DNA of 64,000 bases from a virus: positions 62,001-126,000 of IMG/VR virus record IMGVR_UViG_3300029267_004162; one strand, 5' to 3'. Positions 1 to 64,000 of the stretch are shown here, in pieces. Positions within the stretch are counted from its first letter, which is position 1. Every line of letters starts with the position of its first letter. A program made the position numbers and the translations under genes. The notes below the pieces were generated by a model, which ran no database searches, was not told where the DNA came from, and saw only the letters and a program-made list of their open reading frames with translations.

Positions 1-570
1 GCTAGCAGCTTTTTCACTAGGTGATCCGCTGTTGTTAACTTCCATATACAACTTACTGGCCACACTATCGTACCAGGTAACAACGAAGTACCAAGTCGTA
101 GCATCTATCAATCCCCCAACATTGAGGTCACAACGAAGGGTACCGCCGCCATTCATCAGATACATACGGAGGGCGGCTTCACTGGGACCTTCCCCAATAG
201 CCCAGAAAAATTCATTATCTTTGAAGGCGAAAATTTGCCAATCTGTACTGGTGCCGCTAGTATGAAGAACATCAGCGTATATCCAGCAAGCCATGGTGAA
301 GCTGTCGCCACCACAGTGAATGTTATCAGCACTAGGGCAACTCAGATAAGATCCATCGCCCTCTGAGGTGTGAACGGCAAAATCTAGTTTACCGCTAGCT
401 CTAGTTGGGTTATTAGTAGGCGATAAATCGTTGCTACCATAACTGTCGGCTCTTGTACCGCTAGCTTCTTCGAACTTCCAATAGGAAGATAGACTATCAG
501 TGGGGAATAATGGGGGTGGGGTATCAACGAATAATTTGTTCAAATAGGGTGGTGGGTCTCCCCATGGCAT
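1..570 (-). CDS. LamG/concanavalin-like adhesin, C-terminus off window
   Basis: The reading frame starts at an ATG preceded by AGGAG at a seven-base spacing and stays open to the window edge, giving at least 190 residues. From about residue 27 the protein reads SSYWKFEEASGTRADSYG, then LDFAVHT, FTMACWIYAD and TWYFVVTWYD. This is the order of short beta-strand motifs expected of a LamG / concanavalin A-like jelly-roll. Such domains on phages usually sit on tail fibres or virion surfaces and bind glycans. It is the most promoter-distal gene of the tail module seen here, which suits a fibre or adhesin. The 3' end is missing, so further domains may follow. Fold assignment is fairly sure; ligand and virion location are inference. 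Confidence 0.7.
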   Translation of the reverse strand, partial: MPWGDPPPYLNKLFVDTPPPLFPTDSLSSYWKFEEASGTRADSYGSNDLSPTNNPTRASGKLDFAVHTSEGDGSYLSCPSADNIHCGGDSFTMACWIYADVLHTSGTSTDWQIFAFKDNEFFWAIGEGPSEAALRMYLMNGGGTLRCDLNVGGLIDATTWYFVVTWYDSVASKLYMEVNNSGSPSEKAAS

Positions 571-600
571 ATCAAATCTCCTGTCTAGTAGTCGAGGCCA

Positions 601-759
601 CTACCTTCGTTCCAAAGGGTAGTTCGTTCTGAAGTGGTAAGTGCTTTTTTTCCAAAAACTGAATCCGTCAACGAGACTTGTGTAATACTGATCAGTTCCT
701 GTCGCTGCTCCTATCAAGAAAGGACAAATTAGGCTTCCCCTGTCTTTATACGGCTGCAT
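601..759 (-). CDS. Possible small ORF (52 aa)
   Basis: A short frame beginning MQPYKDRGSLICPF and ending YPLERR occupies the gap between the 107-residue gene and the LamG gene. It lies in a different frame from its upstream neighbour, whose stop is only three bases away. It could be a separate small gene or the shifted tail of that neighbour, because an AAAGGGG run sits at the junction. No clear ribosome binding site or homology supports it. The rest of the 571-761 gap shows nothing else I can name. Confidence 0.2.
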   Translation of the reverse strand: MQPYKDRGSLICPFLIGAATGTDQYYTSLVDGFSFWKKSTYHFRTNYPLERR

Positions 760-761
760 GG

Positions 762-1085
762 TTAATAAAGGCCCCTTTGATGGGTATCAAATTTCAGACT
801 AGCAAAAGTGCTGCTGACACCAGAGTGGGTGGTTTTTTTGAGGGCACGAAATTGAGACAAGGAATCAGCTACTGCCGCACAAAAACGAATTCCTTTCTTC
901 TCCATGTGTGCCTCCACACCGATGCACACTCCAGGTTTAGAAGCGTAAACCCCCACTAGTAGACCAATTTCTGGGGGTTCGGTGGAAGGATGAAAATGAT
1001 GCACATGAAAACACCCGCTTGTGGGAAGTTGAGCTAAAAACCGTCTGGTTAAATCTCTCGATAATTCCAAGATGAGTTTGTTCAT
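762..1085 (-). CDS. Hypothetical protein, 107 aa
   Basis: I do not recognise this protein. It begins MNKLILELSRDLTRRFLAQL, an amphipathic helix, followed by a His-rich stretch (HVHHFHP) and a compact middle with VGVYASKPGVCIGVEAHMEK. The first 20 codons lie inside a 79-bp direct repeat whose second copy (2144-2222) carries the same 20 residues followed by a quick stop. This copy is therefore probably the intact gene and the other a remnant. The cassette between the two copies separates it from the gene that I infer once lay directly upstream. Confidence 0.5.
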   Translation of the reverse strand: MNKLILELSRDLTRRFLAQLPTSGCFHVHHFHPSTEPPEIGLLVGVYASKPGVCIGVEAHMEKKGIRFCAAVADSLSQFRALKKTTHSGVSSTFASLKFDTHQRGLY

Positions 1086-1103
1086 AGCCTATTTCCATCC
1101 CGC
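1025..1103. repeat. 79-bp direct repeat, copy 1
   Basis: This 79-bp segment matches 2144-2222 in the same orientation, with differences only at 1047 and 1059. It contains the start of the 107-residue gene and a vestige of the last codons of the gene at 2208 (Ala-Gly-Trp-Lys-stop). The two copies bracket the 333-residue gene like the scar of an insertion or an unequal exchange. Confidence 0.95.
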
Positions 1104-1119
1104 GTTTTCATAGCCTCGT

Positions 1120-2121
1120 TTAGCCCCAGTACCAATCGACAAGTCCTTCAAAGGTCTTAGAGGCAGTTTTGATAGTCCCCCTCGACGGAAGATAGGGTTT
1201 TAAGGGTTTTACAGAGTTGTAAGTCCGTGCTGGGGTAGTACGAATGGTGACTCCACCTACTGCATCGATAGCAGAATCATGCAGCATTTTCTCTGCCTTC
1301 TTTTTGCTAATAGGACTCCGCGCTACCCTCTTTTTATACAAGGCCTCAATTTTCTTACCCTCAACCTTTATCTTGTTAGCTTCTTTTTTATCCCTAGCAA
1401 CGGCTACAAAAACAAGGCTGGTCCCTTTGGGCGTTCGCTTACGAATTTGCGGTCTTCCCGGACCACCCTGAGCATTACTCGTTTTTTTGCCGTCGAGCCT
1501 AACAAACCATTTAAGGGTCTTATTCAAAGCAGATATAAAAGGTCGGTCAAATTCATGAGGGTAACCACTCTGTATAAACATGGTAGTTACACTGGCCCCG
1601 GTAGATACAGAAAGGTCTTCCTCCACCCTCATCTTATTCACTATCGCCTTGGGTGCCCCTTTTCCTGGAGCCCAGTCTATATCTACACCTTCAACCAATG
1701 TCAGCAAAGTATCGAGAACATTATTGAAATTACCGGGACCCTTTGTTCCACTAAAGGTGTAAGTATCAAAATCTATTGATCCTACCTGGTCATCGGTAAC
1801 TGAATCATAGAAACCAGCAAAACGGCTTTTCATTGTTTTAACTTCAGTCTTCTTCTTACCACGAGCGAACAGAGGTAGAAGTTCCTTATAGGCCTCCTCC
1901 GTCAAACTAGCAGAGTGTTTAATTCTACCCTTTAGAATTAATATATATTCGCCAGAATAGGATATTGTACCACCGCTTTCATGCATCTCATCAACCGAGC
2001 TAGTCTCTGGAAAGACCTTTATTGTAAGTTCATCGGTAGATGCGGAACGGAGGGCTTCTGCCTTGCTAAATAAGTCAGCGGCCTTTTGTTCAAAAAAATC
2101 AGCTAAAAGTTCGATATTCAT
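1120..2121 (-). CDS. Hypothetical protein in a repeat-flanked cassette
   Basis: This is a 333-residue protein of unknown function with a TAGGAG ribosome binding site. The N-terminus (LLADFFEQKAADLFSKAEAL) is an amphipathic helix that closely resembles segments of two other proteins in the window (at 28412 and 29773). The middle is mixed alpha/beta with WFVRLDGKK near residue 210, and the basic region around residues 220-280 contains GGPGRPQIRKRTPKG and KKRVARSPISKKKAE. It lies between two 79-bp direct repeats, which suggests it was inserted between a formerly adjacent gene pair. A virion-associated or DNA-packaged role is possible from the context but unproven. Confidence 0.6.
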   Translation of the reverse strand: MNIELLADFFEQKAADLFSKAEALRSASTDELTIKVFPETSSVDEMHESGGTISYSGEYILILKGRIKHSASLTEEAYKELLPLFARGKKKTEVKTMKSRFAGFYDSVTDDQVGSIDFDTYTFSGTKGPGNFNNVLDTLLTLVEGVDIDWAPGKGAPKAIVNKMRVEEDLSVSTGASVTTMFIQSGYPHEFDRPFISALNKTLKWFVRLDGKKTSNAQGGPGRPQIRKRTPKGTSLVFVAVARDKKEANKIKVEGKKIEALYKKRVARSPISKKKAEKMLHDSAIDAVGGVTIRTTPARTYNSVKPLKPYLPSRGTIKTASKTFEGLVDWYWG

Positions 2122-2129
2122 GTTAACTC

Positions 2130-2204
2130 CTACTTTCTTTCATGAAGTTGAGCTAAAAACCGTCTAGTTAAATCTCTTGATAATTCCAAGATGAGTTTGT
2201 TCAT
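2130..2204 (-). pseudogene. 24-codon remnant of the 107-aa gene
   Basis: This frame repeats the first 20 residues of the 107-residue gene exactly (MNKLILELSRDLTRRFLAQL) and then ends HERK-stop. The similarity stops at the edge of the 79-bp direct repeat. It is best read as the stub left when the cassette carrying the 333-residue gene entered. Its stop codon lies beside the ribosome binding site of that gene, so it could still serve as a coupling leader. Confidence 0.6.
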
Positions 2205-2222
2205 AGCCTATTTCCATCCCGC
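2144..2222. repeat. 79-bp direct repeat, copy 2
   Basis: This is the second copy of the repeat at 1025-1103, 77 of 79 bases identical, and 1119 bp away. It spans the 3' end of the gene at 2208 and the start of the 24-codon remnant. It is the copy I take as the original junction, because it joins a complete upstream gene end to the start of the next reading frame. Confidence 0.95.
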
Positions 2223-2438
2223 TTGTTGTAATGTTTGCATGGCCTTCTGCCGGGTCTTATTATTCTTCTGATGTTTGGGGTCGGTAAATTCGATATCAAC
2301 AACCCGTTTTCCTGGCTTGGAAAGCCCAGCACAGATCACGTCTTTCCCTCGGTATACTTTTACGTAGCCATCCTCTTCAACCACTTTCCAAATAGTAGAT
2401 TCGAGAGAATAGAGAAGTTCTGTCCAACTCTTCTTCAT
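2208..2438 (-). CDS. Small hypothetical protein, 76 aa
   Basis: A short protein beginning MKKSWTELLYSLE, with a compact alpha/beta pattern (YVKVYRGKDVICAG, RVVDIEFTDP) and a basic C-terminal helix ending QQAGWK. A TTAGGAT sequence precedes this ATG. An earlier in-frame ATG at 2459 overlaps the upstream gene and has a poorer site, so I prefer 2438. Its last codons lie inside the 79-bp repeat. No function is recognised. Confidence 0.5.
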   Translation of the reverse strand: MKKSWTELLYSLESTIWKVVEEDGYVKVYRGKDVICAGLSKPGKRVVDIEFTDPKHQKNNKTRQKAMQTLQQAGWK

Positions 2439-2449
2439 GGTAGCGAATC

Positions 2450-3538
2450 CTAACCCCATCGAGGGATATGGGCCTTTCTGGTTCTAACAGCTACTACCGC
2501 TTGAATTCCCGTGTCATATCGGTATTGTTTCTTGGCTGCTGGTAGGGTGCCGGCGGCTCCACCTCCCCCACCATCGGCTCCAATGTCCCTCTCTAATCGA
2601 CCAAGCTCTTCACTGAGAAAACTCAGGTGATCATATTCGAGGGTGATGGTCTGACCACCATACGAAAATTGCATGTCACCTTCGAGTAGATACTGCGTTC
2701 TGAGAGTCCACCACGCAGCGGCTTCCACGAGAAAATGCTCGAACCATTGCCAGGGGAAATTGCTGAAAGTCCAAGTGCTAAAGGGGTGTACGCGATTTAC
2801 ATAATTGAGAGCCTTTACATAATTGTTGCATAGCTCTCCATCGCTATACGCTTGGATAATCCCAGCCTGTTTTTGGATTTTGTCTACGTAAACTCGCAGT
2901 TGTTTGATCAGACTGAACATAACGTGAGGTGCTGACCAGACGATATCGACTACCCGTTCAAAAGGCTTTCCGGTGAGTGGACGGTACTTCCAATAGATGA
3001 GGTATTCACCTCGCGTCAAACCAGGCAGTGAAAGCGTATAGCGGTACTGATCGGGTTCCTGTACTTCAATAACCTTGTTGCTGATTGCGTAGGTACCGAT
3101 TGAAGTAGGTGTTGGGAACTTGATGCCTTCCAAACTGCCGATGTATTCCACTTGAACAGATAAATCCACCACTGGAAAATCAGAGAACATTTCCCAGACG
3201 TCGGATTCGTTTTCCATCACGAAACCAACTTGCTTGTACTCTTCTGTTATGGGGTGGGCTACTACCACGAAAAAGCGAGAGATGGTATCCGTGTGGTCCC
3301 CACCACCGTATGTATAGGTCCACTCTATTTGGTGAGCCCCGAAAGTGGGATAACTGGGAACAGTCCAATCAAAAGCATACGCCTGAGGACCGGCCAAAGT
3401 GGCGGGGCCTTGCGTCAGGGTAGTGGTATTGGGATCCCGAATTACTACCTGCACCGCCCCATCTGGTACATGGGGAAGCGTTTCCCGAAAAGTAGTCTCC
3501 TTTTCGGGGAGTAGATTAGGTATGATTTGGTGAGCCAC
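2450..3538 (-). CDS. Virion protein with Ig-like N-terminus
   Basis: Translation starts at GTG, with AAGGAG seven bases upstream, and yields 362 residues. Residues 1-100 look like a beta-sandwich (VQVVIRDPNTTTLTQGP, HQIEWTYTYGG), and a second beta-rich unit follows to about residue 210 (YRYTLSLPGLTRGEYLIYWKY). The remainder is helical and aromatic (FPWQWFEHFLVEAAAWWTLR), with a Gly-rich hinge near residue 325. Two Ig-like units plus a helical base suggest a tail or baseplate component. The position between the tail genes and the LamG protein agrees with this. No specific family is recognised. Confidence 0.55.
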   Translation of the reverse strand: MAHQIIPNLLPEKETTFRETLPHVPDGAVQVVIRDPNTTTLTQGPATLAGPQAYAFDWTVPSYPTFGAHQIEWTYTYGGGDHTDTISRFFVVVAHPITEEYKQVGFVMENESDVWEMFSDFPVVDLSVQVEYIGSLEGIKFPTPTSIGTYAISNKVIEVQEPDQYRYTLSLPGLTRGEYLIYWKYRPLTGKPFERVVDIVWSAPHVMFSLIKQLRVYVDKIQKQAGIIQAYSDGELCNNYVKALNYVNRVHPFSTWTFSNFPWQWFEHFLVEAAAWWTLRTQYLLEGDMQFSYGGQTITLEYDHLSFLSEELGRLERDIGADGGGGGAAGTLPAAKKQYRYDTGIQAVVAVRTRKAHIPRWG

Positions 3539-3553
3539 CTAAATCTCCTTGGG

Positions 3554-3736
3554 TTAGCGATCAAGACCGCCCCGACGACGTTTTCGTTTATTCTGCTTAA
3601 TAAATTTCCTCACCAGAGGATCCTTACTAAGTTTGCGCATCCGCCGTTCGGCTTCCTCCAAGACTTCCTCGGTGATTTCCCCACCCAATCCCATAGATAC
3701 ACTAACTTCTTCAGCAAAGCGCTTGATAGCACTCAT
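3554..3736 (-). CDS. Small basic protein, 60 aa
   Basis: A 60-residue helical protein with a GGAG ribosome binding site before its ATG. It begins MSAIKRFAEEVSVSMG, has a charged central helix (EEVLEEAERRMRKL) and ends in a strongly basic patch (KQNKRKRRRGGLDR). The basic tail may bind nucleic acid or a partner. Function is unknown. Confidence 0.5.
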   Translation of the reverse strand: MSAIKRFAEEVSVSMGLGGEITEEVLEEAERRMRKLSKDPLVRKFIKQNKRKRRRGGLDR

Positions 3737-3755
3737 CTTTTCTTCTCCGGTTGTG

Positions 3756-4562
3756 TCAGTCGTTCATCGTATCAAAAACTTCTTTGACCATTAGGGAAGC
3801 CTCAACATCAGAGACTACTTTACCTGTCGGTTTAGTCATTTGATACGCCTTATGAATAGTCCATTGCTCCCCGGTTGCGTGGGGTACTAGGCAAACTCCC
3901 CTTTTCTTGGGGAAAACTACCAAGATTTTGTTGTGATCGGATTGAATTTGAACTGGGCCTCCAAAGCGCTTTGTGCGATGGCGGTTGTCCCAAATAGCCT
4001 GAGCAACGGCAGTATCTGCTAATTGAGGCTTTTTGTTCGGGGGATCATCACCCCCACAAGAGGCTTCCCCTGAATTATACAAAGGGCTAGGTGATTGAAA
4101 CCGGCTATCACGACCTGTGCCCTGTGGTTGGGGGTTGGTTTGCCAATGAGGGGGATTGCCCCGGCCAGGACCAAATGGTAGAGGACTACGCCACCGCCAA
4201 GGAGCGGTTTGAGTATCATTATCGACGCGTGGACGGCGATACCAAGGTTTAGTGAAGTGCCAAGGCATCGCACCAGATGGATCCAAAATAGATTTGGCCA
4301 AGAGAGCAGCTAGACGCGATCTACATCGTTGCTTTCGTTGTTCTTGACGACTTTCTAGTGAAGCAGCCAGTTGTTTTGCAGTTTTGATCCATCGTGGAGC
4401 ATGAAGATCATCCATGGCCTCTTTGATTACTTTACAAATTCGCAAAGCAGCCTTACGCTTGGATGGACTTGTTGAGGGATTTCTAGCGAGTTTGTACAAA
4501 CCCTGAGAGGTTTGATACAGGATGGTTTGCGCCTCGACTAGATCTTTGATAATATTACTCAT
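3756..4562 (-). CDS. Hypothetical protein with Pro/Arg-rich centre
   Basis: This is a protein of about 268 residues starting MSNIIKDLVEAQTILYQTS; an ATG four codons earlier is also possible. The N-terminal 95 residues are helical and basic. Residues 100-175 are of low complexity, rich in Pro, Trp, Arg and Gly (GPGRGNPPHWQTNPQPQG), and probably disordered. The last 85 residues form a compact domain (KILVVFPKKRGVCLVPHA) ending in an acidic helix. The start overlaps the end of the actin-like gene by a few bases, so the two are probably translated together. I do not recognise the family; it might be the partner of the actin-like ATPase, but only position suggests this. Confidence 0.5.
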   Translation of the reverse strand: MSNIIKDLVEAQTILYQTSQGLYKLARNPSTSPSKRKAALRICKVIKEAMDDLHAPRWIKTAKQLAASLESRQEQRKQRCRSRLAALLAKSILDPSGAMPWHFTKPWYRRPRVDNDTQTAPWRWRSPLPFGPGRGNPPHWQTNPQPQGTGRDSRFQSPSPLYNSGEASCGGDDPPNKKPQLADTAVAQAIWDNRHRTKRFGGPVQIQSDHNKILVVFPKKRGVCLVPHATGEQWTIHKAYQMTKPTGKVVSDVEASLMVKEVFDTMND

Positions 4563-5664
4563 CAGCATTCTCATCCAATTCAGTAACTTCAGGGTCCGGT
4601 GACGCTGCCGCCCTTTGCTTTTTGGTATTGGAAATGGCTTTGACTAAGCAACCATTAGCTACTGTGAAGAAGGGGTCTTCAGCCAGGCGGACTACCTTGG
4701 CTTGGAAAGGCAGACTAAATTGAGACAGTACCTCACGGAAACGCTCAATGAAACCAGGTACACAAGCCGTTCCCCCGGCTACTACAATTTCAAGCGGGCT
4801 ATCTATCTGAGTTTCCAATTTGTTGAATTCATTGGAGAGCTGTTTCAAAACCCCCTGGATCATCTCGGTATACGCATGGGTCAAGGCTAGTTTCTTGAGG
4901 TCTGTTGGATTCTTCTCTCGAAGATCAAGTTCTTTTTCTTTGAATCGCTGTAAAACCGAGACTTCCATGTCCAGCATGTTGGCTGCTTGCTGATCAATCC
5001 AATCACCAGATTGAGCAATCGAGAACATAATCAATGGCAGTTTTTTCCATGCCATACATATATTAACCATCCCAGCTCCGCACGAGATAGAAATCCCGGA
5101 GAAGGGGTGTTCACCCTCTTCATCCTCAGCCACGGGGCACTCACTAAAGATGATAGCCAGTGCTTCCGGAATGCACTCAACCTGGTAACCCAGGCTCATA
5201 AAGAACCCAGTCATGATAGCCTGGTGAAAAGTGACCGTGATATTGGGGTTATCAATGGGTTGGGCGGGAGCGCAATACACCAAGTGTTGGTTCTTGCAGG
5301 GCTGACCGAGCAAATTGCGGAGAATTTGCTGGATAATGGCGATACTGAGTTTTTCTCCACCTGTGTTCAGGATTCCATGACGCATAGGACGGCGAAGAGC
5401 ACCTACTCGGGTAGCAACGATATCAGTAGCATCACCCCCCAGGGACAGAGTGTTTTTCAGGCGAATAGCGTCCTCCCCTACCACATAGTAGTCGCCATCT
5501 TGTTGAACAAAGGACCAGTCGTTTTCACGCAGAAACTCCTCCGTGTCAACGGTAGACGCTGCCTGTAAAAAACAGTTGCGTTCTTGGGTGAATTCTGTAT
5601 CCCCTTCGTCAGACAATTTGCTTTTGACTAAAAAGGCGGTACCTACATCTAATCCAATGGCCAT
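4555..5664 (-). CDS. Divergent actin-like ATPase (ParM/MreB/FtsA superfamily)
   Basis: This 369-residue protein has the layout of the actin/HSP70 fold. The first strand is MAIGLDVGTAFLV (phosphate-1 loop, Asp6). Residues 190-203 read GISISCGAGMVNIC, the position of phosphate-2, but Ser194 stands where the usual Asp would be. PEALA at 166-170 matches the connecting helix, and IVVAGGTACVPGFIERF (293-309) is the adenosine loop. The C-terminus is acidic and probably flexible. Phage and plasmid actins move or segregate DNA. Here the gene sits among tail and structural genes rather than replication genes, which is unusual. The missing Asp suggests altered or absent hydrolysis. Fold assignment is fairly confident; role unknown. 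Confidence 0.7.
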   Translation of the reverse strand: MAIGLDVGTAFLVKSKLSDEGDTEFTQERNCFLQAASTVDTEEFLRENDWSFVQQDGDYYVVGEDAIRLKNTLSLGGDATDIVATRVGALRRPMRHGILNTGGEKLSIAIIQQILRNLLGQPCKNQHLVYCAPAQPIDNPNITVTFHQAIMTGFFMSLGYQVECIPEALAIIFSECPVAEDEEGEHPFSGISISCGAGMVNICMAWKKLPLIMFSIAQSGDWIDQQAANMLDMEVSVLQRFKEKELDLREKNPTDLKKLALTHAYTEMIQGVLKQLSNEFNKLETQIDSPLEIVVAGGTACVPGFIERFREVLSQFSLPFQAKVVRLAEDPFFTVANGCLVKAISNTKKQRAAASPDPEVTELDENADE

Positions 5665-5673
5665 CTTAGCTCC

Positions 5674-6225
5674 TTATAGTTCGTCAGCCAAATCCGCTGC
5701 CCGGCTTTTCTTCTTTGTTTTTTTCTTCTTCTTTTTACCCTGACCCTTGAGGCCCGATTGATCAATGGACTTCTGGGTAATTTCAGCTAACAGATGTGGG
5801 TCAACGGAAGTACCACTTTCCAGAGCACCTTCTACTGATCCACTTGTTACCGTTGTTGTAGATTGACCGATTTGGTTTTTGATACCCAGCAAGAGGTCTT
5901 TCAACTCAGCTACTTGGGCATTAGCTTTTTCTTCGGCTCTTTTGTCGATTATTGTTGCCAACTTATCCAAATCAATTTCGGCTGAATGGTTATGTTGATG
6001 GGTTACTTTTCTTCCAACGACGGTTTTTGGTTTTTGATCTACTACCAGACGAAGTTTTTTCTCTCGGATCAAACGACGAAGTGTTTCGCTCGCACGAAGC
6101 TTCTTCCGAGAGATAAACTCTTCCAGATCTACGGTACGATTTTGGCCGATCTCTACATTCAATTCGGGAATGAAGACCGGACCAGGATTGGGATTGAAAA
6201 TGGTGTACAAGCCACTCGTCCTCAT
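5674..6225 (-). CDS. Hypothetical protein with coiled-coil and Lys-rich tail
   Basis: The start codon overlaps the stop of the upstream gene as TAATG. The first 60 residues form a small beta/alpha unit (GLYTIFNPNPGPVFIPELN, then ISRKKLRASETLRRLI). Residues 85-125 are helical and charged, likely a coiled coil. The end holds a run KGQGKKKKKKTKKKS followed by an acidic end (ADLADEL). The lysine-rich tail suggests binding to DNA or to an acidic partner. It lies directly upstream of the actin-like gene in the same transcript and could be an adaptor for it. No family is recognised. Confidence 0.5.
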   Translation of the reverse strand: MRTSGLYTIFNPNPGPVFIPELNVEIGQNRTVDLEEFISRKKLRASETLRRLIREKKLRLVVDQKPKTVVGRKVTHQHNHSAEIDLDKLATIIDKRAEEKANAQVAELKDLLLGIKNQIGQSTTTVTSGSVEGALESGTSVDPHLLAEITQKSIDQSGLKGQGKKKKKKTKKKSRAADLADEL

Positions 6226-6548
6226 TAGTATTCTTCAGTAGCCAGGTTGGATCGAATTCTAGTGACCAATTCGCCAATTTCCCGCAAAACACATTCTAGT
6301 CGATGAAAGGAATCTGCGTAACCATGTTCTGCTTCATATTCAGCGGCTTTCCGGATGATTTTCTCAGATTCATCCAATATGGACTTGGAATCGCACAATA
6401 ATTGTCTTGCACGTAAAAGACCAGAACGAACTGCTCTTTCTCCCACTAGTGTTCGGTTTCCCAAAGAAACCGATTTGGCCCATACCCTCTTTGCCTTCTG
6501 TAAAAGCAATCCCGCAGCAGACAGCAGAGACATTTCCGCTGGAGTCAT
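6225..6548 (-). CDS. Small helical protein, 107 aa
   Basis: An almost wholly helical protein (MSLLSAAGLLLQKAKRVWAK at the start, IREIG-like charged helices later). It ends at the TAATG junction with the next gene, so the two are translationally coupled. Function is unknown. Confidence 0.5.
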   Translation of the reverse strand: MTPAEMSLLSAAGLLLQKAKRVWAKSVSLGNRTLVGERAVRSGLLRARQLLCDSKSILDESEKIIRKAAEYEAEHGYADSFHRLECVLREIGELVTRIRSNLATEEY

Positions 6549-6603
6549 GGGGACACCATTTTCACCCCGGAGCGATAACGCTGGCTAGGGTTCCACAATC
6601 CTC

Positions 6604-7056
6604 TTATGGTAGGGGCCAGACTACGGTCCCGTCAACTAATTTGACCTCGTCAGTGGTCTCCCAATTGACATTGAAAAACACCTTCACTGGGTCTCCACCA
6701 TCTTCAACAACGTCCATATTACAATCTATCTTGTCCTCACCGCTAGGTTTATCAAAGGTGAGAGTTATTTCTGAGGCGGTTACGTCAACCTGACAGTCGG
6801 TTGCTGATGACTTAGCAATGTTATCAGCGGTCAGATTGGTTCCTGTGATGGTGATTATCTGCTGAGTGGCTATCCCATAGAAAGGGTCATGTATTAGAAA
6901 ATCGTTTGGTGATTTTTCAAACAAGACACCACACTTATCAAAGAAATCAAAGGCTTCTGCGAGAACAAATTCCTCCTCATCACTTATTGCCGGTACGTTA
7001 GGGTATTGATCATTTGTCTGCCGCATACTCGAAGCGGTTAAAGATTGAATATTCAT
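6604..7056 (-). CDS. Probable beta-rich virion protein, 150 aa
   Basis: The N-terminal half is helical (SDEEEFVLAEAFDFFDK). From about residue 68 the protein reads ITITGTNLTADN, ASEITLTFDKPSG and VFFNVNWETTDE, a pattern of short strands like an IPT/TIG-type Ig fold. It is followed directly by the beta-helix tailspike gene. A role as the tailspike's attachment or base protein is plausible from position only. Confidence 0.45.
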   Translation of the reverse strand: MNIQSLTASSMRQTNDQYPNVPAISDEEEFVLAEAFDFFDKCGVLFEKSPNDFLIHDPFYGIATQQIITITGTNLTADNIAKSSATDCQVDVTASEITLTFDKPSGEDKIDCNMDVVEDGGDPVKVFFNVNWETTDEVKLVDGTVVWPLP

Positions 7057-7064
7057 AATTGCTC

Positions 7065-8669
7065 CTATGTCGCAAAATTGCCATGTGATACATTACCAGG
7101 AAAAGTCCCATCCGCAGGGGAGAAGTTAAAACTAGAATATGCACTAACGGTACTGTTGGATATCGTGATAGTACAGTTGGAACCTGCCGGTCCTTGGTAC
7201 CCTGTTCCTCCGGTTAGATAGATACTAGTACCACCTCGGGAGTGTCCAAACAGCGGAAGACTAGATGTACCGGATCCATTTTGAATTACCTGTCCACCCC
7301 AGGTTAGGGTGGATTGTTGAGCAACATGGGCAAAGCCATCGTATTGGTTGACTCGGAGACTACTGAATGAACAACTAGCTCGGTTGATGATATACAAGAA
7401 TATAGACGATAGCGTCCCAGGACCTTGCACACGACCACTAAAGGTAAAATTGCCTTGGCTAGAATCAAGCTGAATGAAGTAGCCTGAACTAGAAAAGGGG
7501 ATTGTGGCGGTACTTGAAATACCAACTTCAATACAACTCGCTGAGTAACCATAGAACATCTTCATAGAACCGGGTGTGGTAACTGTTAAAGAACCTAGTC
7601 CAGCTCGGTAATAAGAACCCATGGATACTTTGACCCCATATGCACCAATCGAGGTTAGTGACAGGTCACCACTCTGTTCCAGATAGGATCCGTATTGAAC
7701 ATCCAACGCGTTTGTGACATCGCTAATAGTAATGTCACACAGGAGGAAAGCTCGCGAACGTTTCACCACGAAGCCCACAGTGTTAGCAACACCAGGCCCG
7801 GTGAAATTTAAATCCTGTTGGATATTAGCAGAGGAAAACTCATTTACCCAAAATCCTACCCACCCGGTGATACCACCATTATGAGTAATGGTGATGGTAG
7901 TTGAATCATCTTCACCATAAAAACAACTACCGTTGATTACCTGAATACCTGTTTTGTCTGTGGGTACCCGGACTTGAAGATTGTCCTGAATAGTGAAAAC
8001 GGAGTTTTTATCAACTTGGATACCAAAAGTAGGAGATGAAGTCTGTCCTACTCGAAGTTCAGTGAGGGCTGTGTATCGACTGTTTTCACATAGTATGCCC
8101 ACTGCTGAAGTGTCAACCTCTACGATTCCATCACTTTGTACTACCGCACCATGATTGAGGACAAAAGCGTTGGCAGCACCGGTATTGGCGTAAAGATCCT
8201 TCAAAATCACGTTACAGTTTGCGAAGGTCGATTGAGAATTGAGAACAGTGCCACTGCCTCCAAAACTGGTGTAGTTACCTTCGATTGTAAGAGAGCCATT
8301 TGGTCCTACTGGAATACCCTGAAGATCAAATCCCGCAAAGGAAGCAGTTTCTTTGATATCAATGAGCACAGCAGCATCTATGCATCTGCCTTGTAGGTCT
8401 TGGATCGCCCTGTTGATGGTAGCATAGGCGGTTCCAGAAGTAGAGCCATCACCAGTGGTATCATTACCAGCCGCTCGGACATAAATGGTGAGAGCGGTAC
8501 TAATCGCACCTTCATTGGCCCACACTGATCCATCGTAAACGCGAAGACCAGCTACATTCTGGTTGAAGTACACCCTTCCTGCGGTTCCAACTGGATCAAC
8601 CGCCAAATTTTCGAATCGGGGGTTTATTAGATAACCCCCAGCTAATTGAAGATCACCATTCAAAAGCAT
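7065..8669 (-). CDS. Tailspike-like right-handed beta-helix protein
   Basis: This is a 534-residue protein. Residues 1-55 form a fibre attachment segment (LQLAGGYLINPRFENLA, RVYFNQNVAGLRVYDGSVW), a motif common at the start of phage fibre proteins. IYVRAAGNDTTGDG at about 62-75 marks the start of a pectate-lyase-type beta-helix. It is followed by repeated short strands rich in Ser, Thr, Gly and Asn up to the C-terminus. Such tailspikes bind or cleave host polysaccharide. No catalytic residues can be assigned from sequence alone, so binding rather than cleavage is possible. ATG start with a TCTCC-complementary site upstream. Confidence 0.7.
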   Translation of the reverse strand: MLLNGDLQLAGGYLINPRFENLAVDPVGTAGRVYFNQNVAGLRVYDGSVWANEGAISTALTIYVRAAGNDTTGDGSTSGTAYATINRAIQDLQGRCIDAAVLIDIKETASFAGFDLQGIPVGPNGSLTIEGNYTSFGGSGTVLNSQSTFANCNVILKDLYANTGAANAFVLNHGAVVQSDGIVEVDTSAVGILCENSRYTALTELRVGQTSSPTFGIQVDKNSVFTIQDNLQVRVPTDKTGIQVINGSCFYGEDDSTTITITHNGGITGWVGFWVNEFSSANIQQDLNFTGPGVANTVGFVVKRSRAFLLCDITISDVTNALDVQYGSYLEQSGDLSLTSIGAYGVKVSMGSYYRAGLGSLTVTTPGSMKMFYGYSASCIEVGISSTATIPFSSSGYFIQLDSSQGNFTFSGRVQGPGTLSSIFLYIINRASCSFSSLRVNQYDGFAHVAQQSTLTWGGQVIQNGSGTSSLPLFGHSRGGTSIYLTGGTGYQGPAGSNCTITISNSTVSAYSSFNFSPADGTFPGNVSHGNFAT

Positions 8670-8684
8670 ATTTTTCTCCTGGGT

Positions 8685-9251
8685 TCAATGACCGGAATTT
8701 TCAAGTCCATGGAAGTTCCTCTCAGGATCGGATCCGACAGGAAACAAGAAACTCTCTTCATGAAGAGAGGGAGCAGCGGATAAACCTGATTCACCACATG
8801 CTGAATTCAAACCTCTTGAAACAGCCCGAGCAATGGCCAACACTGCACGAGCTTCATCCTTTTCTATCAATCCTGAGTAGAAAGTATTGAAATAACCCAC
8901 GGTACTGGTCATAACCCCATCTACAACCACCACAACGACGGGCTGAATATTGGGTGTAAGAGGGAGTTTATCCAAAGCTTCCAGAGTTAGCTGACGGAGT
9001 TGTTCAAACGTAGCATTGGGATCATCCCAGTCTTCCAACGCCTCCGCCACATAACTCACCCCCATACAAATTTCTGGCTTATGATTGGCCACTTCCGGGG
9101 AAGTAAAGGCTATGCGAGCACCAGTTGCACTGACGTGTTCAATGATGGGGCTAACTACGGTCCAATTGGTGGAAGCACAGCCACCACTTAGACTAATCAG
9201 TCCGAGCAATAGAGCAGTTACAATAGCATGAGATACAGTAGGTATTACCAC
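8685..9251 (-). CDS. Phage lipoprotein, 188 aa
   Basis: Translation starts at GTG, with AAGGAG seven bases upstream. The N-terminus is a lipoprotein signal peptide: hydrophobic core IVTALLLGLISLSGGC with Cys25 as the lipidated residue. The mature part is mixed, with a hydrophobic strand QPVVVVVVDGVM near residue 105 and a helical segment ARAVLAIARAVSRGLNSACG. Phage lipoproteins usually act in superinfection exclusion or as outer-membrane spanins. This one is larger than most spanins and lies among the tail genes, so exclusion or masking of a receptor fits better. A Gram-negative-type envelope is implied but not proved. Confidence 0.6.
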   Translation of the reverse strand: MVIPTVSHAIVTALLLGLISLSGGCASTNWTVVSPIIEHVSATGARIAFTSPEVANHKPEICMGVSYVAEALEDWDDPNATFEQLRQLTLEALDKLPLTPNIQPVVVVVVDGVMTSTVGYFNTFYSGLIEKDEARAVLAIARAVSRGLNSACGESGLSAAPSLHEESFLFPVGSDPERNFHGLENSGH

Positions 9252-9262
9252 GATAAACTCCT

Positions 9263-9724
9263 TTAGACAACCAGTCCGGCATGTTTTAGTATCTGAGAAT
9301 CCCGAAACGTCAAACCTGTTAATTCACCTAGTATCAATGCCCCCTCGGTAGCATCCATCTCTTCCGTGTATTCAAACCCAAGAAAATACTGGGGTGCGTC
9401 TGGATTAATATCCACTGATCCTGGAATCTGAATGGACAGCATTTGTCCAGCAACGACTGAGAAGCTCTTGACAGTGCATGATATCCCCTCATCAGGAGTT
9501 TGAGAAGCAGCCTTCTTTTCTTTGTAGTGCCACACTAGTTTTCCTGGTACGGTCCCATTGCCGCCGGCATGAATCAGATTCAATCTAGGCTGGTGAATTG
9601 AAGTCAGCTTTCGTAGGCTAAGAGAGTCGGACAACGGAGCCCACTGTTCATTACCTAAGTTAATGTCCTTGTTAACCGGGAGTTTCATAATGAGTGATAC
9701 TGGTAGTAACTGTAGATCTGACAA
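9263..9724 (-). CDS. Hypothetical tail-region protein, TTG start
   Basis: A TAGGAGG motif lies six bases before a TTG at 9724, the best start; an in-frame GTG at 9742 precedes the ribosome site and is unlikely. The 153-residue product is beta-rich, with a central basic loop (KLVWHYKEKKAASQTPDEG) and GQMLSIQIPGSVD. The TTG lies 20 bases after the previous stop. Function is unknown; the context suggests a tail or baseplate component. Confidence 0.5.
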   Translation of the reverse strand: MSDLQLLPVSLIMKLPVNKDINLGNEQWAPLSDSLSLRKLTSIHQPRLNLIHAGGNGTVPGKLVWHYKEKKAASQTPDEGISCTVKSFSVVAGQMLSIQIPGSVDINPDAPQYFLGFEYTEEMDATEGALILGELTGLTFRDSQILKHAGLVV

Positions 9725-9744
9725 ACCATTTCCTCCTACCACCG

Positions 9745-10119
9745 TTAGTTATTAACGTCGGGTTCCTCTAACACGAGGGATGCTCTTCCATCATGGGTCG
9801 CATCCTTGTATAATTCCCTATCTAAGACTTCGGGCTGTATGATCCCCGAATACTGCCCCGAATTAACATCAACAAAAATAGAAATGTCATCAAAGTTTTC
9901 TACCTTAAGACGATGGAAGTAAATCCGGAATACGTTATCACTATTAACTTGTTGGGGATAGAAGTACATCTCTGCTATGGGTAATTGACCCCGCCGAACC
10001 TGAACTAAGCCCAAAGTAACTAGAGAGGAGACGAAAGCACCATCTTCCATCAGGTAGGTGTAAACCGCCACTTCCTTACTTTGAGGGTGGATTTCAGCAG
10101 TACCATGCAGAGTGGCCAT
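9745..10119 (-). CDS. Hypothetical protein, 124 aa
   Basis: A compact beta-rich protein beginning MATLHGTAEIHPQSKEVAVY, with FRIYFHRLKVENFDDISIFV in the centre. Its start overlaps the stop of the preceding gene by one base. It belongs to a run of four small coupled genes upstream of the lipoprotein. I see no known family. Confidence 0.5.
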   Translation of the reverse strand: MATLHGTAEIHPQSKEVAVYTYLMEDGAFVSSLVTLGLVQVRRGQLPIAEMYFYPQQVNSDNVFRIYFHRLKVENFDDISIFVDVNSGQYSGIIQPEVLDRELYKDATHDGRASLVLEEPDVNN

Positions 10120-10385
10120 TACAAAATACTTCCATCGGGATTAGCTCGGGTGTATTCTACCCTCAGTGGTTGTAGGCGTTGTTCTATGTCCATTTTTACC
10201 ACGGCGGGAATGATTCCCCCAGAATACCTGACTTCAACCACCCTAGATGATTGGCCATGTACGATAGCCAATATATGATGACGGCCCACATATTGCTGGG
10301 CCAATAACACTAGTATGGTGTCATCTTCAGGAAATTCTTGACGTAGAGCCACATCAACCTCGACTAAGCATACTGTTTGAACCAC
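10119..10385 (-). CDS. Small hypothetical protein, 88 aa
   Basis: The longest frame starts at a GTG that lies inside the end of the preceding gene. A second GTG at 10352, with GAGG five bases upstream, is equally likely and would give 77 residues. The protein is beta-rich (DDTILVLLAQQYVGRHHILA, RVVEVRYSGGIIPAVV). No family is recognised. Confidence 0.45.
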   Translation of the reverse strand: MVQTVCLVEVDVALRQEFPEDDTILVLLAQQYVGRHHILAIVHGQSSRVVEVRYSGGIIPAVVKMDIEQRLQPLRVEYTRANPDGSIL

Positions 10386-10726
10386 GCTAGGGCTTCACGA
10401 CAGGCCTCATTATGATGTTTAATTTCAAAATCTTGAACCACCATATCTTGAGGTGGCTTAAATCTCCCGATGGTTTCAACACCATTATAGACCCCAAAGA
10501 TCATCGTGACTATTTCATTCGCAAATTCTGTAGCTGATCGAAGGCCTTCGCCATGGAAAACTTCCATGTAGAAAGTCTTATCAACACCATCATGTGTTTT
10601 GGAAGCGGTCACATTGATGAAGGAGGAATCCACTTCTCTTTGGAGCCTGTATCCCCGACTCTTAAGGAGTTGTGAAACATCCCTTAGGAAAGTCCCAGCA
10701 AACTGGGTAACGATTTGAAGACTCAT
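10364..10726 (-). CDS. Hypothetical protein, 120 aa
   Basis: An alpha/beta protein beginning MSLQIVTQFAGTFLRDVSQL. A helix is followed by strands (KTFYMEVFHGEGL) and a C-terminal helix (NEACREALAWFKQYA). The size and position between the HNH gene and other small tail genes resemble tail-completion or terminator proteins, but the sequence does not prove this. Confidence 0.45.
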   Translation of the reverse strand: MSLQIVTQFAGTFLRDVSQLLKSRGYRLQREVDSSFINVTASKTHDGVDKTFYMEVFHGEGLRSATEFANEIVTMIFGVYNGVETIGRFKPPQDMVVQDFEIKHHNEACREALAWFKQYA

Positions 10727-11151
10727 AATTTTCTTCCAATTTGAAGGTTAGCCTGTCGATCTAGGATAGCCTGGATAAACCGAACATAGCTGGTTTCTCC
10801 AGCCGCCCTGGATTGTTCCTTCAACTTGAGGATTGTTCCAGGAGATAGGTTCAAACGAACTTGTTTCGTCTCGACCTCATCTGGTTCAATTATCTTATCA
10901 GCGATCGTCCGGGCCAAACTGAAACACAGTTGATATTTGGGTGATCCTGGCATCCATTTGGTACTGACCAGGGAAGAAGCGGCTCCAGAATTGCTGATCA
11001 ATTTTAAAGCCACGGCATGAATCAACCGATGACAATTGGGGCAAATATCGGTTAGATTGTGTTGCTCATCGGATCCCCCAAAAGCCTGGGGGATCTTGTG
11101 ATGTTCTTCACCAACCGGACAAAGTTCGGTACAGAGACCGCACCGAATCAT
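10723..11151 (-). CDS. HNH endonuclease fused to a ribbon-helix-helix-like tail
   Basis: The start ATG shares one base with the upstream stop (TGATG), so I use it rather than an earlier frame inside the upstream gene. Residues 4-45 carry a zinc-HNH unit: Cys4-x2-Cys7, EHHKIPQAFGG with His17/His18, Asn32, then CPNCHRLIH (Cys37, Cys40, His41, His45). Residues 96-131 (KQVRLNLSPGTILKLKEQ, SYVRFIQAILDR) look like an Arc/MetJ-type ribbon-helix-helix DNA-binding unit. HNH proteins in phages are often free-standing homing endonucleases or packaging nucleases. The RHH tail would give its own DNA contact. It sits just after the tape-measure region, where homing enzymes often insert. Confidence 0.65.
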   Translation of the reverse strand: MIRCGLCTELCPVGEEHHKIPQAFGGSDEQHNLTDICPNCHRLIHAVALKLISNSGAASSLVSTKWMPGSPKYQLCFSLARTIADKIIEPDEVETKQVRLNLSPGTILKLKEQSRAAGETSYVRFIQAILDRQANLQIGRKL

Positions 11152-11408
11152 CAGACGATAACTAGTTGACGCGACAGGATGGCGTCTTTTAGTTTCTTGT
11201 TGCCTTTGAGGACACCGCCTGGGGCTTTCTTGCACAAATCTACAGATTGACCGGATTGAATTATGATCCGGGTCTTCTTAAATTCACCACCTTTTTTATG
11301 GTCAATGAACTCAACCGGGATAGAAATCTCACCAGCTACGGTACTACGAACGGTGCAAGCACCAGCGTTCAACTTCTCAACTAATTTGCCAAACATTGAA
11401 GTTGCCAA
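11151..11408 (-). CDS. Small tail-region protein, 85 aa
   Basis: A basic protein with a Gly/Lys-rich centre (GGEFKKTRIIIQSGQSVDL) and a lysine-rich C-terminal third (KKAPGGVLKGNKKLKD). It lies directly downstream of the tape measure and is coupled to the HNH gene by a TGATG overlap. In siphophages the gene after the tape measure often encodes a distal tail or tail-tip part, but this one is too short to assign. Confidence 0.5.
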   Translation of the reverse strand: MATSMFGKLVEKLNAGACTVRSTVAGEISIPVEFIDHKKGGEFKKTRIIIQSGQSVDLCKKAPGGVLKGNKKLKDAILSRQLVIV

Positions 11409-11419
11409 GGTACATCTCC

Positions 11420-14400
11420 TTATATACGAGTCTTCTTGGAATTCTGCTGAATAAAGTCGTTAGTTTTACTTAGAGTGTGTGGGAAATTCTTGACCTTAAT
11501 GACCAATTTTCCGTTCTCAAACGTGGCTTCTCCATCCACACCTTCTCCTCCTCTTTGTACTGATCCAGCGGAGGTTTCTTTAGGAGGTATGTACATTGTT
11601 GGAGGTTGATTATACGTGGTGGCTTCTCCGAATGGCCTGTCAGGCTTAATACTCGGATTAGGTGCCAAGGGTGACCCCGACAATGCTCTAGCTCGTAATA
11701 GATAAGCCTGGCTTTCCTCTCTGGCTTTTTCCAGATTCTCCTTGACTTTGCGAACCCATTCACTGTCCTTATTTTCATCCCCTTCCAATTCACCGAGAAG
11801 CTTTCTTTTTCTCTCGGCTATGGCTTCACGTTCTTTGGCATTGAGAGTATTGACATTCTCATCGGCCTTCATGTAACGTTCTTCCGCAGTCTGGGATTTT
11901 TCGGCTTGTTCTTGTAAACCTTGCAATCGATCAAACTGCTCAGAACGGAATTGCTGCTCATTAGCTAACAGCGATTGAGCCTTGTCCTCGCCAAACACGG
12001 TAGCAAAATATTTCTTGACTATCTCCGGATCAGCCCCTTCAGCCAACATCCCTAGGGCTTCATCGGTCATCCTAACCAATTCCTGCTGTTGCTTGAGTTC
12101 CTTTTCGGCTATCGCTTTCTTTTCCTTAGACTCAGTTATGCGAGTTGTTAATTCCTTAGCAGTAGCCACCCCAGCGTTTTTGAGCAGTTCCAATCGCTTT
12201 CTTTCGAAATCTCTCCTGATTCCGAAAGTAGCCTCATAGATCAAACTCTCTTCGGCTTCACCCAAGGCACGTTCACGCGTATCCTCTATTCGACGCTGTT
12301 CTCTATCTGCCTTCTTTTGAACCCCGGCTGCTTGACGACGACCCATTATGAGTTTCTGACCTTTTTCATACGCGGCTTTACGACCTAGAAGAGCATGCAC
12401 CTCTCCGGTTTCAGCTATTAACAGGGAACCCTTGGAGGTATACTCATTGATAGTCTGAATGGATTGCAATTTTTTCTGAAGTTCTTCATCGGTCAGTTCG
12501 GCTTCTTTCTTTCCTTTCAACGCCCCCAGTGTTCGGAAAGCAGTTTGTAGCATCAGCATTTTGTCATCAAGTTCGGTTACTTCTCTAAGGCCTTCATCAG
12601 TCCTAACCGTTTTAGAAAGGCCCCTTTGTTGTAACAGAATTCCAAATTGATCGGCTGACATCCGAGCGGATTCCTGTACCAAATCTTGGATGTCTTGATT
12701 ATATTTTTCGATTTCTCGCTTGGCTGTAGTTTTTCTACTACCATACGAATCCCCCTGCCAATCCTCCATAGCCGATTTACCCAATCCTGTGATAGATCCC
12801 TTATCCAGATACAAGTGTTCAAATTGGGCGGCTAATTCCAAACGTCGAGCGGCTGCTAGGGTTTCCTCTGCCAAAGCTGAATTACCAGCTTCTGCGGCTG
12901 CACGAAGTGAAGTGGAAAGGTCCATCAATTTCTGCTGAGTAATGGTAGTCTGTTCATTGGTTGCTATTTGAGCGGTAATTTTCTTTTGCTCATTTTCCAG
13001 ATATTGACGAGTTAGATCGTCGTTGTACCCGGCCAAACGTTGAGATACTTCGGCTTCTCTTATACGAAGCCGGGCCAAATCACGTTGGGCTTTTTTGGAT
13101 TTCTCTACGGCTTTGAGTTCAATCAAATCCGCTTCGGTTCGCATATTTTCTAGTTTAGCAGCTCGTTTGGGATCAGCCATGACATCCATAAATGCATCAG
13201 CGGCTGAGCCTCCCATTTTATGCCCCAATGCACCCCCACCAAAACCACCGATAATTCCACCGACCACACCACCAATAGCTGTTCCAATGATGGGGACCAC
13301 CGATCCTACAGCAGCCCCGGCCATAGCTCCAGTAGCCATTCCACCCATTCCGCCAATAACCCCACCTGCTGCACCCCCTACACCACGAGCAGCTCCACCA
13401 TATTGAGCGGTTGCTAATTCGGTCAACCCTGCGGTAGCCTCTTTCTTCTGATCTTGTAGAGTTCGCAAGAGTGCCAGATTACCATCGGCCTTGGCTTGTT
13501 CGATATCCAGATTGAGTTGAGAAACTTCTCTCTGCTTGATGGTGATTTGTTCGGTATCACTCAAAGCATCGATCACACCTTTAGTGGCTACGCCCATTTC
13601 CACTAGTCCCAATGCAAGTCCAATTGGTCCTAGAGCTTTACCGGCCCCTTTCAAGCCCACGGCGGCTCCACCTTGTAGTGCTCCAGCACCAGCTTTAGTC
13701 GCTTGTAAAGCTTTACCAGGTATCTGACCAGCGCCACGAATACGCGAGCCCCAACGAGCAGCAAAACCACCAGTTTTTGTTGCGGCTCCTGTTGCAGCGG
13801 CTCCCCCACCTCGACCACCAAGTTTACCTGCTAGACCCGGTATCCCACCGGCTTTTTGCAACAAAGCAGTCCCGGCCACAGTGGCAATTAGAGCATACAG
13901 TATACCCGTATGGCTCTTTAGTTCCTCCCAAATGGATTCCAGGTACATACCTGGTTTGGCTCGTCGGAGAATATCCGCGACTTCCTCCATAGGCTCAATA
14001 ACTTCTTCACGAGCCTCATCTCCCAGCAAACCCATGTCCTTGATGTGTTTTGTGAAATCCTCCCGGCCGTACTCAGCTACTTTGGCCAGCTCTAAAGCGG
14101 TTTCTTCAGTACCACCAATCATGGCTTTGATAGCCCGGACATTACTTTGCTGGGCGAATCCAAAGATTTCATCCAGCCACGTTCTATTTTCACCCATCAA
14201 TTGTTGTTGGGTCTTTTGATTCTTGCGAACTAGATCAAAATTAGCCTGACTGATCGTGTACATGTCTGCACGACCTTCCTTCATCAGGCCAGTTTGCATA
14301 GCCAACTGTTTAGCGACTATCAATTGCTGATTATATTCTTCAGTACCAGCCTTTAACCCAGCGGTAAGTTTGGTAACCAACACAGATTCAATTTCTGTAC

Positions 14401-15781
14401 GATCAGTCAAACCACTCGTAATCTGGTTAATTTCCCTTTGCATCTGTAAGGCATACCGAATGCCCATAGGCATTTCTTTAGCAGAATCTCCCAGTAACAT
14501 TTCGGTCAGATCACGAGCACGTTTAAGAGCTGTCTCCTGGCTATACCCGAATTCCTTTAGTTGACCAGTAAAACCAGTAAAGATACGAGAAACGGTCTGA
14601 GTGCTAGAACCAAAATCACCCATCGTTTGAACGAGATCAAACAATACCTTATTGACAGCATCGATCTCCATGCGTCTAACACCCGTCTCCTGTAGACGGT
14701 CGTTCATTTGAGTCACAGAGTTAGATATAGCAAATAGATTACGAGAAGCATCGGTAGCTGACATCCCAACAGTGTTTTTGAGATGCGCTAATAGATCCAC
14801 CATCGTATCTGTCTCGGTTTGGAACGTCCGAGACAGTAAGATTACGTCTTCAGTCAAGCTTCTCAGTTCTGATCGTGTTGCTGGAATGATCTTATCCCAC
14901 ACACTCTTTTGAATCTCGGAAACCTTATCGAACTCCATTCCCCAAGTTCGCGTTAGTTCAGCGGCATCAGCCCGGAGTTTATCGGTTCGACCAAACACTC
15001 CAGATGACATATCATAAAAATCAGCAGTGGCCTCTCGGAGGCGGGTGGCTGCTGCTTCAGGGTCACTAAATTCTTGACCGCTAATGCCGAACGCCATGGC
15101 TCCCCCAATTCCAAATTCGGCTGCCTTGCCACGGGTCTCCAGAGCGGTACTAATAGCTCCGGCTACAGTCATAACCTGCAACAGGGGTCCTGTTAGCTCT
15201 CGGAGGTAAGAACCAATTTCTTGGGAAGCGCGTCCACCACCCCCACCACCATATCCCCCACCACCACTGTCGTAATCATCTCCCCCGCCACCAGCACCCC
15301 CTGCACCTGCCCCAGCACCTATACCCTCAACAAATCGACCTTTAGTGTCACGACTCCGAGAAGACAGATCCTCACGTCGTAAACGTTTGCGAAGTTTGTG
15401 CTCATCCATCATAGTATTGATGATGGAACCACGGGCTCGAATTTCTTTCCCTGTTGAGTCTACTTGCCTCTGCTGAATTTTGATCCCGGCCTGATCCAGT
15501 CTCATAGACCGGAATCCTAATGCCAAGGCAGTACGCCCCATCATCAGACGGGTTTGATCTAGTTTTCTCCCAGCTTCTCCATATTGAGCCGCTGTAGCTG
15601 ACATTTGGTCAAAGGCAGCAGAGACCCCCATGGTTCGGCTAGAAAGGAGATCTAGATTATTCCATAGCTGATCAACCGCCGTTCCTGGGGCTCCTCCGGG
15701 ATCAACTGAATAACGAGTTGCACCGGGTACATCCCCACCACCAGACGGGGTATTCGGTAATTCAGGTTCTTTGGGGTGCAT
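11420..15781 (-). CDS. Tail tape measure protein
   Basis: This is the longest gene in the window, about 1453 residues from an ATG two codons after a possible TTG start. It sets tail length and is ejected with the DNA. A Gly-rich linker occurs at 155-185 (GAGAGAGGAGGGGDDYDSGG). Long helical stretches with a heptad pattern fill 250-600 and 860-1350. Hydrophobic segments include GILYALIATVAGTALLQ near 630 and a Gly/Ala/Met-rich stretch near 800-850 (VVPIIGTAIGGVVGGIIG), typical of membrane-inserting parts of tape measures. At 0.15 nm per residue the tail would be about 218 nm (inference). Tail-assembly genes lie directly upstream, as expected. Confidence 0.85.
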   Translation of the reverse strand: MHPKEPELPNTPSGGGDVPGATRYSVDPGGAPGTAVDQLWNNLDLLSSRTMGVSAAFDQMSATAAQYGEAGRKLDQTRLMMGRTALALGFRSMRLDQAGIKIQQRQVDSTGKEIRARGSIINTMMDEHKLRKRLRREDLSSRSRDTKGRFVEGIGAGAGAGGAGGGGDDYDSGGGGYGGGGGGRASQEIGSYLRELTGPLLQVMTVAGAISTALETRGKAAEFGIGGAMAFGISGQEFSDPEAAATRLREATADFYDMSSGVFGRTDKLRADAAELTRTWGMEFDKVSEIQKSVWDKIIPATRSELRSLTEDVILLSRTFQTETDTMVDLLAHLKNTVGMSATDASRNLFAISNSVTQMNDRLQETGVRRMEIDAVNKVLFDLVQTMGDFGSSTQTVSRIFTGFTGQLKEFGYSQETALKRARDLTEMLLGDSAKEMPMGIRYALQMQREINQITSGLTDRTEIESVLVTKLTAGLKAGTEEYNQQLIVAKQLAMQTGLMKEGRADMYTISQANFDLVRKNQKTQQQLMGENRTWLDEIFGFAQQSNVRAIKAMIGGTEETALELAKVAEYGREDFTKHIKDMGLLGDEAREEVIEPMEEVADILRRAKPGMYLESIWEELKSHTGILYALIATVAGTALLQKAGGIPGLAGKLGGRGGGAAATGAATKTGGFAARWGSRIRGAGQIPGKALQATKAGAGALQGGAAVGLKGAGKALGPIGLALGLVEMGVATKGVIDALSDTEQITIKQREVSQLNLDIEQAKADGNLALLRTLQDQKKEATAGLTELATAQYGGAARGVGGAAGGVIGGMGGMATGAMAGAAVGSVVPIIGTAIGGVVGGIIGGFGGGALGHKMGGSAADAFMDVMADPKRAAKLENMRTEADLIELKAVEKSKKAQRDLARLRIREAEVSQRLAGYNDDLTRQYLENEQKKITAQIATNEQTTITQQKLMDLSTSLRAAAEAGNSALAEETLAAARRLELAAQFEHLYLDKGSITGLGKSAMEDWQGDSYGSRKTTAKREIEKYNQDIQDLVQESARMSADQFGILLQQRGLSKTVRTDEGLREVTELDDKMLMLQTAFRTLGALKGKKEAELTDEELQKKLQSIQTINEYTSKGSLLIAETGEVHALLGRKAAYEKGQKLIMGRRQAAGVQKKADREQRRIEDTRERALGEAEESLIYEATFGIRRDFERKRLELLKNAGVATAKELTTRITESKEKKAIAEKELKQQQELVRMTDEALGMLAEGADPEIVKKYFATVFGEDKAQSLLANEQQFRSEQFDRLQGLQEQAEKSQTAEERYMKADENVNTLNAKEREAIAERKRKLLGELEGDENKDSEWVRKVKENLEKAREESQAYLLRARALSGSPLAPNPSIKPDRPFGEATTYNQPPTMYIPPKETSAGSVQRGGEGVDGEATFENGKLVIKVKNFPHTLSKTNDFIQQNSKKTRI

Positions 15782-16733
15782 TGGCAATTAAATCCGCTTT
15801 ATTGGCTCGACCATCAGCATCAAAAGACTTTTGTGTGGTAGCCTGATCTTGTGGTGTCCCGACTGGAACCGATTGCATAATTTGCACGAAGGTGCGTTTA
15901 TCCAAGTTCCAGAGTTCTACCAAACCAGGCTTATCTGAACCACGGTACATTTGGTGTTCACTAACTGTGTGAGCTTGTTCAACTGTCAAGGTACGATCCT
16001 GAGTAGCCTTCACTACCTCGGCTTGTTCTCGAACTTCAGGATCTTGAGAAAGAGAGGCTTGTTTGACAGCTACTTGCTGATCTAACTGTCTTTGTTCTTT
16101 GGCTTCCGCGATCTTAGGAGCTAGTGAACGTTTGATTTCCTTCAGAATGCGGGGCTCAATAACTTGTGCCAGAGGAACTCTGATTTCACTAGTAGATTCA
16201 ACGATATTGGCTCCCTCACTAGCGGCTAGATCATCAGCACTCCACAATACTCCAAGAGATTTTTCTAACCGCTCCATTTGCTGAGCACTTTGATAACTCT
16301 GGAAGATAGAGCGAAGTCGGTTGGTTAGATAGTTGACTCGGACTGGATCTCCTAGACCAGCAAAACTTTTGCTGATCTTCCAAGCCGAATCCAGTATCTG
16401 TTCATAGTCAGGTAAAGGAAACACTTGGAGCAGAGCCAACGAAATGCCTGTTACCAATGCATAGGGAACCTGATAGTACGAATTAGCCAGGTCCAAAAAA
16501 CTTTGCGGACCGGTTACGATTTCTGGCCCAATGGAATAAGTTAGAGCGCTACAAACAGCACACTCTCTATCAGGGGCGGAGTAAAACAGATCAGAGTAGG
16601 TGGAAAACCGATCAAAAGTCCATTCCGTGAAAACTATGCCCTTCCAATTCCAACGACGGGGGTTAATGCCCCCAAATTCCAAGAGAACTTGTCGTTGGAG
16701 AGCCTCAGTAGTAGTGGTAGGGGCGGTGGTCAC
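15762..16733 (-). CDS. Probable tail-assembly protein before tape measure
   Basis: A GTG start overlaps the upstream stop as GTGA, and the 3' end overlaps the tape-measure start by about 20 bases. The 323-residue product has an N-terminal globular part (TEWTFDRFSTYSDLFYSAP) and a long helical, Gln/Glu-rich C-terminal half (PKIAEAKEQRQLDQQVAVKQ). Position and coupling match the second of the two tail-assembly chaperones found before tape measures. I see no slippery-site overlap, so it is made as a separate protein. The assignment rests mainly on position. Confidence 0.5.
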   Translation of the reverse strand: MTTAPTTTTEALQRQVLLEFGGINPRRWNWKGIVFTEWTFDRFSTYSDLFYSAPDRECAVCSALTYSIGPEIVTGPQSFLDLANSYYQVPYALVTGISLALLQVFPLPDYEQILDSAWKISKSFAGLGDPVRVNYLTNRLRSIFQSYQSAQQMERLEKSLGVLWSADDLAASEGANIVESTSEIRVPLAQVIEPRILKEIKRSLAPKIAEAKEQRQLDQQVAVKQASLSQDPEVREQAEVVKATQDRTLTVEQAHTVSEHQMYRGSDKPGLVELWNLDKRTFVQIMQSVPVGTPQDQATTQKSFDADGRANKADLIANAPQRT

Positions 16734-17374
16734 AGGTTACCACGTTGTAGAATTTCTTTCTGGCTAGCTACTTGAGCCGAGTGATCTTCAGGATGTTGGG
16801 ATGGTGGTGTTTGGTCACTCGCCTCGCTCAGTTGAGCCTTAACTTCCTCTCGTGTAGCATCCTCTTCTGTCGGTTGAGCGGGTGCTGCGGCGGCGGCTTC
16901 AGATTCTACTTTCGTTTGCAGAGAGTCTAAAAACTGCGTATCCATGAAGGTCTTATGACCATCCATCATCATGTTGTAGGCTGCAACTACTACATCGACG
17001 GGAAGTTGATCAACCACGTCCAGTAGATTATTAGCGATGACATGACGAAGGTTGGTATGCCAGACCCAAAAGTCCAGTTTGGTATAATCACCCGGATAGC
17101 CAAGTTCGACGGGATCGATATCCAATTCATCAAATATCAAAACCGGTTCTTCATCGCGAAGACGAACCTGATAAGTAGCCATGGCTAAAGTTCTACGGGC
17201 GGCTGATTGGATTTGACTCATCCGGCTGGTACCATCCACACCAGCAGCCACCCAACGAGCAGGCTCTCCACTGAGAGGGTAGCAGTTGAAGAAATACCCC
17301 GGTAAAATTTCTACCCATACGAAAGCTGCTTCACCGTTGAGTCGGTTTACTAGATCATCTAGTATGCGTGGCAC
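16730..17374 (-). CDS. Probable tail-assembly chaperone (first)
   Basis: This 214-residue protein has a folded N-terminal 160 residues (FVWVEILPGYFFNCYPLSGE, FDELDIDPVELGYPGDYTKL) and a disordered Ala/Pro/Glu-rich tail from about 163 (ESEAAAAAPAQPTEEDATRE). Structured head plus flexible tail, together with its place two genes before the tape measure, fits a tail-assembly chaperone. GTGA overlap couples it to the next gene. No sequence signature proves it. Confidence 0.5.
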   Translation of the reverse strand: MPRILDDLVNRLNGEAAFVWVEILPGYFFNCYPLSGEPARWVAAGVDGTSRMSQIQSAARRTLAMATYQVRLRDEEPVLIFDELDIDPVELGYPGDYTKLDFWVWHTNLRHVIANNLLDVVDQLPVDVVVAAYNMMMDGHKTFMDTQFLDSLQTKVESEAAAAAPAQPTEEDATREEVKAQLSEASDQTPPSQHPEDHSAQVASQKEILQRGNL

Positions 17375-17392
17375 AACCTTACTCCTCTGTGT

Positions 17393-17968
17393 TTACCGGT
17401 CTAAAGTTTTGTTGTACTGAGCGACTTCTTTTTTTAGTCTCTCATAATCCTTCCGCGTGTTTTTTACGATTACCTCATCATCAGCCGTCTTTTGAGATTT
17501 TTGCATCCTCCTCAATAGCTGACTCATTCCGTGGACCATCTGATTGATGTCTTCTAGCACCTCAGGAGATGGTCCCTTGGCCTTTTTCTTGGCCTTTTTA
17601 CCCTTCTTGGCTACCTGGGGCTTACTCTTGGTCTTCCTAGCCTTCCTGGGGGTTTTCTTGACCTTCTTTTTGACCTTTTTCTTGGCTGCTGCCAAAGCAA
17701 AAGATTCGACATCAGTGATAGCGGTGGCGCCCGGAGAGGGGCCGAAAAGCTGCCAAGGAGCCCGCTTTCGCTTCTTGGCGAAACGAACCACCTCAGCCAA
17801 AAACTGCTTCATGCGGTCACCGGATAGTTTCCGCGTAACCGGGTCACCCTCAGATCGTTGGAGGGTGACCCGGACAGAATGGGGATCGAGAGTCTGGATT
17901 AGACAGGAATTCTTTTGATCCCCAAATAAGACTCGTTGATTAGAACTTCTAACCCAGTAGTAACTCAT
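17393..17968 (-). CDS. Protein with histone-H1-like Lys/Ala linker
   Basis: I choose the ATG that starts MSYYWVRSSNQRVLFG because AGAG precedes it; an earlier in-frame start has no site. Residues 1-90 form a small beta-rich domain. About 45 residues from 95 onward are of low complexity (AAKKKVKKKVKKTPRKARK), like the tail of histone H1 or a bacterial HU-linker protein. The last 55 residues are helical (EDINQMVHGMSQLLRRMQ). Between the tail chaperones and a fibre protein, it may be a virion protein that contacts DNA or an acidic partner. Function unknown. Confidence 0.5.
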   Translation of the reverse strand: MSYYWVRSSNQRVLFGDQKNSCLIQTLDPHSVRVTLQRSEGDPVTRKLSGDRMKQFLAEVVRFAKKRKRAPWQLFGPSPGATAITDVESFALAAAKKKVKKKVKKTPRKARKTKSKPQVAKKGKKAKKKAKGPSPEVLEDINQMVHGMSQLLRRMQKSQKTADDEVIVKNTRKDYERLKKEVAQYNKTLDR

Positions 17969-18040
17969 AGCAATCTCTATCAAACATGTTCTTCTAGTCA
18001 GCGATAAGACCACCTAGTTTACTCACGGTTTTCTCCAATT

Positions 18041-18523
18041 TCAAAAGATGAAAGCGTACCCATCTTGGGCACCCGCAAAATCAATTTCCAGGGTGTCAGG
18101 ACCCATAACTCGTATGGCGTTGGGGAACAACAAAGTATCTGCGTTGTCATAGACCGCCACGTCTGCGAACTGCTGGCCCAGACCATGTGAAATTGTCCAG
18201 GTAGTAGCGGCTGCGCCTTGTATGTGATGATACGTAGGAACGGATGATCCAACGATGTCAATCACAAATACCGTTCCTGCCTGGGGCGAGGAGAAGGTAG
18301 CAACTGAATTGTTGACTGTTAGCACCAACGAATTGGGGTATAGCTCTTGGAATGCCGAATCAAAGAAACGGCAAACCACCTCTTTACCTAGATGGTGAAC
18401 GATATTCCATGTGGGCGATGGGGTAGTAAATTCGTATCGCTCCAGGAAGATACCTTCGGCCAGATGATGCTCACCTAATACTAGGTTGTATCCGGGATAA
18501 GTTGTATGAACGCGATTTAGCAC
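18041..18523 (-). CDS. Fibre-type protein with two W-I-HGLG repeats
   Basis: The protein is two copies of one domain: residues 39-90 (WNIVHHLGKEVVCRFF, YPNSLVLTVN, FSSPQAGTVFVI) and 108-160 (WTISHGLGQQFADVAV, FPNAIRVMGPD, FAGAQDGYAFIF). A third copy occurs near the end of the 1007-residue protein at 19240. Such short beta-sandwich repeats are common on phage fibres and neck appendages. The coding frame starts at GTG 18523, preceded by AGGAG. It is probably a receptor-binding or decoration protein. Confidence 0.6.
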   Translation of the reverse strand: MLNRVHTTYPGYNLVLGEHHLAEGIFLERYEFTTPSPTWNIVHHLGKEVVCRFFDSAFQELYPNSLVLTVNNSVATFSSPQAGTVFVIDIVGSSVPTYHHIQGAAATTWTISHGLGQQFADVAVYDNADTLLFPNAIRVMGPDTLEIDFAGAQDGYAFIF

Positions 18524-18532
18524 GTTGATCTC

Positions 18533-19228
18533 CTAGTCGTAAGGGTCAAATGATACATCATAAGCGTAGAAGCACCAATCGACGTTTACCTTTTGGTATA
18601 GTAGGTTCTTAAAGGTAACCACAAAACCACAAACGTTGGGGTCGCAGTAAGGCACAACCTCTGATCTGGTTATGGAATCATCGTCGGTAATTATTACGAG
18701 GTCTGCCTCGGTGAAGTTTTGTGGGAACTCATATCCCTCAAACGCCACCCCATACACACCATTTTCTAATTGACCTACTACATAGCCATAACCATTGAAG
18801 GCGGTTCCGTCGTTATTGACACACCCTAGGGCTACAGCATAAAGGTCTTCGCCATCAGCGCCATCGGTACCATCAGCGCCATCTGTTCCATCAGCGCCAT
18901 CTGTTCCATCAGCGCCATCTGTTCCATCAGCGCCATCTGTTCCATCTGTTCCATCGGTACCATCTGTTCCATCAGCACCATCAGCACCATCAGCACCATC
19001 AGCACCATCAGCACCATCAGCACCAGTTTCACCCTGGGGTCCTGCTTCACCTTGAAGGCCGGGCAGGCCCTGAAGAAGAGGTGGTCTATTAGCCTCTTGG
19101 GCATTATCGATTACTTCACTAATGAATGCGGCAGTTCCGACTCCTAATAGGTCTACACCAGAGACGGGGCATCCCCCGCTAAGAACCGGAATAAGAACAA
19201 GTGCCAATACAATACAATAACGTTTCAT
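18533..19228 (-). CDS. Collagen-like lipoprotein
   Basis: The N-terminus is a lipoprotein signal (IVLALVLIPVLSGGC, Cys20). Residues 52-125 are uninterrupted Gly-X-Y triplets, first LQGLPGLQGEAGPQGETGA, then repeated Gly-Ala-Asp and Gly-Thr-Asp. The C-terminal 100 residues form a Cys-containing globular domain (VALGCVNNDG, VVPYCDPNVCGFVV, VDWCFYAYD), probably the trimerising head. Collagen triplets are common in phage fibres. Combining them with a lipid anchor is unusual and implies display on the host or virion membrane. An AAAGGA ribosome site precedes the ATG. Confidence 0.8.
   Translation of the reverse strand: MKRYCIVLALVLIPVLSGGCPVSGVDLLGVGTAAFISEVIDNAQEANRPPLLQGLPGLQGEAGPQGETGADGADGADGADGADGADGTDGTDGTDGTDGADGTDGADGTDGADGTDGADGTDGADGEDLYAVALGCVNNDGTAFNGYGYVVGQLENGVYGVAFEGYEFPQNFTEADLVIITDDDSITRSEVVPYCDPNVCGFVVTFKNLLYQKVNVDWCFYAYDVSFDPYD
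18852..19026 (-). repeat. Collagen-like triplet coding repeat
   Basis: This stretch encodes the Gly-X-Asp triplets. The DNA is a tandem array of 9- and 18-bp units (GGT-GCT-GAT, GGA-ACA-GAT) that differ mostly at third positions. Such arrays change length by slippage or recombination, so triplet number may vary between isolates while remaining in frame. Confidence 0.8.
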
Positions 19229-19239
19229 TGCGGATTCCT

Positions 19240-22200
19240 TTAGTAAACACCCTGTTCATCCGGGACCAAATAACGACCCAGGACCGGTGCGATGAACGCT
19301 TGAGCAGGAGTAATCTCTCCAAAACCAGACCGATTTACACCGGTAAACAATTTGAGGACACCTGCATCATTGACCAGGTTAACCAAGGCGACTAGACCCG
19401 AAGTAATAGGAGGTAGACCAGTGAGAGTAGCCCTACCAGCCTGCGGGGTAGACCAAGTAACACGAGTTACTGATTCGTCTATGTTTTCCACAGAGTTGGG
19501 GAATACATCGGTCCAGGTACCCATGACATCTTCATAGAACTTGGCAGTCACAACACGTGTGCCGAATCCATGTGTGATGGTCCATACGGTAGATGGAATG
19601 GTTTGATTATGAACCAATTGACTACCGGTGTCACTCTTAGGCTCAAGCAAGTCACCCTTGGGATAAGCAAGAGCGGTTACCTTATCGATCCACACCCCGG
19701 CTATAGGAATATCTGACACGAAGGGATAAGACTTCAAGTCCATGACTGCGGTATCACCACGCACATACAGGGATGGGTCAAGAGCAGCGTTGCGACCAGC
19801 ATCACCAATGATGTGTTTAACACCACCGAACTGAGGGAAGACCTGACCAATGGGGGTCAAGTAATTGGCACCCGGATTAGCTGTACCATCTGTTGTGGCT
19901 ATAAAGCGACCTTCAGATAAGAAGTAAAGCTGATCAGCGGTAGCTGTGGAGAGAAGCTGGAATTGTTCTTGTCTGGGCAACATGTTGTACCAGACTCGAA
20001 TTATATCTGATTGATCCAGGTGACGGCTTTGGATTACACCTAGGTAAGCACTAGGTGCCACACCTGTTACCAGACTACCGTTTCGTGTTCCCGTGGTGGT
20101 TTGATAAACAAAGCTGCCTACCTCCAAGTTGCCTCCGGCTGGAACCGGACCAACTCGATCACGGGTTAACATGCGAACGAAGCCACGCATTCCCGGACGC
20201 CAATCAAGATAAACCTGACCTGGTTCCATGGGATGAATGGTCAGGGTATCGCCCGGATTAATGGCTCCACTAAAAGCACTATCAACCTCGACTTCTTGCG
20301 TGGTGTGATCATAGGCAATGATGAGACGAAGCTCTCCAGCCGAACCGGTAGACGAGCCAATAACCTGTAACCATTCACCCACGTACGATCCAGCAACAGT
20401 AGAACCGCTGGTCAAGATGACATGCGTAGGAGCACCACCGGGTGTGGAGCTAGTGGCAACGCCATTGAAAGTAAAGTTATCCAGATTAACCAAGTCCCCA
20501 TCGATAAGGGGATAAGCAGTAGAACCATCTTCAGCTAGAAGGGGCAGGCCCTCGGTAACGTGGCGGAAACCACCGCCAGCGGGATAAAGAATTTGACACC
20601 AGATTACGCAAGTTTCACCGGAGTGAGCAGCGTGATCAGTTACATCGACCACACAAGCTGCTGAACTAGTGCCCAGGCCGCTCCAAGGAGTTGACAGAAC
20701 CACTGACGAAATGTTACCTGATGCGTCCACCCAATGCATAATTGGGGCTGTAGTATGGACATATGGGTCTCCGCTCAGAGAAGTTGTATTCAGAGTAACT
20801 GCTCGACTGGAGGGGTCATATGTCAGGAGATTAGCGGGATTTTCTGAGCCAGGTAGACCTTGAGTAAAGCGGCTCACCATATCCATGAGATTAGCTTTAT
20901 CTGACCAGTGATTTCGGCAGTTGTCTGGGAACATGGTCAGAGAAGCATCATTACCCTCATCCAGCCAAACACCGACTTGGTGTCCAGCACCGAAAGGATT
21001 GTTAGTCCCAATGCCCCCGCCTGTTAGCATGTTGGTACCTCGGATACCATTTCCAGAGATGGCACCAGAAGCAACACCAAACTCATCCTCTCCCCAATCC
21101 ACCACGTTTTGGCCAGACAGTAAAGCCTGCGACATGGATTCCATGATAGTTGAAAGGCCATTCAACAGCACTGTATGACGGAAGTCACAAATGTCCTGAG
21201 GATAGACCACATCAAAGAATTGGGCGTCTGGACGACCGTTCTGGCCACCACCACCGGCTAGACTGCCTTGGGTACCATCAGCGGTATTCAGGGCAGAACC
21301 ATTGCCATTGGTATGACTCCAAATGTCTTGGTTACGACGGTGGATACCACACAGAGGAATAGCGTAGACAAAACCATCGACAGTTTCTAGACCAGAACCA
21401 GTTTTGTCTCCAGCCCCACCAGTACCAGCCCGGAATAACATGGTATCACCCAACAGTTCATTCATCTGCTGGAAGATTTTACCAGAGACGGGTGCGCCAG
21501 TTGCGCCACGTGCCTCAACGGCTGCGTTATCGATACCGAATGGTGTAGCACCGGCTGGATCGAGCCAATCAGCACTGGCTGGACCATCAATTACACGAAC
21601 ACGATATCGGATTTGGAAATATTGGCCATTGGTTTGGTGGCCAATGGTACTTACTACGGCAGGATCCACAGGATCAGCAACTGAGCCACCAACGTAATCA
21701 ACGTTGCCATACGGGAAGAACGTTGGACTGGTAGTGCTGACTTCTTCCATCCAGACTTCTAGGAAGACCAAGTCCTGCCGATACCCAGTTCCAGGGGCGG
21801 CTGACAAAGTAATAGGGAATTCCCAACCGCTGGTATCGTCTTGAATCAACGACAGAAGAGTGCCATTGACCAGAGCCAATGGTGCTTCTCGGCCAATATC
21901 GTGGCGAGCGAGCAGGAATTGATTGGCGACGGTTAGATCACAATAGACACCAGGGAATGCGGGAGTAAGACCAGCAAAGGGTCTACGTGAACCCAAATTA
22001 GTGAAACCGCTCTTACCAAGTGCTTGGGCCAAACCGCGAAGACGACCCAAGGCGTTTTCACCACTAGCAAGTAAACTACTAGCAGAGGAAACAGGTTCCC
22101 AGGCGGAATTGCCACCCACATAGAAAACACCTGCACCAATGTCATACAGGAGCCTACCTAGATCGGCAGGATTACTGTAGGTAGGGAGAGAATTAGGTGG

Positions 22201-22263
22201 AACGGAAGTATCCACCCTCTGGACGATGATTGGCCCAGTTGCTTCAATTTTATGAAACTTCAT
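19240..22263 (-). CDS. Large baseplate/tail-fibre protein, 1007 aa
   Basis: Residues 1-60 hold a short fibre-type start (IIVQRVDTSVPPNSLP, LGRLLYDIGAGVFYVGGNSA). Residues 110-240 carry FLLARHDIGREAPLALVNG, YRQDLVFLEVWMEEV and YFQIRYRVRVIDGP, a pattern I associate with large phage baseplate or fibre proteins. Near residue 890 WTITHGFGTRVVTAKFY begins a copy of the repeat found twice in the protein at 18041. The gene is preceded by a structured leader that buries its ribosome site. It is likely the main baseplate wedge or fibre hub protein. Family name not certain. Confidence 0.55.
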   Translation of the reverse strand: MKFHKIEATGPIIVQRVDTSVPPNSLPTYSNPADLGRLLYDIGAGVFYVGGNSAWEPVSSASSLLASGENALGRLRGLAQALGKSGFTNLGSRRPFAGLTPAFPGVYCDLTVANQFLLARHDIGREAPLALVNGTLLSLIQDDTSGWEFPITLSAAPGTGYRQDLVFLEVWMEEVSTTSPTFFPYGNVDYVGGSVADPVDPAVVSTIGHQTNGQYFQIRYRVRVIDGPASADWLDPAGATPFGIDNAAVEARGATGAPVSGKIFQQMNELLGDTMLFRAGTGGAGDKTGSGLETVDGFVYAIPLCGIHRRNQDIWSHTNGNGSALNTADGTQGSLAGGGGQNGRPDAQFFDVVYPQDICDFRHTVLLNGLSTIMESMSQALLSGQNVVDWGEDEFGVASGAISGNGIRGTNMLTGGGIGTNNPFGAGHQVGVWLDEGNDASLTMFPDNCRNHWSDKANLMDMVSRFTQGLPGSENPANLLTYDPSSRAVTLNTTSLSGDPYVHTTAPIMHWVDASGNISSVVLSTPWSGLGTSSAACVVDVTDHAAHSGETCVIWCQILYPAGGGFRHVTEGLPLLAEDGSTAYPLIDGDLVNLDNFTFNGVATSSTPGGAPTHVILTSGSTVAGSYVGEWLQVIGSSTGSAGELRLIIAYDHTTQEVEVDSAFSGAINPGDTLTIHPMEPGQVYLDWRPGMRGFVRMLTRDRVGPVPAGGNLEVGSFVYQTTTGTRNGSLVTGVAPSAYLGVIQSRHLDQSDIIRVWYNMLPRQEQFQLLSTATADQLYFLSEGRFIATTDGTANPGANYLTPIGQVFPQFGGVKHIIGDAGRNAALDPSLYVRGDTAVMDLKSYPFVSDIPIAGVWIDKVTALAYPKGDLLEPKSDTGSQLVHNQTIPSTVWTITHGFGTRVVTAKFYEDVMGTWTDVFPNSVENIDESVTRVTWSTPQAGRATLTGLPPITSGLVALVNLVNDAGVLKLFTGVNRSGFGEITPAQAFIAPVLGRYLVPDEQGVY

Positions 22264-22323
22264 CTAGTTTCTCCTTCGTGGTAACTTGTCCCGATTCAAC
22301 ACCATGTTGAATCGTCGAAGGTA
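22264..22323 (-). promoter_or_regulatory. Structured leader that can pair with the SD of the 1007-aa gene
   Basis: Upstream CCTTCG (22316-22321) can pair with CGAAGG (22273-22278), which overlaps the AAGGAG ribosome site. Between them lies a 9-bp hairpin (GATTCAACA-TGG-TGTTGAATC) and then GGGACAAGTTACCA. The same arrangement, with near-identical GGGACAAAGTTACCACGAAGGAG flanks but a different inner hairpin, occurs before the gene at 23380. Conserved outer parts with a compensating inner stem point to selection for RNA structure. A translational control element is the likely role. Confidence 0.6.
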
Positions 22324-22330
22324 CATAGAC

Positions 22331-23371
22331 CTAATGGACTGGTTTTTGTTGCCCCTTCCGACGAATAGCTTGATTCAAGGCTTTGTTCTGTGTGACGAGT
22401 TTACGAATTTCAGTTTGTCCGCTTGCTAGACCTTTGAGTATTTCCAGCATCCTATCGATAGATTTCTCCAATCTCTTGATGTCACCCTTACCCCGGAGAA
22501 AATCAAAGAGCCCCGATTGAATAGGAGTGCTTTCTACTATTTCTGATACCGTGGCTAGTTCAGCGTAGATTCGATCCCACGGATCTGGATGGCATTCGGC
22601 CAGCAACAAACATTGTGAGGCCAATACTGATTTGATAGGCCCGGACTGATTACCAATTACTTGAACTGGGCAATTTAGGGCCATGGCTACGTTTTGTGGA
22701 GCTTGTTGTTCAAATGGGCTACTGTGCCACTTCCAATACAAAGACCCCGACCCAGGCTGACTGAGCGTGTCCCTGATCTTCTGGCCATTATCTCGATAAG
22801 GGATTTTCTGGGAGCCAAACCAGAATTCGGCGATTTGGGATCCAGTTTGGCCTCGCCAAACATCAAACCCTTTCTTCCTGATTTCCTCTAGATCGGGGGT
22901 TTGATTGAGGAGGTGATAGGTAGCTTGGCTTGGGGACTCCATCACCTCTAGTACAATGGCATCCCCAGGTAAACCGGGGAATTCGACCAACAAACGATTT
23001 GGGAACCCTTTGGTTTTCTGTCCCAGAAACCTGGACTCCCGAAGTGGTTTCGGACCGATCATCTGTCTAACTGATTCAATAATCGGGGTTGCCCAGTTTT
23101 TTGGATTGGAAGAGACCACACGGCGCTGCTCACCAGCCAAAGTGATAACAGCCGAAAGGCTTTTATTTTTTTGTAATAGAACAACCAAATCACTAGGACG
23201 AAAATGGACACCAACTTCAAAAGGTTTCTTGCCCACAGCCGCTTTGTATAGCAGAGTGAGTATCCCTTTGTTTTGTTTAGCAGAATAAATCTCGGCTTGG
23301 TTAGTGACCAGCCTTATTTCGCGGAGCAAGGGCTTGACTAAATTGGTTTTGATTCGCTTTAAGACAGTCAT
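22331..23371 (-). CDS. Hypothetical structural-region protein, 346 aa
   Basis: A protein of 346 residues beginning MTVLKRIKTNLVKPLLREIR, with AGGTC before the ATG. Residues 50-130 are beta-rich (VGVHFRPSDLVVLLQKN). The middle contains VWRGQTGSQIAEFWFGSQ. The last 60 residues form a coiled-coil helix (DIKRLEKSIDRMLEILKGL). I do not recognise it. Between the fibre gene and another structural gene, a baseplate or tail-tip part is likely. Confidence 0.5.
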   Translation of the reverse strand: MTVLKRIKTNLVKPLLREIRLVTNQAEIYSAKQNKGILTLLYKAAVGKKPFEVGVHFRPSDLVVLLQKNKSLSAVITLAGEQRRVVSSNPKNWATPIIESVRQMIGPKPLRESRFLGQKTKGFPNRLLVEFPGLPGDAIVLEVMESPSQATYHLLNQTPDLEEIRKKGFDVWRGQTGSQIAEFWFGSQKIPYRDNGQKIRDTLSQPGSGSLYWKWHSSPFEQQAPQNVAMALNCPVQVIGNQSGPIKSVLASQCLLLAECHPDPWDRIYAELATVSEIVESTPIQSGLFDFLRGKGDIKRLEKSIDRMLEILKGLASGQTEIRKLVTQNKALNQAIRRKGQQKPVH

Positions 23372-23379
23372 TATAAGAC

Positions 23380-23961
23380 CTACTTATTGGGGGTACCGAT
23401 TGGACCCTCGGTCCGTTCCCTTGCCCATTTTCCACTATAACCTTTACCCCAGGTATTAGTGCCTTGGCGGAAAGTACGTCCACCCATTGTACGAACTTGC
23501 ATCCGACGATCACGAGCAGACATACCCGCCATGCCTTTGCCAAAACGACCCTGAGGACTGGTATTCCATCCGCGTCCCAAGTAGCTACGTTCGAATGGCT
23601 GGTGGGGCATGGTAGCTACGAATCCAATATAATGTAATTGGTTATCGAATAGCCCCTTTTCAATACCCACTCGAAGCTTGTCATACAACAGAGCAATTTT
23701 GTTGAGAGGATTCATGCCCACTTCGATCACAATAGGATCTGAAGCGAACTGGACTGCTGCTCTTGCTGGCCACGGCATAGTTCCGTGCTCAAATCGCATA
23801 GCAGACATCCAGTGGTGTGGAATGTCCTTGAATTGCGCACTGAGAGTATACTGCGGCATCATCAGATAGAAGATACCCCAGTCATTATGGAATCCCTCAA
23901 ATATGGGATTCGGAATATGCTGTAGTTGCAAATCAGGACGAATAGTGAGGGTCTGTGACAT
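23380..23961 (-). CDS. Structural protein, 193 aa, leader-controlled
   Basis: The ATG at 23961 follows GAAGGAG at eight bases; a GTG 39 bases upstream lies before the ribosome site and is not used. The N-terminal 135 residues form a folded domain (WGIFYLMMPQYTLSAQFKDI, PIVIEVGMNPLNKIALLYDK). The last 60 are Gly/Arg-rich and basic (GKGMAGMSARDRRMQVRTMG). Shared leader structure with the 1007-residue gene suggests joint control of two virion parts. Specific role unknown. Confidence 0.55.
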   Translation of the reverse strand: MSQTLTIRPDLQLQHIPNPIFEGFHNDWGIFYLMMPQYTLSAQFKDIPHHWMSAMRFEHGTMPWPARAAVQFASDPIVIEVGMNPLNKIALLYDKLRVGIEKGLFDNQLHYIGFVATMPHQPFERSYLGRGWNTSPQGRFGKGMAGMSARDRRMQVRTMGGRTFRQGTNTWGKGYSGKWARERTEGPIGTPNK

Positions 23962-24014
23962 ACTAAAAACTCCTTCGTGGTAACTTTGTCCCGGCACCAC
24001 TTAGCCGTCGAAGG
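23962..24014 (-). promoter_or_regulatory. Structured leader, second copy
   Basis: CCTTCG (24009-24014) can pair with CGAAGG (23972-23977), covering the ribosome site of the next gene. Inside is a shorter hairpin (CGGC-TAAGTGGT-GCCG) followed by GGGACAAAGTTACCA. Compared with the leader at 22264, the flanks are almost identical while the inner stem differs in sequence yet remains a stem. This supports a shared RNA fold rather than a simple duplication. Confidence 0.6.
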
Positions 24015-24020
24015 AAAGGG

Positions 24021-25289
24021 TTATTGTGATTGTTGTTCTATATAAGTCTTAATTCTGTTTACAAATTGCTTATAATTGGTCTTCCCCTCCGTAAAGACAA
24101 ACACTCTATAGCCTGCTTTTTTCAATTTCGACATTTTAGTTTTAATAGCCTGTTGTCTTTTCTTATCCCCATAGAGGAAATCGGACTGGTGCGCGGTTCC
24201 ATCATACTCCACCACCAGGTTTAATTTGTGATTAATGGCATCTACGACTGCCCGAAGATTATCTATGCCAGGGGATTTCCTTCGTTCAAAAAGAACACCT
24301 GTATCACGTTGCAAAGTGCTGATAAATGTTTCTTCGGCTCCACTACTAATCTTGGTCAGACCTAATCGCCGAATAAACTCTGACCAATTCCCAAAGACAT
24401 GTTCTGCATGGGCAGCAGTGTACCGTTTACTATGTTTGTTAAAGAGGGGACGAGTCAAGAACTCTCTTCCCGTGTCTTGCTTGATCAGTTTTACGATCCG
24501 GCGACCTTCCAACATCAAAGCCATATCTGGCTTCACCAAGGAACGGTCCATAATTTTGTGTGTTTTGACATCTTGAGTTTTGGTGATATAAGTGGTGTGT
24601 TGTTCCGGTACAAAAACATCTTCCCACCCCTTAGTGGTTTTACACCGAAAAATGTACCCCAACCGAGCGTGGCCATCTAGTAGAACAACTGAGTGTTTCT
24701 CATCAGCTTTCTTAGTTTTACGAAGTTTATGGCCTTTTCGTAAACTTAACTTGGTTTGAATCCGGTCACGACCCGTATTGAGGCCATAAGCGATAGCCTC
24801 TGGTACCCACACCTTAATTTTGTCGTCTACGAATTGAACTTGAACCAAACCACGTTTGGGATTAAAATCAATTGTCTTTGCCCAGAACCATGCTAATCCA
24901 CCTGTCTTAGCAGCTACGGGATTGTCATTTTTATCGAGCCAGATTTTGACCTTCTTATTTAAGGATCGTTTAAGAGTCCACTTACGGGCCTTGTCTTGAA
25001 CTACTCGATAAACTGTCATAGGACGAATAGTAGAGTATTCACCACCAGGACTAGCCATTCCTACTGCCATCGCTTGGAGATCATGGCGAGTATAAAATCC
25101 TGGAGCAGGACCAAGCCCAATCTTCTCTAAAGCCTCGACAAACCGAGAGAATTGACTCCGCTTGGGAAACCTATGCACATATTCTGGCCAAGTAGTAGAG
25201 GTGGTGGGTCGACCTTTTCCCGGCCAATCCAAAAACTCTTCTAGGTGAATACTGGTACCTATGCGTTGTAGTAGCTGAGTGAAAGTCAT
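24021..25289 (-). CDS. Protein with C-terminal Vsr/DUF559-like nuclease domain
   Basis: A 422-residue protein whose ATG overlaps the upstream stop as TAATG. Residues 1-300 show repeated short units (ARKWTLKRSLNKKVKIWLD, DFNPKRGLVQVQFVDDKIKV) and a segment LLDGHARLGYIFRCKTTKG. From about 330 the protein reads GLTKISSGAEETFISTLQRD, LNLVVEYDGTAHQSDF and KMSKLKKAGYRVFVFTEG. This matches the E-x(n)-D-x(n)-E/Y core of very-short-patch-repair / DUF559 nucleases. In phages such enzymes are often mobile (homing) nucleases. Insertion in the tail operon fits that, but the TAATG coupling argues it is well integrated. Confidence 0.6.
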   Translation of the reverse strand: MTFTQLLQRIGTSIHLEEFLDWPGKGRPTTSTTWPEYVHRFPKRSQFSRFVEALEKIGLGPAPGFYTRHDLQAMAVGMASPGGEYSTIRPMTVYRVVQDKARKWTLKRSLNKKVKIWLDKNDNPVAAKTGGLAWFWAKTIDFNPKRGLVQVQFVDDKIKVWVPEAIAYGLNTGRDRIQTKLSLRKGHKLRKTKKADEKHSVVLLDGHARLGYIFRCKTTKGWEDVFVPEQHTTYITKTQDVKTHKIMDRSLVKPDMALMLEGRRIVKLIKQDTGREFLTRPLFNKHSKRYTAAHAEHVFGNWSEFIRRLGLTKISSGAEETFISTLQRDTGVLFERRKSPGIDNLRAVVDAINHKLNLVVEYDGTAHQSDFLYGDKKRQQAIKTKMSKLKKAGYRVFVFTEGKTNYKQFVNRIKTYIEQQSQ

Positions 25290-26152
25290 TAGTACATCAC
25301 ATCAATAGGAACATCGAATTCGTCTTCCAGAGCGATTTTGAGACGACTGTCTCGATACCCGGAAATCCAGTAGAGATAGACGACTTCATTCTTTCTCTTC
25401 AACCATCGCTTGATTTGATCTAGTTTAACCAAGCGATGTTGGGATTTACCAAAGAAAATTATTGCACGAACTGCGTGCCCACCCGTACTAAGTTGAAGTT
25501 TTTCAATTCCCTCGTAATCTTCTATGATGGTTTGTGGATCGTAGTGATCACCCATCAAAGCATAGCTGTGTCCACCGGCTAAGCCCTTTTTGAAAGGGGG
25601 CGCACCTTTAATTTCAATCCAGTGAGAATCAATTGTCTTAGGAAGACGGGTGGCAAAAGCCCGAGGGACCCTAAAAGTCTGATAAGACCTACCGTCTTCG
25701 GCTTTGTTGCCCCTCCTCAGAGGCTTCTTAACGACCGCCGATGCCGTTGTATCTAGTTTTTTAGTTAAACTTTCTACCTCTCGAAAGAGGGTGGGGAGAA
25801 AAGCCCGTTTGTCTTTGGGTTTGATCACCCTCTTTTGAGTATTAATAGAAATTACAGCCTTAGTGATTTTAGGATCACCACGAGAAGGATGACGCATTTC
25901 TGCCCGTGACACGTGGATGTGAAATTCGATGAGTTGAATTCGCTTACGCCATTCTGCTTTTAAGTAAGCAGAAAACACCCTGCCATCGTATTCCAAAGGA
26001 TCCCGAATATCGATATCCTGAAACCCAAGTCTCTGTAATTCAATAACTAATGGTCGCAAATAGTCAAGAGTGTATTGTTCCAGTAAAGACTCAATAAGGT
26101 TTTCCACCGTTTGAGTCGTAGCGGTCAGATAAGCAACGGCTGTACTAAACAT
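25289..26152 (-). CDS. Hypothetical protein, 287 aa
   Basis: I prefer the ATG one base after the upstream stop (TAGTATG) to a TTG inside the upstream gene. Residues 1-120 are alpha/beta (YLRPLVIELQRLGFQDIDI, IQLIEFHIHVSRAEMRHPSR). The second half contains WIEIKGAPPFKKGLAGGHSY, AVRAIIFFGKSQHRLVKL and EVVYLYWISGYRDSRLKI. It is coupled to the Vsr-like gene by TAATG. The E-x-K pattern (WIEIKG) recalls a nuclease core but is not enough to call one. Function unknown. Confidence 0.5.
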   Translation of the reverse strand: MFSTAVAYLTATTQTVENLIESLLEQYTLDYLRPLVIELQRLGFQDIDIRDPLEYDGRVFSAYLKAEWRKRIQLIEFHIHVSRAEMRHPSRGDPKITKAVISINTQKRVIKPKDKRAFLPTLFREVESLTKKLDTTASAVVKKPLRRGNKAEDGRSYQTFRVPRAFATRLPKTIDSHWIEIKGAPPFKKGLAGGHSYALMGDHYDPQTIIEDYEGIEKLQLSTGGHAVRAIIFFGKSQHRLVKLDQIKRWLKRKNEVVYLYWISGYRDSRLKIALEDEFDVPIDVMY

Positions 26153-26153
26153 A

Positions 26154-27497
26154 CTAAACCCCAATTACGAATCCGGAGTCCGTGACCCCAATGTCAGAGT
26201 GTAAGTAGCCCTCATTAACATGTGGCCAATAAGGTTTCATGATAGGTGGCTCAAACAGAATGTCATAGTCCTGCCACAACCGATCATCATTAGCCACTAA
26301 CAGGACACTGAATTGCATATACCCGAGGGGTAAACTAGGTTGCAATCCCGAAATAGCAACTGGGGCTCCTGTTTCACTGCGAATAGTTACCCGAATTGAT
26401 TCAACGGGTTTCTCCAATAGGGAAGGCCCTAAAAACCGCAGAACCTCTTGCCCAGAAAAGGTTCTCTCTTGTATGGGATTGGGATAGAACTGTACCTGGA
26501 TACTAGCAGTCTGATTACAACGAACGCTGGCCAGGTAGTAATCTACCTGATGATTAGGCCAAACAGGATTACAAGTAGTTTCGATTGTACAAGAGTGATC
26601 TGTAGTGGTAGCGGGATGCATCCACAAGTTGCTACCATCAAAGTCCAGTTCACCCCGAAGTAAATCCCAAAGAAGCATGTTTCCTGCATCGATGGGTTGG
26701 TTTAAAACGACCAACTCTTGCTTGGTACCTGGCGGTGTTAATTCCTGCTCAAAGAACAGGGCTTTAGTGGGACTGTATAAGCGAACAGTCCAGTAGCAGG
26801 TATAGTCCAGTTTCAAGTGGGTAGCTATCGGCAATTCCAAAATGAAGGGACTCTGCGGCAGGTTATTCATCAACAGAAACTGTTCGCTCTCATAGTAAGG
26901 AGAGGCTAACAGATAAACCTCTTGGTCTAAATCCTTGTTGTGGATGATCTGCCGAACTATCAGTTCTGTTTCATCTTCCCCATAGTTGACCCGCTCGACT
27001 TCAAAAATTGAATCCCCGATTTGGACTCGGTCATGGCGAATGAAAGGATAACCACCATCAGACAGAGAAGGACGCACTCGAAAAGCGTGGTCCGAGATGA
27101 TGTCTACCAATTCTAGGGGGGCGGCTGCTAAGTTAGCCCAAAACTGGTTACTAACTTCCTCTCTTAAGCCTGGGGTAATCACACAAGCCCCGGTGGAATC
27201 AGTCCCCTCATAGGTGTGTTGATTACCGTTGATGTCCAAAATCGAGCCTGGGTCAGCCCCACAACTATTGAAAAAACGGACTGTGGAATTACCCACGGGA
27301 TACATGGCGTCAAAACGATTGCTAGTTCCTGGCCCCATCACGATAGGATTAGACCCCACCGTTTTCAGAAACCTCCCTCTTGTAAGAGAGAAATCCGAAA
27401 TACACAGTTGGTGGAAGTTACCCCGGTAAATGGGTAAAACTTCCACCAACGGTATAACGGATTGGTCTAATTCTTTCTTAAGAAAAGAAGAAGGCAA
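26154..27497 (-). CDS. Structural-region protein, 447 aa, TTG start
   Basis: A TTG follows AGGA with a six-base gap and begins MPSSFLKKELDQSVIPLVEV. The product is strongly beta-rich throughout (LELVDIISDHAFRVRPSLSD, YTCYWTVRLYSPTKALFFEQ, ESIRVTIRSETGAPVAISGL) with no long helices. Its place beside the tail-tube candidate suggests a tail or head-tail connector protein. It does not look like a sheath protein. No family is recognised. Confidence 0.5.
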   Translation of the reverse strand: MPSSFLKKELDQSVIPLVEVLPIYRGNFHQLCISDFSLTRGRFLKTVGSNPIVMGPGTSNRFDAMYPVGNSTVRFFNSCGADPGSILDINGNQHTYEGTDSTGACVITPGLREEVSNQFWANLAAAPLELVDIISDHAFRVRPSLSDGGYPFIRHDRVQIGDSIFEVERVNYGEDETELIVRQIIHNKDLDQEVYLLASPYYESEQFLLMNNLPQSPFILELPIATHLKLDYTCYWTVRLYSPTKALFFEQELTPPGTKQELVVLNQPIDAGNMLLWDLLRGELDFDGSNLWMHPATTTDHSCTIETTCNPVWPNHQVDYYLASVRCNQTASIQVQFYPNPIQERTFSGQEVLRFLGPSLLEKPVESIRVTIRSETGAPVAISGLQPSLPLGYMQFSVLLVANDDRLWQDYDILFEPPIMKPYWPHVNEGYLHSDIGVTDSGFVIGV

Positions 27498-27505
27498 AAT
27501 GGATC

Positions 27506-28096
27506 CTATCCATTGGATGTGAGATGACGAACCACATAGTTAATAGTAACCGAAGCTCGAACGGCGGGGTCAGATTCTGCCCCAAATTCATCGAGGGTCT
27601 TTTCTGTAAACCAACAACCACGATAGGTCCAAACACGATGATTGCCGTTTCCGCGCATCCAGACTTCATTACACTGGAAAGCTTGGGTTTGATCGCAAAG
27701 GTCGGACCATTCGACTGTCGGGTTGTCACGACCTTGGCCAACTGGGGCAAACCCCTGATCAACCGAGGCACCAAAAATGGTTTCTACTTCAGACAACCAG
27801 GTTTCAACGCGAGTACAAGTAATCTGACGACCAGATTCTTTACCAGGAACATAATCGATTGGACGGCCCCACGTTTGACTATTCAGCTCGTAAATGTGTA
27901 TACCTTCACGAGAAGCAAACGTAGGATTCCACCCTTGAATCCGACCAATGATCTCACCAGCCGCACCATTGGCCCCAACTTGAATGGAGATGCCGTGGTA
28001 AGTTTTGGTCATGTCCAGAACAACAGTCTGGTCAGCGGCGCCAGTTTGGACACCAAAAGTATTGGCTGCTGGATGCGGTGTGGCTTGAGCTGCCAA
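27506..28096 (-). CDS. Probable major tail tube protein
   Basis: The start is TTG, seven bases after a strong AAGGAGG. The 196-residue product is beta-rich with VVLDMTKTYHGISIQVG, IHIYELNSQTWGRPIDYVPG, CTRVETWLSEVETIFG and a C-terminal ASVTINYVVRHL. Size, position after the head genes and the strong ribosome site match a tail tube protein. HK97-type and myophage tube proteins are similarly small and beta-rich. Assignment is inference. Confidence 0.5.
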   Translation of the reverse strand: MAAQATPHPAANTFGVQTGAADQTVVLDMTKTYHGISIQVGANGAAGEIIGRIQGWNPTFASREGIHIYELNSQTWGRPIDYVPGKESGRQITCTRVETWLSEVETIFGASVDQGFAPVGQGRDNPTVEWSDLCDQTQAFQCNEVWMRGNGNHRVWTYRGCWFTEKTLDEFGAESDPAVRASVTINYVVRHLTSNG

Positions 28097-28126
28097 GGTA
28101 CACCTCCTTATTCTAGAGAACTAACC

Positions 28127-28342
28127 TTATTTCGTAGGCATCCCGGTTGTCGCGTGGGGCGAATATCCGGCTGCTAGAAGACGGCTAATAGAAATCGCTA
28201 CGTCAGCGGGAATTTCTGCGTAATTACTCTTTTGCAAAGTATCAGTCAAAACACAATTGGTAGGTGGAGTATATGGGCTACCGTCGTCATATACAACATG
28301 ACCAACCCATTCGATATTAACGGTATTGAAAATTAGTCGCAT
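28127..28342 (-). CDS. Small hypothetical protein, 71 aa
   Basis: A 71-residue protein beginning MRLIFNTVNIEWVGHVVYDD with a GGAGAA site before the ATG. The C-terminal half contains ADVAISISRLLAAGYSPHA. It probably is a small virion or connector component, given its neighbours. Nothing more can be read from it. Confidence 0.45.
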   Translation of the reverse strand: MRLIFNTVNIEWVGHVVYDDGSPYTPPTNCVLTDTLQKSNYAEIPADVAISISRLLAAGYSPHATTGMPTK

Positions 28343-28411
28343 CCATTTTCTCCTGTTATTGAATTAGCGACTGGAACTAGTAAATTTCCTAAATACGCTA
28401 CGACCGAACTC

Positions 28412-28996
28412 TCAACTGTTCGATGCCCTCAACTCATCTCGCAAAGCAGTGTCGCCGTATTCTTTTTCATCCTGAGCCAATGAGGCTTGGATTACCAACT
28501 GAGATGGACGACCCGTTTGCTTGAAGTGTTGCAGCTTAGTTAGGAAATTGGTAAACCGGGATACATCTAGAGTGGGCGATTTCTCGCCTAGTCCAAGAGC
28601 ATACCGCAAAATGGTCTCGGGAGTCACATCCATACGCTCTTGTGGGGAAGTATATGGTGCTGTTCGTTCTCCCTGTGATCGTAATTGATCGGCTTGGGAA
28701 AGCAATTTTGCTGCTTTCTTTTCCATCGCACTGGCGAGTTGCAATAATTTGCTGGACATTCGAATATTCTCCGATTTAATTTTAGGTTGTGACCAACCCT
28801 GGGGAAGTTCCCTATTTCTTGATACTTCAATTCGTTTGTAGATATCAGTAGCTAAGCCATAGGCGTTGGCCTTTTTTAAGACCTGCTTGGCTTCTTCATG
28901 GGAAAGAATCTTACGTTTAGCGATGGAAGAAGCAGCAGCCTTAACTGCTTTTTTCCAACTCTCCTCGTTTCTTTTTGTTTTGACAAATGCTGGCAT
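28412..28996 (-). CDS. Capsid-region protein with internal start, 194 aa
   Basis: The first 60 residues (MPAFVKTKRNEESWKKAVKA, then ILSHEEAKQVLKKANAYG) resemble a common small phage protein that usually stands alone. An in-frame ATG at residue 79 has its own GGAG site nine bases upstream. It starts MSSKLLQLASAMEKKAAKLL, the amphipathic motif shared with the proteins at 1120 and 29773. The gene may be a fusion or may make two products. The tail is helical (TNFLTKLQHFKQTGRPSQ). Function unknown. Confidence 0.5.
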   Translation of the reverse strand: MPAFVKTKRNEESWKKAVKAAASSIAKRKILSHEEAKQVLKKANAYGLATDIYKRIEVSRNRELPQGWSQPKIKSENIRMSSKLLQLASAMEKKAAKLLSQADQLRSQGERTAPYTSPQERMDVTPETILRYALGLGEKSPTLDVSRFTNFLTKLQHFKQTGRPSQLVIQASLAQDEKEYGDTALRDELRASNS

Positions 28997-29016
28997 ATAC
29001 TTTCAGATTTTAAAAG

Positions 29017-29106
29017 GGGGCGAAGAGAGATTCGAACTCCCACGGCCCGTTCAACTAACGGGGTGCTACCCAAGTCGCTTTTCAACACGATTACATCATT
29101 CGCCCC
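29017..29106 (-). tRNA. tRNA-like element with over-long 5' half
   Basis: The 3' part is tRNA-like: T-arm GGGAG-TTCGAAT-CTCTC, a four-base variable loop, and an anticodon-like stem CCCGT/ACGGG. The ends pair perfectly over eight bases (GGGGCGAA with TTCGCCCC). The loop reads TAGTTGA, lacking the usual T33, and about 15-18 extra bases lie between the acceptor strand and the D-arm. No CCA is encoded. It may be a decayed tRNA (identity unclear, Asn by position) or a tRNA-like RNA-processing element between two head genes. Confidence 0.4.
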
Positions 29107-29108
29107 AG

Positions 29109-29768
29109 TTAGACGATTCCAGCACGCTTATTTAGGATATACAGGGCTGATCTAGCTTTTACCATGTTCTTAGTGCCTTCAACTAGTTTGCGAACGACAG
29201 CAATAAGCCATTTGACTGCAGCTTTTGCCATGTCTCGCAATCCGGATTCTACACTAACTTCCAATCTGGTAAATTCGGTTGTTTTTTCCAGACTAGCGTG
29301 CAGAGCATCCATGATTTGTCGTTGGGCAGCACTCAGTTTATTGAAGGCTTTTTCATAGAGAGACTTCCAAGAAACGGTGGTACGCGAGTTTGTTTTGATC
29401 GCGACCAATTGAGAATCAGTTTTGAAGGTTTCAACCTCTGCTTTATCAGCGGCTTTGAGAATTTTGGCCTCTACAGTATCTCGTCTCGCAATCGCTTCTT
29501 CTAGATCCGCTTTCATCTTCCGAATCTTCTCGTTAAAACTTAAAAACTCATCACACAGTTTTTCGACACCCTTCGCATTCTTAATCTTCGTAACTTTGGG
29601 AACTTTTGGTTTCGGAGCCTTGGTAATCTTTTTCTGCACACTTTCGATGTCCAGATCAGATTCCAATTCCTCATCGTCGGGTCGTATCCATTTTGCACGA
29701 TCCCCCTTCTTCTTGGGCTTAACGGCGGATTTGAGCAAAAAACCATTTGTGTCTGAGTATCGAATCAT
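29109..29768 (-). CDS. Head-region coiled-coil protein, 219 aa
   Basis: I choose MIRYSDTNGFLLK because TTAGGTGA precedes it at five to six bases; the longer frame overlaps the upstream gene. Residues 10-60 are basic and Pro/Lys-rich (KKITKAPKPKVPKVTKIKN). Residues 60-120 form a coiled coil (EKLCDEFLSFNEKIRKMKAD). The C-terminal helices include AAVKWLIAVVRKLVEGTKN, which is moderately hydrophobic. It lies two genes after the capsid protein. It could be an internal head protein. Unknown family. Confidence 0.5.
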   Translation of the reverse strand: MIRYSDTNGFLLKSAVKPKKKGDRAKWIRPDDEELESDLDIESVQKKITKAPKPKVPKVTKIKNAKGVEKLCDEFLSFNEKIRKMKADLEEAIARRDTVEAKILKAADKAEVETFKTDSQLVAIKTNSRTTVSWKSLYEKAFNKLSAAQRQIMDALHASLEKTTEFTRLEVSVESGLRDMAKAAVKWLIAVVRKLVEGTKNMVKARSALYILNKRAGIV

Positions 29769-29772
29769 TTGT

Positions 29773-30135
29773 TCACCTAATAGACCCAAATTCTTTTAGT
29801 TGAACAGCCGCATCAAGATGCTGCTGCATAATCTGAAGGTTACGCATCCCTCTTTCTGTGTAGCTATCTCGATCACGAGATGAAGCCAGCTTAAGTTGCT
29901 TTTCTACTAGCGTTTGTCGCCTTCGAATTTCTGGAAGGTCTAACTTCGCGAGCCAAGCGATCAGCTTTTTGTGCTGGCCCTGAGTGAGTTTCTGAAGATC
30001 ATGCGGATAGTTCCCCCGAGACCAGATCCCCTTGTAAGTCTTGACCGTAATGCCATCTTCAGTTAGCTTAGCGGCAGCACTGAGAAGCAGATGGGCCTTA
30101 GCTTCCAGTTTATCAGCGAGATTATGATGTCGCAT
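29773..30135 (-). CDS. Small head-region protein with shared amphipathic motif
   Basis: The ATG at 30135, five bases after GAGAGGA, begins MRHHNLADKLEAKAHLLL; an earlier frame start has no site. The opening LADKLEAKAHLLLSAAAKL matches the pattern seen at 1120 and 28412. The rest is helical and basic (GQHKKLIAWLAKLDLPEIRR, MQQHLDAAVQLKEFG). It overlaps the end of the upstream gene by 14 bases. It may be packaged in the head. Function unknown. Confidence 0.5.
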   Translation of the reverse strand: MRHHNLADKLEAKAHLLLSAAAKLTEDGITVKTYKGIWSRGNYPHDLQKLTQGQHKKLIAWLAKLDLPEIRRRQTLVEKQLKLASSRDRDSYTERGMRNLQIMQQHLDAAVQLKEFGSIR

Positions 30136-31126
30136 AAACTTCCTCTCTACACATTCTTTCATCAGGGAAATTGTCGCAGTACCATCCAACATGGCCAGCC
30201 ATTTCTCCGCGACTTAACTCCTTGGGGAGGTTCACCTTGAATATCTTTTTGAAGATAAGCGGATAAATGGTAACTTCAGTTGGAAAAGCCGATCCCACCC
30301 ACGCCAAAGAGGGCATTCCTACTCCAATCATGATAGCGGGAATAACCGCGTTCTCTATGGTTTCAACAATGGCGATGGCCACCCCAATTTTCCAACCGTG
30401 AATCTTAACCATCTCTTTGACATATTTGTAGATGGTCTTGGGATTCATACCATGGATAACCCCTTTACCCACATGCATGATCGTTTCTTCTGTGATTTTG
30501 TGTTCGACTTGGTCGTGAACTCGTCGAATTAGGAGTTTACGTTCAAAGTTGGTTGGTTGTCGCCCCTTCTTCTCTGCAAACTTGTCCACGGCCTCTTGGA
30601 TCTCATTATTCATCACCGCCTTGATCACCTTGGGGGCAACGTGTTCGAGAACTTCATCCATAGCATCATCAATATCCTTGCGGAAGAACTTGACGAATTG
30701 CTTAAGGGCCAGAGGTAACGGTAAGGAAAGAGTCTTCCATAACCGTTTTACAGCTTTGTTATGCTGGAATTTCCTCCCCAGCGTACCTAATTTTCTCTTT
30801 CCTGTCCTAGCCCAATCCCGTAGACCAGCCTCCAGTTCAATCTCTTCTATTAAAGAAACCAATTCTGGAGTCATTTTTATCGACGCATCTACGTCGGCCG
30901 GTTTTTTGTCTAGAATGGCCCGGAGTTTCTTGGAGAGACCCTTCATAAAAGCCTTTAGAACTAGAGAACGGATCTGTTTTGAGTCTAAATCAGTCCCCTC
31001 CTTAAGAATCCTTGCCTGATCAGCAACAGCGTTAACCGCAGCTTGAACCACCTCTTTTTCAATCATATCCGCTGGTTTGTCAGTAGTCTCGGATGTGGCT
31101 TTGGTTTTAGCTTTGCTTTGTGACAT
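30122..31126 (-). CDS. Head-region protein with hydrophobic segment, 334 aa
   Basis: The ATG at 31126 follows AGGAAACACAC, so the product starts MSQSKAKTKATSETTDK. It is mainly helical: charged helices to residue 210, then a hydrophobic stretch WKIGVAIAIVETIENAVIPA and IMIGVGMPSLAWVGSAF (about 240-280), probably one hairpin of membrane segments. The end is LSRGEMAGHVGWYCDNFPDE with Cys residues. It is the first gene after the capsid terminator. A role at the inner membrane during head assembly or in lysis is possible. I do not recognise the family. Confidence 0.5.
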   Translation of the reverse strand: MSQSKAKTKATSETTDKPADMIEKEVVQAAVNAVADQARILKEGTDLDSKQIRSLVLKAFMKGLSKKLRAILDKKPADVDASIKMTPELVSLIEEIELEAGLRDWARTGKRKLGTLGRKFQHNKAVKRLWKTLSLPLPLALKQFVKFFRKDIDDAMDEVLEHVAPKVIKAVMNNEIQEAVDKFAEKKGRQPTNFERKLLIRRVHDQVEHKITEETIMHVGKGVIHGMNPKTIYKYVKEMVKIHGWKIGVAIAIVETIENAVIPAIMIGVGMPSLAWVGSAFPTEVTIYPLIFKKIFKVNLPKELSRGEMAGHVGWYCDNFPDERMCREEVYATS

Positions 31127-31140
31127 GTGTGTTTCCTGAT

Positions 31141-31176
31141 AAAATAAAGACCGGTGGGGCCGAAGCCCCACCAGTC
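31141..31176 (-). terminator. Rho-independent terminator after capsid gene
   Basis: A 12-bp stem (GACTGGTGGGGC with GCCCCACCGGTC, one T-G pair) is closed by a TTCG tetraloop and followed by TTTATTTT. This is a textbook strong terminator about 24 bases after the capsid stop. It would cut capsid mRNA from downstream genes and allow extra-high capsid expression. Partial read-through must serve the genes that follow, as no clear promoter is seen beyond it. Confidence 0.9.
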
Positions 31177-31199
31177 CAGGGGGAGGAGGAAGGTCTGGT

Positions 31200-32315
31200 C
31201 TAGATCTTCACCCCGCGAGCAATCGCATTGACATTAGGCAGACACGTCGCGTAGATTGACGAGAGGAACCAACCCTTGGCGGGACGACCAATATTGTACT
31301 GGTCAACGGGCTCACTCTTCAATGGCTGACGCACAAAGTGCTTGCCAAGTGACTTCGGTGTACTGAGGAAATAGGTTTCACCCGGACGCAAGACGCGGAG
31401 GTCATGATTGACGAACGCATCAGTAATCAGGGTAACACCCAAAATCGAACCCAAAACACCAGTCAGAACCAACTCATGCTTAGTCACTGGATCGAACCAG
31501 TTGGCGAAATCCGTTTGACCAATGATGTCATTCCAAAGGTCTGAAGCCAGCAGGGCTGTGCTGACAGGCAGACCACGAGACGCGATTAGGTTGCGCAACG
31601 TTTGGAAGAACGCCGGGGTAAAGGTGGAGAAGAAAATTTGGTTTCCACTAGCGCTAACCGCAACATTCAAGAGGCGACGCAATACCGCGTCTTCCTGAAC
31701 CTGCACACGCTCTTGGCCATCTTCCAGGCGCTCGGTGAGGAGATCACCAGCAACTTGGCTGATTTCCTTGTCTTCCACCAGTACATGACTGGTGATGTAA
31801 TACTCTGGCGGGTAGAAATACTGCTCACGAGGAGTGGTAACGAATGGCTTAAAGCCACCCTGACCCTCGACGTGGGCTACCGCCCAATTCTTCCGAATAC
31901 GAGCGCGAGGAAGCTGACCAGCCGCCAATTCAGATTCATCGATGACCCGACGCAGGAAACCCTGACGACGAACGTGATCATAGATCAAATCCGAAACTTC
32001 TTCACCCAAGAGACGCCACTTTTCCCCAGTCGTATCACTGAGTGCTTCAGAAAGCAACTCGATACGCTCTTCCGAAAGAGTTTGAGGGGTCTGTTCCATG
32101 ACTTCGCCGCGAGCGGCCATGTCAATTAGACCATTAATGGCAGAAAGGAGTTCAGTGCGATTACCGGCATTGAATTCGCCATTAGCACCCACCATCGCGG
32201 TGGCTGATTGGCGAACCTTGCCAGTCTTTGGATCCCTGAAGGTACCCTTCAGGGAAGTAACGGGTTCGCCCTTTTTGGTGACGAACTTACGACGATATGG
32301 ATTGTTCACTTTCAT
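31200..32315 (-). CDS. Major capsid protein, HK97 fold
   Basis: A protein of about 371 residues. The start is ATG at 32315, or GTG two codons later which has better spacing to GAGG. Residues 1-85 look like a delta-type arm (VTSLKGTFRDPKTGKVRQ). Residues 105-170 (SDLIYDHVRRQGFLRRVIDE, GQLPRARIRKNWAVAHVEGQ) match the N-arm and E-loop. FYPPEYYITSHVLVEDKEIS starts the spine region. NLIASRGLPVSTALLASDLW and GSILGVTLITDAF match the A-domain with a typical strand order. It lies downstream of a scaffold candidate and is flanked by strong hairpins, as expected for the most abundant virion protein. Confidence 0.75.
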   Translation of the reverse strand: MKVNNPYRRKFVTKKGEPVTSLKGTFRDPKTGKVRQSATAMVGANGEFNAGNRTELLSAINGLIDMAARGEVMEQTPQTLSEERIELLSEALSDTTGEKWRLLGEEVSDLIYDHVRRQGFLRRVIDESELAAGQLPRARIRKNWAVAHVEGQGGFKPFVTTPREQYFYPPEYYITSHVLVEDKEISQVAGDLLTERLEDGQERVQVQEDAVLRRLLNVAVSASGNQIFFSTFTPAFFQTLRNLIASRGLPVSTALLASDLWNDIIGQTDFANWFDPVTKHELVLTGVLGSILGVTLITDAFVNHDLRVLRPGETYFLSTPKSLGKHFVRQPLKSEPVDQYNIGRPAKGWFLSSIYATCLPNVNAIARGVKI

Positions 32316-32396
32316 ATCCTCACAGTTGTTGGTTAATCGTTCACTAGGTACACGGGTGTGAATCAGTAACAACAGTGAAATTACAGCAGAGATAAA

Positions 32397-32447
32397 TAGC
32401 GGGATGAGGATTCGAACCTACGAATAGACCCAGAACATCTTCCCGCG
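32397..32447 (-). ncRNA. Truncated tRNA-like element before capsid gene
   Basis: CGCGGGA and TCCCGCT pair over six of seven bases with an initiator-like mismatch at the first pair. TTCGAAT sits where the T-loop should be, with GTAGG/CCTCA around it, of which three pairs hold. Only about 18 bases lie between the acceptor strand and the T-arm, so the anticodon arm is missing. It cannot be a working tRNA. It is either a relic or an acceptor/T-arm minihelix that RNase P or RNase Z could recognise. Confidence 0.4.
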
Positions 32448-32451
32448 ATAC

Positions 32452-32477
32452 AGGTGGGGGCAAAATTGCCCCCACCT
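32452..32477 (-). other. Perfect 12-bp hairpin between scaffold candidate and capsid gene
   Basis: AGGTGGGGGCAA and TTGCCCCCACCT form a perfect 12-bp inverted repeat with a two-base spacer. No T-run follows on either strand, so it is not a standard terminator. Next to the tRNA-like element it may mark an RNA-processing or mRNA-stabilising site at the capsid mRNA 5' end. Confidence 0.75.
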
Positions 32478-32488
32478 TAAAGTCTTGA

Positions 32489-33040
32489 TTAGTCGTCTTT
32501 TTCCAGCAGCGCTTTCAAAGCCGCTGCAACAGGACGATATCGTTTACTATACTGCTTGATCTTGGCCTTGTTACGCTTGCGGCGTAATTTAGCCAAACGG
32601 TAAGCTTTGGGATCAGTGCGCTTCAGCCCACCACGAGCCGCAGTGCGCTTACGCTTTCTGGCGGCGGCTGCTTTTGCTTTGGCAGAACGTCGTTTGACGC
32701 TCTCCAGACCACTCAGCCAGGTAGCGACTTCCTGAGCGTCGTCTTCGCTACCATCGCTCAGAACATCCAGTACATCGGTAAGGCTGTAATTACTTTCCAA
32801 TTCATCATCACCAGGACTGTCCTGATCATCACCACTGGTAAGATACTCGATGAGATCATCCATCATCTCTTCGTCAGCCATATCGTCGTCGTCGTCTTCA
32901 TCACTGGTCTCTTCTTCATCACGGTTCAGAAGATCCTTGATGTCTTCCTCGTCTAGACCCTCGATGAGTTCATTAACCTCATCCGATGAATCATCCAGAT
33001 CCAGATCGCCGAGAAGTTCCTGCAACATTTCCATATCCAT
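32489..33040 (-). CDS. Bipolar acidic/basic protein, scaffold candidate
   Basis: The first 110 residues are strongly acidic (LLGDLDLDDSSDEVNELIEG, RDEEETSDEDDDDDMADEEM) and the last 70 strongly basic (KRRSAKAKAAAARKRKRTAA, KLRRKRNKAKIKQYSKRYRP). It directly precedes the capsid gene. Scaffolding proteins typically sit here and use a basic C-terminal helix to grip the capsid subunit. The extreme charge split could also suit a DNA- or core-binding internal head protein. TATCTCC complement gives a good ribosome site. Confidence 0.5.
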   Translation of the reverse strand: MDMEMLQELLGDLDLDDSSDEVNELIEGLDEEDIKDLLNRDEEETSDEDDDDDMADEEMMDDLIEYLTSGDDQDSPGDDELESNYSLTDVLDVLSDGSEDDAQEVATWLSGLESVKRRSAKAKAAAARKRKRTAARGGLKRTDPKAYRLAKLRRKRNKAKIKQYSKRYRPVAAALKALLEKDD

Positions 33041-33049
33041 GGTTATCTC

Positions 33050-33727
33050 CTATTCATCGTCTTCGTCGTCTTCGTCCTCTGCGTTGAGGAGATTTTGAAG
33101 AATCTCAAAGTCCTCTTCCGCAGAGTCATCATCCGACAAAGCAGCTATTAGGTCGTCTTCAACGGCTTCTAAGGCAATGGATTGACTGTTTTCAACAATT
33201 ACCTTAACTAAGGATTCTTCTCCATCGGCTGAAAGAACACTAGCAATAATGTAACCATCACCCGTAGCCGAATCCAAATTGATGAAGTGAGGATCAACTG
33301 ATTCAGTTAGATTGTCTGGGTTCTTTTCGTCCCAACTTGTCGAAATTAAACCAGCGATAAGGGGGTCTTCTTCAGAATGAGTCTCAAGATCCTCGGAAAT
33401 ACCAAGATCTTCATTAAACTTGAGACTAATTTCCTCGATTTGAGCAGTAATCGTTCCAACCTTGGTGAGTAGTTGCTCTAGTTGTTTAAAAGGAACCGCT
33501 TCAATTGCATTGGCGGCTCTACAAAGAGCACCAGCTTCAAGCTGAATGTCTTCGCTTTCCTTATCATCATTATCTAGAGTATCCCTAGCGGCCGTTAGGA
33601 AGGCGGCTATCGGATTCAAGGCTTCGGATTGCAACTCCTGTACCGCTTTGATAGAGCTTTTTACAACTTTATCGAGGCTGAGAAGAAGGTCCAACTTTGG
33701 TGCAACTCGTTTCATATCGTCGTTCAT
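33050..33727 (-). CDS. Acidic head-region protein, 225 aa
   Basis: The N-terminal 110 residues are helical (KLDLLLSLDKVVKSSIKAVQ, CRAANAIEAVPFKQLEQLL). Residues 135-190 form a small beta unit (GYIIASVLSADGEESLVKVI). The C-terminus is very acidic (LLNAEDEDDEDDE). It ends ten bases before the scaffold candidate. It may work with that protein, its acidic tail pairing with the other's basic end, but this is inference. Confidence 0.5.
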   Translation of the reverse strand: MNDDMKRVAPKLDLLLSLDKVVKSSIKAVQELQSEALNPIAAFLTAARDTLDNDDKESEDIQLEAGALCRAANAIEAVPFKQLEQLLTKVGTITAQIEEISLKFNEDLGISEDLETHSEEDPLIAGLISTSWDEKNPDNLTESVDPHFINLDSATGDGYIIASVLSADGEESLVKVIVENSQSIALEAVEDDLIAALSDDDSAEEDFEILQNLLNAEDEDDEDDE

Positions 33728-33751
33728 ACTGACCTCCTTTTCTACTACTAA

Positions 33752-34498
33752 TTAGTAGTTGGTGTCGTAAGCAACGCCGAGGAAAGGGTCACCTGCGGTT
33801 GGAAGTTTGATGATCTGCGCATCTGCCCAAGTCCAACCAGTACCGGTTTGAGTTAGAATGGCACCAGCAGTGATCTTAACAGCGGTGTTAAGAGCCCACT
33901 CGGAAGCGGTGTCATACTGTAGTGTGTAAATTTCACACTTACCGGCAAGAATGGGTACCTGCTGGAAGATGTCAGAGGCGTTACGGAAGTCGAACGACTC
34001 GCCGAACAAACTGAGAACCTCAGCCATGGTGGGCTCGTAACGATAAGCAATAACTAGCTCATCATCGGCACTGAATCCACCAAGCAGAGTAATTACACCA
34101 GTTGCGGGGACAAAGGTGAAGTTACCTGGAGGAACCAGGTAAGCTGCAGTGGTCTTGTTGTAGATACTAACCGAACCCACAACAATGTTGGTGTAAGCCA
34201 ACTGAATTACAAACGGAGCAACCGAAGGAACCTGCGCCGTTTCACCAGCTACAGGAACATAAACGGCGGAGGGCTTGTCCACTTGGACCATGCCCAGAAC
34301 TTCTTTGCTGGAGTTGTCAAATGGCTCGACTAGACTACCACCATCTGGGGCGGCGGTACTGGAGCGTTGGGCAACGAGCAAGTCTTGAGTAAATGCGGCT
34401 GAAGAAGCTAGAGGCAATTCATACTTCGCACCAATACGTGAACGAACTGTGTCTAGCATGTATGGGGCGGTATTATACGGGGGCTGTCCACCTGCCAT
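33752..34498 (-). CDS. Head-region protein, possible decoration or connector
   Basis: A 248-residue beta-rich protein with an AGGAG site. It contains VYVPVAGETAQVPSVAPFV, VSIYNKTTAAYLVPPGNFTF and GVITLLGGFSADDELVIAYR, the last being a beta-sandwich pattern often seen in phage head or tail decoration domains. It precedes the acidic head proteins and the capsid gene. Exact role unknown. Confidence 0.5.
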   Translation of the reverse strand: MAGGQPPYNTAPYMLDTVRSRIGAKYELPLASSAAFTQDLLVAQRSSTAAPDGGSLVEPFDNSSKEVLGMVQVDKPSAVYVPVAGETAQVPSVAPFVIQLAYTNIVVGSVSIYNKTTAAYLVPPGNFTFVPATGVITLLGGFSADDELVIAYRYEPTMAEVLSLFGESFDFRNASDIFQQVPILAGKCEIYTLQYDTASEWALNTAVKITAGAILTQTGTGWTWADAQIIKLPTAGDPFLGVAYDTNY

Positions 34499-34508
34499 GT
34501 GTTATCTC

Positions 34509-35360
34509 CTAGTCTTGGGTACCACGAAGAGTTTGACGGAACCGATCACGCACATCTTGCGGTTGCCCGCCGTTTCCAGTTGTCAAACTAACAGAATTGT
34601 CCTCAAGTTGAGAAGCCAGACTCTGAGTATCTTCATTGCCCTCTTCGAGGACAGCAGCACTCATGTCTTTCTTCTCTAACATCCCAATTTGAGATTCCAA
34701 TTCACTCAATGCATCCTCGGACAAATTCATCCATTCTACGGCCTTAGAGACCAGAGTTTGGAGAGTTTCCTGACCACCTTCTTCAAATATACTTTCCACG
34801 ATGGTGTAGGGGTTAGCCACCCCATTGCTGGAAAGGACATCAAAGAAGTGGGCCTTGAGCGGATTGTCCACCAAGTTCTTGGCCATTGCTGAGTTGGCCA
34901 TCTCGGCCGCTCGCGTAAACCGCTTGATGAAGGTGTCCCTAATTTGGCCTTCGTCAACGCCAGATTTTTCAATCTGAACTACATGGCCATTACTGATGAT
35001 ATTCGCCTTAACTGATTCTAAAGCATTCTTCCAAGTGTTCTGAGTCTTGACGGCTTCCAATACCGCCGATTTGTACTCAGAACTGGAAAAATACGAAGCG
35101 ATCGCATCTGAATTGTCCTGATCAGATAGACAGATAGTGGCAACTGGATCAACACCTTCGCAGATGACCCAGGAGACATTTCCATCCTGTGAACGGACCA
35201 TAAACATATCGGTCGATTCGCTGGTATCCAACCGCTTTACTACTTCCGAAAGCAGATTAGTGTCATCGCCTAGTGGGGGTGATCCCACTGGTTCTGCGTC
35301 TGCCTTGATAGCACTAAGACGGCCTTCTACCTCTTCCCGAAGGGCAGAAATATTCGGCAT
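34509..35360 (-). CDS. Head-region protein, 283 aa, leader-controlled
   Basis: The first gene after the long structured leader. It begins MPNISALREEVEGRLSAIKA and contains DMFMVRSQDGNVSWVICEGV and a helical second half (RFTRAAEMANSAMAKNLVDN, SEDALSELESQIGMLEKKDM). The C-terminus is acidic then polar (NGGQPQDVRDRFRQTLRGTQ). It could be a prohead core or assembly protein. No family is recognised. An AGGAG site lies seven bases before the ATG. Confidence 0.5.
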   Translation of the reverse strand: MPNISALREEVEGRLSAIKADAEPVGSPPLGDDTNLLSEVVKRLDTSESTDMFMVRSQDGNVSWVICEGVDPVATICLSDQDNSDAIASYFSSSEYKSAVLEAVKTQNTWKNALESVKANIISNGHVVQIEKSGVDEGQIRDTFIKRFTRAAEMANSAMAKNLVDNPLKAHFFDVLSSNGVANPYTIVESIFEEGGQETLQTLVSKAVEWMNLSEDALSELESQIGMLEKKDMSAAVLEEGNEDTQSLASQLEDNSVSLTTGNGGQPQDVRDRFRQTLRGTQD

Positions 35361-35473
35361 TTCAACGCTCCTAACATGGTAACAATTTTTGATGTATGCT
35401 TATATCGCCAAAGAAAATTGGCAGCTAATATCGCCAAAGGAAATTGGCAAGCTGTTACCAGCTCGTGGTAACA
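35361..35473 (-). promoter_or_regulatory. Leader with three mutually complementary segments
   Basis: In transcription order the leader has TGTTACCA (35466-35473, A), TGGTAACA (35453-35460, B), two 26-bp palindromic repeats, TGTTACCA again (35377-35384, C) and then the AGGAG site (35368-35372). B can pair over eight bases with A (five-base loop) or with C (enclosing the repeats), but not both. C ends four bases before the ribosome site. This is the layout of an RNA switch or a dimeric operator array controlling the head genes. No ligand can be inferred. Confidence 0.5.
35398..35449. repeat. Tandem 26-bp repeats with GCCAA-N6-TTGGC palindromes
   Basis: Two head-to-tail 26-bp units differ at two bases only. 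Each contains GCCAA-N6-TTGGC and TATATC/AATATC on its flank. Spaced 26 bp, or about two and a half DNA turns, they could bind a dimeric regulator or act as two RNA hairpins. A TTGCCA and a TATTAG/TATAAG occur but only 14 bp apart, so ordinary sigma-70 promoters are not supported. Confidence 0.85.
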
Positions 35474-35641
35474 AACACTAAAGTTGTATCATCAGGAGAT
35501 GATCTGCGTCGTCTGAGTCGGTCTATCTGACCTCCCAACGATGCAGAAATGGGGAGGGATCACTAAAATTACACCTCTAAAAGAGGCTCACTTCTATTTA
35601 CGAGTGTGTTACAGGAAGGAAATTTGAGGCTAATTGGTAGG
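35474..35641 (-). other. Non-coding leader stretch upstream of the head operon
   Basis: I see no gene here. It holds three short hairpins: GTAGG-TTTTTAG-CCTAC, CCTCT-TTT-AGAGG followed by TGTAATTTT, and ATCATC-TCCT-GATGAT whose loop is complementary to an AGGA ribosome site. The second could be a weak terminator for the upstream genes. A late promoter for the head genes probably lies here or in the repeats, but it does not match sigma-70 consensus. Confidence 0.4.
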
Positions 35642-35716
35642 CTAAAAACCTACTTGGTACACCGCCGCCTCTTCTTTTCGGGAGAGATTAAGTGGAGCAC
35701 GTTTCTTCTTAGCCAT
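35642..35716 (-). CDS. Possible 24-aa basic peptide
   Basis: An ATG overlaps the last eight bases of the HAD gene and opens a 24-codon frame (MAKKKRAPLNLSRKEEAAVY...). The overlap and codon content suit a translated leader peptide, but its ribosome site is weak and it is short. Confidence 0.25.
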   Translation of the reverse strand: MAKKKRAPLNLSRKEEAAVYQVGF

Positions 35717-36407
35717 TAACCGACTCAATCAAGATATGTAGGTCATTGAGATCGGTGAATTCATGATCTGGCCTGTGGGTGCCAATATCATAAATGCGGT
35801 TGGCTCTATTTACCCACCCACTACAAATACCCGCCCGAATTGCGCCCCCTACGTCACTATATAGTGAATCACCAACATGAATGACGTGTTCACGTCGCCA
35901 GCCAGTAAATTCAAGTGCATCCTCGAAAATGCGTGGATTGGGCTTGTAAGAACGAGAGTCCTCGGATGTTACCACCCCAGTTACTTGAATATCATGCAGT
36001 GCCAACGCCTGATCCACATCGGCTCGGTCAGTATTTGATACTATGCAAATAGGCGTGCAAAAATTCGCCAGAAAAGACCTCACTTCTGGCTGCAACGGTG
36101 GATTCTTACAAGACACGACTAAGGTTTTGACGTATGGAACTGGATCAAGATCAACGATACCTATCGCTGCCATCGTTTCCCGTAACGTTTGCACCTCGAT
36201 CTCGAATAGCGTCAGGAAGTTGCCATCGTTATGATAGTCTACGGCCCTCAAAAACTTTTCACCCCAGGCAACACTAAGCTTGGATGGTGACAATTCGATG
36301 CCCGTATCTCTAATGATGGTGGCACATACCATCTCAACAGCGGCGCGATCACCAGCCGTGAGCGTCCCATACATATCCATGAATACGCCATCAAATCTCG
36401 TCATCAT
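35709..36407 (-). CDS. HAD-superfamily hydrolase
   Basis: A 232-residue haloacid-dehalogenase-type hydrolase. Motif I is FMDMYGTLT (nucleophile Asp11, Tyr13 as in 2-haloacid dehalogenases), motif II is CIVSNTDRADV, motif III the Lys in SYKPNPRIFEDAL and motif IV HVGDSLYSDVGGAIRAG. The cap is the helical C1 type. Such enzymes dephosphorylate small substrates such as nucleotides or sugar phosphates. At the end of the modification island it might recycle a nucleotide, but the substrate is not predictable. Confidence 0.85.
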   Translation of the reverse strand: MMTRFDGVFMDMYGTLTAGDRAAVEMVCATIIRDTGIELSPSKLSVAWGEKFLRAVDYHNDGNFLTLFEIEVQTLRETMAAIGIVDLDPVPYVKTLVVSCKNPPLQPEVRSFLANFCTPICIVSNTDRADVDQALALHDIQVTGVVTSEDSRSYKPNPRIFEDALEFTGWRREHVIHVGDSLYSDVGGAIRAGICSGWVNRANRIYDIGTHRPDHEFTDLNDLHILIESVNG

Positions 36408-36427
36408 CTCGTCATCATCTCGTCATC
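36395..36427. repeat. Three tandem 11-bp repeats at the HAD start
   Basis: The unit GATGACGAGAT occurs three times head to tail (36395-36427). Each copy holds an ATG, and the in-frame starts lie in the last copies. As 11 is not a multiple of three, changes in copy number would alter upstream frames but not the final start. Confidence 0.9.
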
Positions 36428-36437
36428 GAGTAACAGT

Positions 36438-36767
36438 TTATGGTCTGGATTCATCAATTGCCTTTTGTTCTACCACTTGCGGACCTTTGTTGACTAGACG
36501 AATGCAACACTTTTTAAATTTCTTTCCGCTACCACAGGGACACGGGCGATTACGCAAACAATTCTTAACCTGTCTTATCTCGGTTACATCTTTATTCTGA
36601 CAAGCCTTGTCATATGCTTTCTGTAAACGAGGCTTTAAAGCCCCCTCGTCTTCTTCCCCTATAAACTCTCTCGTTACCCTTTTGGCTTCTGTTATATTTC
36701 CGGCGACTTCACTTTCAGAGGTGGTACCGCCCGGACTGGTTCTGTCAACGCTGGTTTCTTCATGCAT
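36438..36767 (-). CDS. SEC-C motif protein
   Basis: The C-terminal part has RPCPCGSGKKFKKCC (about residues 73-87 of the 109-residue form), the SEC-C zinc motif first seen in SecA. The first 50 residues are Ser/Thr/Glu-rich and likely disordered. The start overlaps the end of dpdA by about 75 bases in another frame, with AAAGGA before the ATG. SEC-C modules bind zinc and mediate protein contacts. Sitting just after DpdA it may be its partner. Confidence 0.75.
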   Translation of the reverse strand: MHEETSVDRTSPGGTTSESEVAGNITEAKRVTREFIGEEDEGALKPRLQKAYDKACQNKDVTEIRQVKNCLRNRPCPCGSGKKFKKCCIRLVNKGPQVVEQKAIDESRP

Positions 36768-38560
36768 TTTTGTTGTTCCTTTATTCGTTGTTTTTCTGCT
36801 TGTTTTAACCAAATTTTCTTGGCTTTTTGCTGCAGAGTCTTCTGTACCTTGGCATTCCCTTTTCCTCTACCGGTTCGTCCCCTCTTTTTCTCCACTTCTC
36901 TTTTAGAGAATTTGTGTTTAGTGGATAATTTACCAGTTGCAGTGGCCCGCAAATCCTGGATGTATGCCAAATAGCCCTTGTTATTTTTAACCTCTTTCCA
37001 CCAATTTTGGACTAACGGAGGAAACTGACCTAAAACTGCCGGGTCATCCATATTCATATAGAGAGGCATCAATTCTAAATTACTTCCCTCCCTAACCCCC
37101 GTCATCACTGGGTCTCCATCTTCATCCATTAAGTCCCGATCTTCACTAAACACGATATCAGGTTTTAAACTAGACTTCTTTCGAGTTTCAGCGTAATACA
37201 AACTACGAAATTCCTGAAAACCCGCATCCACCCCATATTCGATGGTGTGTTCTACATAAGCCACTAATTTGGCTGAACTAGTCCCGAAAGTCTTTTTGAC
37301 CCATTGATAATAATCTTCATAATCACTTTTTTTGGCCGTCTCATGAAGTAAGTTAGTGAAATTATTTAATGCCCAGATGTTATGAATAGCTAAATACGGA
37401 CCAATTTTAGTATTCTCGCTCCAGAAGGGGTCCATAAATCCAAGAGAGGAACAAACAGGACAAGCACATGTGGTTGGCAACCGACCCATGTGAGCAAAAT
37501 CATTCAGCGGAACTCCGTGGTTGTTTTTCTTGGTTTTTCCGTCTAGATGAAATTCAGTTCCAATCCGATCCGTTGAAATATATCCAGAGGGGTGTTGGAT
37601 GAGTATTTTACGGTGACCTACCCCTAGAAACTGACTGCTGGAATCGCAAGTAACCCGAATTTCCATTCGTTTAGCGAACCACGCCATAGCAGGCATAATC
37701 TTGATTCCCGATACTCCCAGGACATGGACCCATTTGGCCTCTCTTTCTGTTGCTACCAAAAGGGCTCCTCTTAGGGCGGAAGCAAAATCTTGAGAATCCC
37801 CAGAACCTGCACTAGCCCACCCAAAGAATTGTGGGCGATCAACCACATCAATCCATCGCCTTTGATCATCTGGGGTACAACTATGCACGATGTTAAAGAC
37901 CTTTAGATCAGGTCTCATGTTAGCAGTGTAACAATCAGCGAATTGCGATTGTAAATGAGAGAGGGTAGAAAAAATATCTTTTTGTCCAAAATCAGTTCCC
38001 TCTCGGGGAGGCGCGTCCAAAATCAAAGCATAGTCAGAGGTTTGGTTTTGCCATTCAATAACTGCCTTCGGATCAAGATAATCAACTGTTCTAACTCGAA
38101 GTTGATACCCTCCGGAATCCGTCATATGCACCAGGCCTGATGTCTTAGCCCAGTTGGTTCTCTGGTTTTTTCTAATTCCATATGCAGCAGAACTAAGAAT
38201 GATCCCGACTTGCCTGTTAATAGATCCTTCTTCACAGAAAGGGTCTAATTCATGAACTACGTCAAAATCCCGTGGGTCAAACGGAGCCATGGAAGGGTAA
38301 GAAACAGAACTCCGACCAAAATTGTTTAAGAACACGGTGCGATCGGGAAGATCGTATATTTGAATTTGGTTGTTTAGTTTATGATAACCCACTCCGAACC
38401 GAGAAACATGATCTATTTGTTTCTTAAACCGTACTCCAATAGACGGGTGAAAGGAAACTTCCGCTCCAGCCATGATCCAAGTAAGTCCACCCGGATCGGC
38501 GTCAGTGCCAAAAGTCCCTAGGATTTCGTCTCGTCGAGAAGTCAAAATTACTGCCTGCAT
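36692..38560 (-). CDS. dpdA: DpdA-like DNA guanine transglycosylase
   Basis: This 622-residue protein is in the tRNA-guanine transglycosylase superfamily. HMTDSGGYQ (145-153) carries the base-binding Asp148. Asp306 in VTCDSSSQF stands at the nucleophile position. A zinc site is formed by Cys365, Cys367, Cys370 and His393 (TTCACPVC ... AIHN). WVHVLGVSGIK matches the preceding strand. Phage and bacterial DpdA proteins swap guanine in DNA for a 7-deazaguanine, here presumably preQ1 or a derivative, since queC and queF lie upstream. Unlike tRNA enzymes it has a long C-terminal extension; residues 555-600 are very basic and may bind DNA. The clustering with queC and queF makes DNA the likely substrate. 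Confidence 0.8.
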   Translation of the reverse strand: MQAVILTSRRDEILGTFGTDADPGGLTWIMAGAEVSFHPSIGVRFKKQIDHVSRFGVGYHKLNNQIQIYDLPDRTVFLNNFGRSSVSYPSMAPFDPRDFDVVHELDPFCEEGSINRQVGIILSSAAYGIRKNQRTNWAKTSGLVHMTDSGGYQLRVRTVDYLDPKAVIEWQNQTSDYALILDAPPREGTDFGQKDIFSTLSHLQSQFADCYTANMRPDLKVFNIVHSCTPDDQRRWIDVVDRPQFFGWASAGSGDSQDFASALRGALLVATEREAKWVHVLGVSGIKIMPAMAWFAKRMEIRVTCDSSSQFLGVGHRKILIQHPSGYISTDRIGTEFHLDGKTKKNNHGVPLNDFAHMGRLPTTCACPVCSSLGFMDPFWSENTKIGPYLAIHNIWALNNFTNLLHETAKKSDYEDYYQWVKKTFGTSSAKLVAYVEHTIEYGVDAGFQEFRSLYYAETRKKSSLKPDIVFSEDRDLMDEDGDPVMTGVREGSNLELMPLYMNMDDPAVLGQFPPLVQNWWKEVKNNKGYLAYIQDLRATATGKLSTKHKFSKREVEKKRGRTGRGKGNAKVQKTLQQKAKKIWLKQAEKQRIKEQQKCMKKPALTEPVRAVPPLKVKSPEI

Positions 38561-38571
38561 TGGTTCTTGCT

Positions 38572-39183
38572 TCAGCGACCAGAGTTAACCAGATCAATTC
38601 TAGATGATCCGGCCAGAGCACCGGTCTCCACAAGCGTAAATTCCCGAGCGGCCCTCGGTATACAAAGATTGTGTGCCGCATTACCATCGCGATCCAAGAC
38701 CGCGTGGCAATTGGGGCACGTCCATTTCCTCATACATAACGATAAAGAATCAACTTTAAACCCACAGTGATGACAAATCTTACTGGAGGGGTAAAACCGA
38801 TCCCGAACTACGAGAGATGATCCAGAGGCTTCGCATTTGTAAATTAATTGCCTGCGGAATTCACTCCAAGAGGCATCACTGATATGGCGGGCTAGAGCGT
38901 GGTTTTTGATCATGCCGGCCACGTTTAGGTCCTCGATGCAAATCTCTTGGAACATGTTGGACAACTGAGTAATCAGTTTGTGCAGGAAGTCTTGGCGGTG
39001 ATTGGTGATTCGCCAGTGATGACGAGCCAGTGTCGCTGCTGATTTCCTTCTGTTGTTAGAACCTTTTTGTTTACGGCTATGACGGCGAGACAACTTACGA
39101 AGTTTAGTCAAACCCTTGCCTAAAGCTTTGATGGGTTTCTTCTTGATGAACCTCCGAAAAGATGGGGTCGGAAAGTCTCTCGT
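38572..39183 (-). pseudogene. TnpB (IS605-type) C-terminal remnant
   Basis: The frame encodes the second half of a TnpB. It includes LRKLSRRHSRKQKGSNNRRK, RITNHRQDFLHKL, ICIEDLNVAGM (RuvC-II Glu), the zinc ribbon SSKICHHCG ... WTCPNCH and DRDGNAAHNL (RuvC-III). The N-terminal DNA/RNA-binding part and the RuvC-I Asp are absent, and an in-frame stop lies at 39184. No ATG opens it; a TTG at 39111 could. It abuts dpdA by 12 bases. It is most likely a dead transposon relic; a retained role for the C-terminal half cannot be excluded. Confidence 0.75.
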
Positions 39184-39222
39184 TTACATTTGAACCCTCC
39201 TCGGCTAATTCTGGCACCCCAT

Positions 39223-40485
39223 TTACGCAACCACGCCTTGGCACATTACTGATTTGATTGGATTCCAGTCAGCCCCAACATCCGTCAGGTAGTACACTCC
39301 CGCTCCTTCAATCTTTGTTGTACATTCATACAAATTTTTAACGGATTCAGGGATGTCCTGACCAAAAGCTGTTACAAGGCAAATATCTTCGGAGGCTTCG
39401 GATGCCAAGAAATGGCCGTTTTTTGTTATCCCGGCGGTATTGGAAATTGCCCATTTATTTGTATCTTGGGGTGGAGTGCTCACTAAATATTGTAAGGCTG
39501 GGATACCATTTTTGATCAAAACCGAAGCAAAATACTTCGAGCGAACCGGGAATTCCTTCATGCCCTCCCATAACCCAAAGAGCAATTCAGTATAACTAAA
39601 AGCGCAAGCCGCCACCTGGGCTTCAGTAGGATGTGGCATACGGGTAGTGTATTCTAAGAAATACATTTCCCCATCCGGAGTAACCATACAGTTGATATCG
39701 AAAAACCCTACGTGTCCTCTTATTTTGACCTCATGTGCTCGCATGAGATCGCCAATCGGAAAGGACAGTTGATCCAATTCCGTCCAGGTCATAAATTGAC
39801 CACAAGATCCTGATTCCCCAGTCATCTCAGTGGACCTGATCTGTTTAGGGTACCGTCGCTTGTATTCTTGAATCATGGTAAAAGGTTGTAGGAATTTGCC
39901 CTCTGCCCCCATGAACCCACCGAATCCAACTTCTTCACCTTCTATAAACTCTTGGTATACGGCACCCTGAAAATTAGTGGTCTTCAAAAACAAATCGCGT
40001 TTGTACAGCACCATTGTTCGGATAGAATTGCCCGGAAATCGTTGCTTAACCACATACTGATTTTCATCGAACTTAACCACTACTTTATCACCAGGAAACA
40101 TTTGTGCTTTATCTGGATCAGTAGTCGTCCGAGGAATTTTTATCCAGGGAGCCAACTTTTTGATAAACATAGCAGCAAACCCACGATCTAGTTCTAGTCT
40201 AGCACCAAGATCAACTGCTCGAATTTGCTGAGCTTCCCCCAGATTTGAAAAATGGTCTACGTAAAAAATCAAATCCGAAGGTCGGGAAATCTCTTTTACG
40301 CCCTCCCCCAACTGCCGCCAAGTCGAATACCACCGGATAGACATTCCAGGAGGTAAAACTTTTTCTTCGTCTGGGGGTTCGGGGGCCACTACATGAAAAA
40401 ACACCTCCACCGTGTCTTTAATCAAAGCAATAGCCAAAGCAAAGGGACACCAGTCCCCCACGAAATGAACTCTCCGAGTAGTCAT
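39223..40485 (-). CDS. PurD-like ATP-grasp ligase
   Basis: A 420-residue ATP-grasp enzyme. VVVKFD (135-140) has the ATP lysine. VYQEFIEGEEVGFGGFM (176-192) matches the hinge and acidic strand of the PurD group. FFDINCMVTPDGEMYFLEYT (261-280) with Asp263 and Glu278 forms the metal site, although Thr replaces the usual Asn of E-x-N-x-R. PurD joins a carboxylate (glycine) to an amine. The start overlaps the end of the first queC by four bases (ATGA), so they are coupled. As QueF makes a primary amine on the base, amide ligation of an amino acid to preQ1 is a natural proposal. Substrate unproven. Confidence 0.75.
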   Translation of the reverse strand: MTTRRVHFVGDWCPFALAIALIKDTVEVFFHVVAPEPPDEEKVLPPGMSIRWYSTWRQLGEGVKEISRPSDLIFYVDHFSNLGEAQQIRAVDLGARLELDRGFAAMFIKKLAPWIKIPRTTTDPDKAQMFPGDKVVVKFDENQYVVKQRFPGNSIRTMVLYKRDLFLKTTNFQGAVYQEFIEGEEVGFGGFMGAEGKFLQPFTMIQEYKRRYPKQIRSTEMTGESGSCGQFMTWTELDQLSFPIGDLMRAHEVKIRGHVGFFDINCMVTPDGEMYFLEYTTRMPHPTEAQVAACAFSYTELLFGLWEGMKEFPVRSKYFASVLIKNGIPALQYLVSTPPQDTNKWAISNTAGITKNGHFLASEASEDICLVTAFGQDIPESVKNLYECTTKIEGAGVYYLTDVGADWNPIKSVMCQGVVA

Positions 40486-41216
40486 ACCAATTCCTTTGGT
40501 TTAACATCATACTCAGTTGAATCCTGGCCTTCAGCAGTCATAAAAGCCCAGTGCCTACCTCGACAAGCAAAACAACCACCACAATGATCTGATTTGCTAT
40601 TTTGAAAACAAGACACCGTCGTTTCCAATGGAGCCCCCAATGCTCTACCCAAACGAACAACTGCGGCTTTGTCTAGCCCAGCTAACGCATCGATCATTCC
40701 AAAATGGACTGCTGTTCCAGGGTGATTTTCGTGATAAGGTGTAAAATCGTTGTACAAAGAGCCGATTTCTCCACGGAATTCACTAGAATCCATAGTATCA
40801 AACACACCCCCAAGAAATTCATTCGTAAAATCTTTAGTGGCCGGGTCATTCATTCCAGAACCCCCAGTATCAGCATCCATCTCGCCAGTGTATACTTTTT
40901 CCACACCTATCTTTTCAGCCATCGCCAAAGCAAGGGAGTATTGAAATAACTTGAACCCAGGAATGTAATTACTTCCTGGAATTTGCAACTTGTCCAAAAC
41001 ATCCCGCATATCCACACGAGTCAATTTAAGACCAAGAAGACATGCAATTCTATTCTGCGATTCAACGACCTTTTCTTGTCCCCATAAATTCAGCGATAAC
41101 AATAGGGGGTAGGCCCCGGCTTTCTGGAGCATAGCAGCTACCACAGTGGAATCCAAACCGCCGCTAAAAAGTACCAGAGATTTGTAAACTTGCGTATGTG
41201 TATGCGTGTGGGTCAA
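40482..41216 (-). CDS. queC: Divergent QueC paralogue
   Basis: The start is TTG, after GGAGG at seven bases and overlapping the upstream stop. SGGLDST (18-24) is the PP-loop, and Cys203, Cys212, Cys215 and Cys218 form the QueC zinc site (SCFQNSKSDHCGGCFAC). Length (244) fits. But the VPxRN segment of true QueC is replaced by YIPGFKLFQYSLALAMAEK. The family normally converts carboxy-deazaguanine to preQ0. With a canonical QueC also present, this copy may use another substrate. The N-terminus is a Thr-His repeat from a hexamer-type simple repeat. Confidence 0.75.
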   Translation of the reverse strand: MTHTHTHTQVYKSLVLFSGGLDSTVVAAMLQKAGAYPLLLSLNLWGQEKVVESQNRIACLLGLKLTRVDMRDVLDKLQIPGSNYIPGFKLFQYSLALAMAEKIGVEKVYTGEMDADTGGSGMNDPATKDFTNEFLGGVFDTMDSSEFRGEIGSLYNDFTPYHENHPGTAVHFGMIDALAGLDKAAVVRLGRALGAPLETTVSCFQNSKSDHCGGCFACRGRHWAFMTAEGQDSTEYDVKPKELV

Positions 41217-41932
41217 ACGAGAGCCTCCGGAGTATCTTTACTCTTCTTAACCATAGCGATGAAATGCAAACAGCATTCTATTTGATTACGGGGAAACCCC
41301 AAGTGTTCAACACAATACCGAATTACTTGATCGGAATCTAAAGATTTAGTGTGCGTCCCAGCGCGACCCATGATGGTAAGTTTACCTCCACGAGTACCAG
41401 CCACCAACTGCTCCATGGATTCCTTCACAAGTCTCCTGGTGAAAATAAACCGGGAAGTGATGTGTTCTTGGGTTAGACAATAGGCCAGTTGTTTTCCATA
41501 CACTTCAGCATCAAAAGAATCGGCGTGAAATTTGTACAGGGTTTGGGGTGTAGTCGCAACACCCTGACGAATAACAGCACCATTGCATAGGGAAGCCCTC
41601 CCCGGAATAGAATAATCTTGTTCGACGCCCCAAAGATCAAAAGCAAGGAACATAAAAGAGGGGTCGATAATCCAGCGGTGGTCCACCAGCAAAATTGAGT
41701 GGGTCAATTGCCCCTTCACTTCCACAACTACTAGTTGGCCTTGTCCCAACAGTTGTTGTGCCTGTCGGGCTAAGTGAAAGCAGTTTCCTGATTTGGCCCC
41801 GTAGGCCAAATCTTTTTGAGGATAATCCGGGGTGCCTCTTCCCTTGGCAAGAGCCGTGATCTTAGAGATGGTCTCAAATAACCAGGTTTGAGGATTCAGT
41901 TTTTCTACGGCCTGTTGCAAAAAAGAAGTCAT
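41213..41932 (-). CDS. Transglutaminase/arylamine-acetyltransferase-like protein
   Basis: A Cys-His-Asp triad is visible in order: Cys51 in SGNCFHLARQ, His78 in THSILLVDHR, Asp90 in WIIDPSF. This is the arrangement of transglutaminase-like and arylamine N-acetyltransferase enzymes. The rest (239 residues) is alpha/beta with a helical C-terminus. GAGGTGATACC precedes the ATG. It lies between queF and the divergent queC in a tightly coupled run. It could transfer an acyl group to, or hydrolyse an amide on, the deazaguanine side chain. Substrate not known. Confidence 0.6.
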   Translation of the reverse strand: MTSFLQQAVEKLNPQTWLFETISKITALAKGRGTPDYPQKDLAYGAKSGNCFHLARQAQQLLGQGQLVVVEVKGQLTHSILLVDHRWIIDPSFMFLAFDLWGVEQDYSIPGRASLCNGAVIRQGVATTPQTLYKFHADSFDAEVYGKQLAYCLTQEHITSRFIFTRRLVKESMEQLVAGTRGGKLTIMGRAGTHTKSLDSDQVIRYCVEHLGFPRNQIECCLHFIAMVKKSKDTPEALV

Positions 41933-41936
41933 GGTA

Positions 41937-42398
41937 TCACCTCAAATGAGGTTCGAGGGTGGGGAAAGTACCAAATCTATCTGATGCCCATTGTGCCCAC
42001 TCCTCACTGTGTCTCTGTGCGAATGGTTGGATGGCTATGCCCCCACGAGAATTAAAACACCCAATTACTTCAACATACTTGGGGGTCAACAAACTCATCA
42101 AATCTTCGACTATGACGTTGACAACTGCTTCGTGGAAAGCTCCATGATTTCTAAAACTGCCCAGGTAAAGCTTCAGAGCTTTGCTCTCGACTAAACGCTC
42201 CTGAGGAACATAATTGATGTAGATCGTACCCCAATCAGGTTGACTGGTGACGGGACAAATACTGGAGAATTCTGAACAGATCAAGCGAATCCAAAATACC
42301 GACTCCCGTGATGGGCTGGGTACATGTTCTAGAAGTTCAGGATTGTACTGTTGAGTCTGGGAACCAAATCCGGAATTACCTGAGCCTAAATGATTCAT
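41937..42398 (-). CDS. queF: QueF, preQ0 nitrile reductase
   Basis: A 153-residue protein of the short (YkvM-type) QueF class. Catalytic Cys48 in FSSICPVTSQPD and Asp55 are present, ESKALKLYL (71-79) is the QueF signature and FHE (88-90) completes the substrate site. QueF reduces the nitrile of preQ0 to the aminomethyl of preQ1 using two NADPH. The phage thus can make preQ1, not only preQ0. It overlaps the upstream gene by 23 bases and ends four bases before the triad protein. Confidence 0.9.
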   Translation of the reverse strand: MNHLGSGNSGFGSQTQQYNPELLEHVPSPSRESVFWIRLICSEFSSICPVTSQPDWGTIYINYVPQERLVESKALKLYLGSFRNHGAFHEAVVNVIVEDLMSLLTPKYVEVIGCFNSRGGIAIQPFAQRHSEEWAQWASDRFGTFPTLEPHLR

Positions 42399-42699
42399 TA
42401 TCTTCTGCCAACCTTTCCACTAAACTAGCGACTCGTTTGCAAATCCATTGAATATCATGATCAGTTAACTGCGATGGATCAGCTCGACCCAGTAAAAGCA
42501 GTTTTTGAAGTCGCTGCCATATAGCTTTATGAACAGCGGACTCAACGTGTTCTGAAAGCAGACGGATACTACCGGCTTCCCCCGGAACCATGTCATTACA
42601 GGTGAATAGGCAGTCCTTGTACAGACACCCGTAGTATTCACCACGTGGATTCCATGCGAAATGATCCCGGTTACAAATTGGACAACTAACAGCGGTCAT
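42376..42699 (-). CDS. Small zinc-finger protein, 107 aa
   Basis: The ATG at 42699 with AGGA five bases upstream is preferred to a TTG 18 bases before. VSCPICNRDHFAWNPRGEYY followed by GCLYKDCLFTC gives two Cys pairs, a zinc-ribbon-like unit. The remainder is helical (HKAIWQRLQKLLLLGR). It overlaps the start of queF. It may be a regulatory or adaptor protein for the modification genes. Confidence 0.5.
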   Translation of the reverse strand: MTAVSCPICNRDHFAWNPRGEYYGCLYKDCLFTCNDMVPGEAGSIRLLSEHVESAVHKAIWQRLQKLLLLGRADPSQLTDHDIQWICKRVASLVERLAEDNESFRLR

Positions 42700-42750
42700 T
42701 TCAGTCCTGATTGACAAGAGGGATTGTTGTGATACATCAACTTCCTTTTA

Positions 42751-43539
42751 CTAACGATTAGGACACAAAATCAGACCACTGCGAATCTCCAGTTCTTCCA
42801 GCGTAACAGTGTAGTTCTGAAAGTTGGCCTTGCGAGGTGTATCCTGGGGCAAAAGATAAGCTGTCGGAGTTTCCCCTCTGATCATCACGATTTTCCAAAA
42901 AGCGGAGGGAACACAGTGGGGTTCATCTGCTCCAGGTAATTGAGGCATGCTATCGTCTTCGAATAGTGGGCCGGTGAGAATCCAGGTTTCCCCATGTTCC
43001 CATGTCAGTTCTCGCACGTAGATTTCCAATCCTAGCCAAGTTCCCTGATTGAGACCAGGATACTGAGGTGCGATGTTGCTCAGATAGTTTACTTGAGAAG
43101 CATCTTTGGACCCCCGGAAAGAAGCCAATGGAGCTAGGTGACCCCGATCAAAATCACTGGCTCCCTTGTAGTCGGCTGGTTCCAAAGTTTCAGCCGGATC
43201 CAATAGAGGATCACTTCTCCACACCCGAGCTAAATCCAGTGTTCCTCTTGTTTTACTGGGGGTTAAGTGATAAGCCACCCAGTCTGCTAGCTTGGTTTCG
43301 ATGTTAGCACTAAGGGCGTAAGATTCACGCACAACAATGACATTGGTTTCGGGGGTGCCGATTGGACAACCAAAAAGGAAATGTTCACATCGAATCTGAC
43401 CGGTGGGGAAGGGGATGGGAGCAACAGCCATTAAAGGCTTGGGGGTAGAAACGGTGAGCGTCAAGAATGCCCGGATGAGGATGATGAGACAAATCGAGCA
43501 CACAATCCACGTACAAGTCCGACGGGGTTTAGTCGACAT
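42751..43539 (-). CDS. Membrane-anchored DNA/RNA non-specific nuclease (NUC1)
   Basis: GGGAG precedes the ATG at 43539. Residues 10-30 (TWIVCSICLIILIRAFLTL) form a signal anchor. DFDRGHLAP (129-137) is the DRGH signature with His134 as general base, and NYLSNIAPQYPGLNQGTW (151-168) carries the metal Asn. This is the NUC1/EndA family, which cuts DNA and RNA without sequence preference. Its export signal places it in the periplasm or at the membrane. Possible roles are attacking incoming competitor DNA or releasing nucleotides. Presence in a DNA-modification cluster invites the idea that modified DNA resists it. Confidence 0.85.
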   Translation of the reverse strand: MSTKPRRTCTWIVCSICLIILIRAFLTLTVSTPKPLMAVAPIPFPTGQIRCEHFLFGCPIGTPETNVIVVRESYALSANIETKLADWVAYHLTPSKTRGTLDLARVWRSDPLLDPAETLEPADYKGASDFDRGHLAPLASFRGSKDASQVNYLSNIAPQYPGLNQGTWLGLEIYVRELTWEHGETWILTGPLFEDDSMPQLPGADEPHCVPSAFWKIVMIRGETPTAYLLPQDTPRKANFQNYTVTLEELEIRSGLILCPNR

Positions 43540-44047
43540 GAAGTTTCTCCCAACCGGTTTCTGGATAGTACACGCGATTGCCATCAAAAATGTAAATTAG
43601 CATATAGTCGTCCCCCAAGTTGCTATTGGTGAAACATCTGTGTCCGCCTTCATAAATCAACAGGTAATTCCCACCGCCAATCCACATCCAGCTATCAGTC
43701 ACGAAATTCCACAGATACAGTTCTTTGCTAAACCACGTGTAATAGCTGTATTTCTTGCATTTTTTATAACCCGGCGGTATTACATATACTGAATCATCCC
43801 TGGTCACTTCTAAAACTGGAGTCGTTTCTATCTTTTGACACTTCCTCATTTTCAGACACTGTTTACAGGTAACGCGCTGCCAATGGGGGCTGGTACGACT
43901 CTCACTTGCCCAAAACTCCAACCCACATACCGCAAAATCATACGAGCCATAATTAACTACCCTCCCGCCTTGATATCCTCGGTCTCTACGTTTCCGCTTA
44001 TGTATAATCTTTCGCTTCTCTAAAGGCTGCGGGCTACTTACCGTCAT
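43529..44047 (-). CDS. Hypothetical aromatic-rich protein, 172 aa
   Basis: The ATG at 44047 follows AGGAAATGAG directly after the upstream stop. A basic N-terminus (PLEKRKIIHKRKRRDRGYQG) leads into VVNYGSYDFAVCGLEFWASE, then VTCKQCLKMRKCQK with a possible zinc ribbon, and a Tyr/Trp-rich C-terminal half (YTWFSKELYLWNFVTDSWMW). It overlaps the nuclease start by 11 bases. Immunity to the nuclease or a structural role are guesses. Confidence 0.45.
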   Translation of the reverse strand: MTVSSPQPLEKRKIIHKRKRRDRGYQGGRVVNYGSYDFAVCGLEFWASESRTSPHWQRVTCKQCLKMRKCQKIETTPVLEVTRDDSVYVIPPGYKKCKKYSYYTWFSKELYLWNFVTDSWMWIGGGNYLLIYEGGHRCFTNSNLGDDYMLIYIFDGNRVYYPETGWEKLHVD

Positions 44048-44048
44048 C

Positions 44049-44717
44049 TCATTTCCTAACCGGGCCATAGACGGTAGGATCGGTTACCTCGGCTAACCGA
44101 AATGCCTCTCGTCGTTCCACACAGGTTCCACATTTACCGCAATGAGTGACTTGTCCTTTGTAGCATGACCATGTCTCCCCGAAGGGCACGTGTAATTCAT
44201 GACCGAGACGGCATATCCTGGTTTTATCATACCGAAGAAAGGGAGTCCAAATAGGTACCGGATAATAATGACACACATCAGCGATCTGAGACAAGGCTAT
44301 CACAAAGGCTGGTCTACAGTCTGGGTAGATGGAGTGATCCCCAGCGTGAGCAGCATAAGCCACGGCGTCATATTTCTCATTGATGCAACACCCAATAGCG
44401 ATCGATAACATGATCATATTACGATTGGGAACTACCGTGGTCTGCATATTCTTGTCAGCATAATGCCCCTCCGGCACCACCGTTGCTGAATCCATCAAAG
44501 CGTTATCGCCCAAGAGTTGACCCACGGAACGTAAGTCTAAGATATGATGGGGACACTTATACTCGATTGCCAAAGCGGCTGCGGCTTCGATCTCCCGTCG
44601 TCCGTGTTTCTGACCGTAATTGAAGGTCAAACACTGACAAGTATGGCCTTGTGCCAATAAACTGGCCAGAAGTACAGTAGAATCCATCCCACCGGATAGG
44701 GATACAATCACTTTCAC
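44049..44717 (-). CDS. queC: QueC, canonical preQ0 synthase
   Basis: A GTG start overlaps the upstream stop as GTGA, with GGAGG seven bases before. The 222-residue length is that of QueC. SGGMDST (8-14) is the PP-loop, VPNRN (96-100) and GDHSIYPDCRPAF match the family core, and Cys185, Cys193, Cys196 and Cys199 bind zinc. It converts 7-carboxy-7-deazaguanine and ammonia to preQ0 with ATP. The genes for earlier steps (FolE, QueD, QueE) are not in the window, so the precursor may come from the host or from elsewhere in the phage. Confidence 0.9.
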   Translation of the reverse strand: MKVIVSLSGGMDSTVLLASLLAQGHTCQCLTFNYGQKHGRREIEAAAALAIEYKCPHHILDLRSVGQLLGDNALMDSATVVPEGHYADKNMQTTVVPNRNMIMLSIAIGCCINEKYDAVAYAAHAGDHSIYPDCRPAFVIALSQIADVCHYYPVPIWTPFLRYDKTRICRLGHELHVPFGETWSCYKGQVTHCGKCGTCVERREAFRLAEVTDPTVYGPVRK

Positions 44718-45646
44718 TGGGGTGCCTCCGCCAACATCGGAATTTCCGAGGACACGGCTCGAAGAATATCGCGTTTGTATTCCCCTGCCACATCGGGAGT
44801 CCCCAGGGACAAAGATTTGCACTGCTTTTCATAAGCGGTTTGCATCAGAAACAGGATCATCAACGTTATGGGATCAAACTTCTTAAATCCAGGTAGGGAC
44901 CATACTTCTACCAGACGTAGTTGGTCCGTCTCCTGGAAATATAAGATCAACCCCAGTGGTTTGCCCTCGAATTCGAGTACCAGAGCCTCTGCGTGAATTC
45001 CGGCCAGAATCAAATAGTCCCAACGTGATTTGTTGGTCGTCGCCCATTTGGTAAGAGGGGTCTCTTTTAGAGGCGAAGTAAGATGTTGCAATTCCCCAAA
45101 CCAAAAATCTGGGGTCTTTGGCTGACTTACCACCTTGGGGCTAAACTTTCGCCAGGTCGTTCGAGTATAACGACAATCAGTACCTTTCAAGTGGCTCTCA
45201 AAATCAGAAGCGGCAAGAGGTAAAATCAATTCTGTCTGAGTCGGAATCCCCTCCCCATACAGCAGCTTGATCAGAGATTCAAAATCGGGGCCACTTAAAG
45301 CCAGGAGGTTTCTAGTCAAGCCGAGGTTGTTCAAAGGAAAGACTAGCAGTGGAGTGTAGCCATCATCCTTCATCTCTGATACACGAACAATGCCACTCTG
45401 CTCCCGTTTAGCAATTAGATGAAGGATACCGGGTGGAACATCCAAATTAATAGGGTTTAGGCCCTGAATTCCCCTCATTAAAACATCAGACCATTCTTGG
45501 TGGTGTTCAACCAAAAAACACCGGCCATCACGTTCTACTCGTGTACCTAGCTGGGGACGAGGGGGTTTATCCCGTTTAACAACCAATCGTTTAGATCGTG
45601 TTTTCTTCTTAACGGCTGGTTTTGATGGTAATGACGACGACGTCAT
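44714..45646 (-). CDS. GNAT/FemAB-like acyltransferase candidate
   Basis: The first 35 residues are basic (KPAVKKKTRSKRLVVKRDKP). Two related alpha/beta halves follow. The second half (AEALVLEFEGKPLGLILYFQ, RLVEVWSLPGFKKFDPITLM, CKSLSLGTPDVAGEYKRDIL) has the strand-bulge-helix order of GNAT and FemAB/BioF2-type acyltransferases. GTGA overlap couples it to the canonical queC. An acyl or aminoacyl transfer onto the deazaguanine amine is possible. The fold assignment is moderate, the substrate unknown. Confidence 0.5.
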   Translation of the reverse strand: MTSSSLPSKPAVKKKTRSKRLVVKRDKPPRPQLGTRVERDGRCFLVEHHQEWSDVLMRGIQGLNPINLDVPPGILHLIAKREQSGIVRVSEMKDDGYTPLLVFPLNNLGLTRNLLALSGPDFESLIKLLYGEGIPTQTELILPLAASDFESHLKGTDCRYTRTTWRKFSPKVVSQPKTPDFWFGELQHLTSPLKETPLTKWATTNKSRWDYLILAGIHAEALVLEFEGKPLGLILYFQETDQLRLVEVWSLPGFKKFDPITLMILFLMQTAYEKQCKSLSLGTPDVAGEYKRDILRAVSSEIPMLAEAPQ

Positions 45647-45718
45647 GTTATCTCTCAATATGGAGGTGTGGAGCAGAGCAGAGATAAGGGATTTCCCTAC
45701 CCTGCCCCACGGAGCGGG

Positions 45719-46012
45719 TCACGTTGTAGGAGACGACTGGTGTTGAAGTTCCCTATCCCAGAGTAAAATCTCAGACAACCATTGCCATTGTTGTTTCGGA
45801 TCGAGACGATCTAAAACCGATTGCGTTATTTCGGAACAAACAACAGTAATACCGAAGGCGAGGAATTCCTTACCATCCTGGTTCTTCACAAGTGGAACCC
45901 CCTTTCTTCCACCAGCTTTTCCATACATCTCAACGAAGGTTCCAATCACATATCCCTCAGTGAAATCATTTGAGCGGACGATTACTTTTGAACCAACGAG
46001 TAGTTCCATCAT
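45719..46012 (-). CDS. Small beta-barrel-like protein, 97 aa
   Basis: The ATG overlaps the topoisomerase stop as TAATG. The N-terminal 60 residues look like a small SH3-type barrel (VGSKVIVRSNDFTEGYVIGT, KEFLAFGITVVC), followed by a helix (QQWQWLSEILLWDRELQH). It may be a topoisomerase partner. No family is recognised. Confidence 0.5.
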   Translation of the reverse strand: MMELLVGSKVIVRSNDFTEGYVIGTFVEMYGKAGGRKGVPLVKNQDGKEFLAFGITVVCSEITQSVLDRLDPKQQWQWLSEILLWDRELQHQSSPTT

Positions 46013-48237
46013 TACTTCCCTGAAATTGGAATAACGCGATGGACATGTTTACCCCTCAACATCTGCTTGTCCATCTCTATCGGAGTGTGCAACCCATCTT
46101 TTTGGACCAAATAGTTCTCTGCCGGGGCAAGAACGTCCAAGCGGAATCTCCTGAACTTCCAGGTATCAATAATCTTGGGATCATCCCCATCCTGTACCGT
46201 GTTGATAATTGATTTTGAAGCCTTGACTTCTGAAGTACCAGAAAACATCTTCCATCCCTGCGGGACTACAGTTACGTCTTTAATGGGATTTTTCCTGCCA
46301 TTCAATTGATGGCTCCACCCGCGAAATAGTCCCTCAGAGAACCGGTGTTTCCTCAACCACTCGTAGGTCATCATGGTGGTTGAACCATCTTTATACCGGA
46401 TGACTACCAATGCCTTTGGTCTAATACCAACTGCGAAAGTAATTGTCTTATTCTTAGGATACACCTTTTCAAAATAATTACTCTCAACATGGGGGTAACA
46501 GACCAGGTAATTGTCCTCGGAAATCAATAATACCAAATCATCTGCATCGGATATCAGATTCACCGGACACATGGCTTCGTGAGTGGAAAAACCAGGACAC
46601 TCAAAACTGAAGTGTTGTTCCTGGTACCCATCCGAGTGTATAATGCTGAAGAACCTAGCGGCTCGAATTATATGATAATCATTCACTTTCTTCTTGGTCT
46701 TGAAGGAAGTAAACTCATCAGTCGTAGACCTCAATTTCCCATCGACTAAAACAATTCCATAGCTAATCATCCGGGTGTCTAGACCAGTTTCTTCGTTTCC
46801 ATCAAAATCCACCCCCAGAATTTTAGTTCGCCTTTCATCTCCAAATTTCTTAGTGAATTCCTTAAGTTCACGAATGATAACACCAGGAATATCTTGTAAA
46901 TCAATTTGGTAGGATTTTAGTTCCTGCAAAAACCCATCCCGTTTGTCGGTTAAAGATTGTTTGTTCCCTTTTAGGATAGAACGAATTTGACAAGTTAAGA
47001 TGTACTCAGCCTGACGCAGGTTCAATCCAATAGACTTAAGCCACTCAATGGCCGTCTTTTCTGTCCCCTGAGTAAGCTTATCCAATTCAGTTCTATTGGC
47101 GATGACAGCTAAAACTGCTTCTACCTTTTCGATTTCCCACTGAATCTTTGTAATCCAGTCCTCAAGCCGGGTTCGAACTACCCGTCGCCGGAACCGATAC
47201 CAATCTTTTAACAGCCCCTGCAGACCAGCGTACCGGATGCGAGCAGTTTTTCCATTGGCTTGGGACCGATCAAACACTGTAAATTCATAGTGTTCTTTAT
47301 ACCCTCGAAGCATGGGTTCTATTTTAGTGGACAGAACCTGGGGATCATCGGCCATAATGATCAGTTTGATAGTGGTAGTGCTTTGATCCAAGACTGAGAT
47401 AATCCCCTGCTCAGCCATTTCTTTAATTTCGGAGTTATCAATCCATTTATTAAGATTGGTACCCGGTGGGAATCCAGTAATTACTAACGCTTGGGTACCA
47501 TCATTCATGTCCTCGTAATGATAGTTAGCGTTATAATAACACGTTCCTTTGCCCTTCTTGTACAAGGCGGGTAGGATTTCTGGATTGGTAAGCACTCCAC
47601 CCGTCGATTGGTCTGGCCCCCGAAGAACTCTTAGTAAGGATTTGGTCTTAGCCTTAGGGTTCTTAACAAATAAAATGCAAGTACGACAAACATCGCGCAA
47701 GTTGTGAGAAGGAATCGACCCTGCCACCCCCACGGCTATACCAGTGTAACCGTTCAACAACAACAGAGGAACAGGAGCAGGGAGGACAGTTGGCTCTTTG
47801 TCGGTTTGATCATAGTTGTTTGCCATACGCACATACTGGATGTCTCGAAATAGTTCCCACCCAAACTCGGAGAGCTTAGCTTCTATGTACCTAAACGCTC
47901 CATGAGGTTCCCCATGAGGACTACCCCAATTCCCCTGCCCTTCGAACAGAGGGTATCTGGTTTTCCAGTGCTGTGTTAATACAGCGAGAGCTTCCCCGAT
48001 TGACAAATCCCCATGGGGGTGGTAATTACCCATGGTTTCACCGATAATCTTGGCCGATTTCCGGAAATAACCAGAGGGTCTCAAACCCAGTTTAAAAGCG
48101 GCATAAGCTACTCTACGTTGAACGGGTTTCAATCCATCTCTTACATCAGGAATAGCCCGTTCTTCGGCCACATACAAAGCGTAATCTCTTAACCCGGTTT
48201 CCACAACAGCGGTCAAGGGTTTTTGTTGGGTTTTCAA
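46012..48237 (-). CDS. Type IIA topoisomerase subunit A (GyrA/ParC-like)
   Basis: A 741-residue protein starting at TTG after AAGG. RAIPDVRDGLKPVQRR (28-43), GNYHPHGD (70-77) and GQGNWGSPHGEPHGAFRY (100-117) are the breakage-reunion core with Tyr117 as the active tyrosine. A coiled-coil region lies at about 330-450. After about 490 comes a beta-propeller-like C-terminal domain with no clear GyrA box. It cuts and rejoins DNA to relieve supercoils or unlink phage DNA. The partner ATPase subunit (GyrB-like) is not in the window. Confidence 0.9.
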   Translation of the reverse strand: MKTQQKPLTAVVETGLRDYALYVAEERAIPDVRDGLKPVQRRVAYAAFKLGLRPSGYFRKSAKIIGETMGNYHPHGDLSIGEALAVLTQHWKTRYPLFEGQGNWGSPHGEPHGAFRYIEAKLSEFGWELFRDIQYVRMANNYDQTDKEPTVLPAPVPLLLLNGYTGIAVGVAGSIPSHNLRDVCRTCILFVKNPKAKTKSLLRVLRGPDQSTGGVLTNPEILPALYKKGKGTCYYNANYHYEDMNDGTQALVITGFPPGTNLNKWIDNSEIKEMAEQGIISVLDQSTTTIKLIIMADDPQVLSTKIEPMLRGYKEHYEFTVFDRSQANGKTARIRYAGLQGLLKDWYRFRRRVVRTRLEDWITKIQWEIEKVEAVLAVIANRTELDKLTQGTEKTAIEWLKSIGLNLRQAEYILTCQIRSILKGNKQSLTDKRDGFLQELKSYQIDLQDIPGVIIRELKEFTKKFGDERRTKILGVDFDGNEETGLDTRMISYGIVLVDGKLRSTTDEFTSFKTKKKVNDYHIIRAARFFSIIHSDGYQEQHFSFECPGFSTHEAMCPVNLISDADDLVLLISEDNYLVCYPHVESNYFEKVYPKNKTITFAVGIRPKALVVIRYKDGSTTMMTYEWLRKHRFSEGLFRGWSHQLNGRKNPIKDVTVVPQGWKMFSGTSEVKASKSIINTVQDGDDPKIIDTWKFRRFRLDVLAPAENYLVQKDGLHTPIEMDKQMLRGKHVHRVIPISGK

Positions 48238-48291
48238 TTTCTCTGCCTTACCTGTGTTGTTGTTTTTCTCTCTCTTTTAATAACGAAATTC

Positions 48292-48975
48292 CTAGCCCGC
48301 ACGCCAAAGGGAGCCGTGTTTGAAAGGTCGTTTCAAAAACTCCGGAAAAAGACCTTGACCGAATAATATCCGATGGAAACACTCTGCTTCCATCTTAGCC
48401 CCGGTCAAAGCATTGTGGGGACGCGGTTCTGGACTCAAACCACACCAGGTAATTGTATCGTTGGAGTTGATATCGCTTCGATCTCCACGAAGAGGAATTC
48501 TTTGACCCAACCCTCTTCGAATTACATAGGAAGTGGAATGCAGATCAACTGATCTATAACCCGTGTGAAAACGCAGCCCACAACGAGTCATGGCATTCAT
48601 CATGAATTCAATATCGAACATAGGGTTTTCACCCGCGATAGTACGATCTTTTATAGGTTGAACCCATTCTATGAAGTGTTCGAGAACATCCTGTAGGAGA
48701 GGCAACTGAGGACTTCTGATCTGCTTTATTGTGAATCCGTTGATTTTCATCGCCTCTTTTGTAATCTCAACCGGACCCGAATACAAGTGGGGTGATTTGT
48801 ATTTTTGTACTATTCCTGGAATGGGCTCAGGCTTTGGAACGGGTTCCCACACTTCAGGAACCCGAACCTCTGCGTAGAAGAGACGGGAGGGGTTTTCAAA
48901 ATCTACCGCACCTATTGAGACCATGGCGCATTTTTGCCGATCTACTCCAGTCGTCTCCACATCAAGCACAATCAT
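48292..48975 (-). CDS. DnaQ-like DEDD exonuclease, altered last motif
   Basis: The ATG at 48975 (MIVLDVETTGVD) follows GGAAG. The first motif D-x-E (VLDVETTG) and the second (GENPMFDIEFM) are intact. The third is HNALTGAKMEAECF, where Gly stands at the place of the usual final Asp of H-x4-D. A long insert (PEPIPGIVQKYKSPHLYSGP) separates motifs one and two. It should be a 3'-5' exonuclease for proofreading or DNA/RNA trimming. The changed residue may lower activity or be replaced by a nearby acid (Glu). Confidence 0.75.
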   Translation of the reverse strand: MIVLDVETTGVDRQKCAMVSIGAVDFENPSRLFYAEVRVPEVWEPVPKPEPIPGIVQKYKSPHLYSGPVEITKEAMKINGFTIKQIRSPQLPLLQDVLEHFIEWVQPIKDRTIAGENPMFDIEFMMNAMTRCGLRFHTGYRSVDLHSTSYVIRRGLGQRIPLRGDRSDINSNDTITWCGLSPEPRPHNALTGAKMEAECFHRILFGQGLFPEFLKRPFKHGSLWRAG

Positions 48976-48976
48976 G

Positions 48977-49297
48977 TTATAGCTTCCACCAAAGACCTTC
49001 CCCGTCAATGCGCATCACAGTCGCCGTTCCTTCCAACCCAGAGACAGTGCTTAATTCAAAAGTGTCTCCTGAGTTAAGACCTTCCATTGCAAAATTAGGT
49101 TTAGTGAGGACTCCACGAGTTACTAAAGACGTGGGATAACGAAGCGATCCACAATTCAAACAACGATTCTCTATGATAGCGACATGTTCACAACCTCTGG
49201 CTGGCGCTCCCGCCACTTGCCCAGGACATTTAATCCATTTGTAAAGAAGATATGACCAGTAACGACCTTGCGGAAATGTGCCTGTTGCTACAATCAT
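48977..49297 (-). CDS. Hypothetical protein with Cys pairs, 106 aa
   Basis: The ATG at 49297 follows GAGAGGTG five bases earlier; a longer frame overlaps clpS. It contains KCPGQVAGAPARGCEHVAII and ENRCLNCGSLRYP, which may bind zinc. The C-terminal half is a small beta barrel (GDTFELSTVSGLEGTATVMR). Function unknown. Confidence 0.45.
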   Translation of the reverse strand: MIVATGTFPQGRYWSYLLYKWIKCPGQVAGAPARGCEHVAIIENRCLNCGSLRYPTSLVTRGVLTKPNFAMEGLNSGDTFELSTVSGLEGTATVMRIDGEGLWWKL

Positions 49298-49322
49298 GTT
49301 GCACCTCTCATCGTATGAGTAG

Positions 49323-49652
49323 TTAGGATGCAATTTTCTCTAAGGTCGCATCCATAGAACCCTGACATCCCAAAACACGATCATCAGCCCCATAGGAAGT
49401 GATTTGATCTTTCTTCCACTCGGCTTTTTCAAAGTGACTACGATAGACAGCCGCTTTACCGGTCTCATCCACTAGCTTCGCTAGTTGAAAAGCTTCTTCC
49501 CTACTGTGACCACAGGTTTCAGCCAGCATCCGAACCACATACTCATACGTGTGGTAGTCATCGTTCCACAGGATAACGGTCCATTCGGGAGATAACTGGG
49601 TTTCAACAACGGGAACGGGAGCGAGAGTGGGGGTGGCGGCTGATGAAGTCAT
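49323..49652 (-). CDS. clpS: ClpS-like N-degron adaptor
   Basis: A 109-residue protein with a disordered 23-residue start and the full ClpS core: WTVILWNDDYHTYEYVVRML (24-43) with Asn30-Asp31-Asp32, then EEAFQLAKLVDETGKAAVYR. Asp62 stands where the degron-binding His of E. coli ClpS lies. The end, GCQGSMDATLEKIAS, and the HTYEYV core resemble planctomycete versions as I recall them. ClpS delivers N-degron proteins to ClpAP. A phage copy could steer host proteolysis. It overlaps dnaX as ATGA. Confidence 0.8.
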   Translation of the reverse strand: MTSSAATPTLAPVPVVETQLSPEWTVILWNDDYHTYEYVVRMLAETCGHSREEAFQLAKLVDETGKAAVYRSHFEKAEWKKDQITSYGADDRVLGCQGSMDATLEKIAS

Positions 49653-50737
49653 TTGATTCTCTCCAACATTGACATAGGCTTATCTTGAGCCCACACCTCC
49701 AGGAAATAGGTCAACACGAAGATGCTGAAACCATTTCTCTCGAAGTGATAATGAGCGGCGTGAAACAGACTGTTTAGCTCAATCAGAGTACCCACCCCAG
49801 CTTTGGGGAAATAGGCCTTTTCTTTGTCTTTCTTGGTGCCATGACACTGGCGGTTAATTTCTGCTCGTAGGATTATCAAGATAGTTCGAATCACCCGAAC
49901 CGGATCTTCCAGGATGCCTTTACATACGTCGTAGAGTTCTTGATTGCTCTTAGTCAAGAAAGCAACAATTACTGCCCGCGATTTGGCTTGATCGTAATAC
50001 CCTGAACTATCCAGGATTGCTTTGGTCTTGACTGTCTTCCCACCCGAATACAACCAGCAAGTCTCCAACAACTGCAAGGCGTCCCTGCAGTGACCGCGAG
50101 ACAGGGTAACGATCATCCTGACCGCTTCCTTAGTTATCTTGATCTTCTCTTTAGCGGCGATCTTAGAAATGTGAGCCATCAAGTCTTCTTCATTCAGAGT
50201 ATTGATCTGAATGGGGATAGCCCGAGATTTGATGGTGTCTAGAACTTGGTGGGCTTCCGTGGTACATAGTACGAAAACATCACTGGTTTTTCTTCCACCA
50301 CGTTCTTCTTCAAAGACCTTTAGTAGTGCAGCAGCCCCATCTTTGGTCAAGGCATGACATTCATCCAAAACGACGATTCTTTTGGGCCACCGGCATTTAA
50401 AATTCAACTTGGCCTTGAGGTCCCGAACATCATCGATACCTCGATTAGAAGCGGCGTCTATTTCGAGCAGCCCATCTGAAGCATCTCGATCTACTGCCTT
50501 ACAATGATCACACTTTCCACAAGCAACCAGTGGACCCTTATCGCAATTCAAATAGCGAGCCAACAGACGAGCACTGGTAGTCTTTCCGCTTCCGTGACTA
50601 CCATAGAACAAGAACATTCTAGGTAAATCGTCGAACTCAGCATACCTGCTGAGGACACCCTTTAGGATTTTCTGTACATGTGGTTGCCCGGCCAGATCAT
50701 CTATTGTTTTTGGTCTGTAATCAAGTGCTAATGGCAT
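49649..50737 (-). CDS. dnaX: DNA polymerase III gamma/tau-type clamp loader subunit
   Basis: A 362-residue AAA+ protein. Walker A is GSHGSGKTT (46-54); the DnaX zinc module uses Cys65, Cys73, Cys76 and Cys79 (NCDKG ... CGKCDHC). Walker B is VVLDECHAL (122-130), and LSRGHCRDALQLLE matches the SRC/sensor region. Domain III helices follow, without a tau tail, so it is gamma-like. It loads sliding clamps onto primed DNA. GAGGAGGAGG gives a very strong ribosome site. Phage polymerase and clamp are not in the window. Confidence 0.92.
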   Translation of the reverse strand: MPLALDYRPKTIDDLAGQPHVQKILKGVLSRYAEFDDLPRMFLFYGSHGSGKTTSARLLARYLNCDKGPLVACGKCDHCKAVDRDASDGLLEIDAASNRGIDDVRDLKAKLNFKCRWPKRIVVLDECHALTKDGAAALLKVFEEERGGRKTSDVFVLCTTEAHQVLDTIKSRAIPIQINTLNEEDLMAHISKIAAKEKIKITKEAVRMIVTLSRGHCRDALQLLETCWLYSGGKTVKTKAILDSSGYYDQAKSRAVIVAFLTKSNQELYDVCKGILEDPVRVIRTILIILRAEINRQCHGTKKDKEKAYFPKAGVGTLIELNSLFHAAHYHFERNGFSIFVLTYFLEVWAQDKPMSMLERIK

Positions 50738-50762
50738 CGCTCCTCCTCCTCAGTCTATCCGA

Positions 50763-51173
50763 TTATGTTTGAAGCTCGGGGAAGATACAGAATCCTGCTT
50801 TGAGAAGGTCATTCTGTGTAGCAGAGACCCCCGACTCTATAATTGCGTGATCTAAATGCACGTGGATTTCATGTTGTGAATCTTGCCAAGTTACGGAAGA
50901 TATTTCACAAAACACAACTACCCCAAGCGATTCAAAGGCGATTAACGTTTCTTCGTTTGGAAATCCAGGTAACGTCCCTTCTTTAGCCAATAGTATTCCA
51001 CCGGATTCAACGAGATACAAACATTTTACCACTGGTTGCTGCTTTTCAATTTGTCGGGTTTGCACCATAGGTGTCTTTTGAATTAGCGGCAAGAATGTCA
51101 AAAACAGTATGACGATGATGCCGACTACGATTAGAACTTCAACAAAGGACATTCCCTTTACCATTACTTTCAT
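50763..51173 (-). CDS. Type IV pilin/pseudopilin-like protein
   Basis: The N-terminus has the class III signal: short basic leader KVMVKG, cleavage after Gly7, then MSFVEVLIVVGIIVILFLTF with Glu at mature +5 and a long hydrophobic helix. Host prepilin peptidase could process it. The body of about 100 residues is beta-rich with two Cys (KCLYLVESGG, GVVVFCEISSV), shorter than usual major pilins. The ATG overlaps the sigma-like stop. Phage-borne pilins are unusual; it may interfere with host pili or secretion used as a receptor. Confidence 0.7.
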   Translation of the reverse strand: MKVMVKGMSFVEVLIVVGIIVILFLTFLPLIQKTPMVQTRQIEKQQPVVKCLYLVESGGILLAKEGTLPGFPNEETLIAFESLGVVVFCEISSVTWQDSQHEIHVHLDHAIIESGVSATQNDLLKAGFCIFPELQT

Positions 51174-52216
51174 CTATTCTCCTTGCAATCCGCCACGCAA
51201 GACACGTCTACTTCCAGGGCCGTGCATAGCCTGTCCTTTAGCGTAGCTAAGTTTACACCATAGTGGGCGGCTAACTCTTGTATCGAGTCCTGCCTTCCAC
51301 CAGTGTGTTCTAGGGGAAATGCCAGCCGCCCGTTGATCACATCACACAAGAATTTATTCTCTGGGGAATTGGCTCCAAATTGACCACGAAGTTCATCGAT
51401 CATATCGACTATTCTAAAACCTTCTTCAGCGGTAGAAGGGAGAATCTGACTATGGGTACACTGTTCTTGTGGTGAGTGAGTGGCATCGATTGATTGAGTT
51501 CGAACGCGGAATCCATTTGATCTACTATAGGTATGGTAAGACCGTTTAACAGCACTGTAATAACGCGCCCGATCACACATATGAGAGTTAGCTACAAAAG
51601 TGATGATTTTTTGACCTTCGGTCATTCCCGCCCAGTGCCGCCAAAACAAATTAACGACTGCTTTATACCGAATTTCTCCTATGAAATCATCGGCACAACA
51701 ATACATATCAATCAAATATTTGTATTTATGACCCCGACAAAGGGACATGGTGATCTGAGTTATATATGGGTCATACCGGGTAACCAAATCATGATAAGTG
51801 GGAGCCGGTTGAATCATCATCTCAGGATCGGGGTAGTAGAGAATCTTGGGACAACCCTGCTTTACCCACCAGTGGGCAAGGATATCGAAATCTTGAGGTT
51901 TGGCTTGGAAAAACCGTACGGCCCGCGAAGGGGTCATGGATTCATAATAGAAGACAGCAAAAAAAGCCATACTGGCCCGGAGAGATGACTCAGAAGTGGT
52001 GATACCCCTCTTAAAATCACTGGTAGATTCCCAGACCACCCCATTCTTACCAAGAAATTTGCTCCTTAGGTTAGCAAAGCGGACCCCAGTTTGTCCTAGT
52101 CCACACGCCTCGCAAAACATTAGATTGACAAATTTTTGGATCTCACCCCTAGGGGCCGCCCCCACCACTTCTGCCCTAAATTTCCGCAACGCCTGGACGA
52201 TCAAGGTAACCCTCAC
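51170..52216 (-). CDS. Sigma-70-like transcription factor candidate
   Basis: The start is GTG after AAGG. The first 135 residues are unassigned with a Cys pair (FCEACGLG). Residues 145-230 resemble sigma region 2: YDPYITQITMSLCRG, ADDFIGEIRYKAVVNLFWRH, then ITFVANSHMCDRARYYSAVK, echoing the DLIQE core and the -10-binding helix. Residues 285-335 resemble region 4: LRGQFGANSPENKFLCDVIN and QELAAHYGVNLATLKDRL as the helix-turn-helix. A perfect sigma-70 promoter lies just upstream, so the gene is likely early and directs later genes. The match is moderate. Confidence 0.55.
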   Translation of the reverse strand: MRVTLIVQALRKFRAEVVGAAPRGEIQKFVNLMFCEACGLGQTGVRFANLRSKFLGKNGVVWESTSDFKRGITTSESSLRASMAFFAVFYYESMTPSRAVRFFQAKPQDFDILAHWWVKQGCPKILYYPDPEMMIQPAPTYHDLVTRYDPYITQITMSLCRGHKYKYLIDMYCCADDFIGEIRYKAVVNLFWRHWAGMTEGQKIITFVANSHMCDRARYYSAVKRSYHTYSRSNGFRVRTQSIDATHSPQEQCTHSQILPSTAEEGFRIVDMIDELRGQFGANSPENKFLCDVINGRLAFPLEHTGGRQDSIQELAAHYGVNLATLKDRLCTALEVDVSCVADCKENR

Positions 52217-52254
52217 TTTCGCCTTGGCTCTGATTTATCCCTTACTCCATCCCC

Positions 52255-52283
52255 ATTATATCAGATGGGAACCCTTTTGTCAA
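52255..52283 (-). promoter_or_regulatory. Perfect-consensus sigma-70 promoter for the sigma-like gene
   Basis: TTGACA (52278-52283), a 17-base spacer and TATAAT (52255-52260) match the consensus at all 12 positions. The start site would lie near 52248, about 32 bases before the GTG start. The flanks (TACTTGACAAAAGGG and TATAATGGGG) are nearly the same as those of the promoter at 60933. Strong recognition by host polymerase is expected. Confidence 0.85.
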
Positions 52284-53205
52284 GTAGTCTAGACAACTTC
52301 TTTGAGACTTCTTGTAGGATTTCTTGGGTACCCTCAGTTGGCTCATTTCCTAGGAGGATTTCTTCCCACAATGGGCTGGAAAGAGCGTCCAAAACACCTC
52401 CGGGGAGCTGCCTCCCTGGACGACCACTAAACATCCGGGGAGTGCCTTCCACAGTCGAGGCGCCGCAGAATACTAACACTTCGCCGTACATCTTCATGTC
52501 TAAACCCAAAGAAGTGGCTTGGTCTTGAAAAGTTTGGTGTAATTTTTTAACCCCCTGTACTAAATCCCGAATTGGAATTAAGAATTTCCGCTCTAACATG
52601 ATACAGGGTGAAGGCTGATCCGTGGTGATTGATTCTGGTATAAGGGTGGGTTCTATCCCTAAGATAGATTGGATCAATCCAGATTCAGCAGACCCAAGGA
52701 ATTGAATGGCTTCTTCATAGTGGTGTCTGGCTTCCCCAGCGGTTATGTTTAAAGCAGTAGCTATGGATTCAATGGACCGATGTTCATCAATATCACAATG
52801 TGATGCTTTGTATTTGGTATAGCCCGGACATTCCGTTTTCTGACATGGGGTTATCATGATAATTTCCCCAAGGGGAGGACAAAAAAACCATTCTTCTCTT
52901 GGTAAAATACTCTGCCCGATTTTTACCAAGTATTTGCATAATCTAGGATAGTATTCGTAAAGAGAAGACACTGTCTCTGCAACACTTGGAGTCAATTCAT
53001 CTAGAAAATCAAAGAATTCATCCGAGAATAAAGCCCAGAAATCATATTTGTACAATTTACTTTTGGGGATAGTCAGAGAGGGTAAATCATATGTTTTTGC
53101 GATCTGATTGAAAGCTCGCATGTCCAAGTTGATCAGACACATGAAGACAAGAATATCTAGACGATTTCCAGGTACGTCATACTTTTTATACAGATCATCA
53201 AACAC
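52261..53205 (-). CDS. Hypothetical zinc/HTH protein, 314 aa
   Basis: The middle has a Cys cluster (WFFCPPLGEI, TPCQKTECPGYTKYKASHCD) that could bind zinc. It is followed by a helix-turn-helix-like segment RSIESIATALNITAGEARHH. The N-terminal 100 residues are helical and aromatic; the C-terminal part is unassigned (MYGEVLVFCGASTVEGTPRM). Next to the sigma-like gene, it may regulate transcription. Its stop lies within the promoter of that gene. Confidence 0.5.
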   Translation of the reverse strand: MFDDLYKKYDVPGNRLDILVFMCLINLDMRAFNQIAKTYDLPSLTIPKSKLYKYDFWALFSDEFFDFLDELTPSVAETVSSLYEYYPRLCKYLVKIGQSILPREEWFFCPPLGEIIMITPCQKTECPGYTKYKASHCDIDEHRSIESIATALNITAGEARHHYEEAIQFLGSAESGLIQSILGIEPTLIPESITTDQPSPCIMLERKFLIPIRDLVQGVKKLHQTFQDQATSLGLDMKMYGEVLVFCGASTVEGTPRMFSGRPGRQLPGGVLDALSSPLWEEILLGNEPTEGTQEILQEVSKKLSRLLDKRVPI

Positions 53206-53208
53206 CGA

Positions 53209-53961
53209 TCACCTCGTACTGGTTGTTCCACTTTTCAGAATACGAAATGGAGGGGTTGTTATGCCCTTTGGATAATACCGCGAGAGAATAGAATAGAATT
53301 GATCTTCATCAGCGTCCCCCTCAATTCTTTCCCCGCCCTTAGAGGTAGTCATTGTGAATGTACCCACATCGGGGTGTTGTATCTCGATTATGCCATCGAA
53401 GAAAACGATGGTTGTGTTTTCTATGGCCATGTCGGCGATATGAATGGCCAGGGGTACCATATCATCAGGGAAGAGTCCAATGATACGGTAGATTCCAAGA
53501 GAGAGCGTTTCAATCCCTGAGCCTAGTTGCTTTTCTCCCTGCGGTCCAACCACCTGAGAGTGAGAAGCAAATGCACGGGTAAACCGGCGGGAAGGAAAAG
53601 TGGTGCCATCCTCTCGAATAGGCTCCACCAGTTTAAAGCTCTCTTCCAACTCGGCATCCGTAATATCTGGCTCGTAAAACCGGGCTCTGAGTTCTTCACT
53701 ATCAGTGGAGTAAAGATCATACTGAATCGTCACTTCAGGAATTTCTTGATCAGGTTCAAGTGGAACTCGATCAAGTGTACAACGATAAATCTGCACCCCC
53801 TTATCGTCGGTGGTTCTTCCAACTGATACACGATAGGTCGGCACCAAGCAATACTCAATTATCTTCTTGAGTAAATGAGCGGGGTTATCCTCCACCACCC
53901 TTGCTTCTGAACGGCTCAGAATCATTCCAGAATCCGTCAACAACCATGGAACTAAAATCAT
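53209..53961 (-). CDS. Hypothetical protein, 250 aa
   Basis: The ATG at 53961 (MILVPWLLTDSGMILSRSE) follows GTAGGA; a longer frame overlaps the epimerase gene. The product is alpha/beta with EIPEVTIQYDLYSTDSEELR, SLGIYRIIGLFPDDMVPLAI and IVFFDGIIEIQHPDVGTFTM. It ends four bases before the zinc/HTH gene. I do not recognise it. Confidence 0.45.
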   Translation of the reverse strand: MILVPWLLTDSGMILSRSEARVVEDNPAHLLKKIIEYCLVPTYRVSVGRTTDDKGVQIYRCTLDRVPLEPDQEIPEVTIQYDLYSTDSEELRARFYEPDITDAELEESFKLVEPIREDGTTFPSRRFTRAFASHSQVVGPQGEKQLGSGIETLSLGIYRIIGLFPDDMVPLAIHIADMAIENTTIVFFDGIIEIQHPDVGTFTMTTSKGGERIEGDADEDQFYSILSRYYPKGITTPPFRILKSGTTSTR

Positions 53962-53974
53962 TGCATTTCCTACC

Positions 53975-54970
53975 CTATAGAGAGATAAACCCGACAGATT
54001 TATACCATTCAACAGTAGAGATAACTCCTGCTGAGAGGGGCGTCTTTGGTTGATACCCCAATTGAAGTTTAGCTTTACTAATGTCGGCTATGTAATAAGT
54101 TACTTCACCACGAAGAGGATCAGTGAACGTAACGACTGGTTCTTTACCAATGGAGAGACTAAGTAAATTCACCAGATCCCACAAGGTACTACCCCGCCCA
54201 TAGGCAAGGTTGAACGTAGCACCAACTACAGTGCCATGTCTTTTATGATTGGCCAGAAGTGCTCGCATTGCTCTGGTCAACCCATCAATGGCGTCATCGA
54301 TGTAAGTAAAGTCCAAAGTCTTGTTTTTTCCAAAGACTTCGATTGGTTCTCCCTTACTAATTCTCTTAGCAAAGAGGGGGATAACTCGTTCCATTCGTTC
54401 TAAGTCATTGTCATATCGACCATAGACGTTACTGAAACGAACGATAACAAAAGGCAGATCGTAACTCTTATGACAAGCATGGAGCATAGCCTCTCCAGCT
54501 AGTTTGGTAGCCGAGTAGGGACTTTCCTGAGCTTGAATATGAGCGTCGTCTTCCCGAACAGACCTCACTTCAAATTCTGGCTTATTTCCATACACCTCCC
54601 GGGAACTAGCAAAGACAACCGGCGTGTTATGACGACGACACGCCTCGGCCACCCGATAAATAGACATGAAATTAGACACTGCTCTATCAGGATATTCTAC
54701 TAATTCGTGAACTTTGGCATACGCGGCTAAATGAATCACCACGTCAGCCCATTCCATTAGGGGGCTGAGATCAAAAGAGGACTCAGCAATATCGCCTCTG
54801 TAAAAATCTTTTACGACAGCGGATTGGGATAAATCCCACCAAGGAAAACTGTTTTTATCGATACCAATAGCCTGGTATTTCTCCGGACCTTGTTGTTCCA
54901 ACCACCGAATAAGGTTACTACCAATTTGCCCGCTAGCCCCGGTTATCACTACTTTAGTTGGTTCCACTAC
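53975..54970 (-). CDS. NAD-dependent sugar epimerase/dehydratase
   Basis: I choose a GTG at 54970, eight bases after AAGGG and just past the upstream stop; an ATG at 54994 is possible. GASGQIG (11-17 region) is the NAD-binding loop, VIHLAAYAKV follows the fourth strand, SSREVYG and PYSATKLAGE (Tyr152, Lys156) give the catalytic pair, and VRFSNVYGRYD is typical of the extended short-chain family. It likely makes a nucleotide sugar (UDP-galactose- or rhamnose-type). With WecB and a glycosyltransferase in the same block it suggests phage-directed glycosylation. Confidence 0.85.
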   Translation of the reverse strand, partial: VVEPTKVVITGASGQIGSNLIRWLEQQGPEKYQAIGIDKNSFPWWDLSQSAVVKDFYRGDIAESSFDLSPLMEWADVVIHLAAYAKVHELVEYPDRAVSNFMSIYRVAEACRRHNTPVVFASSREVYGNKPEFEVRSVREDDAHIQAQESPYSATKLAGEAMLHACHKSYDLPFVIVRFSNVYGRYDNDLERMERVIPLFAKRISKGEPIEVFGKNKTLDFTYIDDAIDGLTRAMRALLANHKRHGTVVGATFNLAYGRGSTLWDLVNLLSLSIGKEPVVTFTDPLRGEVTYYIADISKAKLQLGYQPKTPLSAGVISTVEWYKSVGFISL

Positions 54971-54978
54971 ATTCACCC

Positions 54979-55644
54979 TTAAATAGCGCCCCATTTTTGT
55001 AAGCGAACAAACGCATATAAAGCAATGCAACCGGCATCAGCTTCGTGATCCGTTTGGGCTTCAGGAAAGTAATCTCTACTAGTCATTTCATATTGATTTA
55101 GGATCACTGTCTTCCACATAGCGGCTGTGAAGACATCGACAGGTCTTTTAGAAGTGGCTACTATCGCACCAATTAACAGATTAATTGGTTCAATGTCCCC
55201 CGTTGCTTTACCCCGCTTAGAATATCGTTCGATAGCCAATAACTGCGGATTTTGAGCAGTGTGTTTAACACACTTTTTTAACTCTTCCTGGACAACCCGA
55301 AAACCATCATGACAAATGCTTTTCTTAAATTTTTTAGTGGTCTTTAATAAGCCAGAAGCCAAACTCCGGTATTGGTCACTTTCGAAATCCGTGACCTCAA
55401 CCATGTGCCAACCAAAATGTTTAGTACCAGGATCCAATCCCAGAATAATCGTAGGCACCAAAAATTCAACACCTTCCCATAAACCGCGAGAAGGTTGTTC
55501 AGAAGGGGCTGGAAGGTTTAACTCTGATTGCGACTTCGTTTTCTTCTTTACCTTCCCCATGTTACCTTTCTTTTTGGCGAGTTTTTTTGCAGTAAGTTTC
55601 TTTCTTGGTTTGTCTAATTTGTCCTTCGCACCCTGTGGTGGCAC
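54979..55644 (-). CDS. RuvC-like Holliday-junction nuclease
   Basis: A GTG start follows GAGGTG. The first 45 residues are Lys-rich (KKLTAKKLAKKKGNMGKVKK). ILGLDPGTKHFGW carries Asp71, LAIERYSKRGKATG Glu139, and TDHEADAGCIALYA His200 and Asp203, the four RuvC acidic/His positions in order. It should resolve Holliday junctions made during phage recombination, clearing DNA for packaging. The basic N-terminal extension is not part of standard RuvC. Confidence 0.85.
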   Translation of the reverse strand: MPPQGAKDKLDKPRKKLTAKKLAKKKGNMGKVKKKTKSQSELNLPAPSEQPSRGLWEGVEFLVPTIILGLDPGTKHFGWHMVEVTDFESDQYRSLASGLLKTTKKFKKSICHDGFRVVQEELKKCVKHTAQNPQLLAIERYSKRGKATGDIEPINLLIGAIVATSKRPVDVFTAAMWKTVILNQYEMTSRDYFPEAQTDHEADAGCIALYAFVRLQKWGAI

Positions 55645-55665
55645 TCTACACCTCGATTACCCAGA

Positions 55666-56652
55666 CTATTTCACTCGGGCAAGGGGTTCGTCGGTTTGAA
55701 TCATTCTGACTTGTACATCATCGAATATTCGCCCACCATCAGTGGTTCTATCTCCCCATTGCGATTCGAGAGGATGCAAAGGCATTCCTCCGGTCAACAA
55801 TGGTTGCAGAGGCTCGTGTGATACGATTTTGAAGCGATAGTCGGTTCCACCGTTGGCATCGATGTGTTCAAAGAAATCATTTAGTCTGACATCTGGAGTC
55901 TCAGAATAGTTGATAGCCAGATTGTATGTCTCTAAAATTGGTACGATTCCTAGATCATCTCGTTCTCGGGAGAAGTTAAACTTGGGTATGTCTCCCCGAA
56001 TAGCTGGGAATTCAACATTCTGATACCGGAATTTCAAACCTGAGATTTCAGGTCTTGGATGAGTGGCATCACTGCGAGCCATAGTAACCATGAACTTGAC
56101 TCGAGTAGCCTGCCGGAATGCATCGACAAAAGTATCATCTAAAACATCCAGCCAAGTAACCCCATCGAATGTAGCCTCAACCGTGACTCCCCCCGAGGTC
56201 AACACATCCACCAAGTCCAAACCCCAGTTGTTAACCAGCGGAACCCAATCAGATTGAACCGTCGTCAAAACGGCAGTGGAATCCATACGGAATGATGGAT
56301 GGTGCTTCCCTTGACTATAATCCCATTTCCCATTAACCGAATAAGTGGTCGTGTTGGGTTGAATAGGTAGGATGGTTTTGAATCCTCGTTTAGAATACCC
56401 TGGAAGTATCCCTACCCCATGACATAGTTGACAAGTATCGGGGGTATCAAATTCAGCCTCCTTACACGGACAAGGTTCCTGTTGTTGAATAGTCCAAACG
56501 TAAAACCATTCAGGAAGCACACGAGCTGCCTCATCCAGATTGGCTCGAATTCGCTCCATCAAAAATTTGCTGGTATTGGTTACATGGACTCTCTTTTGCT
56601 GAGTCCCATGGTGGTGCTCGTTGTGTCGTTGACGACTAGTTCGTGCGGGCAT
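55666..56652 (-). CDS. Virion protein with zinc ribbon, next to tail hub
   Basis: TAATG couples it to the hub gene. Residues 60-80 hold CPCKEAEFDTPDTCQLCHGV, a four-Cys ribbon. The rest is beta-rich (YSVNGKWDYSQGKHHPSFRM, GLDLVDVLTSGGVTVEATFD, LKFRYQNVEFPAIRGDIPKF). Related ribbons (CxC...CxxC-GxG) occur in several phage tail or baseplate proteins near the hub. It is probably a baseplate component. Confidence 0.55.
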   Translation of the reverse strand: MPARTSRQRHNEHHHGTQQKRVHVTNTSKFLMERIRANLDEAARVLPEWFYVWTIQQQEPCPCKEAEFDTPDTCQLCHGVGILPGYSKRGFKTILPIQPNTTTYSVNGKWDYSQGKHHPSFRMDSTAVLTTVQSDWVPLVNNWGLDLVDVLTSGGVTVEATFDGVTWLDVLDDTFVDAFRQATRVKFMVTMARSDATHPRPEISGLKFRYQNVEFPAIRGDIPKFNFSRERDDLGIVPILETYNLAINYSETPDVRLNDFFEHIDANGGTDYRFKIVSHEPLQPLLTGGMPLHPLESQWGDRTTDGGRIFDDVQVRMIQTDEPLARVK

Positions 56653-59294
56653 TAGTATCTGCTCCCTATTGCGGAGATCATATCTTTATCCTGCCGACTC
56701 AAATTCTCCAGCAACAGTTTGACAGCAGCCATTATGCGAGATCGCCAGACAGAAGTAGAAGTAACATCGTCTGGGCCATGCCCATATTGATCCATGATCT
56801 GGGCCATTGACTCAGTGGGAACATACCCATTTAGAGCGTATAGGAGTTCATCTATTTCTTCACTAGCGATACCTGATTGCTCCAGCAATTGGGTGGTTTT
56901 AGCCGTAGCCAATTGGATTGCTGAATCAACCATTGCTCTGGGGTCTCCCAATTCTCTGGCTCGATCCATCGTCTGGTTCATCAATTCGACCCCCAATTCG
57001 GGGGTGTAAGAACCAGCTACTTTAGCCTCATCAATGAGACCAGTCAGCACATCAACAGTGTCTCCCACAACCGTTGATCCTGCAAATGAATCAGGATATG
57101 CATCCACGAGAGATTGGGCTGTTTGATTGTCCATGGCCGTCAAACCCATGCGATCGTTACCCACAGTACCAGAATCAGGAGACAAAGCGGTCCAATTGGG
57201 GTTCCCGCCACTAGTAGCTTGTATTACTTTTTTCAGGGGATCAGTCGCCTTTTGGGGTAATCCTGCGTTCTCTACAGATTTTGCAGTATCTGATGATAGG
57301 GGTGTGTCAAAATTAGAACTAGGACCACCCCCGGTGTACCCAGGAAAAGAAGCTACTGCATCGGCGGGGTTTAAGGAGCGTGCTGCCCCCAGTTCCCCCG
57401 GAGAAACCAGTCCTACTTTTTGGAGGTCTTTAGAAGCAGACCACAAAATCCCCGGCGTGGGGTCGGCGCATAAACCATTTTCAGTGTTTTGGCCGATCTC
57501 GAAATCTTTGAAGCTGAAAATTTCAGTAAATCCAAAGGGGGAGCCGTCCGTATCCATCCCAATCAATGTGTGCATCTTTTCTCTGGGATTGTAGGTGCGG
57601 AGATTACTGATGGACAGCCCACTAGTCAAGGTTCCACTAGTCATGTCAATCGAATCTTCTACGGAAGTGATGATCCCATAAGTGTTCACCCATTCCAAGA
57701 AAACAGGCTTGTTGGGCAAGAACAATCGCCAAGGTAAGGTACCAACATCATAGGTAAAAGCGTTGGAAATGGATTCGGATAACCGCAACATTCCCACCCG
57801 GCGTAAAATGTCACAGTCAAAAACGTAGGGGAATGAATAAGTGTCCTGGTTAACTCCATACCTCAAAATCAAAGAAGGAATATGAATGATGACCCGCTTA
57901 AACTGAGTAGCCTCTTGTCCACTCTCATCGGTCAGATAATTCAGCATTCCTCCAGTGACAATAACTGACGTGCGCACATTGTCTGGAGTCTCGGTGTATT
58001 TGATCGCATCTTCTTGATCAGGTCTTCCAATTATGAGGGTATCTTGATAACCTGCATACAACTGCGGATAAATGTCCCACTGAGGATATTCAAATACTGG
58101 ATCTCCTAGAGGACTGATCCAAAACCGATACATCAAACGTTCGATGTACCCCTCGATTATATCCAAACGAGTCGCCCAATCAACCTCTTCTCTGTTAACT
58201 CCAGAAACATCCCCAATATTCCGGAACCCAAAGGAGTTCTTGGGGTAGAGCACTCTAGGACGAATGTTCTCACCATGAGGGCTCCAACTCCCACCATAGT
58301 AAGAATTTTCCCCGATTTCTTTAACCTCGGATAGCGTTAAGGCTTGAGATTGATCTCCAGTCAAAAGGCGGTCATACCAAGGAGTCCAATCTGAGCTTAG
58401 ATCGGGGGTAAAAACGTCAACCTTTTCCCCATCGGCGTATGCTTGAGCAATCCGGCCAACCCCATCTAGGATGATTTCCCCTGCCCCCGTTTCTTCAGCG
58501 GCTTTTCTCCCCTGAGTTACCTTACCTAGCAGGATTAACTCTACCACCCCGAGTAAGGTGAGAGTGGTAACAATGCTAGAAAAGCTATGGCCCTCCTGTA
58601 CAAAACGAGTATCACTGAACAAAGACTCGGTTAAGAACTCTGCCGCCGGCCCCTCGTCCATCACCTTTTGGAAAGAGACTGCACTCCCCGGTGCAAAAAC
58701 AGGACTTCCCCCTCGGACCTCCTCAGCAGTGAGAACTGGATTTTGGGCCACTCTTTGTTTTTGTAAGATACCACGAAGGTCAATACAAGTCAGTGTCAGG
58801 GGTTCTGCTTTCTCGGAGATTTCCCCAGAGACCTCATTGACATAACCGCAGAAAAAAGGAATCCAGACACGATCTGATTCAGATTTGAACCTATCCCCTA
58901 CCCAGGGCAATCTCATGAAAACCCTAACCGTGTCGTTCTTGTGGAGAATGAAATTCCACTCGTTTAAGGACCAACGACTAGTCCGGTATTTGGGATCATA
59001 GAAATTGTTGATGGTCTTGTACTGATAGAGACGATATTTGGTGGACTCATCTACTTGAGGGTCAGTGTGATTACGGAACTTTCCCTGTAAATTATCCGGT
59101 GTTAAAACCCACCCGTAATTAGCATTGGCAATCGAAATGGAACAACTACCAATGTCCCCATCAGACATGGTTCGAGATACAGTTTGGATGTAGGGTGTGA
59201 TGTCAATTCCTTGAACATACACCCGAACATCCAATAACTGTACGATGGAACCTAGTTCTTGTTCAGCAAGAACTGTCCGCTGAGGTATGGCCAC
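56652..59294 (-). CDS. Tail hub protein (GpD/gp27-like) with SLT-like tail
   Basis: An 880-residue protein. VYVQGIDITPYIQTVSRTMS (27-46) and CSISIANANYGWVLTP are typical of the first barrel of phage late-control D / gp27-like hubs. FCGYVNEVSGEISEKAEPLT and LTCIDLRGILQKQ follow as in hubs with an OB-type insert. Near residue 700 the protein reads KVIQATSGGNPNWTALSPDS and DRMGLTAMDNQTAQSLVDAY, the outline of a lytic transglycosylase, but Thr stands where the catalytic Glu of ESGGNP is expected. It is likely the needle-bearing tip of the tail. The enzyme part may be inactive. Confidence 0.6.
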   Translation of the reverse strand: MAIPQRTVLAEQELGSIVQLLDVRVYVQGIDITPYIQTVSRTMSDGDIGSCSISIANANYGWVLTPDNLQGKFRNHTDPQVDESTKYRLYQYKTINNFYDPKYRTSRWSLNEWNFILHKNDTVRVFMRLPWVGDRFKSESDRVWIPFFCGYVNEVSGEISEKAEPLTLTCIDLRGILQKQRVAQNPVLTAEEVRGGSPVFAPGSAVSFQKVMDEGPAAEFLTESLFSDTRFVQEGHSFSSIVTTLTLLGVVELILLGKVTQGRKAAEETGAGEIILDGVGRIAQAYADGEKVDVFTPDLSSDWTPWYDRLLTGDQSQALTLSEVKEIGENSYYGGSWSPHGENIRPRVLYPKNSFGFRNIGDVSGVNREEVDWATRLDIIEGYIERLMYRFWISPLGDPVFEYPQWDIYPQLYAGYQDTLIIGRPDQEDAIKYTETPDNVRTSVIVTGGMLNYLTDESGQEATQFKRVIIHIPSLILRYGVNQDTYSFPYVFDCDILRRVGMLRLSESISNAFTYDVGTLPWRLFLPNKPVFLEWVNTYGIITSVEDSIDMTSGTLTSGLSISNLRTYNPREKMHTLIGMDTDGSPFGFTEIFSFKDFEIGQNTENGLCADPTPGILWSASKDLQKVGLVSPGELGAARSLNPADAVASFPGYTGGGPSSNFDTPLSSDTAKSVENAGLPQKATDPLKKVIQATSGGNPNWTALSPDSGTVGNDRMGLTAMDNQTAQSLVDAYPDSFAGSTVVGDTVDVLTGLIDEAKVAGSYTPELGVELMNQTMDRARELGDPRAMVDSAIQLATAKTTQLLEQSGIASEEIDELLYALNGYVPTESMAQIMDQYGHGPDDVTSTSVWRSRIMAAVKLLLENLSRQDKDMISAIGSRY

Positions 59295-59306
59295 CTCTAT
59301 CTCCGG

Positions 59307-60380
59307 TTAATCGTCATCATCTTCTAGACCTGGGAGCACGCCGCCAGGGGTTGCAGGTGCCAAAGAGGTCTTCTTTTTCTTTTTCTTCTTATCACTTTTC
59401 TTGGTGATTTTCTTACCACTCTTGCTGCTTTTCTTACTACTCTTACTGCTTTTCTTTTTTCTCTTGGGCGGAGTCTCTTCTGTTTCCTCGGAGTCTTCGT
59501 CTTCGTCGCCCACGAAATGATAATCGGGTTTCTTGTGAATGGTATGAACTGCCTTTAAGGTGGGATCAACTTGATCCTTAGTCATGAGATTCGCGGCAGT
59601 TGCCCAATCCACAATCTCTGGCACAAGTTTGAACGGAACATACCCATTTGCAAACATGGAGATAAGGGTATCTCTGTAATCCCCGGTAGTGGTCTTAGCA
59701 TTGTGGGTACCAGGAATCAGGGCAGCATACACCTTACCCAAATCGATCAGTTCATATTCACATTCTTCTTCAGTAAGAGCACAATTGGGATCAGGTTCAG
59801 AACCGGCCGGACACAACGCGATAGACACATTCTTACGCGATGTTTGGTCCAGGCCAACCGTCAATTCCAGATCATAACCCTTCTTCTTACCAGTGGGCTT
59901 ACGCCCCTTGATACGATTCATGGCCTTGTTCAACTCTTTGACATTGTACCAGTTAAGCCACAAGAGTTGAATTGGGTCTGCCGCCCCCGAGTCTTGTAAT
60001 TCTCGGTTGATCATGTTGATAACATCAGCAACCGATGGCTTAGACCTCTTAGCAGGAAGAAAAGCACACGCCAGGCAATGCCATTCGTGTGTCTCATCAT
60101 CCATCCGTTCAGCTTCAGGATCCCAACGAGAACAAATGAGTGGGAATACTTTGTTGTTTTTGGTGGTAATCCAATGCCGCCGAAGCGGTAGGATATTCCC
60201 CAGCAGTCTGATACGAATGACCGTATCTACAGCGTGATCGTGAAGATTGAAAACTCTCCCACCATCCCGAAGCTCATCCATGTAAGTGGGCTGACGATTC
60301 TCGTCCTGAGTCCCTTCCTTGGTTTTGGACACATCTTTCCCAGCGTAGGCACCTGATGATGCCGAAGTCTTAAATGCCAT
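59307..60380 (-). CDS. ssDNA-binding protein candidate (gp32-like)
   Basis: A 357-residue protein with a basic/polar N-terminus, an OB-type pattern (AVDTVIRIRLLGNILPLRRH) and a zinc site built from Cys83, His98/His101, Cys102 and Cys105 (ICSRWDP ... WHCLACAF), as in T4 gp32. The C-terminal 70 residues are Lys/Ser-rich (KRKKKSSKSSKKSSKSGKKI) and end in the acidic GLEDDDD typical of ssDNA-binding proteins. It probably coats ssDNA at phage forks. A strong promoter two genes upstream suits high expression. Confidence 0.6.
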   Translation of the reverse strand: MAFKTSASSGAYAGKDVSKTKEGTQDENRQPTYMDELRDGGRVFNLHDHAVDTVIRIRLLGNILPLRRHWITTKNNKVFPLICSRWDPEAERMDDETHEWHCLACAFLPAKRSKPSVADVINMINRELQDSGAADPIQLLWLNWYNVKELNKAMNRIKGRKPTGKKKGYDLELTVGLDQTSRKNVSIALCPAGSEPDPNCALTEEECEYELIDLGKVYAALIPGTHNAKTTTGDYRDTLISMFANGYVPFKLVPEIVDWATAANLMTKDQVDPTLKAVHTIHKKPDYHFVGDEDEDSEETEETPPKRKKKSSKSSKKSSKSGKKITKKSDKKKKKKKTSLAPATPGGVLPGLEDDDD

Positions 60381-60446
60381 CAGATCTTCTCCTATTGGCC
60401 TCTACACGTCCATATCAGGACTCTAAACGGCCATAGATGGCGTAAT

Positions 60447-60893
60447 TCACTCTGATATTGTCTTAATTCTTTGTACTAGTTTGCGGTTGGTCTGGGCTTG
60501 AAGGATAAACTCCCTCAGTTTTTTAGAATTAGCAGCTTTCCTAATTTTAGGAACGAACCCACAAAGCATAGCAAGTCTAAGCAGTTCCTGAGGGTGAAAA
60601 CGCGATAACTGAGCACGCTTGTAAGGAAACCCCTTACGGCGGTGTAAGTCCAAAACCTCATTATAGCATTCGGTTTGTTGAGCGATTGCGCACAATTGAC
60701 AAAAGGTGTCCTTAAGAGTGTTTAGACATTTAGAAGCACGCAGTGTTTCCCGGAATGGCTTGTTTCTCCTAGCCTCTTGTTTGATAATCTCTTTCAATTC
60801 AAAGATGGCTACTGGAGGATCGGGGGATTTCCCCAATAATCTGGCTTTGATCCCTTTTACATCGGCCTCTAGCGACTTGAGTCTTGATTCCAC
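60447..60893 (-). CDS. Small helical basic protein, 148 aa
   Basis: The start is GTG, with GGGGA upstream. The first 30 residues are a coiled coil (MESRLKSLEADVKGIKARLL). A Cys-containing middle (TLKDTFCQLCAIAQQTECYN) and a basic helical end (KLREFILQAQTNRKLVQRIK) follow. As the first gene after a consensus promoter it is likely expressed early. Function unknown. Confidence 0.5.
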   Translation of the reverse strand: MESRLKSLEADVKGIKARLLGKSPDPPVAIFELKEIIKQEARRNKPFRETLRASKCLNTLKDTFCQLCAIAQQTECYNEVLDLHRRKGFPYKRAQLSRFHPQELLRLAMLCGFVPKIRKAANSKKLREFILQAQTNRKLVQRIKTISE

Positions 60894-60932
60894 AGCAGTG
60901 TCCCCAAAAAAGCCACGTTACCAAAAAACCCC

Positions 60933-60961
60933 ATTATACCACAAAAGAGTCCCTTTGTCAA
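60933..60961 (-). promoter_or_regulatory. Perfect-consensus sigma-70 promoter
   Basis: TTGACA (60956-60961), a 17-base spacer and TATAAT (60933-60938) match consensus fully. The -35 box overlaps the stop of the upstream membrane gene. The sequence context matches that of the promoter at 52255 (TACTTGACAAAGGG and TATAATGGGG). It should drive the 148-residue gene and the ssDNA-binding candidate. Confidence 0.85.
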
Positions 60962-61407
60962 GTATTTCTCTTGGGTATTAGCATCCAGCCAAGAATGAGA
61001 GGGGCCAAACAGATTAGTAACATGCCACGATTCACGATGAGAGTCCAGATAACAAGCTCATGCATAGCTTTCCACGTCTGAATCACGTTGTTATCGTCGC
61101 GGATTTTAACTTGGTGGATTCTCTGCCAAATTTCTCGTTCAATACAAGTGAATTCTTGCTCAGTCCAAATTTGCGTCGGAGACGGGGTATTGGCGCATAA
61201 CGCAATCGCAGCGTTAATGGAATCCTCTATAATCGCAAACGTTTTATCGTCTATGGATTCCGGAAATTCAATTTTTGCATTACGGATCTCATCCCGTTGT
61301 TCAAACATCTTAAAACGGATGCGGTATCGCAGGAATGGAGCCAGTACGCTTTCGTACAAATAACACACCAACATGTACACACCGATGAAGGCGATAACAA
61401 TGGTCAT
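60958..61407 (-). CDS. Small membrane protein, 149 aa
   Basis: Residues 1-25 (TIVIAFIGVYMLVCYLYESV) and 115-142 (VIWTLIVNRGMLLICLAPLI) are membrane segments, with a charged cytoplasmic or periplasmic loop between (WTEQEFTCIEREIWQRIHQV). The ATG overlaps the WecB stop as ATGA. It could anchor the sugar enzymes or act in lysis or exclusion; the sequence does not decide. Confidence 0.55.
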   Translation of the reverse strand: MTIVIAFIGVYMLVCYLYESVLAPFLRYRIRFKMFEQRDEIRNAKIEFPESIDDKTFAIIEDSINAAIALCANTPSPTQIWTEQEFTCIEREIWQRIHQVKIRDDNNVIQTWKAMHELVIWTLIVNRGMLLICLAPLILGWMLIPKRNT

Positions 61408-62510
61408 TGCCGCCCCTCCTCGTTTGCAACTCCAAGTAAGGTTGCAATGCGAGTCGCGGCCTTACCATCCCCAAAAGTAGTAACAGGGGTGGTGTATTGT
61501 TGCCGGTCTCCTAAGATGCTCTCAAAAACACTTACTATCTCATCCTTGCCCAAGGCCGGATCAACTAATTTCCCGCATTGCAAAGCGGCCGGTCGTTCAG
61601 TGGCCGCTCGAAGCACGACAAAGGGTACACCCAAACACGCGCATTCTTCTTGTATTCCCCCGCTGTCGGTTAAGACCACATAACTTGCTAACATGCTTTG
61701 AACAGTTTCGCGATACGACAAGGGTTCAGTTAGTGTGACCCCATATCGAGCACGATCTGCGGGAGAGATTATGGCCTTAACTTCTTGTCTAATTGCGGGG
61801 TTGGGATGAAGAGGCCACACGAATTCTACATCATGGTATTTTTGGGCCAACTGTTTCACTGATTCGGCAATGGTCCTCATGAACGGCCAGTTTTCCCTAC
61901 GATGGGCAGTTATAAGAGCTTGGTTTAGTTCTGGTTCCTCAGTGATTTCGCTCCGCATCAAAAAGAGTGCGTCAACGACTGTGTTCCCCACTACTTCGAT
62001 TTTACCCTTTACGCCTTCTCTGATTAACTGCGTTTTCTCAACTTCACTAGGACAAAAATGGTGGGTGGCTATATCTGCCATCAGAACCCGGTTCAGTTCT
62101 TCAGGAAAGGGATTGTGCTGATAAGTTCGTAAACCAGCTTCAACGTGTCCAACAACTTCGATCCCGGCCAACTTAGCAGCAAGCCCCATTGCTAGTACAG
62201 TTAGTGTGTCACCTTGAACCAGAACCGCATCGATGGTGCCAATGAGTGAAGCTAAGAAATTGGAGCACAAGCGAAGCATTTCACCAAACTGGTGAGCAAG
62301 AGTCGGGCTATTCTGATATTGTCTATTCGCTCGGGCATTCAGATAAAAACTTTTAGGTGACTGAATACTGAATTCCTTCAGGAAACTATCCAAATCATCA
62401 TGCTGGCCAGTATTCACAAAAGCAACATCGGCACCCCGTTCTTGCAAGGCCAAGTAAACCGGAATCATCTTGATTGCTTCTGGTCTTGTCCCAATAGTAA
62501 CTAGAATCAT
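61404..62510 (-). CDS. wecB: UDP-GlcNAc 2-epimerase (WecB-type)
   Basis: A 368-residue protein, close to the family length. GTRPEAIKMIPV (7-18), NTGQHDD (33-39), QGDTLTVLAMGLAA, HVEAGLRTYQHNPFPEELNR, TAHRREN and TDSGGIQEEC are family signatures, and ATERPAAL contains the UDP-binding Glu-Arg-Pro. It interconverts UDP-GlcNAc and UDP-ManNAc for surface polysaccharides. With the glycosyltransferase and epimerase here it may alter host surface glycan or decorate virions or DNA. Confidence 0.9.
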   Translation of the reverse strand: MILVTIGTRPEAIKMIPVYLALQERGADVAFVNTGQHDDLDSFLKEFSIQSPKSFYLNARANRQYQNSPTLAHQFGEMLRLCSNFLASLIGTIDAVLVQGDTLTVLAMGLAAKLAGIEVVGHVEAGLRTYQHNPFPEELNRVLMADIATHHFCPSEVEKTQLIREGVKGKIEVVGNTVVDALFLMRSEITEEPELNQALITAHRRENWPFMRTIAESVKQLAQKYHDVEFVWPLHPNPAIRQEVKAIISPADRARYGVTLTEPLSYRETVQSMLASYVVLTDSGGIQEECACLGVPFVVLRAATERPAALQCGKLVDPALGKDEIVSVFESILGDRQQYTTPVTTFGDGKAATRIATLLGVANEEGRQ

Positions 62511-62519
62511 CGAACTTCC

Positions 62520-62759
62520 TCAATACACACATACCGTTTTGGGGGAATGGATGGGAACAAGGATAGATGTAGCTCGTTCAGCCGAAGTCAAGGCAGTCTC
62601 TTGATGCTGAACCAGTTTCTCGGGGTCTCTCGATGCCACAATTTGGATTTTTTGGCCATTCCAATAAGCTAAGGCGGCACCACCAGGAACTCGTTTTTCC
62701 AACTCATCCCGTTGAAACTCAATTACCTCAAGTCCGTAATTGGCATATTCTAAATCATT
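62520..62759 (-). CDS. Small hypothetical protein, 79 aa
   Basis: The ATG at 62759, after AGGTG and outside the upstream gene, begins MNDLEYANYGLEVIEFQRDE. The protein is alpha/beta (GGAALAYWNGQKIQIVASRD) and may be a small binding protein. It lies between two sugar genes in the same run. No family is recognised. Confidence 0.45.
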   Translation of the reverse strand, partial: NDLEYANYGLEVIEFQRDELEKRVPGGAALAYWNGQKIQIVASRDPEKLVQHQETALTSAERATSILVPIHSPKTVCVY

Positions 62760-62769
62760 CATACAACAC

Positions 62770-64000
62770 CTATTGATGCCATTTAATGGCTTGCAATACG
62801 GCTTCAGATAAATCCTGATCAAAGGTGGGGTTCAAGTCCACCGATTCTCGGACGGTCATATGCATGTTAGTATGACATCGTTCCATAGCCTCAGCAATCG
62901 ATTCCACTGACACAACAACTTCGGGAAAGATAATACCATCTTCACGAGTAACCAGTTTGTCCACTTTGATCAACTCCCCATACTTGGGGGTGATGAATTC
63001 GTTCATAGGAGGATGGTCTGTTGTCACCGTAGGAATACCGGCGAATATAGCTTCAGGTAAACACAGTCCCAAACCATCTAATTTAGAGGGGTATACGTGA
63101 ATAGCACCTAAGTTATATGGAAGCAAAAGGTCATCTTCCGTACTCTCTTCTATCCAGGTGATGGAGGAATCGCGTTCGTTCAATACTCGTTGACACTCCA
63201 AAGGTAGTTTGTCTCTGCTGGTCTGACACCAAATTCCCAATGTCCATTCGGGGTGTTCCTGGAGCAGTTTATCAAAAGCTAAGATCAGTTTATCTGTTCC
63301 CTTGCGGTAATTGATTCCTAACCAACCAGCATTGTGAACAAAAGTAAACCTCCTATTACGAGTCACACGTTCGAGGGGTGTGTAATAGCCCTCAAGGCCC
63401 TGGGCATCAAACCGCCAGTCCAGTTTGACATAATTGCACAGTCCTTTGATTTGAGCGGAAGCCCATTCAGTGGAGGTCAACACCAGATCATAGATGTTGA
63501 GAGCGGGCTTCCAATCCTCCTTGAAATAATCCAAGTAGGTCATAACCAAACAGTGGCCACGAAGCACAAACGGCAAGGAGAAATCATACTCCTCGTTGAA
63601 TATGACCACATCGAGGTTGTTTGCTTTCACCCAATTCAACAAATCCGTTGGCTTGATCTGATACTGGGGATAAGACGTAATCCTGGGATGTGCCCATTTA
63701 CCTGTGGTTATCGGTGGTTTGTCCTCACCATGCACACCTCCGGTTCTGGCCAAGATGTAGGTTTCAATCTGAGGGTGTCTCTCCAAAGCGCCCGCCATCA
63801 TCCTAGCTACATAAGATTGGCCACGTTCAAACCAGATGTTCACAAACCCTACACGATAAGGAGTGTTTCGACGCGATAAAAGAGGCTTGCGTCTCTTGTA
63901 TGAGGATACGACACGACCAGCATGAGCTAACTTGGTAATATTAGAACCCATTACCGCAGCTTGAACGATGTTCTCTACTTCAGCAGGACTCTCCGTAAAT
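62770..64000 (-). CDS. GT4-type glycosyltransferase, 5' end off window
   Basis: The frame is still open at the window edge (SPAEVENIVQAAVMGSNITK precedes the first ATG in frame), so at least 410 residues exist and the start is outside. The C-terminal half has the GT-B UDP-sugar site: GWLGINYRKGTDKLILAFDK, IWCQTSRDKLP, HVYPSKLDGLGLCLPEAIFA and TVTTDHPPMNEF, in the order of family GT4 (E-x7-E-like LGLCLPEA). It transfers a sugar to an unknown acceptor such as a surface glycan, a virion protein or a modified base. Confidence 0.75.
   Translation of the reverse strand, partial: FTESPAEVENIVQAAVMGSNITKLAHAGRVVSSYKRRKPLLSRRNTPYRVGFVNIWFERGQSYVARMMAGALERHPQIETYILARTGGVHGEDKPPITTGKWAHPRITSYPQYQIKPTDLLNWVKANNLDVVIFNEEYDFSLPFVLRGHCLVMTYLDYFKEDWKPALNIYDLVLTSTEWASAQIKGLCNYVKLDWRFDAQGLEGYYTPLERVTRNRRFTFVHNAGWLGINYRKGTDKLILAFDKLLQEHPEWTLGIWCQTSRDKLPLECQRVLNERDSSITWIEESTEDDLLLPYNLGAIHVYPSKLDGLGLCLPEAIFAGIPTVTTDHPPMNEFITPKYGELIKVDKLVTREDGIIFPEVVVSVESIAEAMERCHTNMHMTVRESVDLNPTFDQDLSEAVLQAIKWHQ

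Follow-up and report, generated by a model that had tools for sequence, protein, structure and literature searches.

A minus-strand gene run in the record of a giant bacterial virus has roughly an even chance of directing a hypermodification of phage DNA in which an amide-linked side chain is carried on a preQ1 base. We examined this run in a 64,000-nt window, meaning the whole stretch of DNA analysed (positions 62,001-126,000 of the 262.6-kb IMG/VR record IMGVR_UViG_3300029267_004162). That the virus has a deazaguanine DNA-modification pathway is very likely; amide hypermodification of preQ1, drawn from family chemistry, stands at about even odds. Profile matches, ORF coordinates and stop/start overlaps, several of them 4 bp long, bore out the original prediction that the genes between 39223 and 45646 are real and tightly coupled (Table 1). 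The ATP-grasp, QueC2, transglutaminase-like and QueF genes are translationally coupled, and the ATG of the ATP-grasp gene overlaps the stop of the gene before it. The endonuclease in the run is probably outside the pathway. No preQ1 riboswitch or other Rfam RNA reached gathering scores in 30000-52000, and counts of sigma-70-like promoters fell below those in shuffles.

Table 1 Features of the cluster and its downstream flank, in window positions
Feature	Position	Strand	Basis
DpdA-like transglycosylase of the TGT superfamily, 622 aa, C-terminal tail rich in Lys/Arg	36692..38560	-	homologs, invariant residues, weak profile matches
IS200/IS605 TnpB C-terminal remnant, between transglycosylase and cluster	38572..39111	-	NF038281 174 bits, restricted to profile positions 207-355
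PurD-like ATP-grasp ligase, 420 aa, predicted amide ligase	39223..40485	-	TIGR00877, PDB PurD 2yw2
Second QueC-family protein, QueC2, 244 aa	40482..41216	-	PF06508 77 bits; QatC model 39.7 bits
Transglutaminase-like/NAT-like protein, Cys-His-Asp triad, 239 aa	41213..41932	-	motif GNCFHLARQAQQLLG...LTHSILLVDHRWIIDP
QueF-II, NADPH-dependent preQ0 reductase making preQ1	41937..42398	-	NCBIfam TIGR03139 139 bits, cut-off 86.9
Protein of unknown function, 113 aa, Cys pairs	42376..42717	-	ORF; no family above cut-off
DNA/RNA non-specific endonuclease, N-terminal hydrophobic segment	42751..43587	-	PF01223 137 bits
Protein of unknown function, 179 aa	43529..44068	-	ORF; no family match
Canonical QueC, preQ0 synthase	44049..44717	-	TIGR00364 183 bits, cut-off 150.3; motifs present
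GNAT/FemAB-like (BioF2-like) acyl/aminoacyl transferase candidate	44714..45646	-	Acetyltransf_6 14.8 bits, sub-threshold

The synthesis of preQ1, which bears a free aminomethyl group made from a nitrile by QueF, is the best-supported part of the pathway. The QueF-II protein passes its equivalog score and, read by eye, contains ESKALKLY, CPVTSQPDWG and GAFHE, in line with the hallmarks of the family, a catalytic Cys/Asp/His-Glu set and an ESK(S/A)LK(L/Y)Y motif. The canonical QueC likewise passes its equivalog score and has SGGMDS, YGQKHGRRE, VPNRN, YPDC and C-x8-CxxCxxC, the full set described for the family (SGGxDS, YxQxHxxE, VPxRN, YPDC, C-x8-CxxCxxC; PMC13329287), with the glutamate of YxQxHxxE shifted by one residue. 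Its start is most likely the GTG at 44717, since this codon overlaps the stop of the GNAT-like gene; an alternative start at 44822 was set aside in its favour. Because the record also holds FolE, QueD and QueE genes, away from the cluster, the whole route from GTP through preQ0 (QueC) to preQ1 (QueF-II) is, judged by sequence, encoded in one virus record. With a complete FolE-QueD-QueE-QueC-QueF set and a DpdA-like enzyme, the proposal that QueC and QueF yield preQ1 is well supported.

DpdA had been named as the enzyme that can place a deazaguanine in DNA. A DpdA-like transglycosylase is indeed present, but its gene lies outside the interval, just downstream and behind the TnpB remnant. Using tblastn, we found homologs in jumbo phages, mostly at 23-26% identity with E values down to 1e-25, in 18 of 50,697 phage records. 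When the window's protein is aligned with five homologs from jumbo phages, all 6 sequences share an invariant DSGG[YF]Q (D148-SGG-Q153), D306 and C365/C367/C370/H393 (CxCxxC...H), giving the enzyme the catalytic Asp and zinc site of the TGT superfamily. It is also linked genomically to preQ0 synthesis: IMG/VR homologs are flanked by queD/queE/folE, and the clade is physically linked to queD/queE/folE/queC there and in Motura. In IMG/VR, a two-sequence alignment worked as the query and the six-sequence one was too divergent; a single-protein pattern found no close relatives there.

Is the target DNA or tRNA? The tRNA TGTs belong to the same superfamily, and the best NCBIfam match of the transglycosylase is archaeal TgtA, so the phage might instead make a queuosine-like hypermodified tRNA base. 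We consider this quite improbable: the TgtA match is weak (18 bits against a cut-off of 350), placing the enzyme far from any tRNA TGT, and the window contains no tRNA genes. The relatives found occur in phages or viral contigs, several adjoining DNA replication genes and some sharing a genome with glycosyl and aminoacyl tailoring enzymes. DNA is the probable substrate.

The predicted amide ligase is PurD-like. PurD is phosphoribosylamine-glycine ligase, and its family joins a carboxylate to an amine. As originally proposed, the window protein belongs near this family: it aligns nearly full length with TIGR00877 (positions 98-422 of 425, 37.7 bits, E 1e-9), matches PDB PurD 2yw2 (E 3e-5) and, by residue reading, has the Lys, Glu and Glu/Arg of the ATP site. 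It is PurD-like and not PurD, because its score is far below the 288-bit cut-off; a housekeeping PurD was ruled out on this ground. It also differs from PurD in reading EYTTRMPHPTE where PurD has EFNxRxGDPE, and in having no adjoining purine operon. Close relatives were found in neither phages, plasmids, IMG/VR nor genomes, the IMG/VR and genome scans being pattern-based and of limited reach.

Two further candidate tailoring enzymes fared less well. In the 239-aa protein, the predicted Cys-His-Asp arrangement is present, with the triad in order (GNCFHLA...LTHSILLV..WIIDPSF), but the transglutaminase-like family assignment found no library match. The GNCFHLARQAQQLLG...LTHSILLVDHRWIIDP motif occurs in 1 of 363 ORFs, by a pattern chosen after seeing this protein, and a shuffle estimate for it, being post hoc, carries little weight. 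Close relatives were absent from phages, plasmids and IMG/VR, the last scanned by a pattern of limited reach. For the GNAT/FemAB-like candidate, the prediction agrees with an Acetyltransf_6 match and with a LSLGTPDVAGEYKRDI motif identified by eye in the C-terminal part, but the match is sub-threshold (14.8 bits against 22); a similarly weak C-terminal match occurs in GR7B_116 and in a PhiXhv-15 protein, both from analogous clusters. A search of phages found no close relatives. Single-sequence AlphaFold models of the two proteins (pLDDT 36 for the transglutaminase-like and 38 for the GNAT-like protein) were too low in confidence to use.

The QueC2 gene was absent from the original prediction. 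Its product retains the P-loop SGGLDS and the zinc site and has lost the Tyr/His, VPxRN and YPDC substrate motifs, scoring 53 bits against TIGR00364 (cut-off 150.3), below canonical QueC. PDB matches include structures of QatC and Cap9, QueC relatives for which the coupling of carboxy-deazaguanine to an amine has been demonstrated or proposed. QueC2 shares their QueC fold, P-loop and zinc site, with substrate motifs altered as in QatC; its size, motifs and gene context are unlike both. The QatC model gives 39.7 bits (cut-off 280), and at 244 aa QueC2 fits neither QatC (about 400 aa) nor Cap9 (about 185 aa and with the motifs of QueC conserved). A single-protein pattern found no close relatives in IMG/VR. 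QueC2 aligns with GR7B_117 (hhalign E 4.6e-6); a QueC tree asking whether the two are orthologous had long branches and no clear placement for QueC2.

These resemblances bear on two other readings. Type IV CBASS pairs QueC-like with TGT-like partners, so QueC2, which matches QatC, and the transglycosylase could act as Cap9 and Cap10 of an immunity system that conjugates deazaguanine to protein. This is highly improbable, given the poor fit of QueC2 to either relative, a transglycosylase in which the conserved Asp and zinc-site residues of an enzyme acting on nucleic acids are intact, and the lack of any match to the CD-NTase, QatA, QatD or other qat models among ten cluster proteins scanned; nor would such a system need full preQ1 synthesis. 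Alternatively, the amide could have the opposite polarity, with QueC2 adenylating the carboxylate of 7-carboxy-7-deazaguanine and joining it to an amine-bearing group that the ATP-grasp enzyme extends. The chemistry of Cap9 and QatC, the QatC-like loss of motifs in QueC2 and the second QueC-like gene of the Lauda and GR7B clusters are all consistent with this arrangement. It would leave the coupled QueF unexplained, because QueF makes an amine from a nitrile, and the QueC tree gives QueC2 no clear placement; we regard this polarity as rather unlikely.

Clusters of comparable composition occur in other phages, whose annotations assign no function to those of Lauda and GR7B/GR11A. The Lauda group, phages of P. 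putida, has two QueC-like genes, a PurD-like ATP-grasp, a FemAB-like gene and KamA (lysine 2,3-aminomutase). Vibrio phages GR7B/GR11A have an ArcS-like lysine transferase (DUF5591 28.2 bits, cut-off 26), two QueC, FemAB/GNAT-like, ATP-grasp and KamA genes, and PhiXhv-15 has Gat-QueC, ArcS-like, FemAB-like, Aat (106 bits) and glycosyltransferase genes. All carry a transglycosylase of the window's clade, which in the Lauda and GR7B/GR11A genomes does not adjoin the cluster. These genomes also differ from ours in their aminomutase and, in the Vibrio phages, the lysine transferase; no QueF or transglutaminase-like gene was recognised in the cluster regions read. Among the ORFs of our virus no lysine 2,3-aminomutase was seen, since the single radical-SAM match is QueE, and ArcS-like and two FemAB-like profiles had no convincing match among its 363 predicted ORFs.

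Co-occurrence with dpdA, suggested earlier as a check, held for the enzyme class: the Lauda-type ATP-grasp occurs in 11 phage records, all (11/11) with a transglycosylase homolog and thus within the 18 of 50,697 noted above, and two QueC-like and FemAB-like genes lie alongside. It did not extend to the exact proteins; the window's ATP-grasp is only distantly similar to those of Lauda/GR7B, a weak link at best (hhalign E 0.002, probability 14%), and the transglutaminase-like and GNAT-like proteins have no detectable relative. The exact gene set was thus seen once, as no close relatives of these three proteins were found. The Lauda/GR7B ATP-grasp profile alignment had no matches in IMG/VR, and the PurD-like profile matched none of seven IMG/VR transglycosylase relatives, most of them fragments, a profile that also misses the homologous GR7B ATP-grasp.

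This recurrence weighs against another alternative, in which the pathway ends at dPreQ1 (or dPreQ0) in DNA and the ATP-grasp, transglutaminase-like, GNAT-like and QueC2 proteins are neighbours with other jobs, such as protein or metabolite modification. QueF and DpdA yield the dPreQ1 of Streptococcus phage Dp-1 (PMC6884629), and the run includes at least one apparently unrelated gene, the nuclease. It is, however, specifically QueF, the transglutaminase-like gene, QueC2 and the ATP-grasp that are tightly coupled, and a PurD-like ATP-grasp, a second QueC and a FemAB-like gene recur in other phages with this transglycosylase. We judge an end at the plain base unlikely, and the comparison with analogous clusters strengthens the case for an amide on preQ1.

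In the amide-on-preQ1 pathway, phage FolE, QueD, QueE and QueC would convert GTP to preQ0, QueF would reduce it to preQ1 with its free aminomethyl group, and the DpdA-like transglycosylase would put the deazaguanine base in the place of guanine in the DNA of the phage. The ATP-grasp enzyme would activate a carboxylate as an acyl phosphate, the simplest candidate being an amino acid (PurD uses glycine), and couple it to the amine of preQ1, either as a free base or once it is part of DNA. The resulting amide-linked side chain may then be shortened or lengthened by the transglutaminase-like protein and the GNAT/FemAB-like one, and QueC2 may be a second ATP-dependent carboxylate-activating enzyme with a changed substrate. 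More broadly, and somewhat short of an even chance, large phages of several lineages may replace guanine with 7-deazaguanines bearing amino-acid- or peptide-like amides (in Pseudomonas and Vibrio phages these may carry beta-lysine, and here some acyl group on preQ1), through PurD-like ATP-grasp enzymes, FemAB/GNAT-like proteins and repurposed QueC paralogs, as a diverse undescribed class.

Known deazaguanine modifications of phage DNA are mostly small. If the ATP-grasp does attach amino acids, or acids of other kinds, to the amine of preQ1, the guanines of phage DNA could bear bulky and perhaps charged side chains, with consequences for restriction, CRISPR and sequencing; such ligases, if active as predicted, could serve as labelling tools for preQ1-bearing nucleic acids, and the QueC family gains candidate new functions. 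Cultured phages infecting P. putida KT2440 and Vibrio carry comparable, differently composed clusters, so the predicted base is open to laboratory testing.

Like other phage DpdA systems, this virus combines FolE-QueD-QueE-QueC-QueF with a TGT-superfamily transglycosylase. It differs in adding a PurD-like ATP-grasp, a non-canonical QueC2, a Cys-His-Asp protein and a GNAT-like protein, and in drawing its transglycosylase from a divergent jumbo-phage clade. Cui et al. in 2023 reportedly described formyl- and methyl-dPreQ1 (fdPreQ1/mdPreQ1) in phage DNA, made by a formyltransferase or methyltransferase; these also place a group on the preQ1 amine, the formyl group forming an amide, whereas an ATP-grasp ligase is predicted here. 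Acylated preQ1 in phage DNA is therefore not wholly new, and the earlier view that no described phage base is made by such a set was slightly too strong. A parallel in ligation chemistry is the CmoX/CmoY system, in which the 5-carboxymethylcytosine of phage DNA receives glycine from CmoY in an ATP-dependent reaction (PMC12783734). Both systems, ours by prediction, attach an amino acid to a phage DNA base by ATP-dependent amide formation; theirs uses a carboxylate handle on cytosine and an asparagine-synthetase-like, AMP-forming ligase, whereas ours would pair a deazaguanine whose handle is an amine with a ligase of the ATP-grasp type.

The 262,650-base virus record, of which the window spans 62001-126000, carries a gene run on the minus strand, from 45646 to 39223 in reading direction, that very probably belongs to a 7-deazaguanine DNA-modification pathway reaching preQ1. 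Its canonical QueC contained all motifs defined for the family (SGGMDS, YGQKHGRRE, VPNRN, YPDC and C-x8-CxxCxxC; PMC13329287). Together with QueF-II, and with FolE, QueD and QueE elsewhere in the record, this completes a GTP-to-preQ1 route within one virus. Stop/start overlaps read in the DNA (GTGA at 44717, TTGA at 41216, ATGA at 40485), along with a gap of 4 bases ahead of the transglutaminase-like gene, make QueF, this Cys-His-Asp protein, the second QueC-like protein (QueC2) and the ATP-grasp enzyme look translationally coupled.

Positions of the features discussed (window coordinates unless stated; L numbers are sequence extracts)
Feature	Position	Strand	Remark
GNAT/FemAB-like protein	44714-45646	-	
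Canonical QueC	44049-44717	-	183 bits, cut-off 150.3
179-aa protein	between QueC and endonuclease	-	
Non-specific endonuclease	between 179-aa and 113-aa proteins	-	
113-aa protein	between endonuclease and QueF	-	
QueF-II	41937-42398	-	139 bits, cut-off 86.9
Transglutaminase-like protein	41213-41932	-	
QueC2	40482-41216	-	
PurD-like ATP-grasp enzyme	39223-40485	-	
TnpB C-terminal remnant	38572-39111	-	rest of gene absent
TGT-like transglycosylase	36692-38560	-	
FolE	record 169669-170283		116 bits
QueD	record 210941-211393		97 bits
QueE	record 192320-193108		best matches all QueE families, each under its cut-off
PurZ-like protein	record 164987-166048 (L017:4987-6048)	-	outside window
Uracil-DNA glycosylase (family 4)-DNA polymerase I	record 215357-218284 (L019:15357-18284)		apparent fusion
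ClpS adaptor	49323-49652		71.5 bits, cut-off 23
Pilin-like protein	50763-51173		
Lauda gene set	L031 (PP496443.1 145000-185000) 13255-25138		
ArcS-like (DUF5591) candidates	GR7B (L032) 7503-8510; L048 11034-11900; L045 12732-13607		stand-alone
Glycosyltransferase and GlcNAc-type deacetylase	PhiXhv-15 (L045) 6807-16764; L047 6408-8688		

The TnpB remnant keeps the cluster apart from the transglycosylase gene. The transglycosylase matched TGT profiles weakly (Pfam 13 bits, TgtA 18 bits). Six aligned phage sequences share, without variation, the aspartate of DSGG[YF]Q, another aspartate and the zinc-binding residues of CxCxxC...H. By tblastn, homologs occurred in 18 of 50,697 records. They lie in jumbo phages, mostly at 23-26% identity: Lauda with eight of its relatives, NCTB, GR7B, GR11A, and PhiXhv-15 and relatives. 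A weaker one of the 18, in Motura (18%), is surrounded by queC, queE, folE and an asparagine-synthetase-like gene. Scanning IMG/VR added seven relatives; queD, queE, queC or folE lay nearby in three and folE in one more (queD, queE and folE identified by eye). Such neighbours support a DpdA-like function, with putative insertion into DNA.

PurD couples glycine, through its carboxylate, to an amine, the basis for our proposal that the ATP-grasp enzyme would form an amide on preQ1. This enzyme aligned to PurD across nearly its full length (E 1e-9, 37.7 bits), matched PurD 2yw2 in the PDB (E 3e-5) and, as read from its residues, retains the VVVK lysine, EFIEGEE and LEYTTR. PurD proper was ruled out as its identity, the score being too low. 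Amide hypermodification of preQ1 by way of the ATP-grasp enzyme is the best single explanation, held with about even confidence. One main rival ends the pathway at dPreQ1, already known in phage Dp-1 DNA (PMC6884629). In the other, QueC2 would direct amide formation on carboxy-deazaguanine: it retains the ATP loop and zinc site and is missing residues that, when mutated in E. coli QueC, put an end to preQ0 production (PMC13329287), and its PDB matches include QatC and Cap9, for which joining of carboxy-deazaguanine to protein N-termini has been shown or proposed. QueC2 scored higher on QueC than on QatC models, far under both cut-offs.

The 239-aa transglutaminase-like protein orders Cys, His and Asp as in transglutaminase-like and arylamine N-acetyltransferase enzymes; profile searches gave it no family support. 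Taken alone, the GNAT/FemAB assignment is weak.

Searching the records that carry a transglycosylase homolog, by profile, for PurD-like proteins uncovered a second case in Pseudomonas putida phage Lauda. Its neighbourhood (156.8-170.1 kb) encodes two QueC-like proteins, a 694-aa ATP-grasp, lysine 2,3-aminomutase, FemAB/GNAT-like proteins (by motif) and two methyltransferase-like proteins, a set that suggests a beta-lysine-bearing deazaguanine. Vibrio phages GR7B and GR11A carry ligA, an ArcS-like DUF5591 protein (28.2 bits, cut-off 26; PC-x3-KPY motif in GR7B), canonical and divergent QueC, two FemAB/GNAT-like proteins, ATP-grasp and lysine 2,3-aminomutase, then topoisomerase II. ATP-grasp identity among the three phages was 33-47%. 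All 11 phage records with a Lauda-type ATP-grasp belong to the 18 transglycosylase records, representing two or three lineages and hence not 11 independent events. Xanthomonas phage PhiXhv-15 encodes Gat-QueC, ArcS-like and FemAB-like proteins, a glycosyltransferase and a Leu/Phe-tRNA-protein transferase (106 bits). The stand-alone ArcS-like proteins are candidate lysine transferases. Glycosyltransferase and deacetylase genes near Gat-QueC in PhiXhv-15, and near the transglycosylase and folE in L047, suggest a sugar-decorated deazaguanine.

At class level, these enzymes recur together with the transglycosylase. Against 363 ORFs, the Lauda/GR7B ATP-grasp profile ranked the window's enzyme top, though the match was weak (E 0.035; by hhalign, E 0.002 at 14% probability). 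QueC2 aligned with GR7B_117 (hhalign E 4.6e-6), their placement left unsettled by the tree. The GNAT-like protein gave no profile link to parallel-cluster proteins; it shares with them a sub-threshold Pfam match near the C-terminus and, read by eye, a related C-terminal motif. Because of these weak links and the unsettled tree, we claim recurrence of enzyme classes and not part-by-part orthology. In the seven relatives from IMG/VR, most of which are fragments, no PurD-like match turned up.

2-Aminoadenine may be a further product of the phage, whose PurZ-like protein scored 214 bits on the PurZ model (cut-off 300) and at most 118 on PurA models, with Ser-Thr at PurA's Asp-Glu position. The DNA polymerase is PolA-like, its DpoZ match weak (79 bits, cut-off 500), and a clear DatZ was not recognised. 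Separately, the phage encodes a ClpS adaptor and a protein with a type IV pilin-like N-terminal segment (GMSFVEVLIVVGIIVILF).

A full-text search of open-licence literature found no description of an ATP-grasp or aminomutase deazaguanine system, and the proposed pathway is open to unusually direct experimental test. Formyl- and methyl-dPreQ1 were reportedly described by Cui et al. in 2023. For another base, 5-carboxymethylcytosine, ATP-dependent glycine ligation is already known (PMC12783734).
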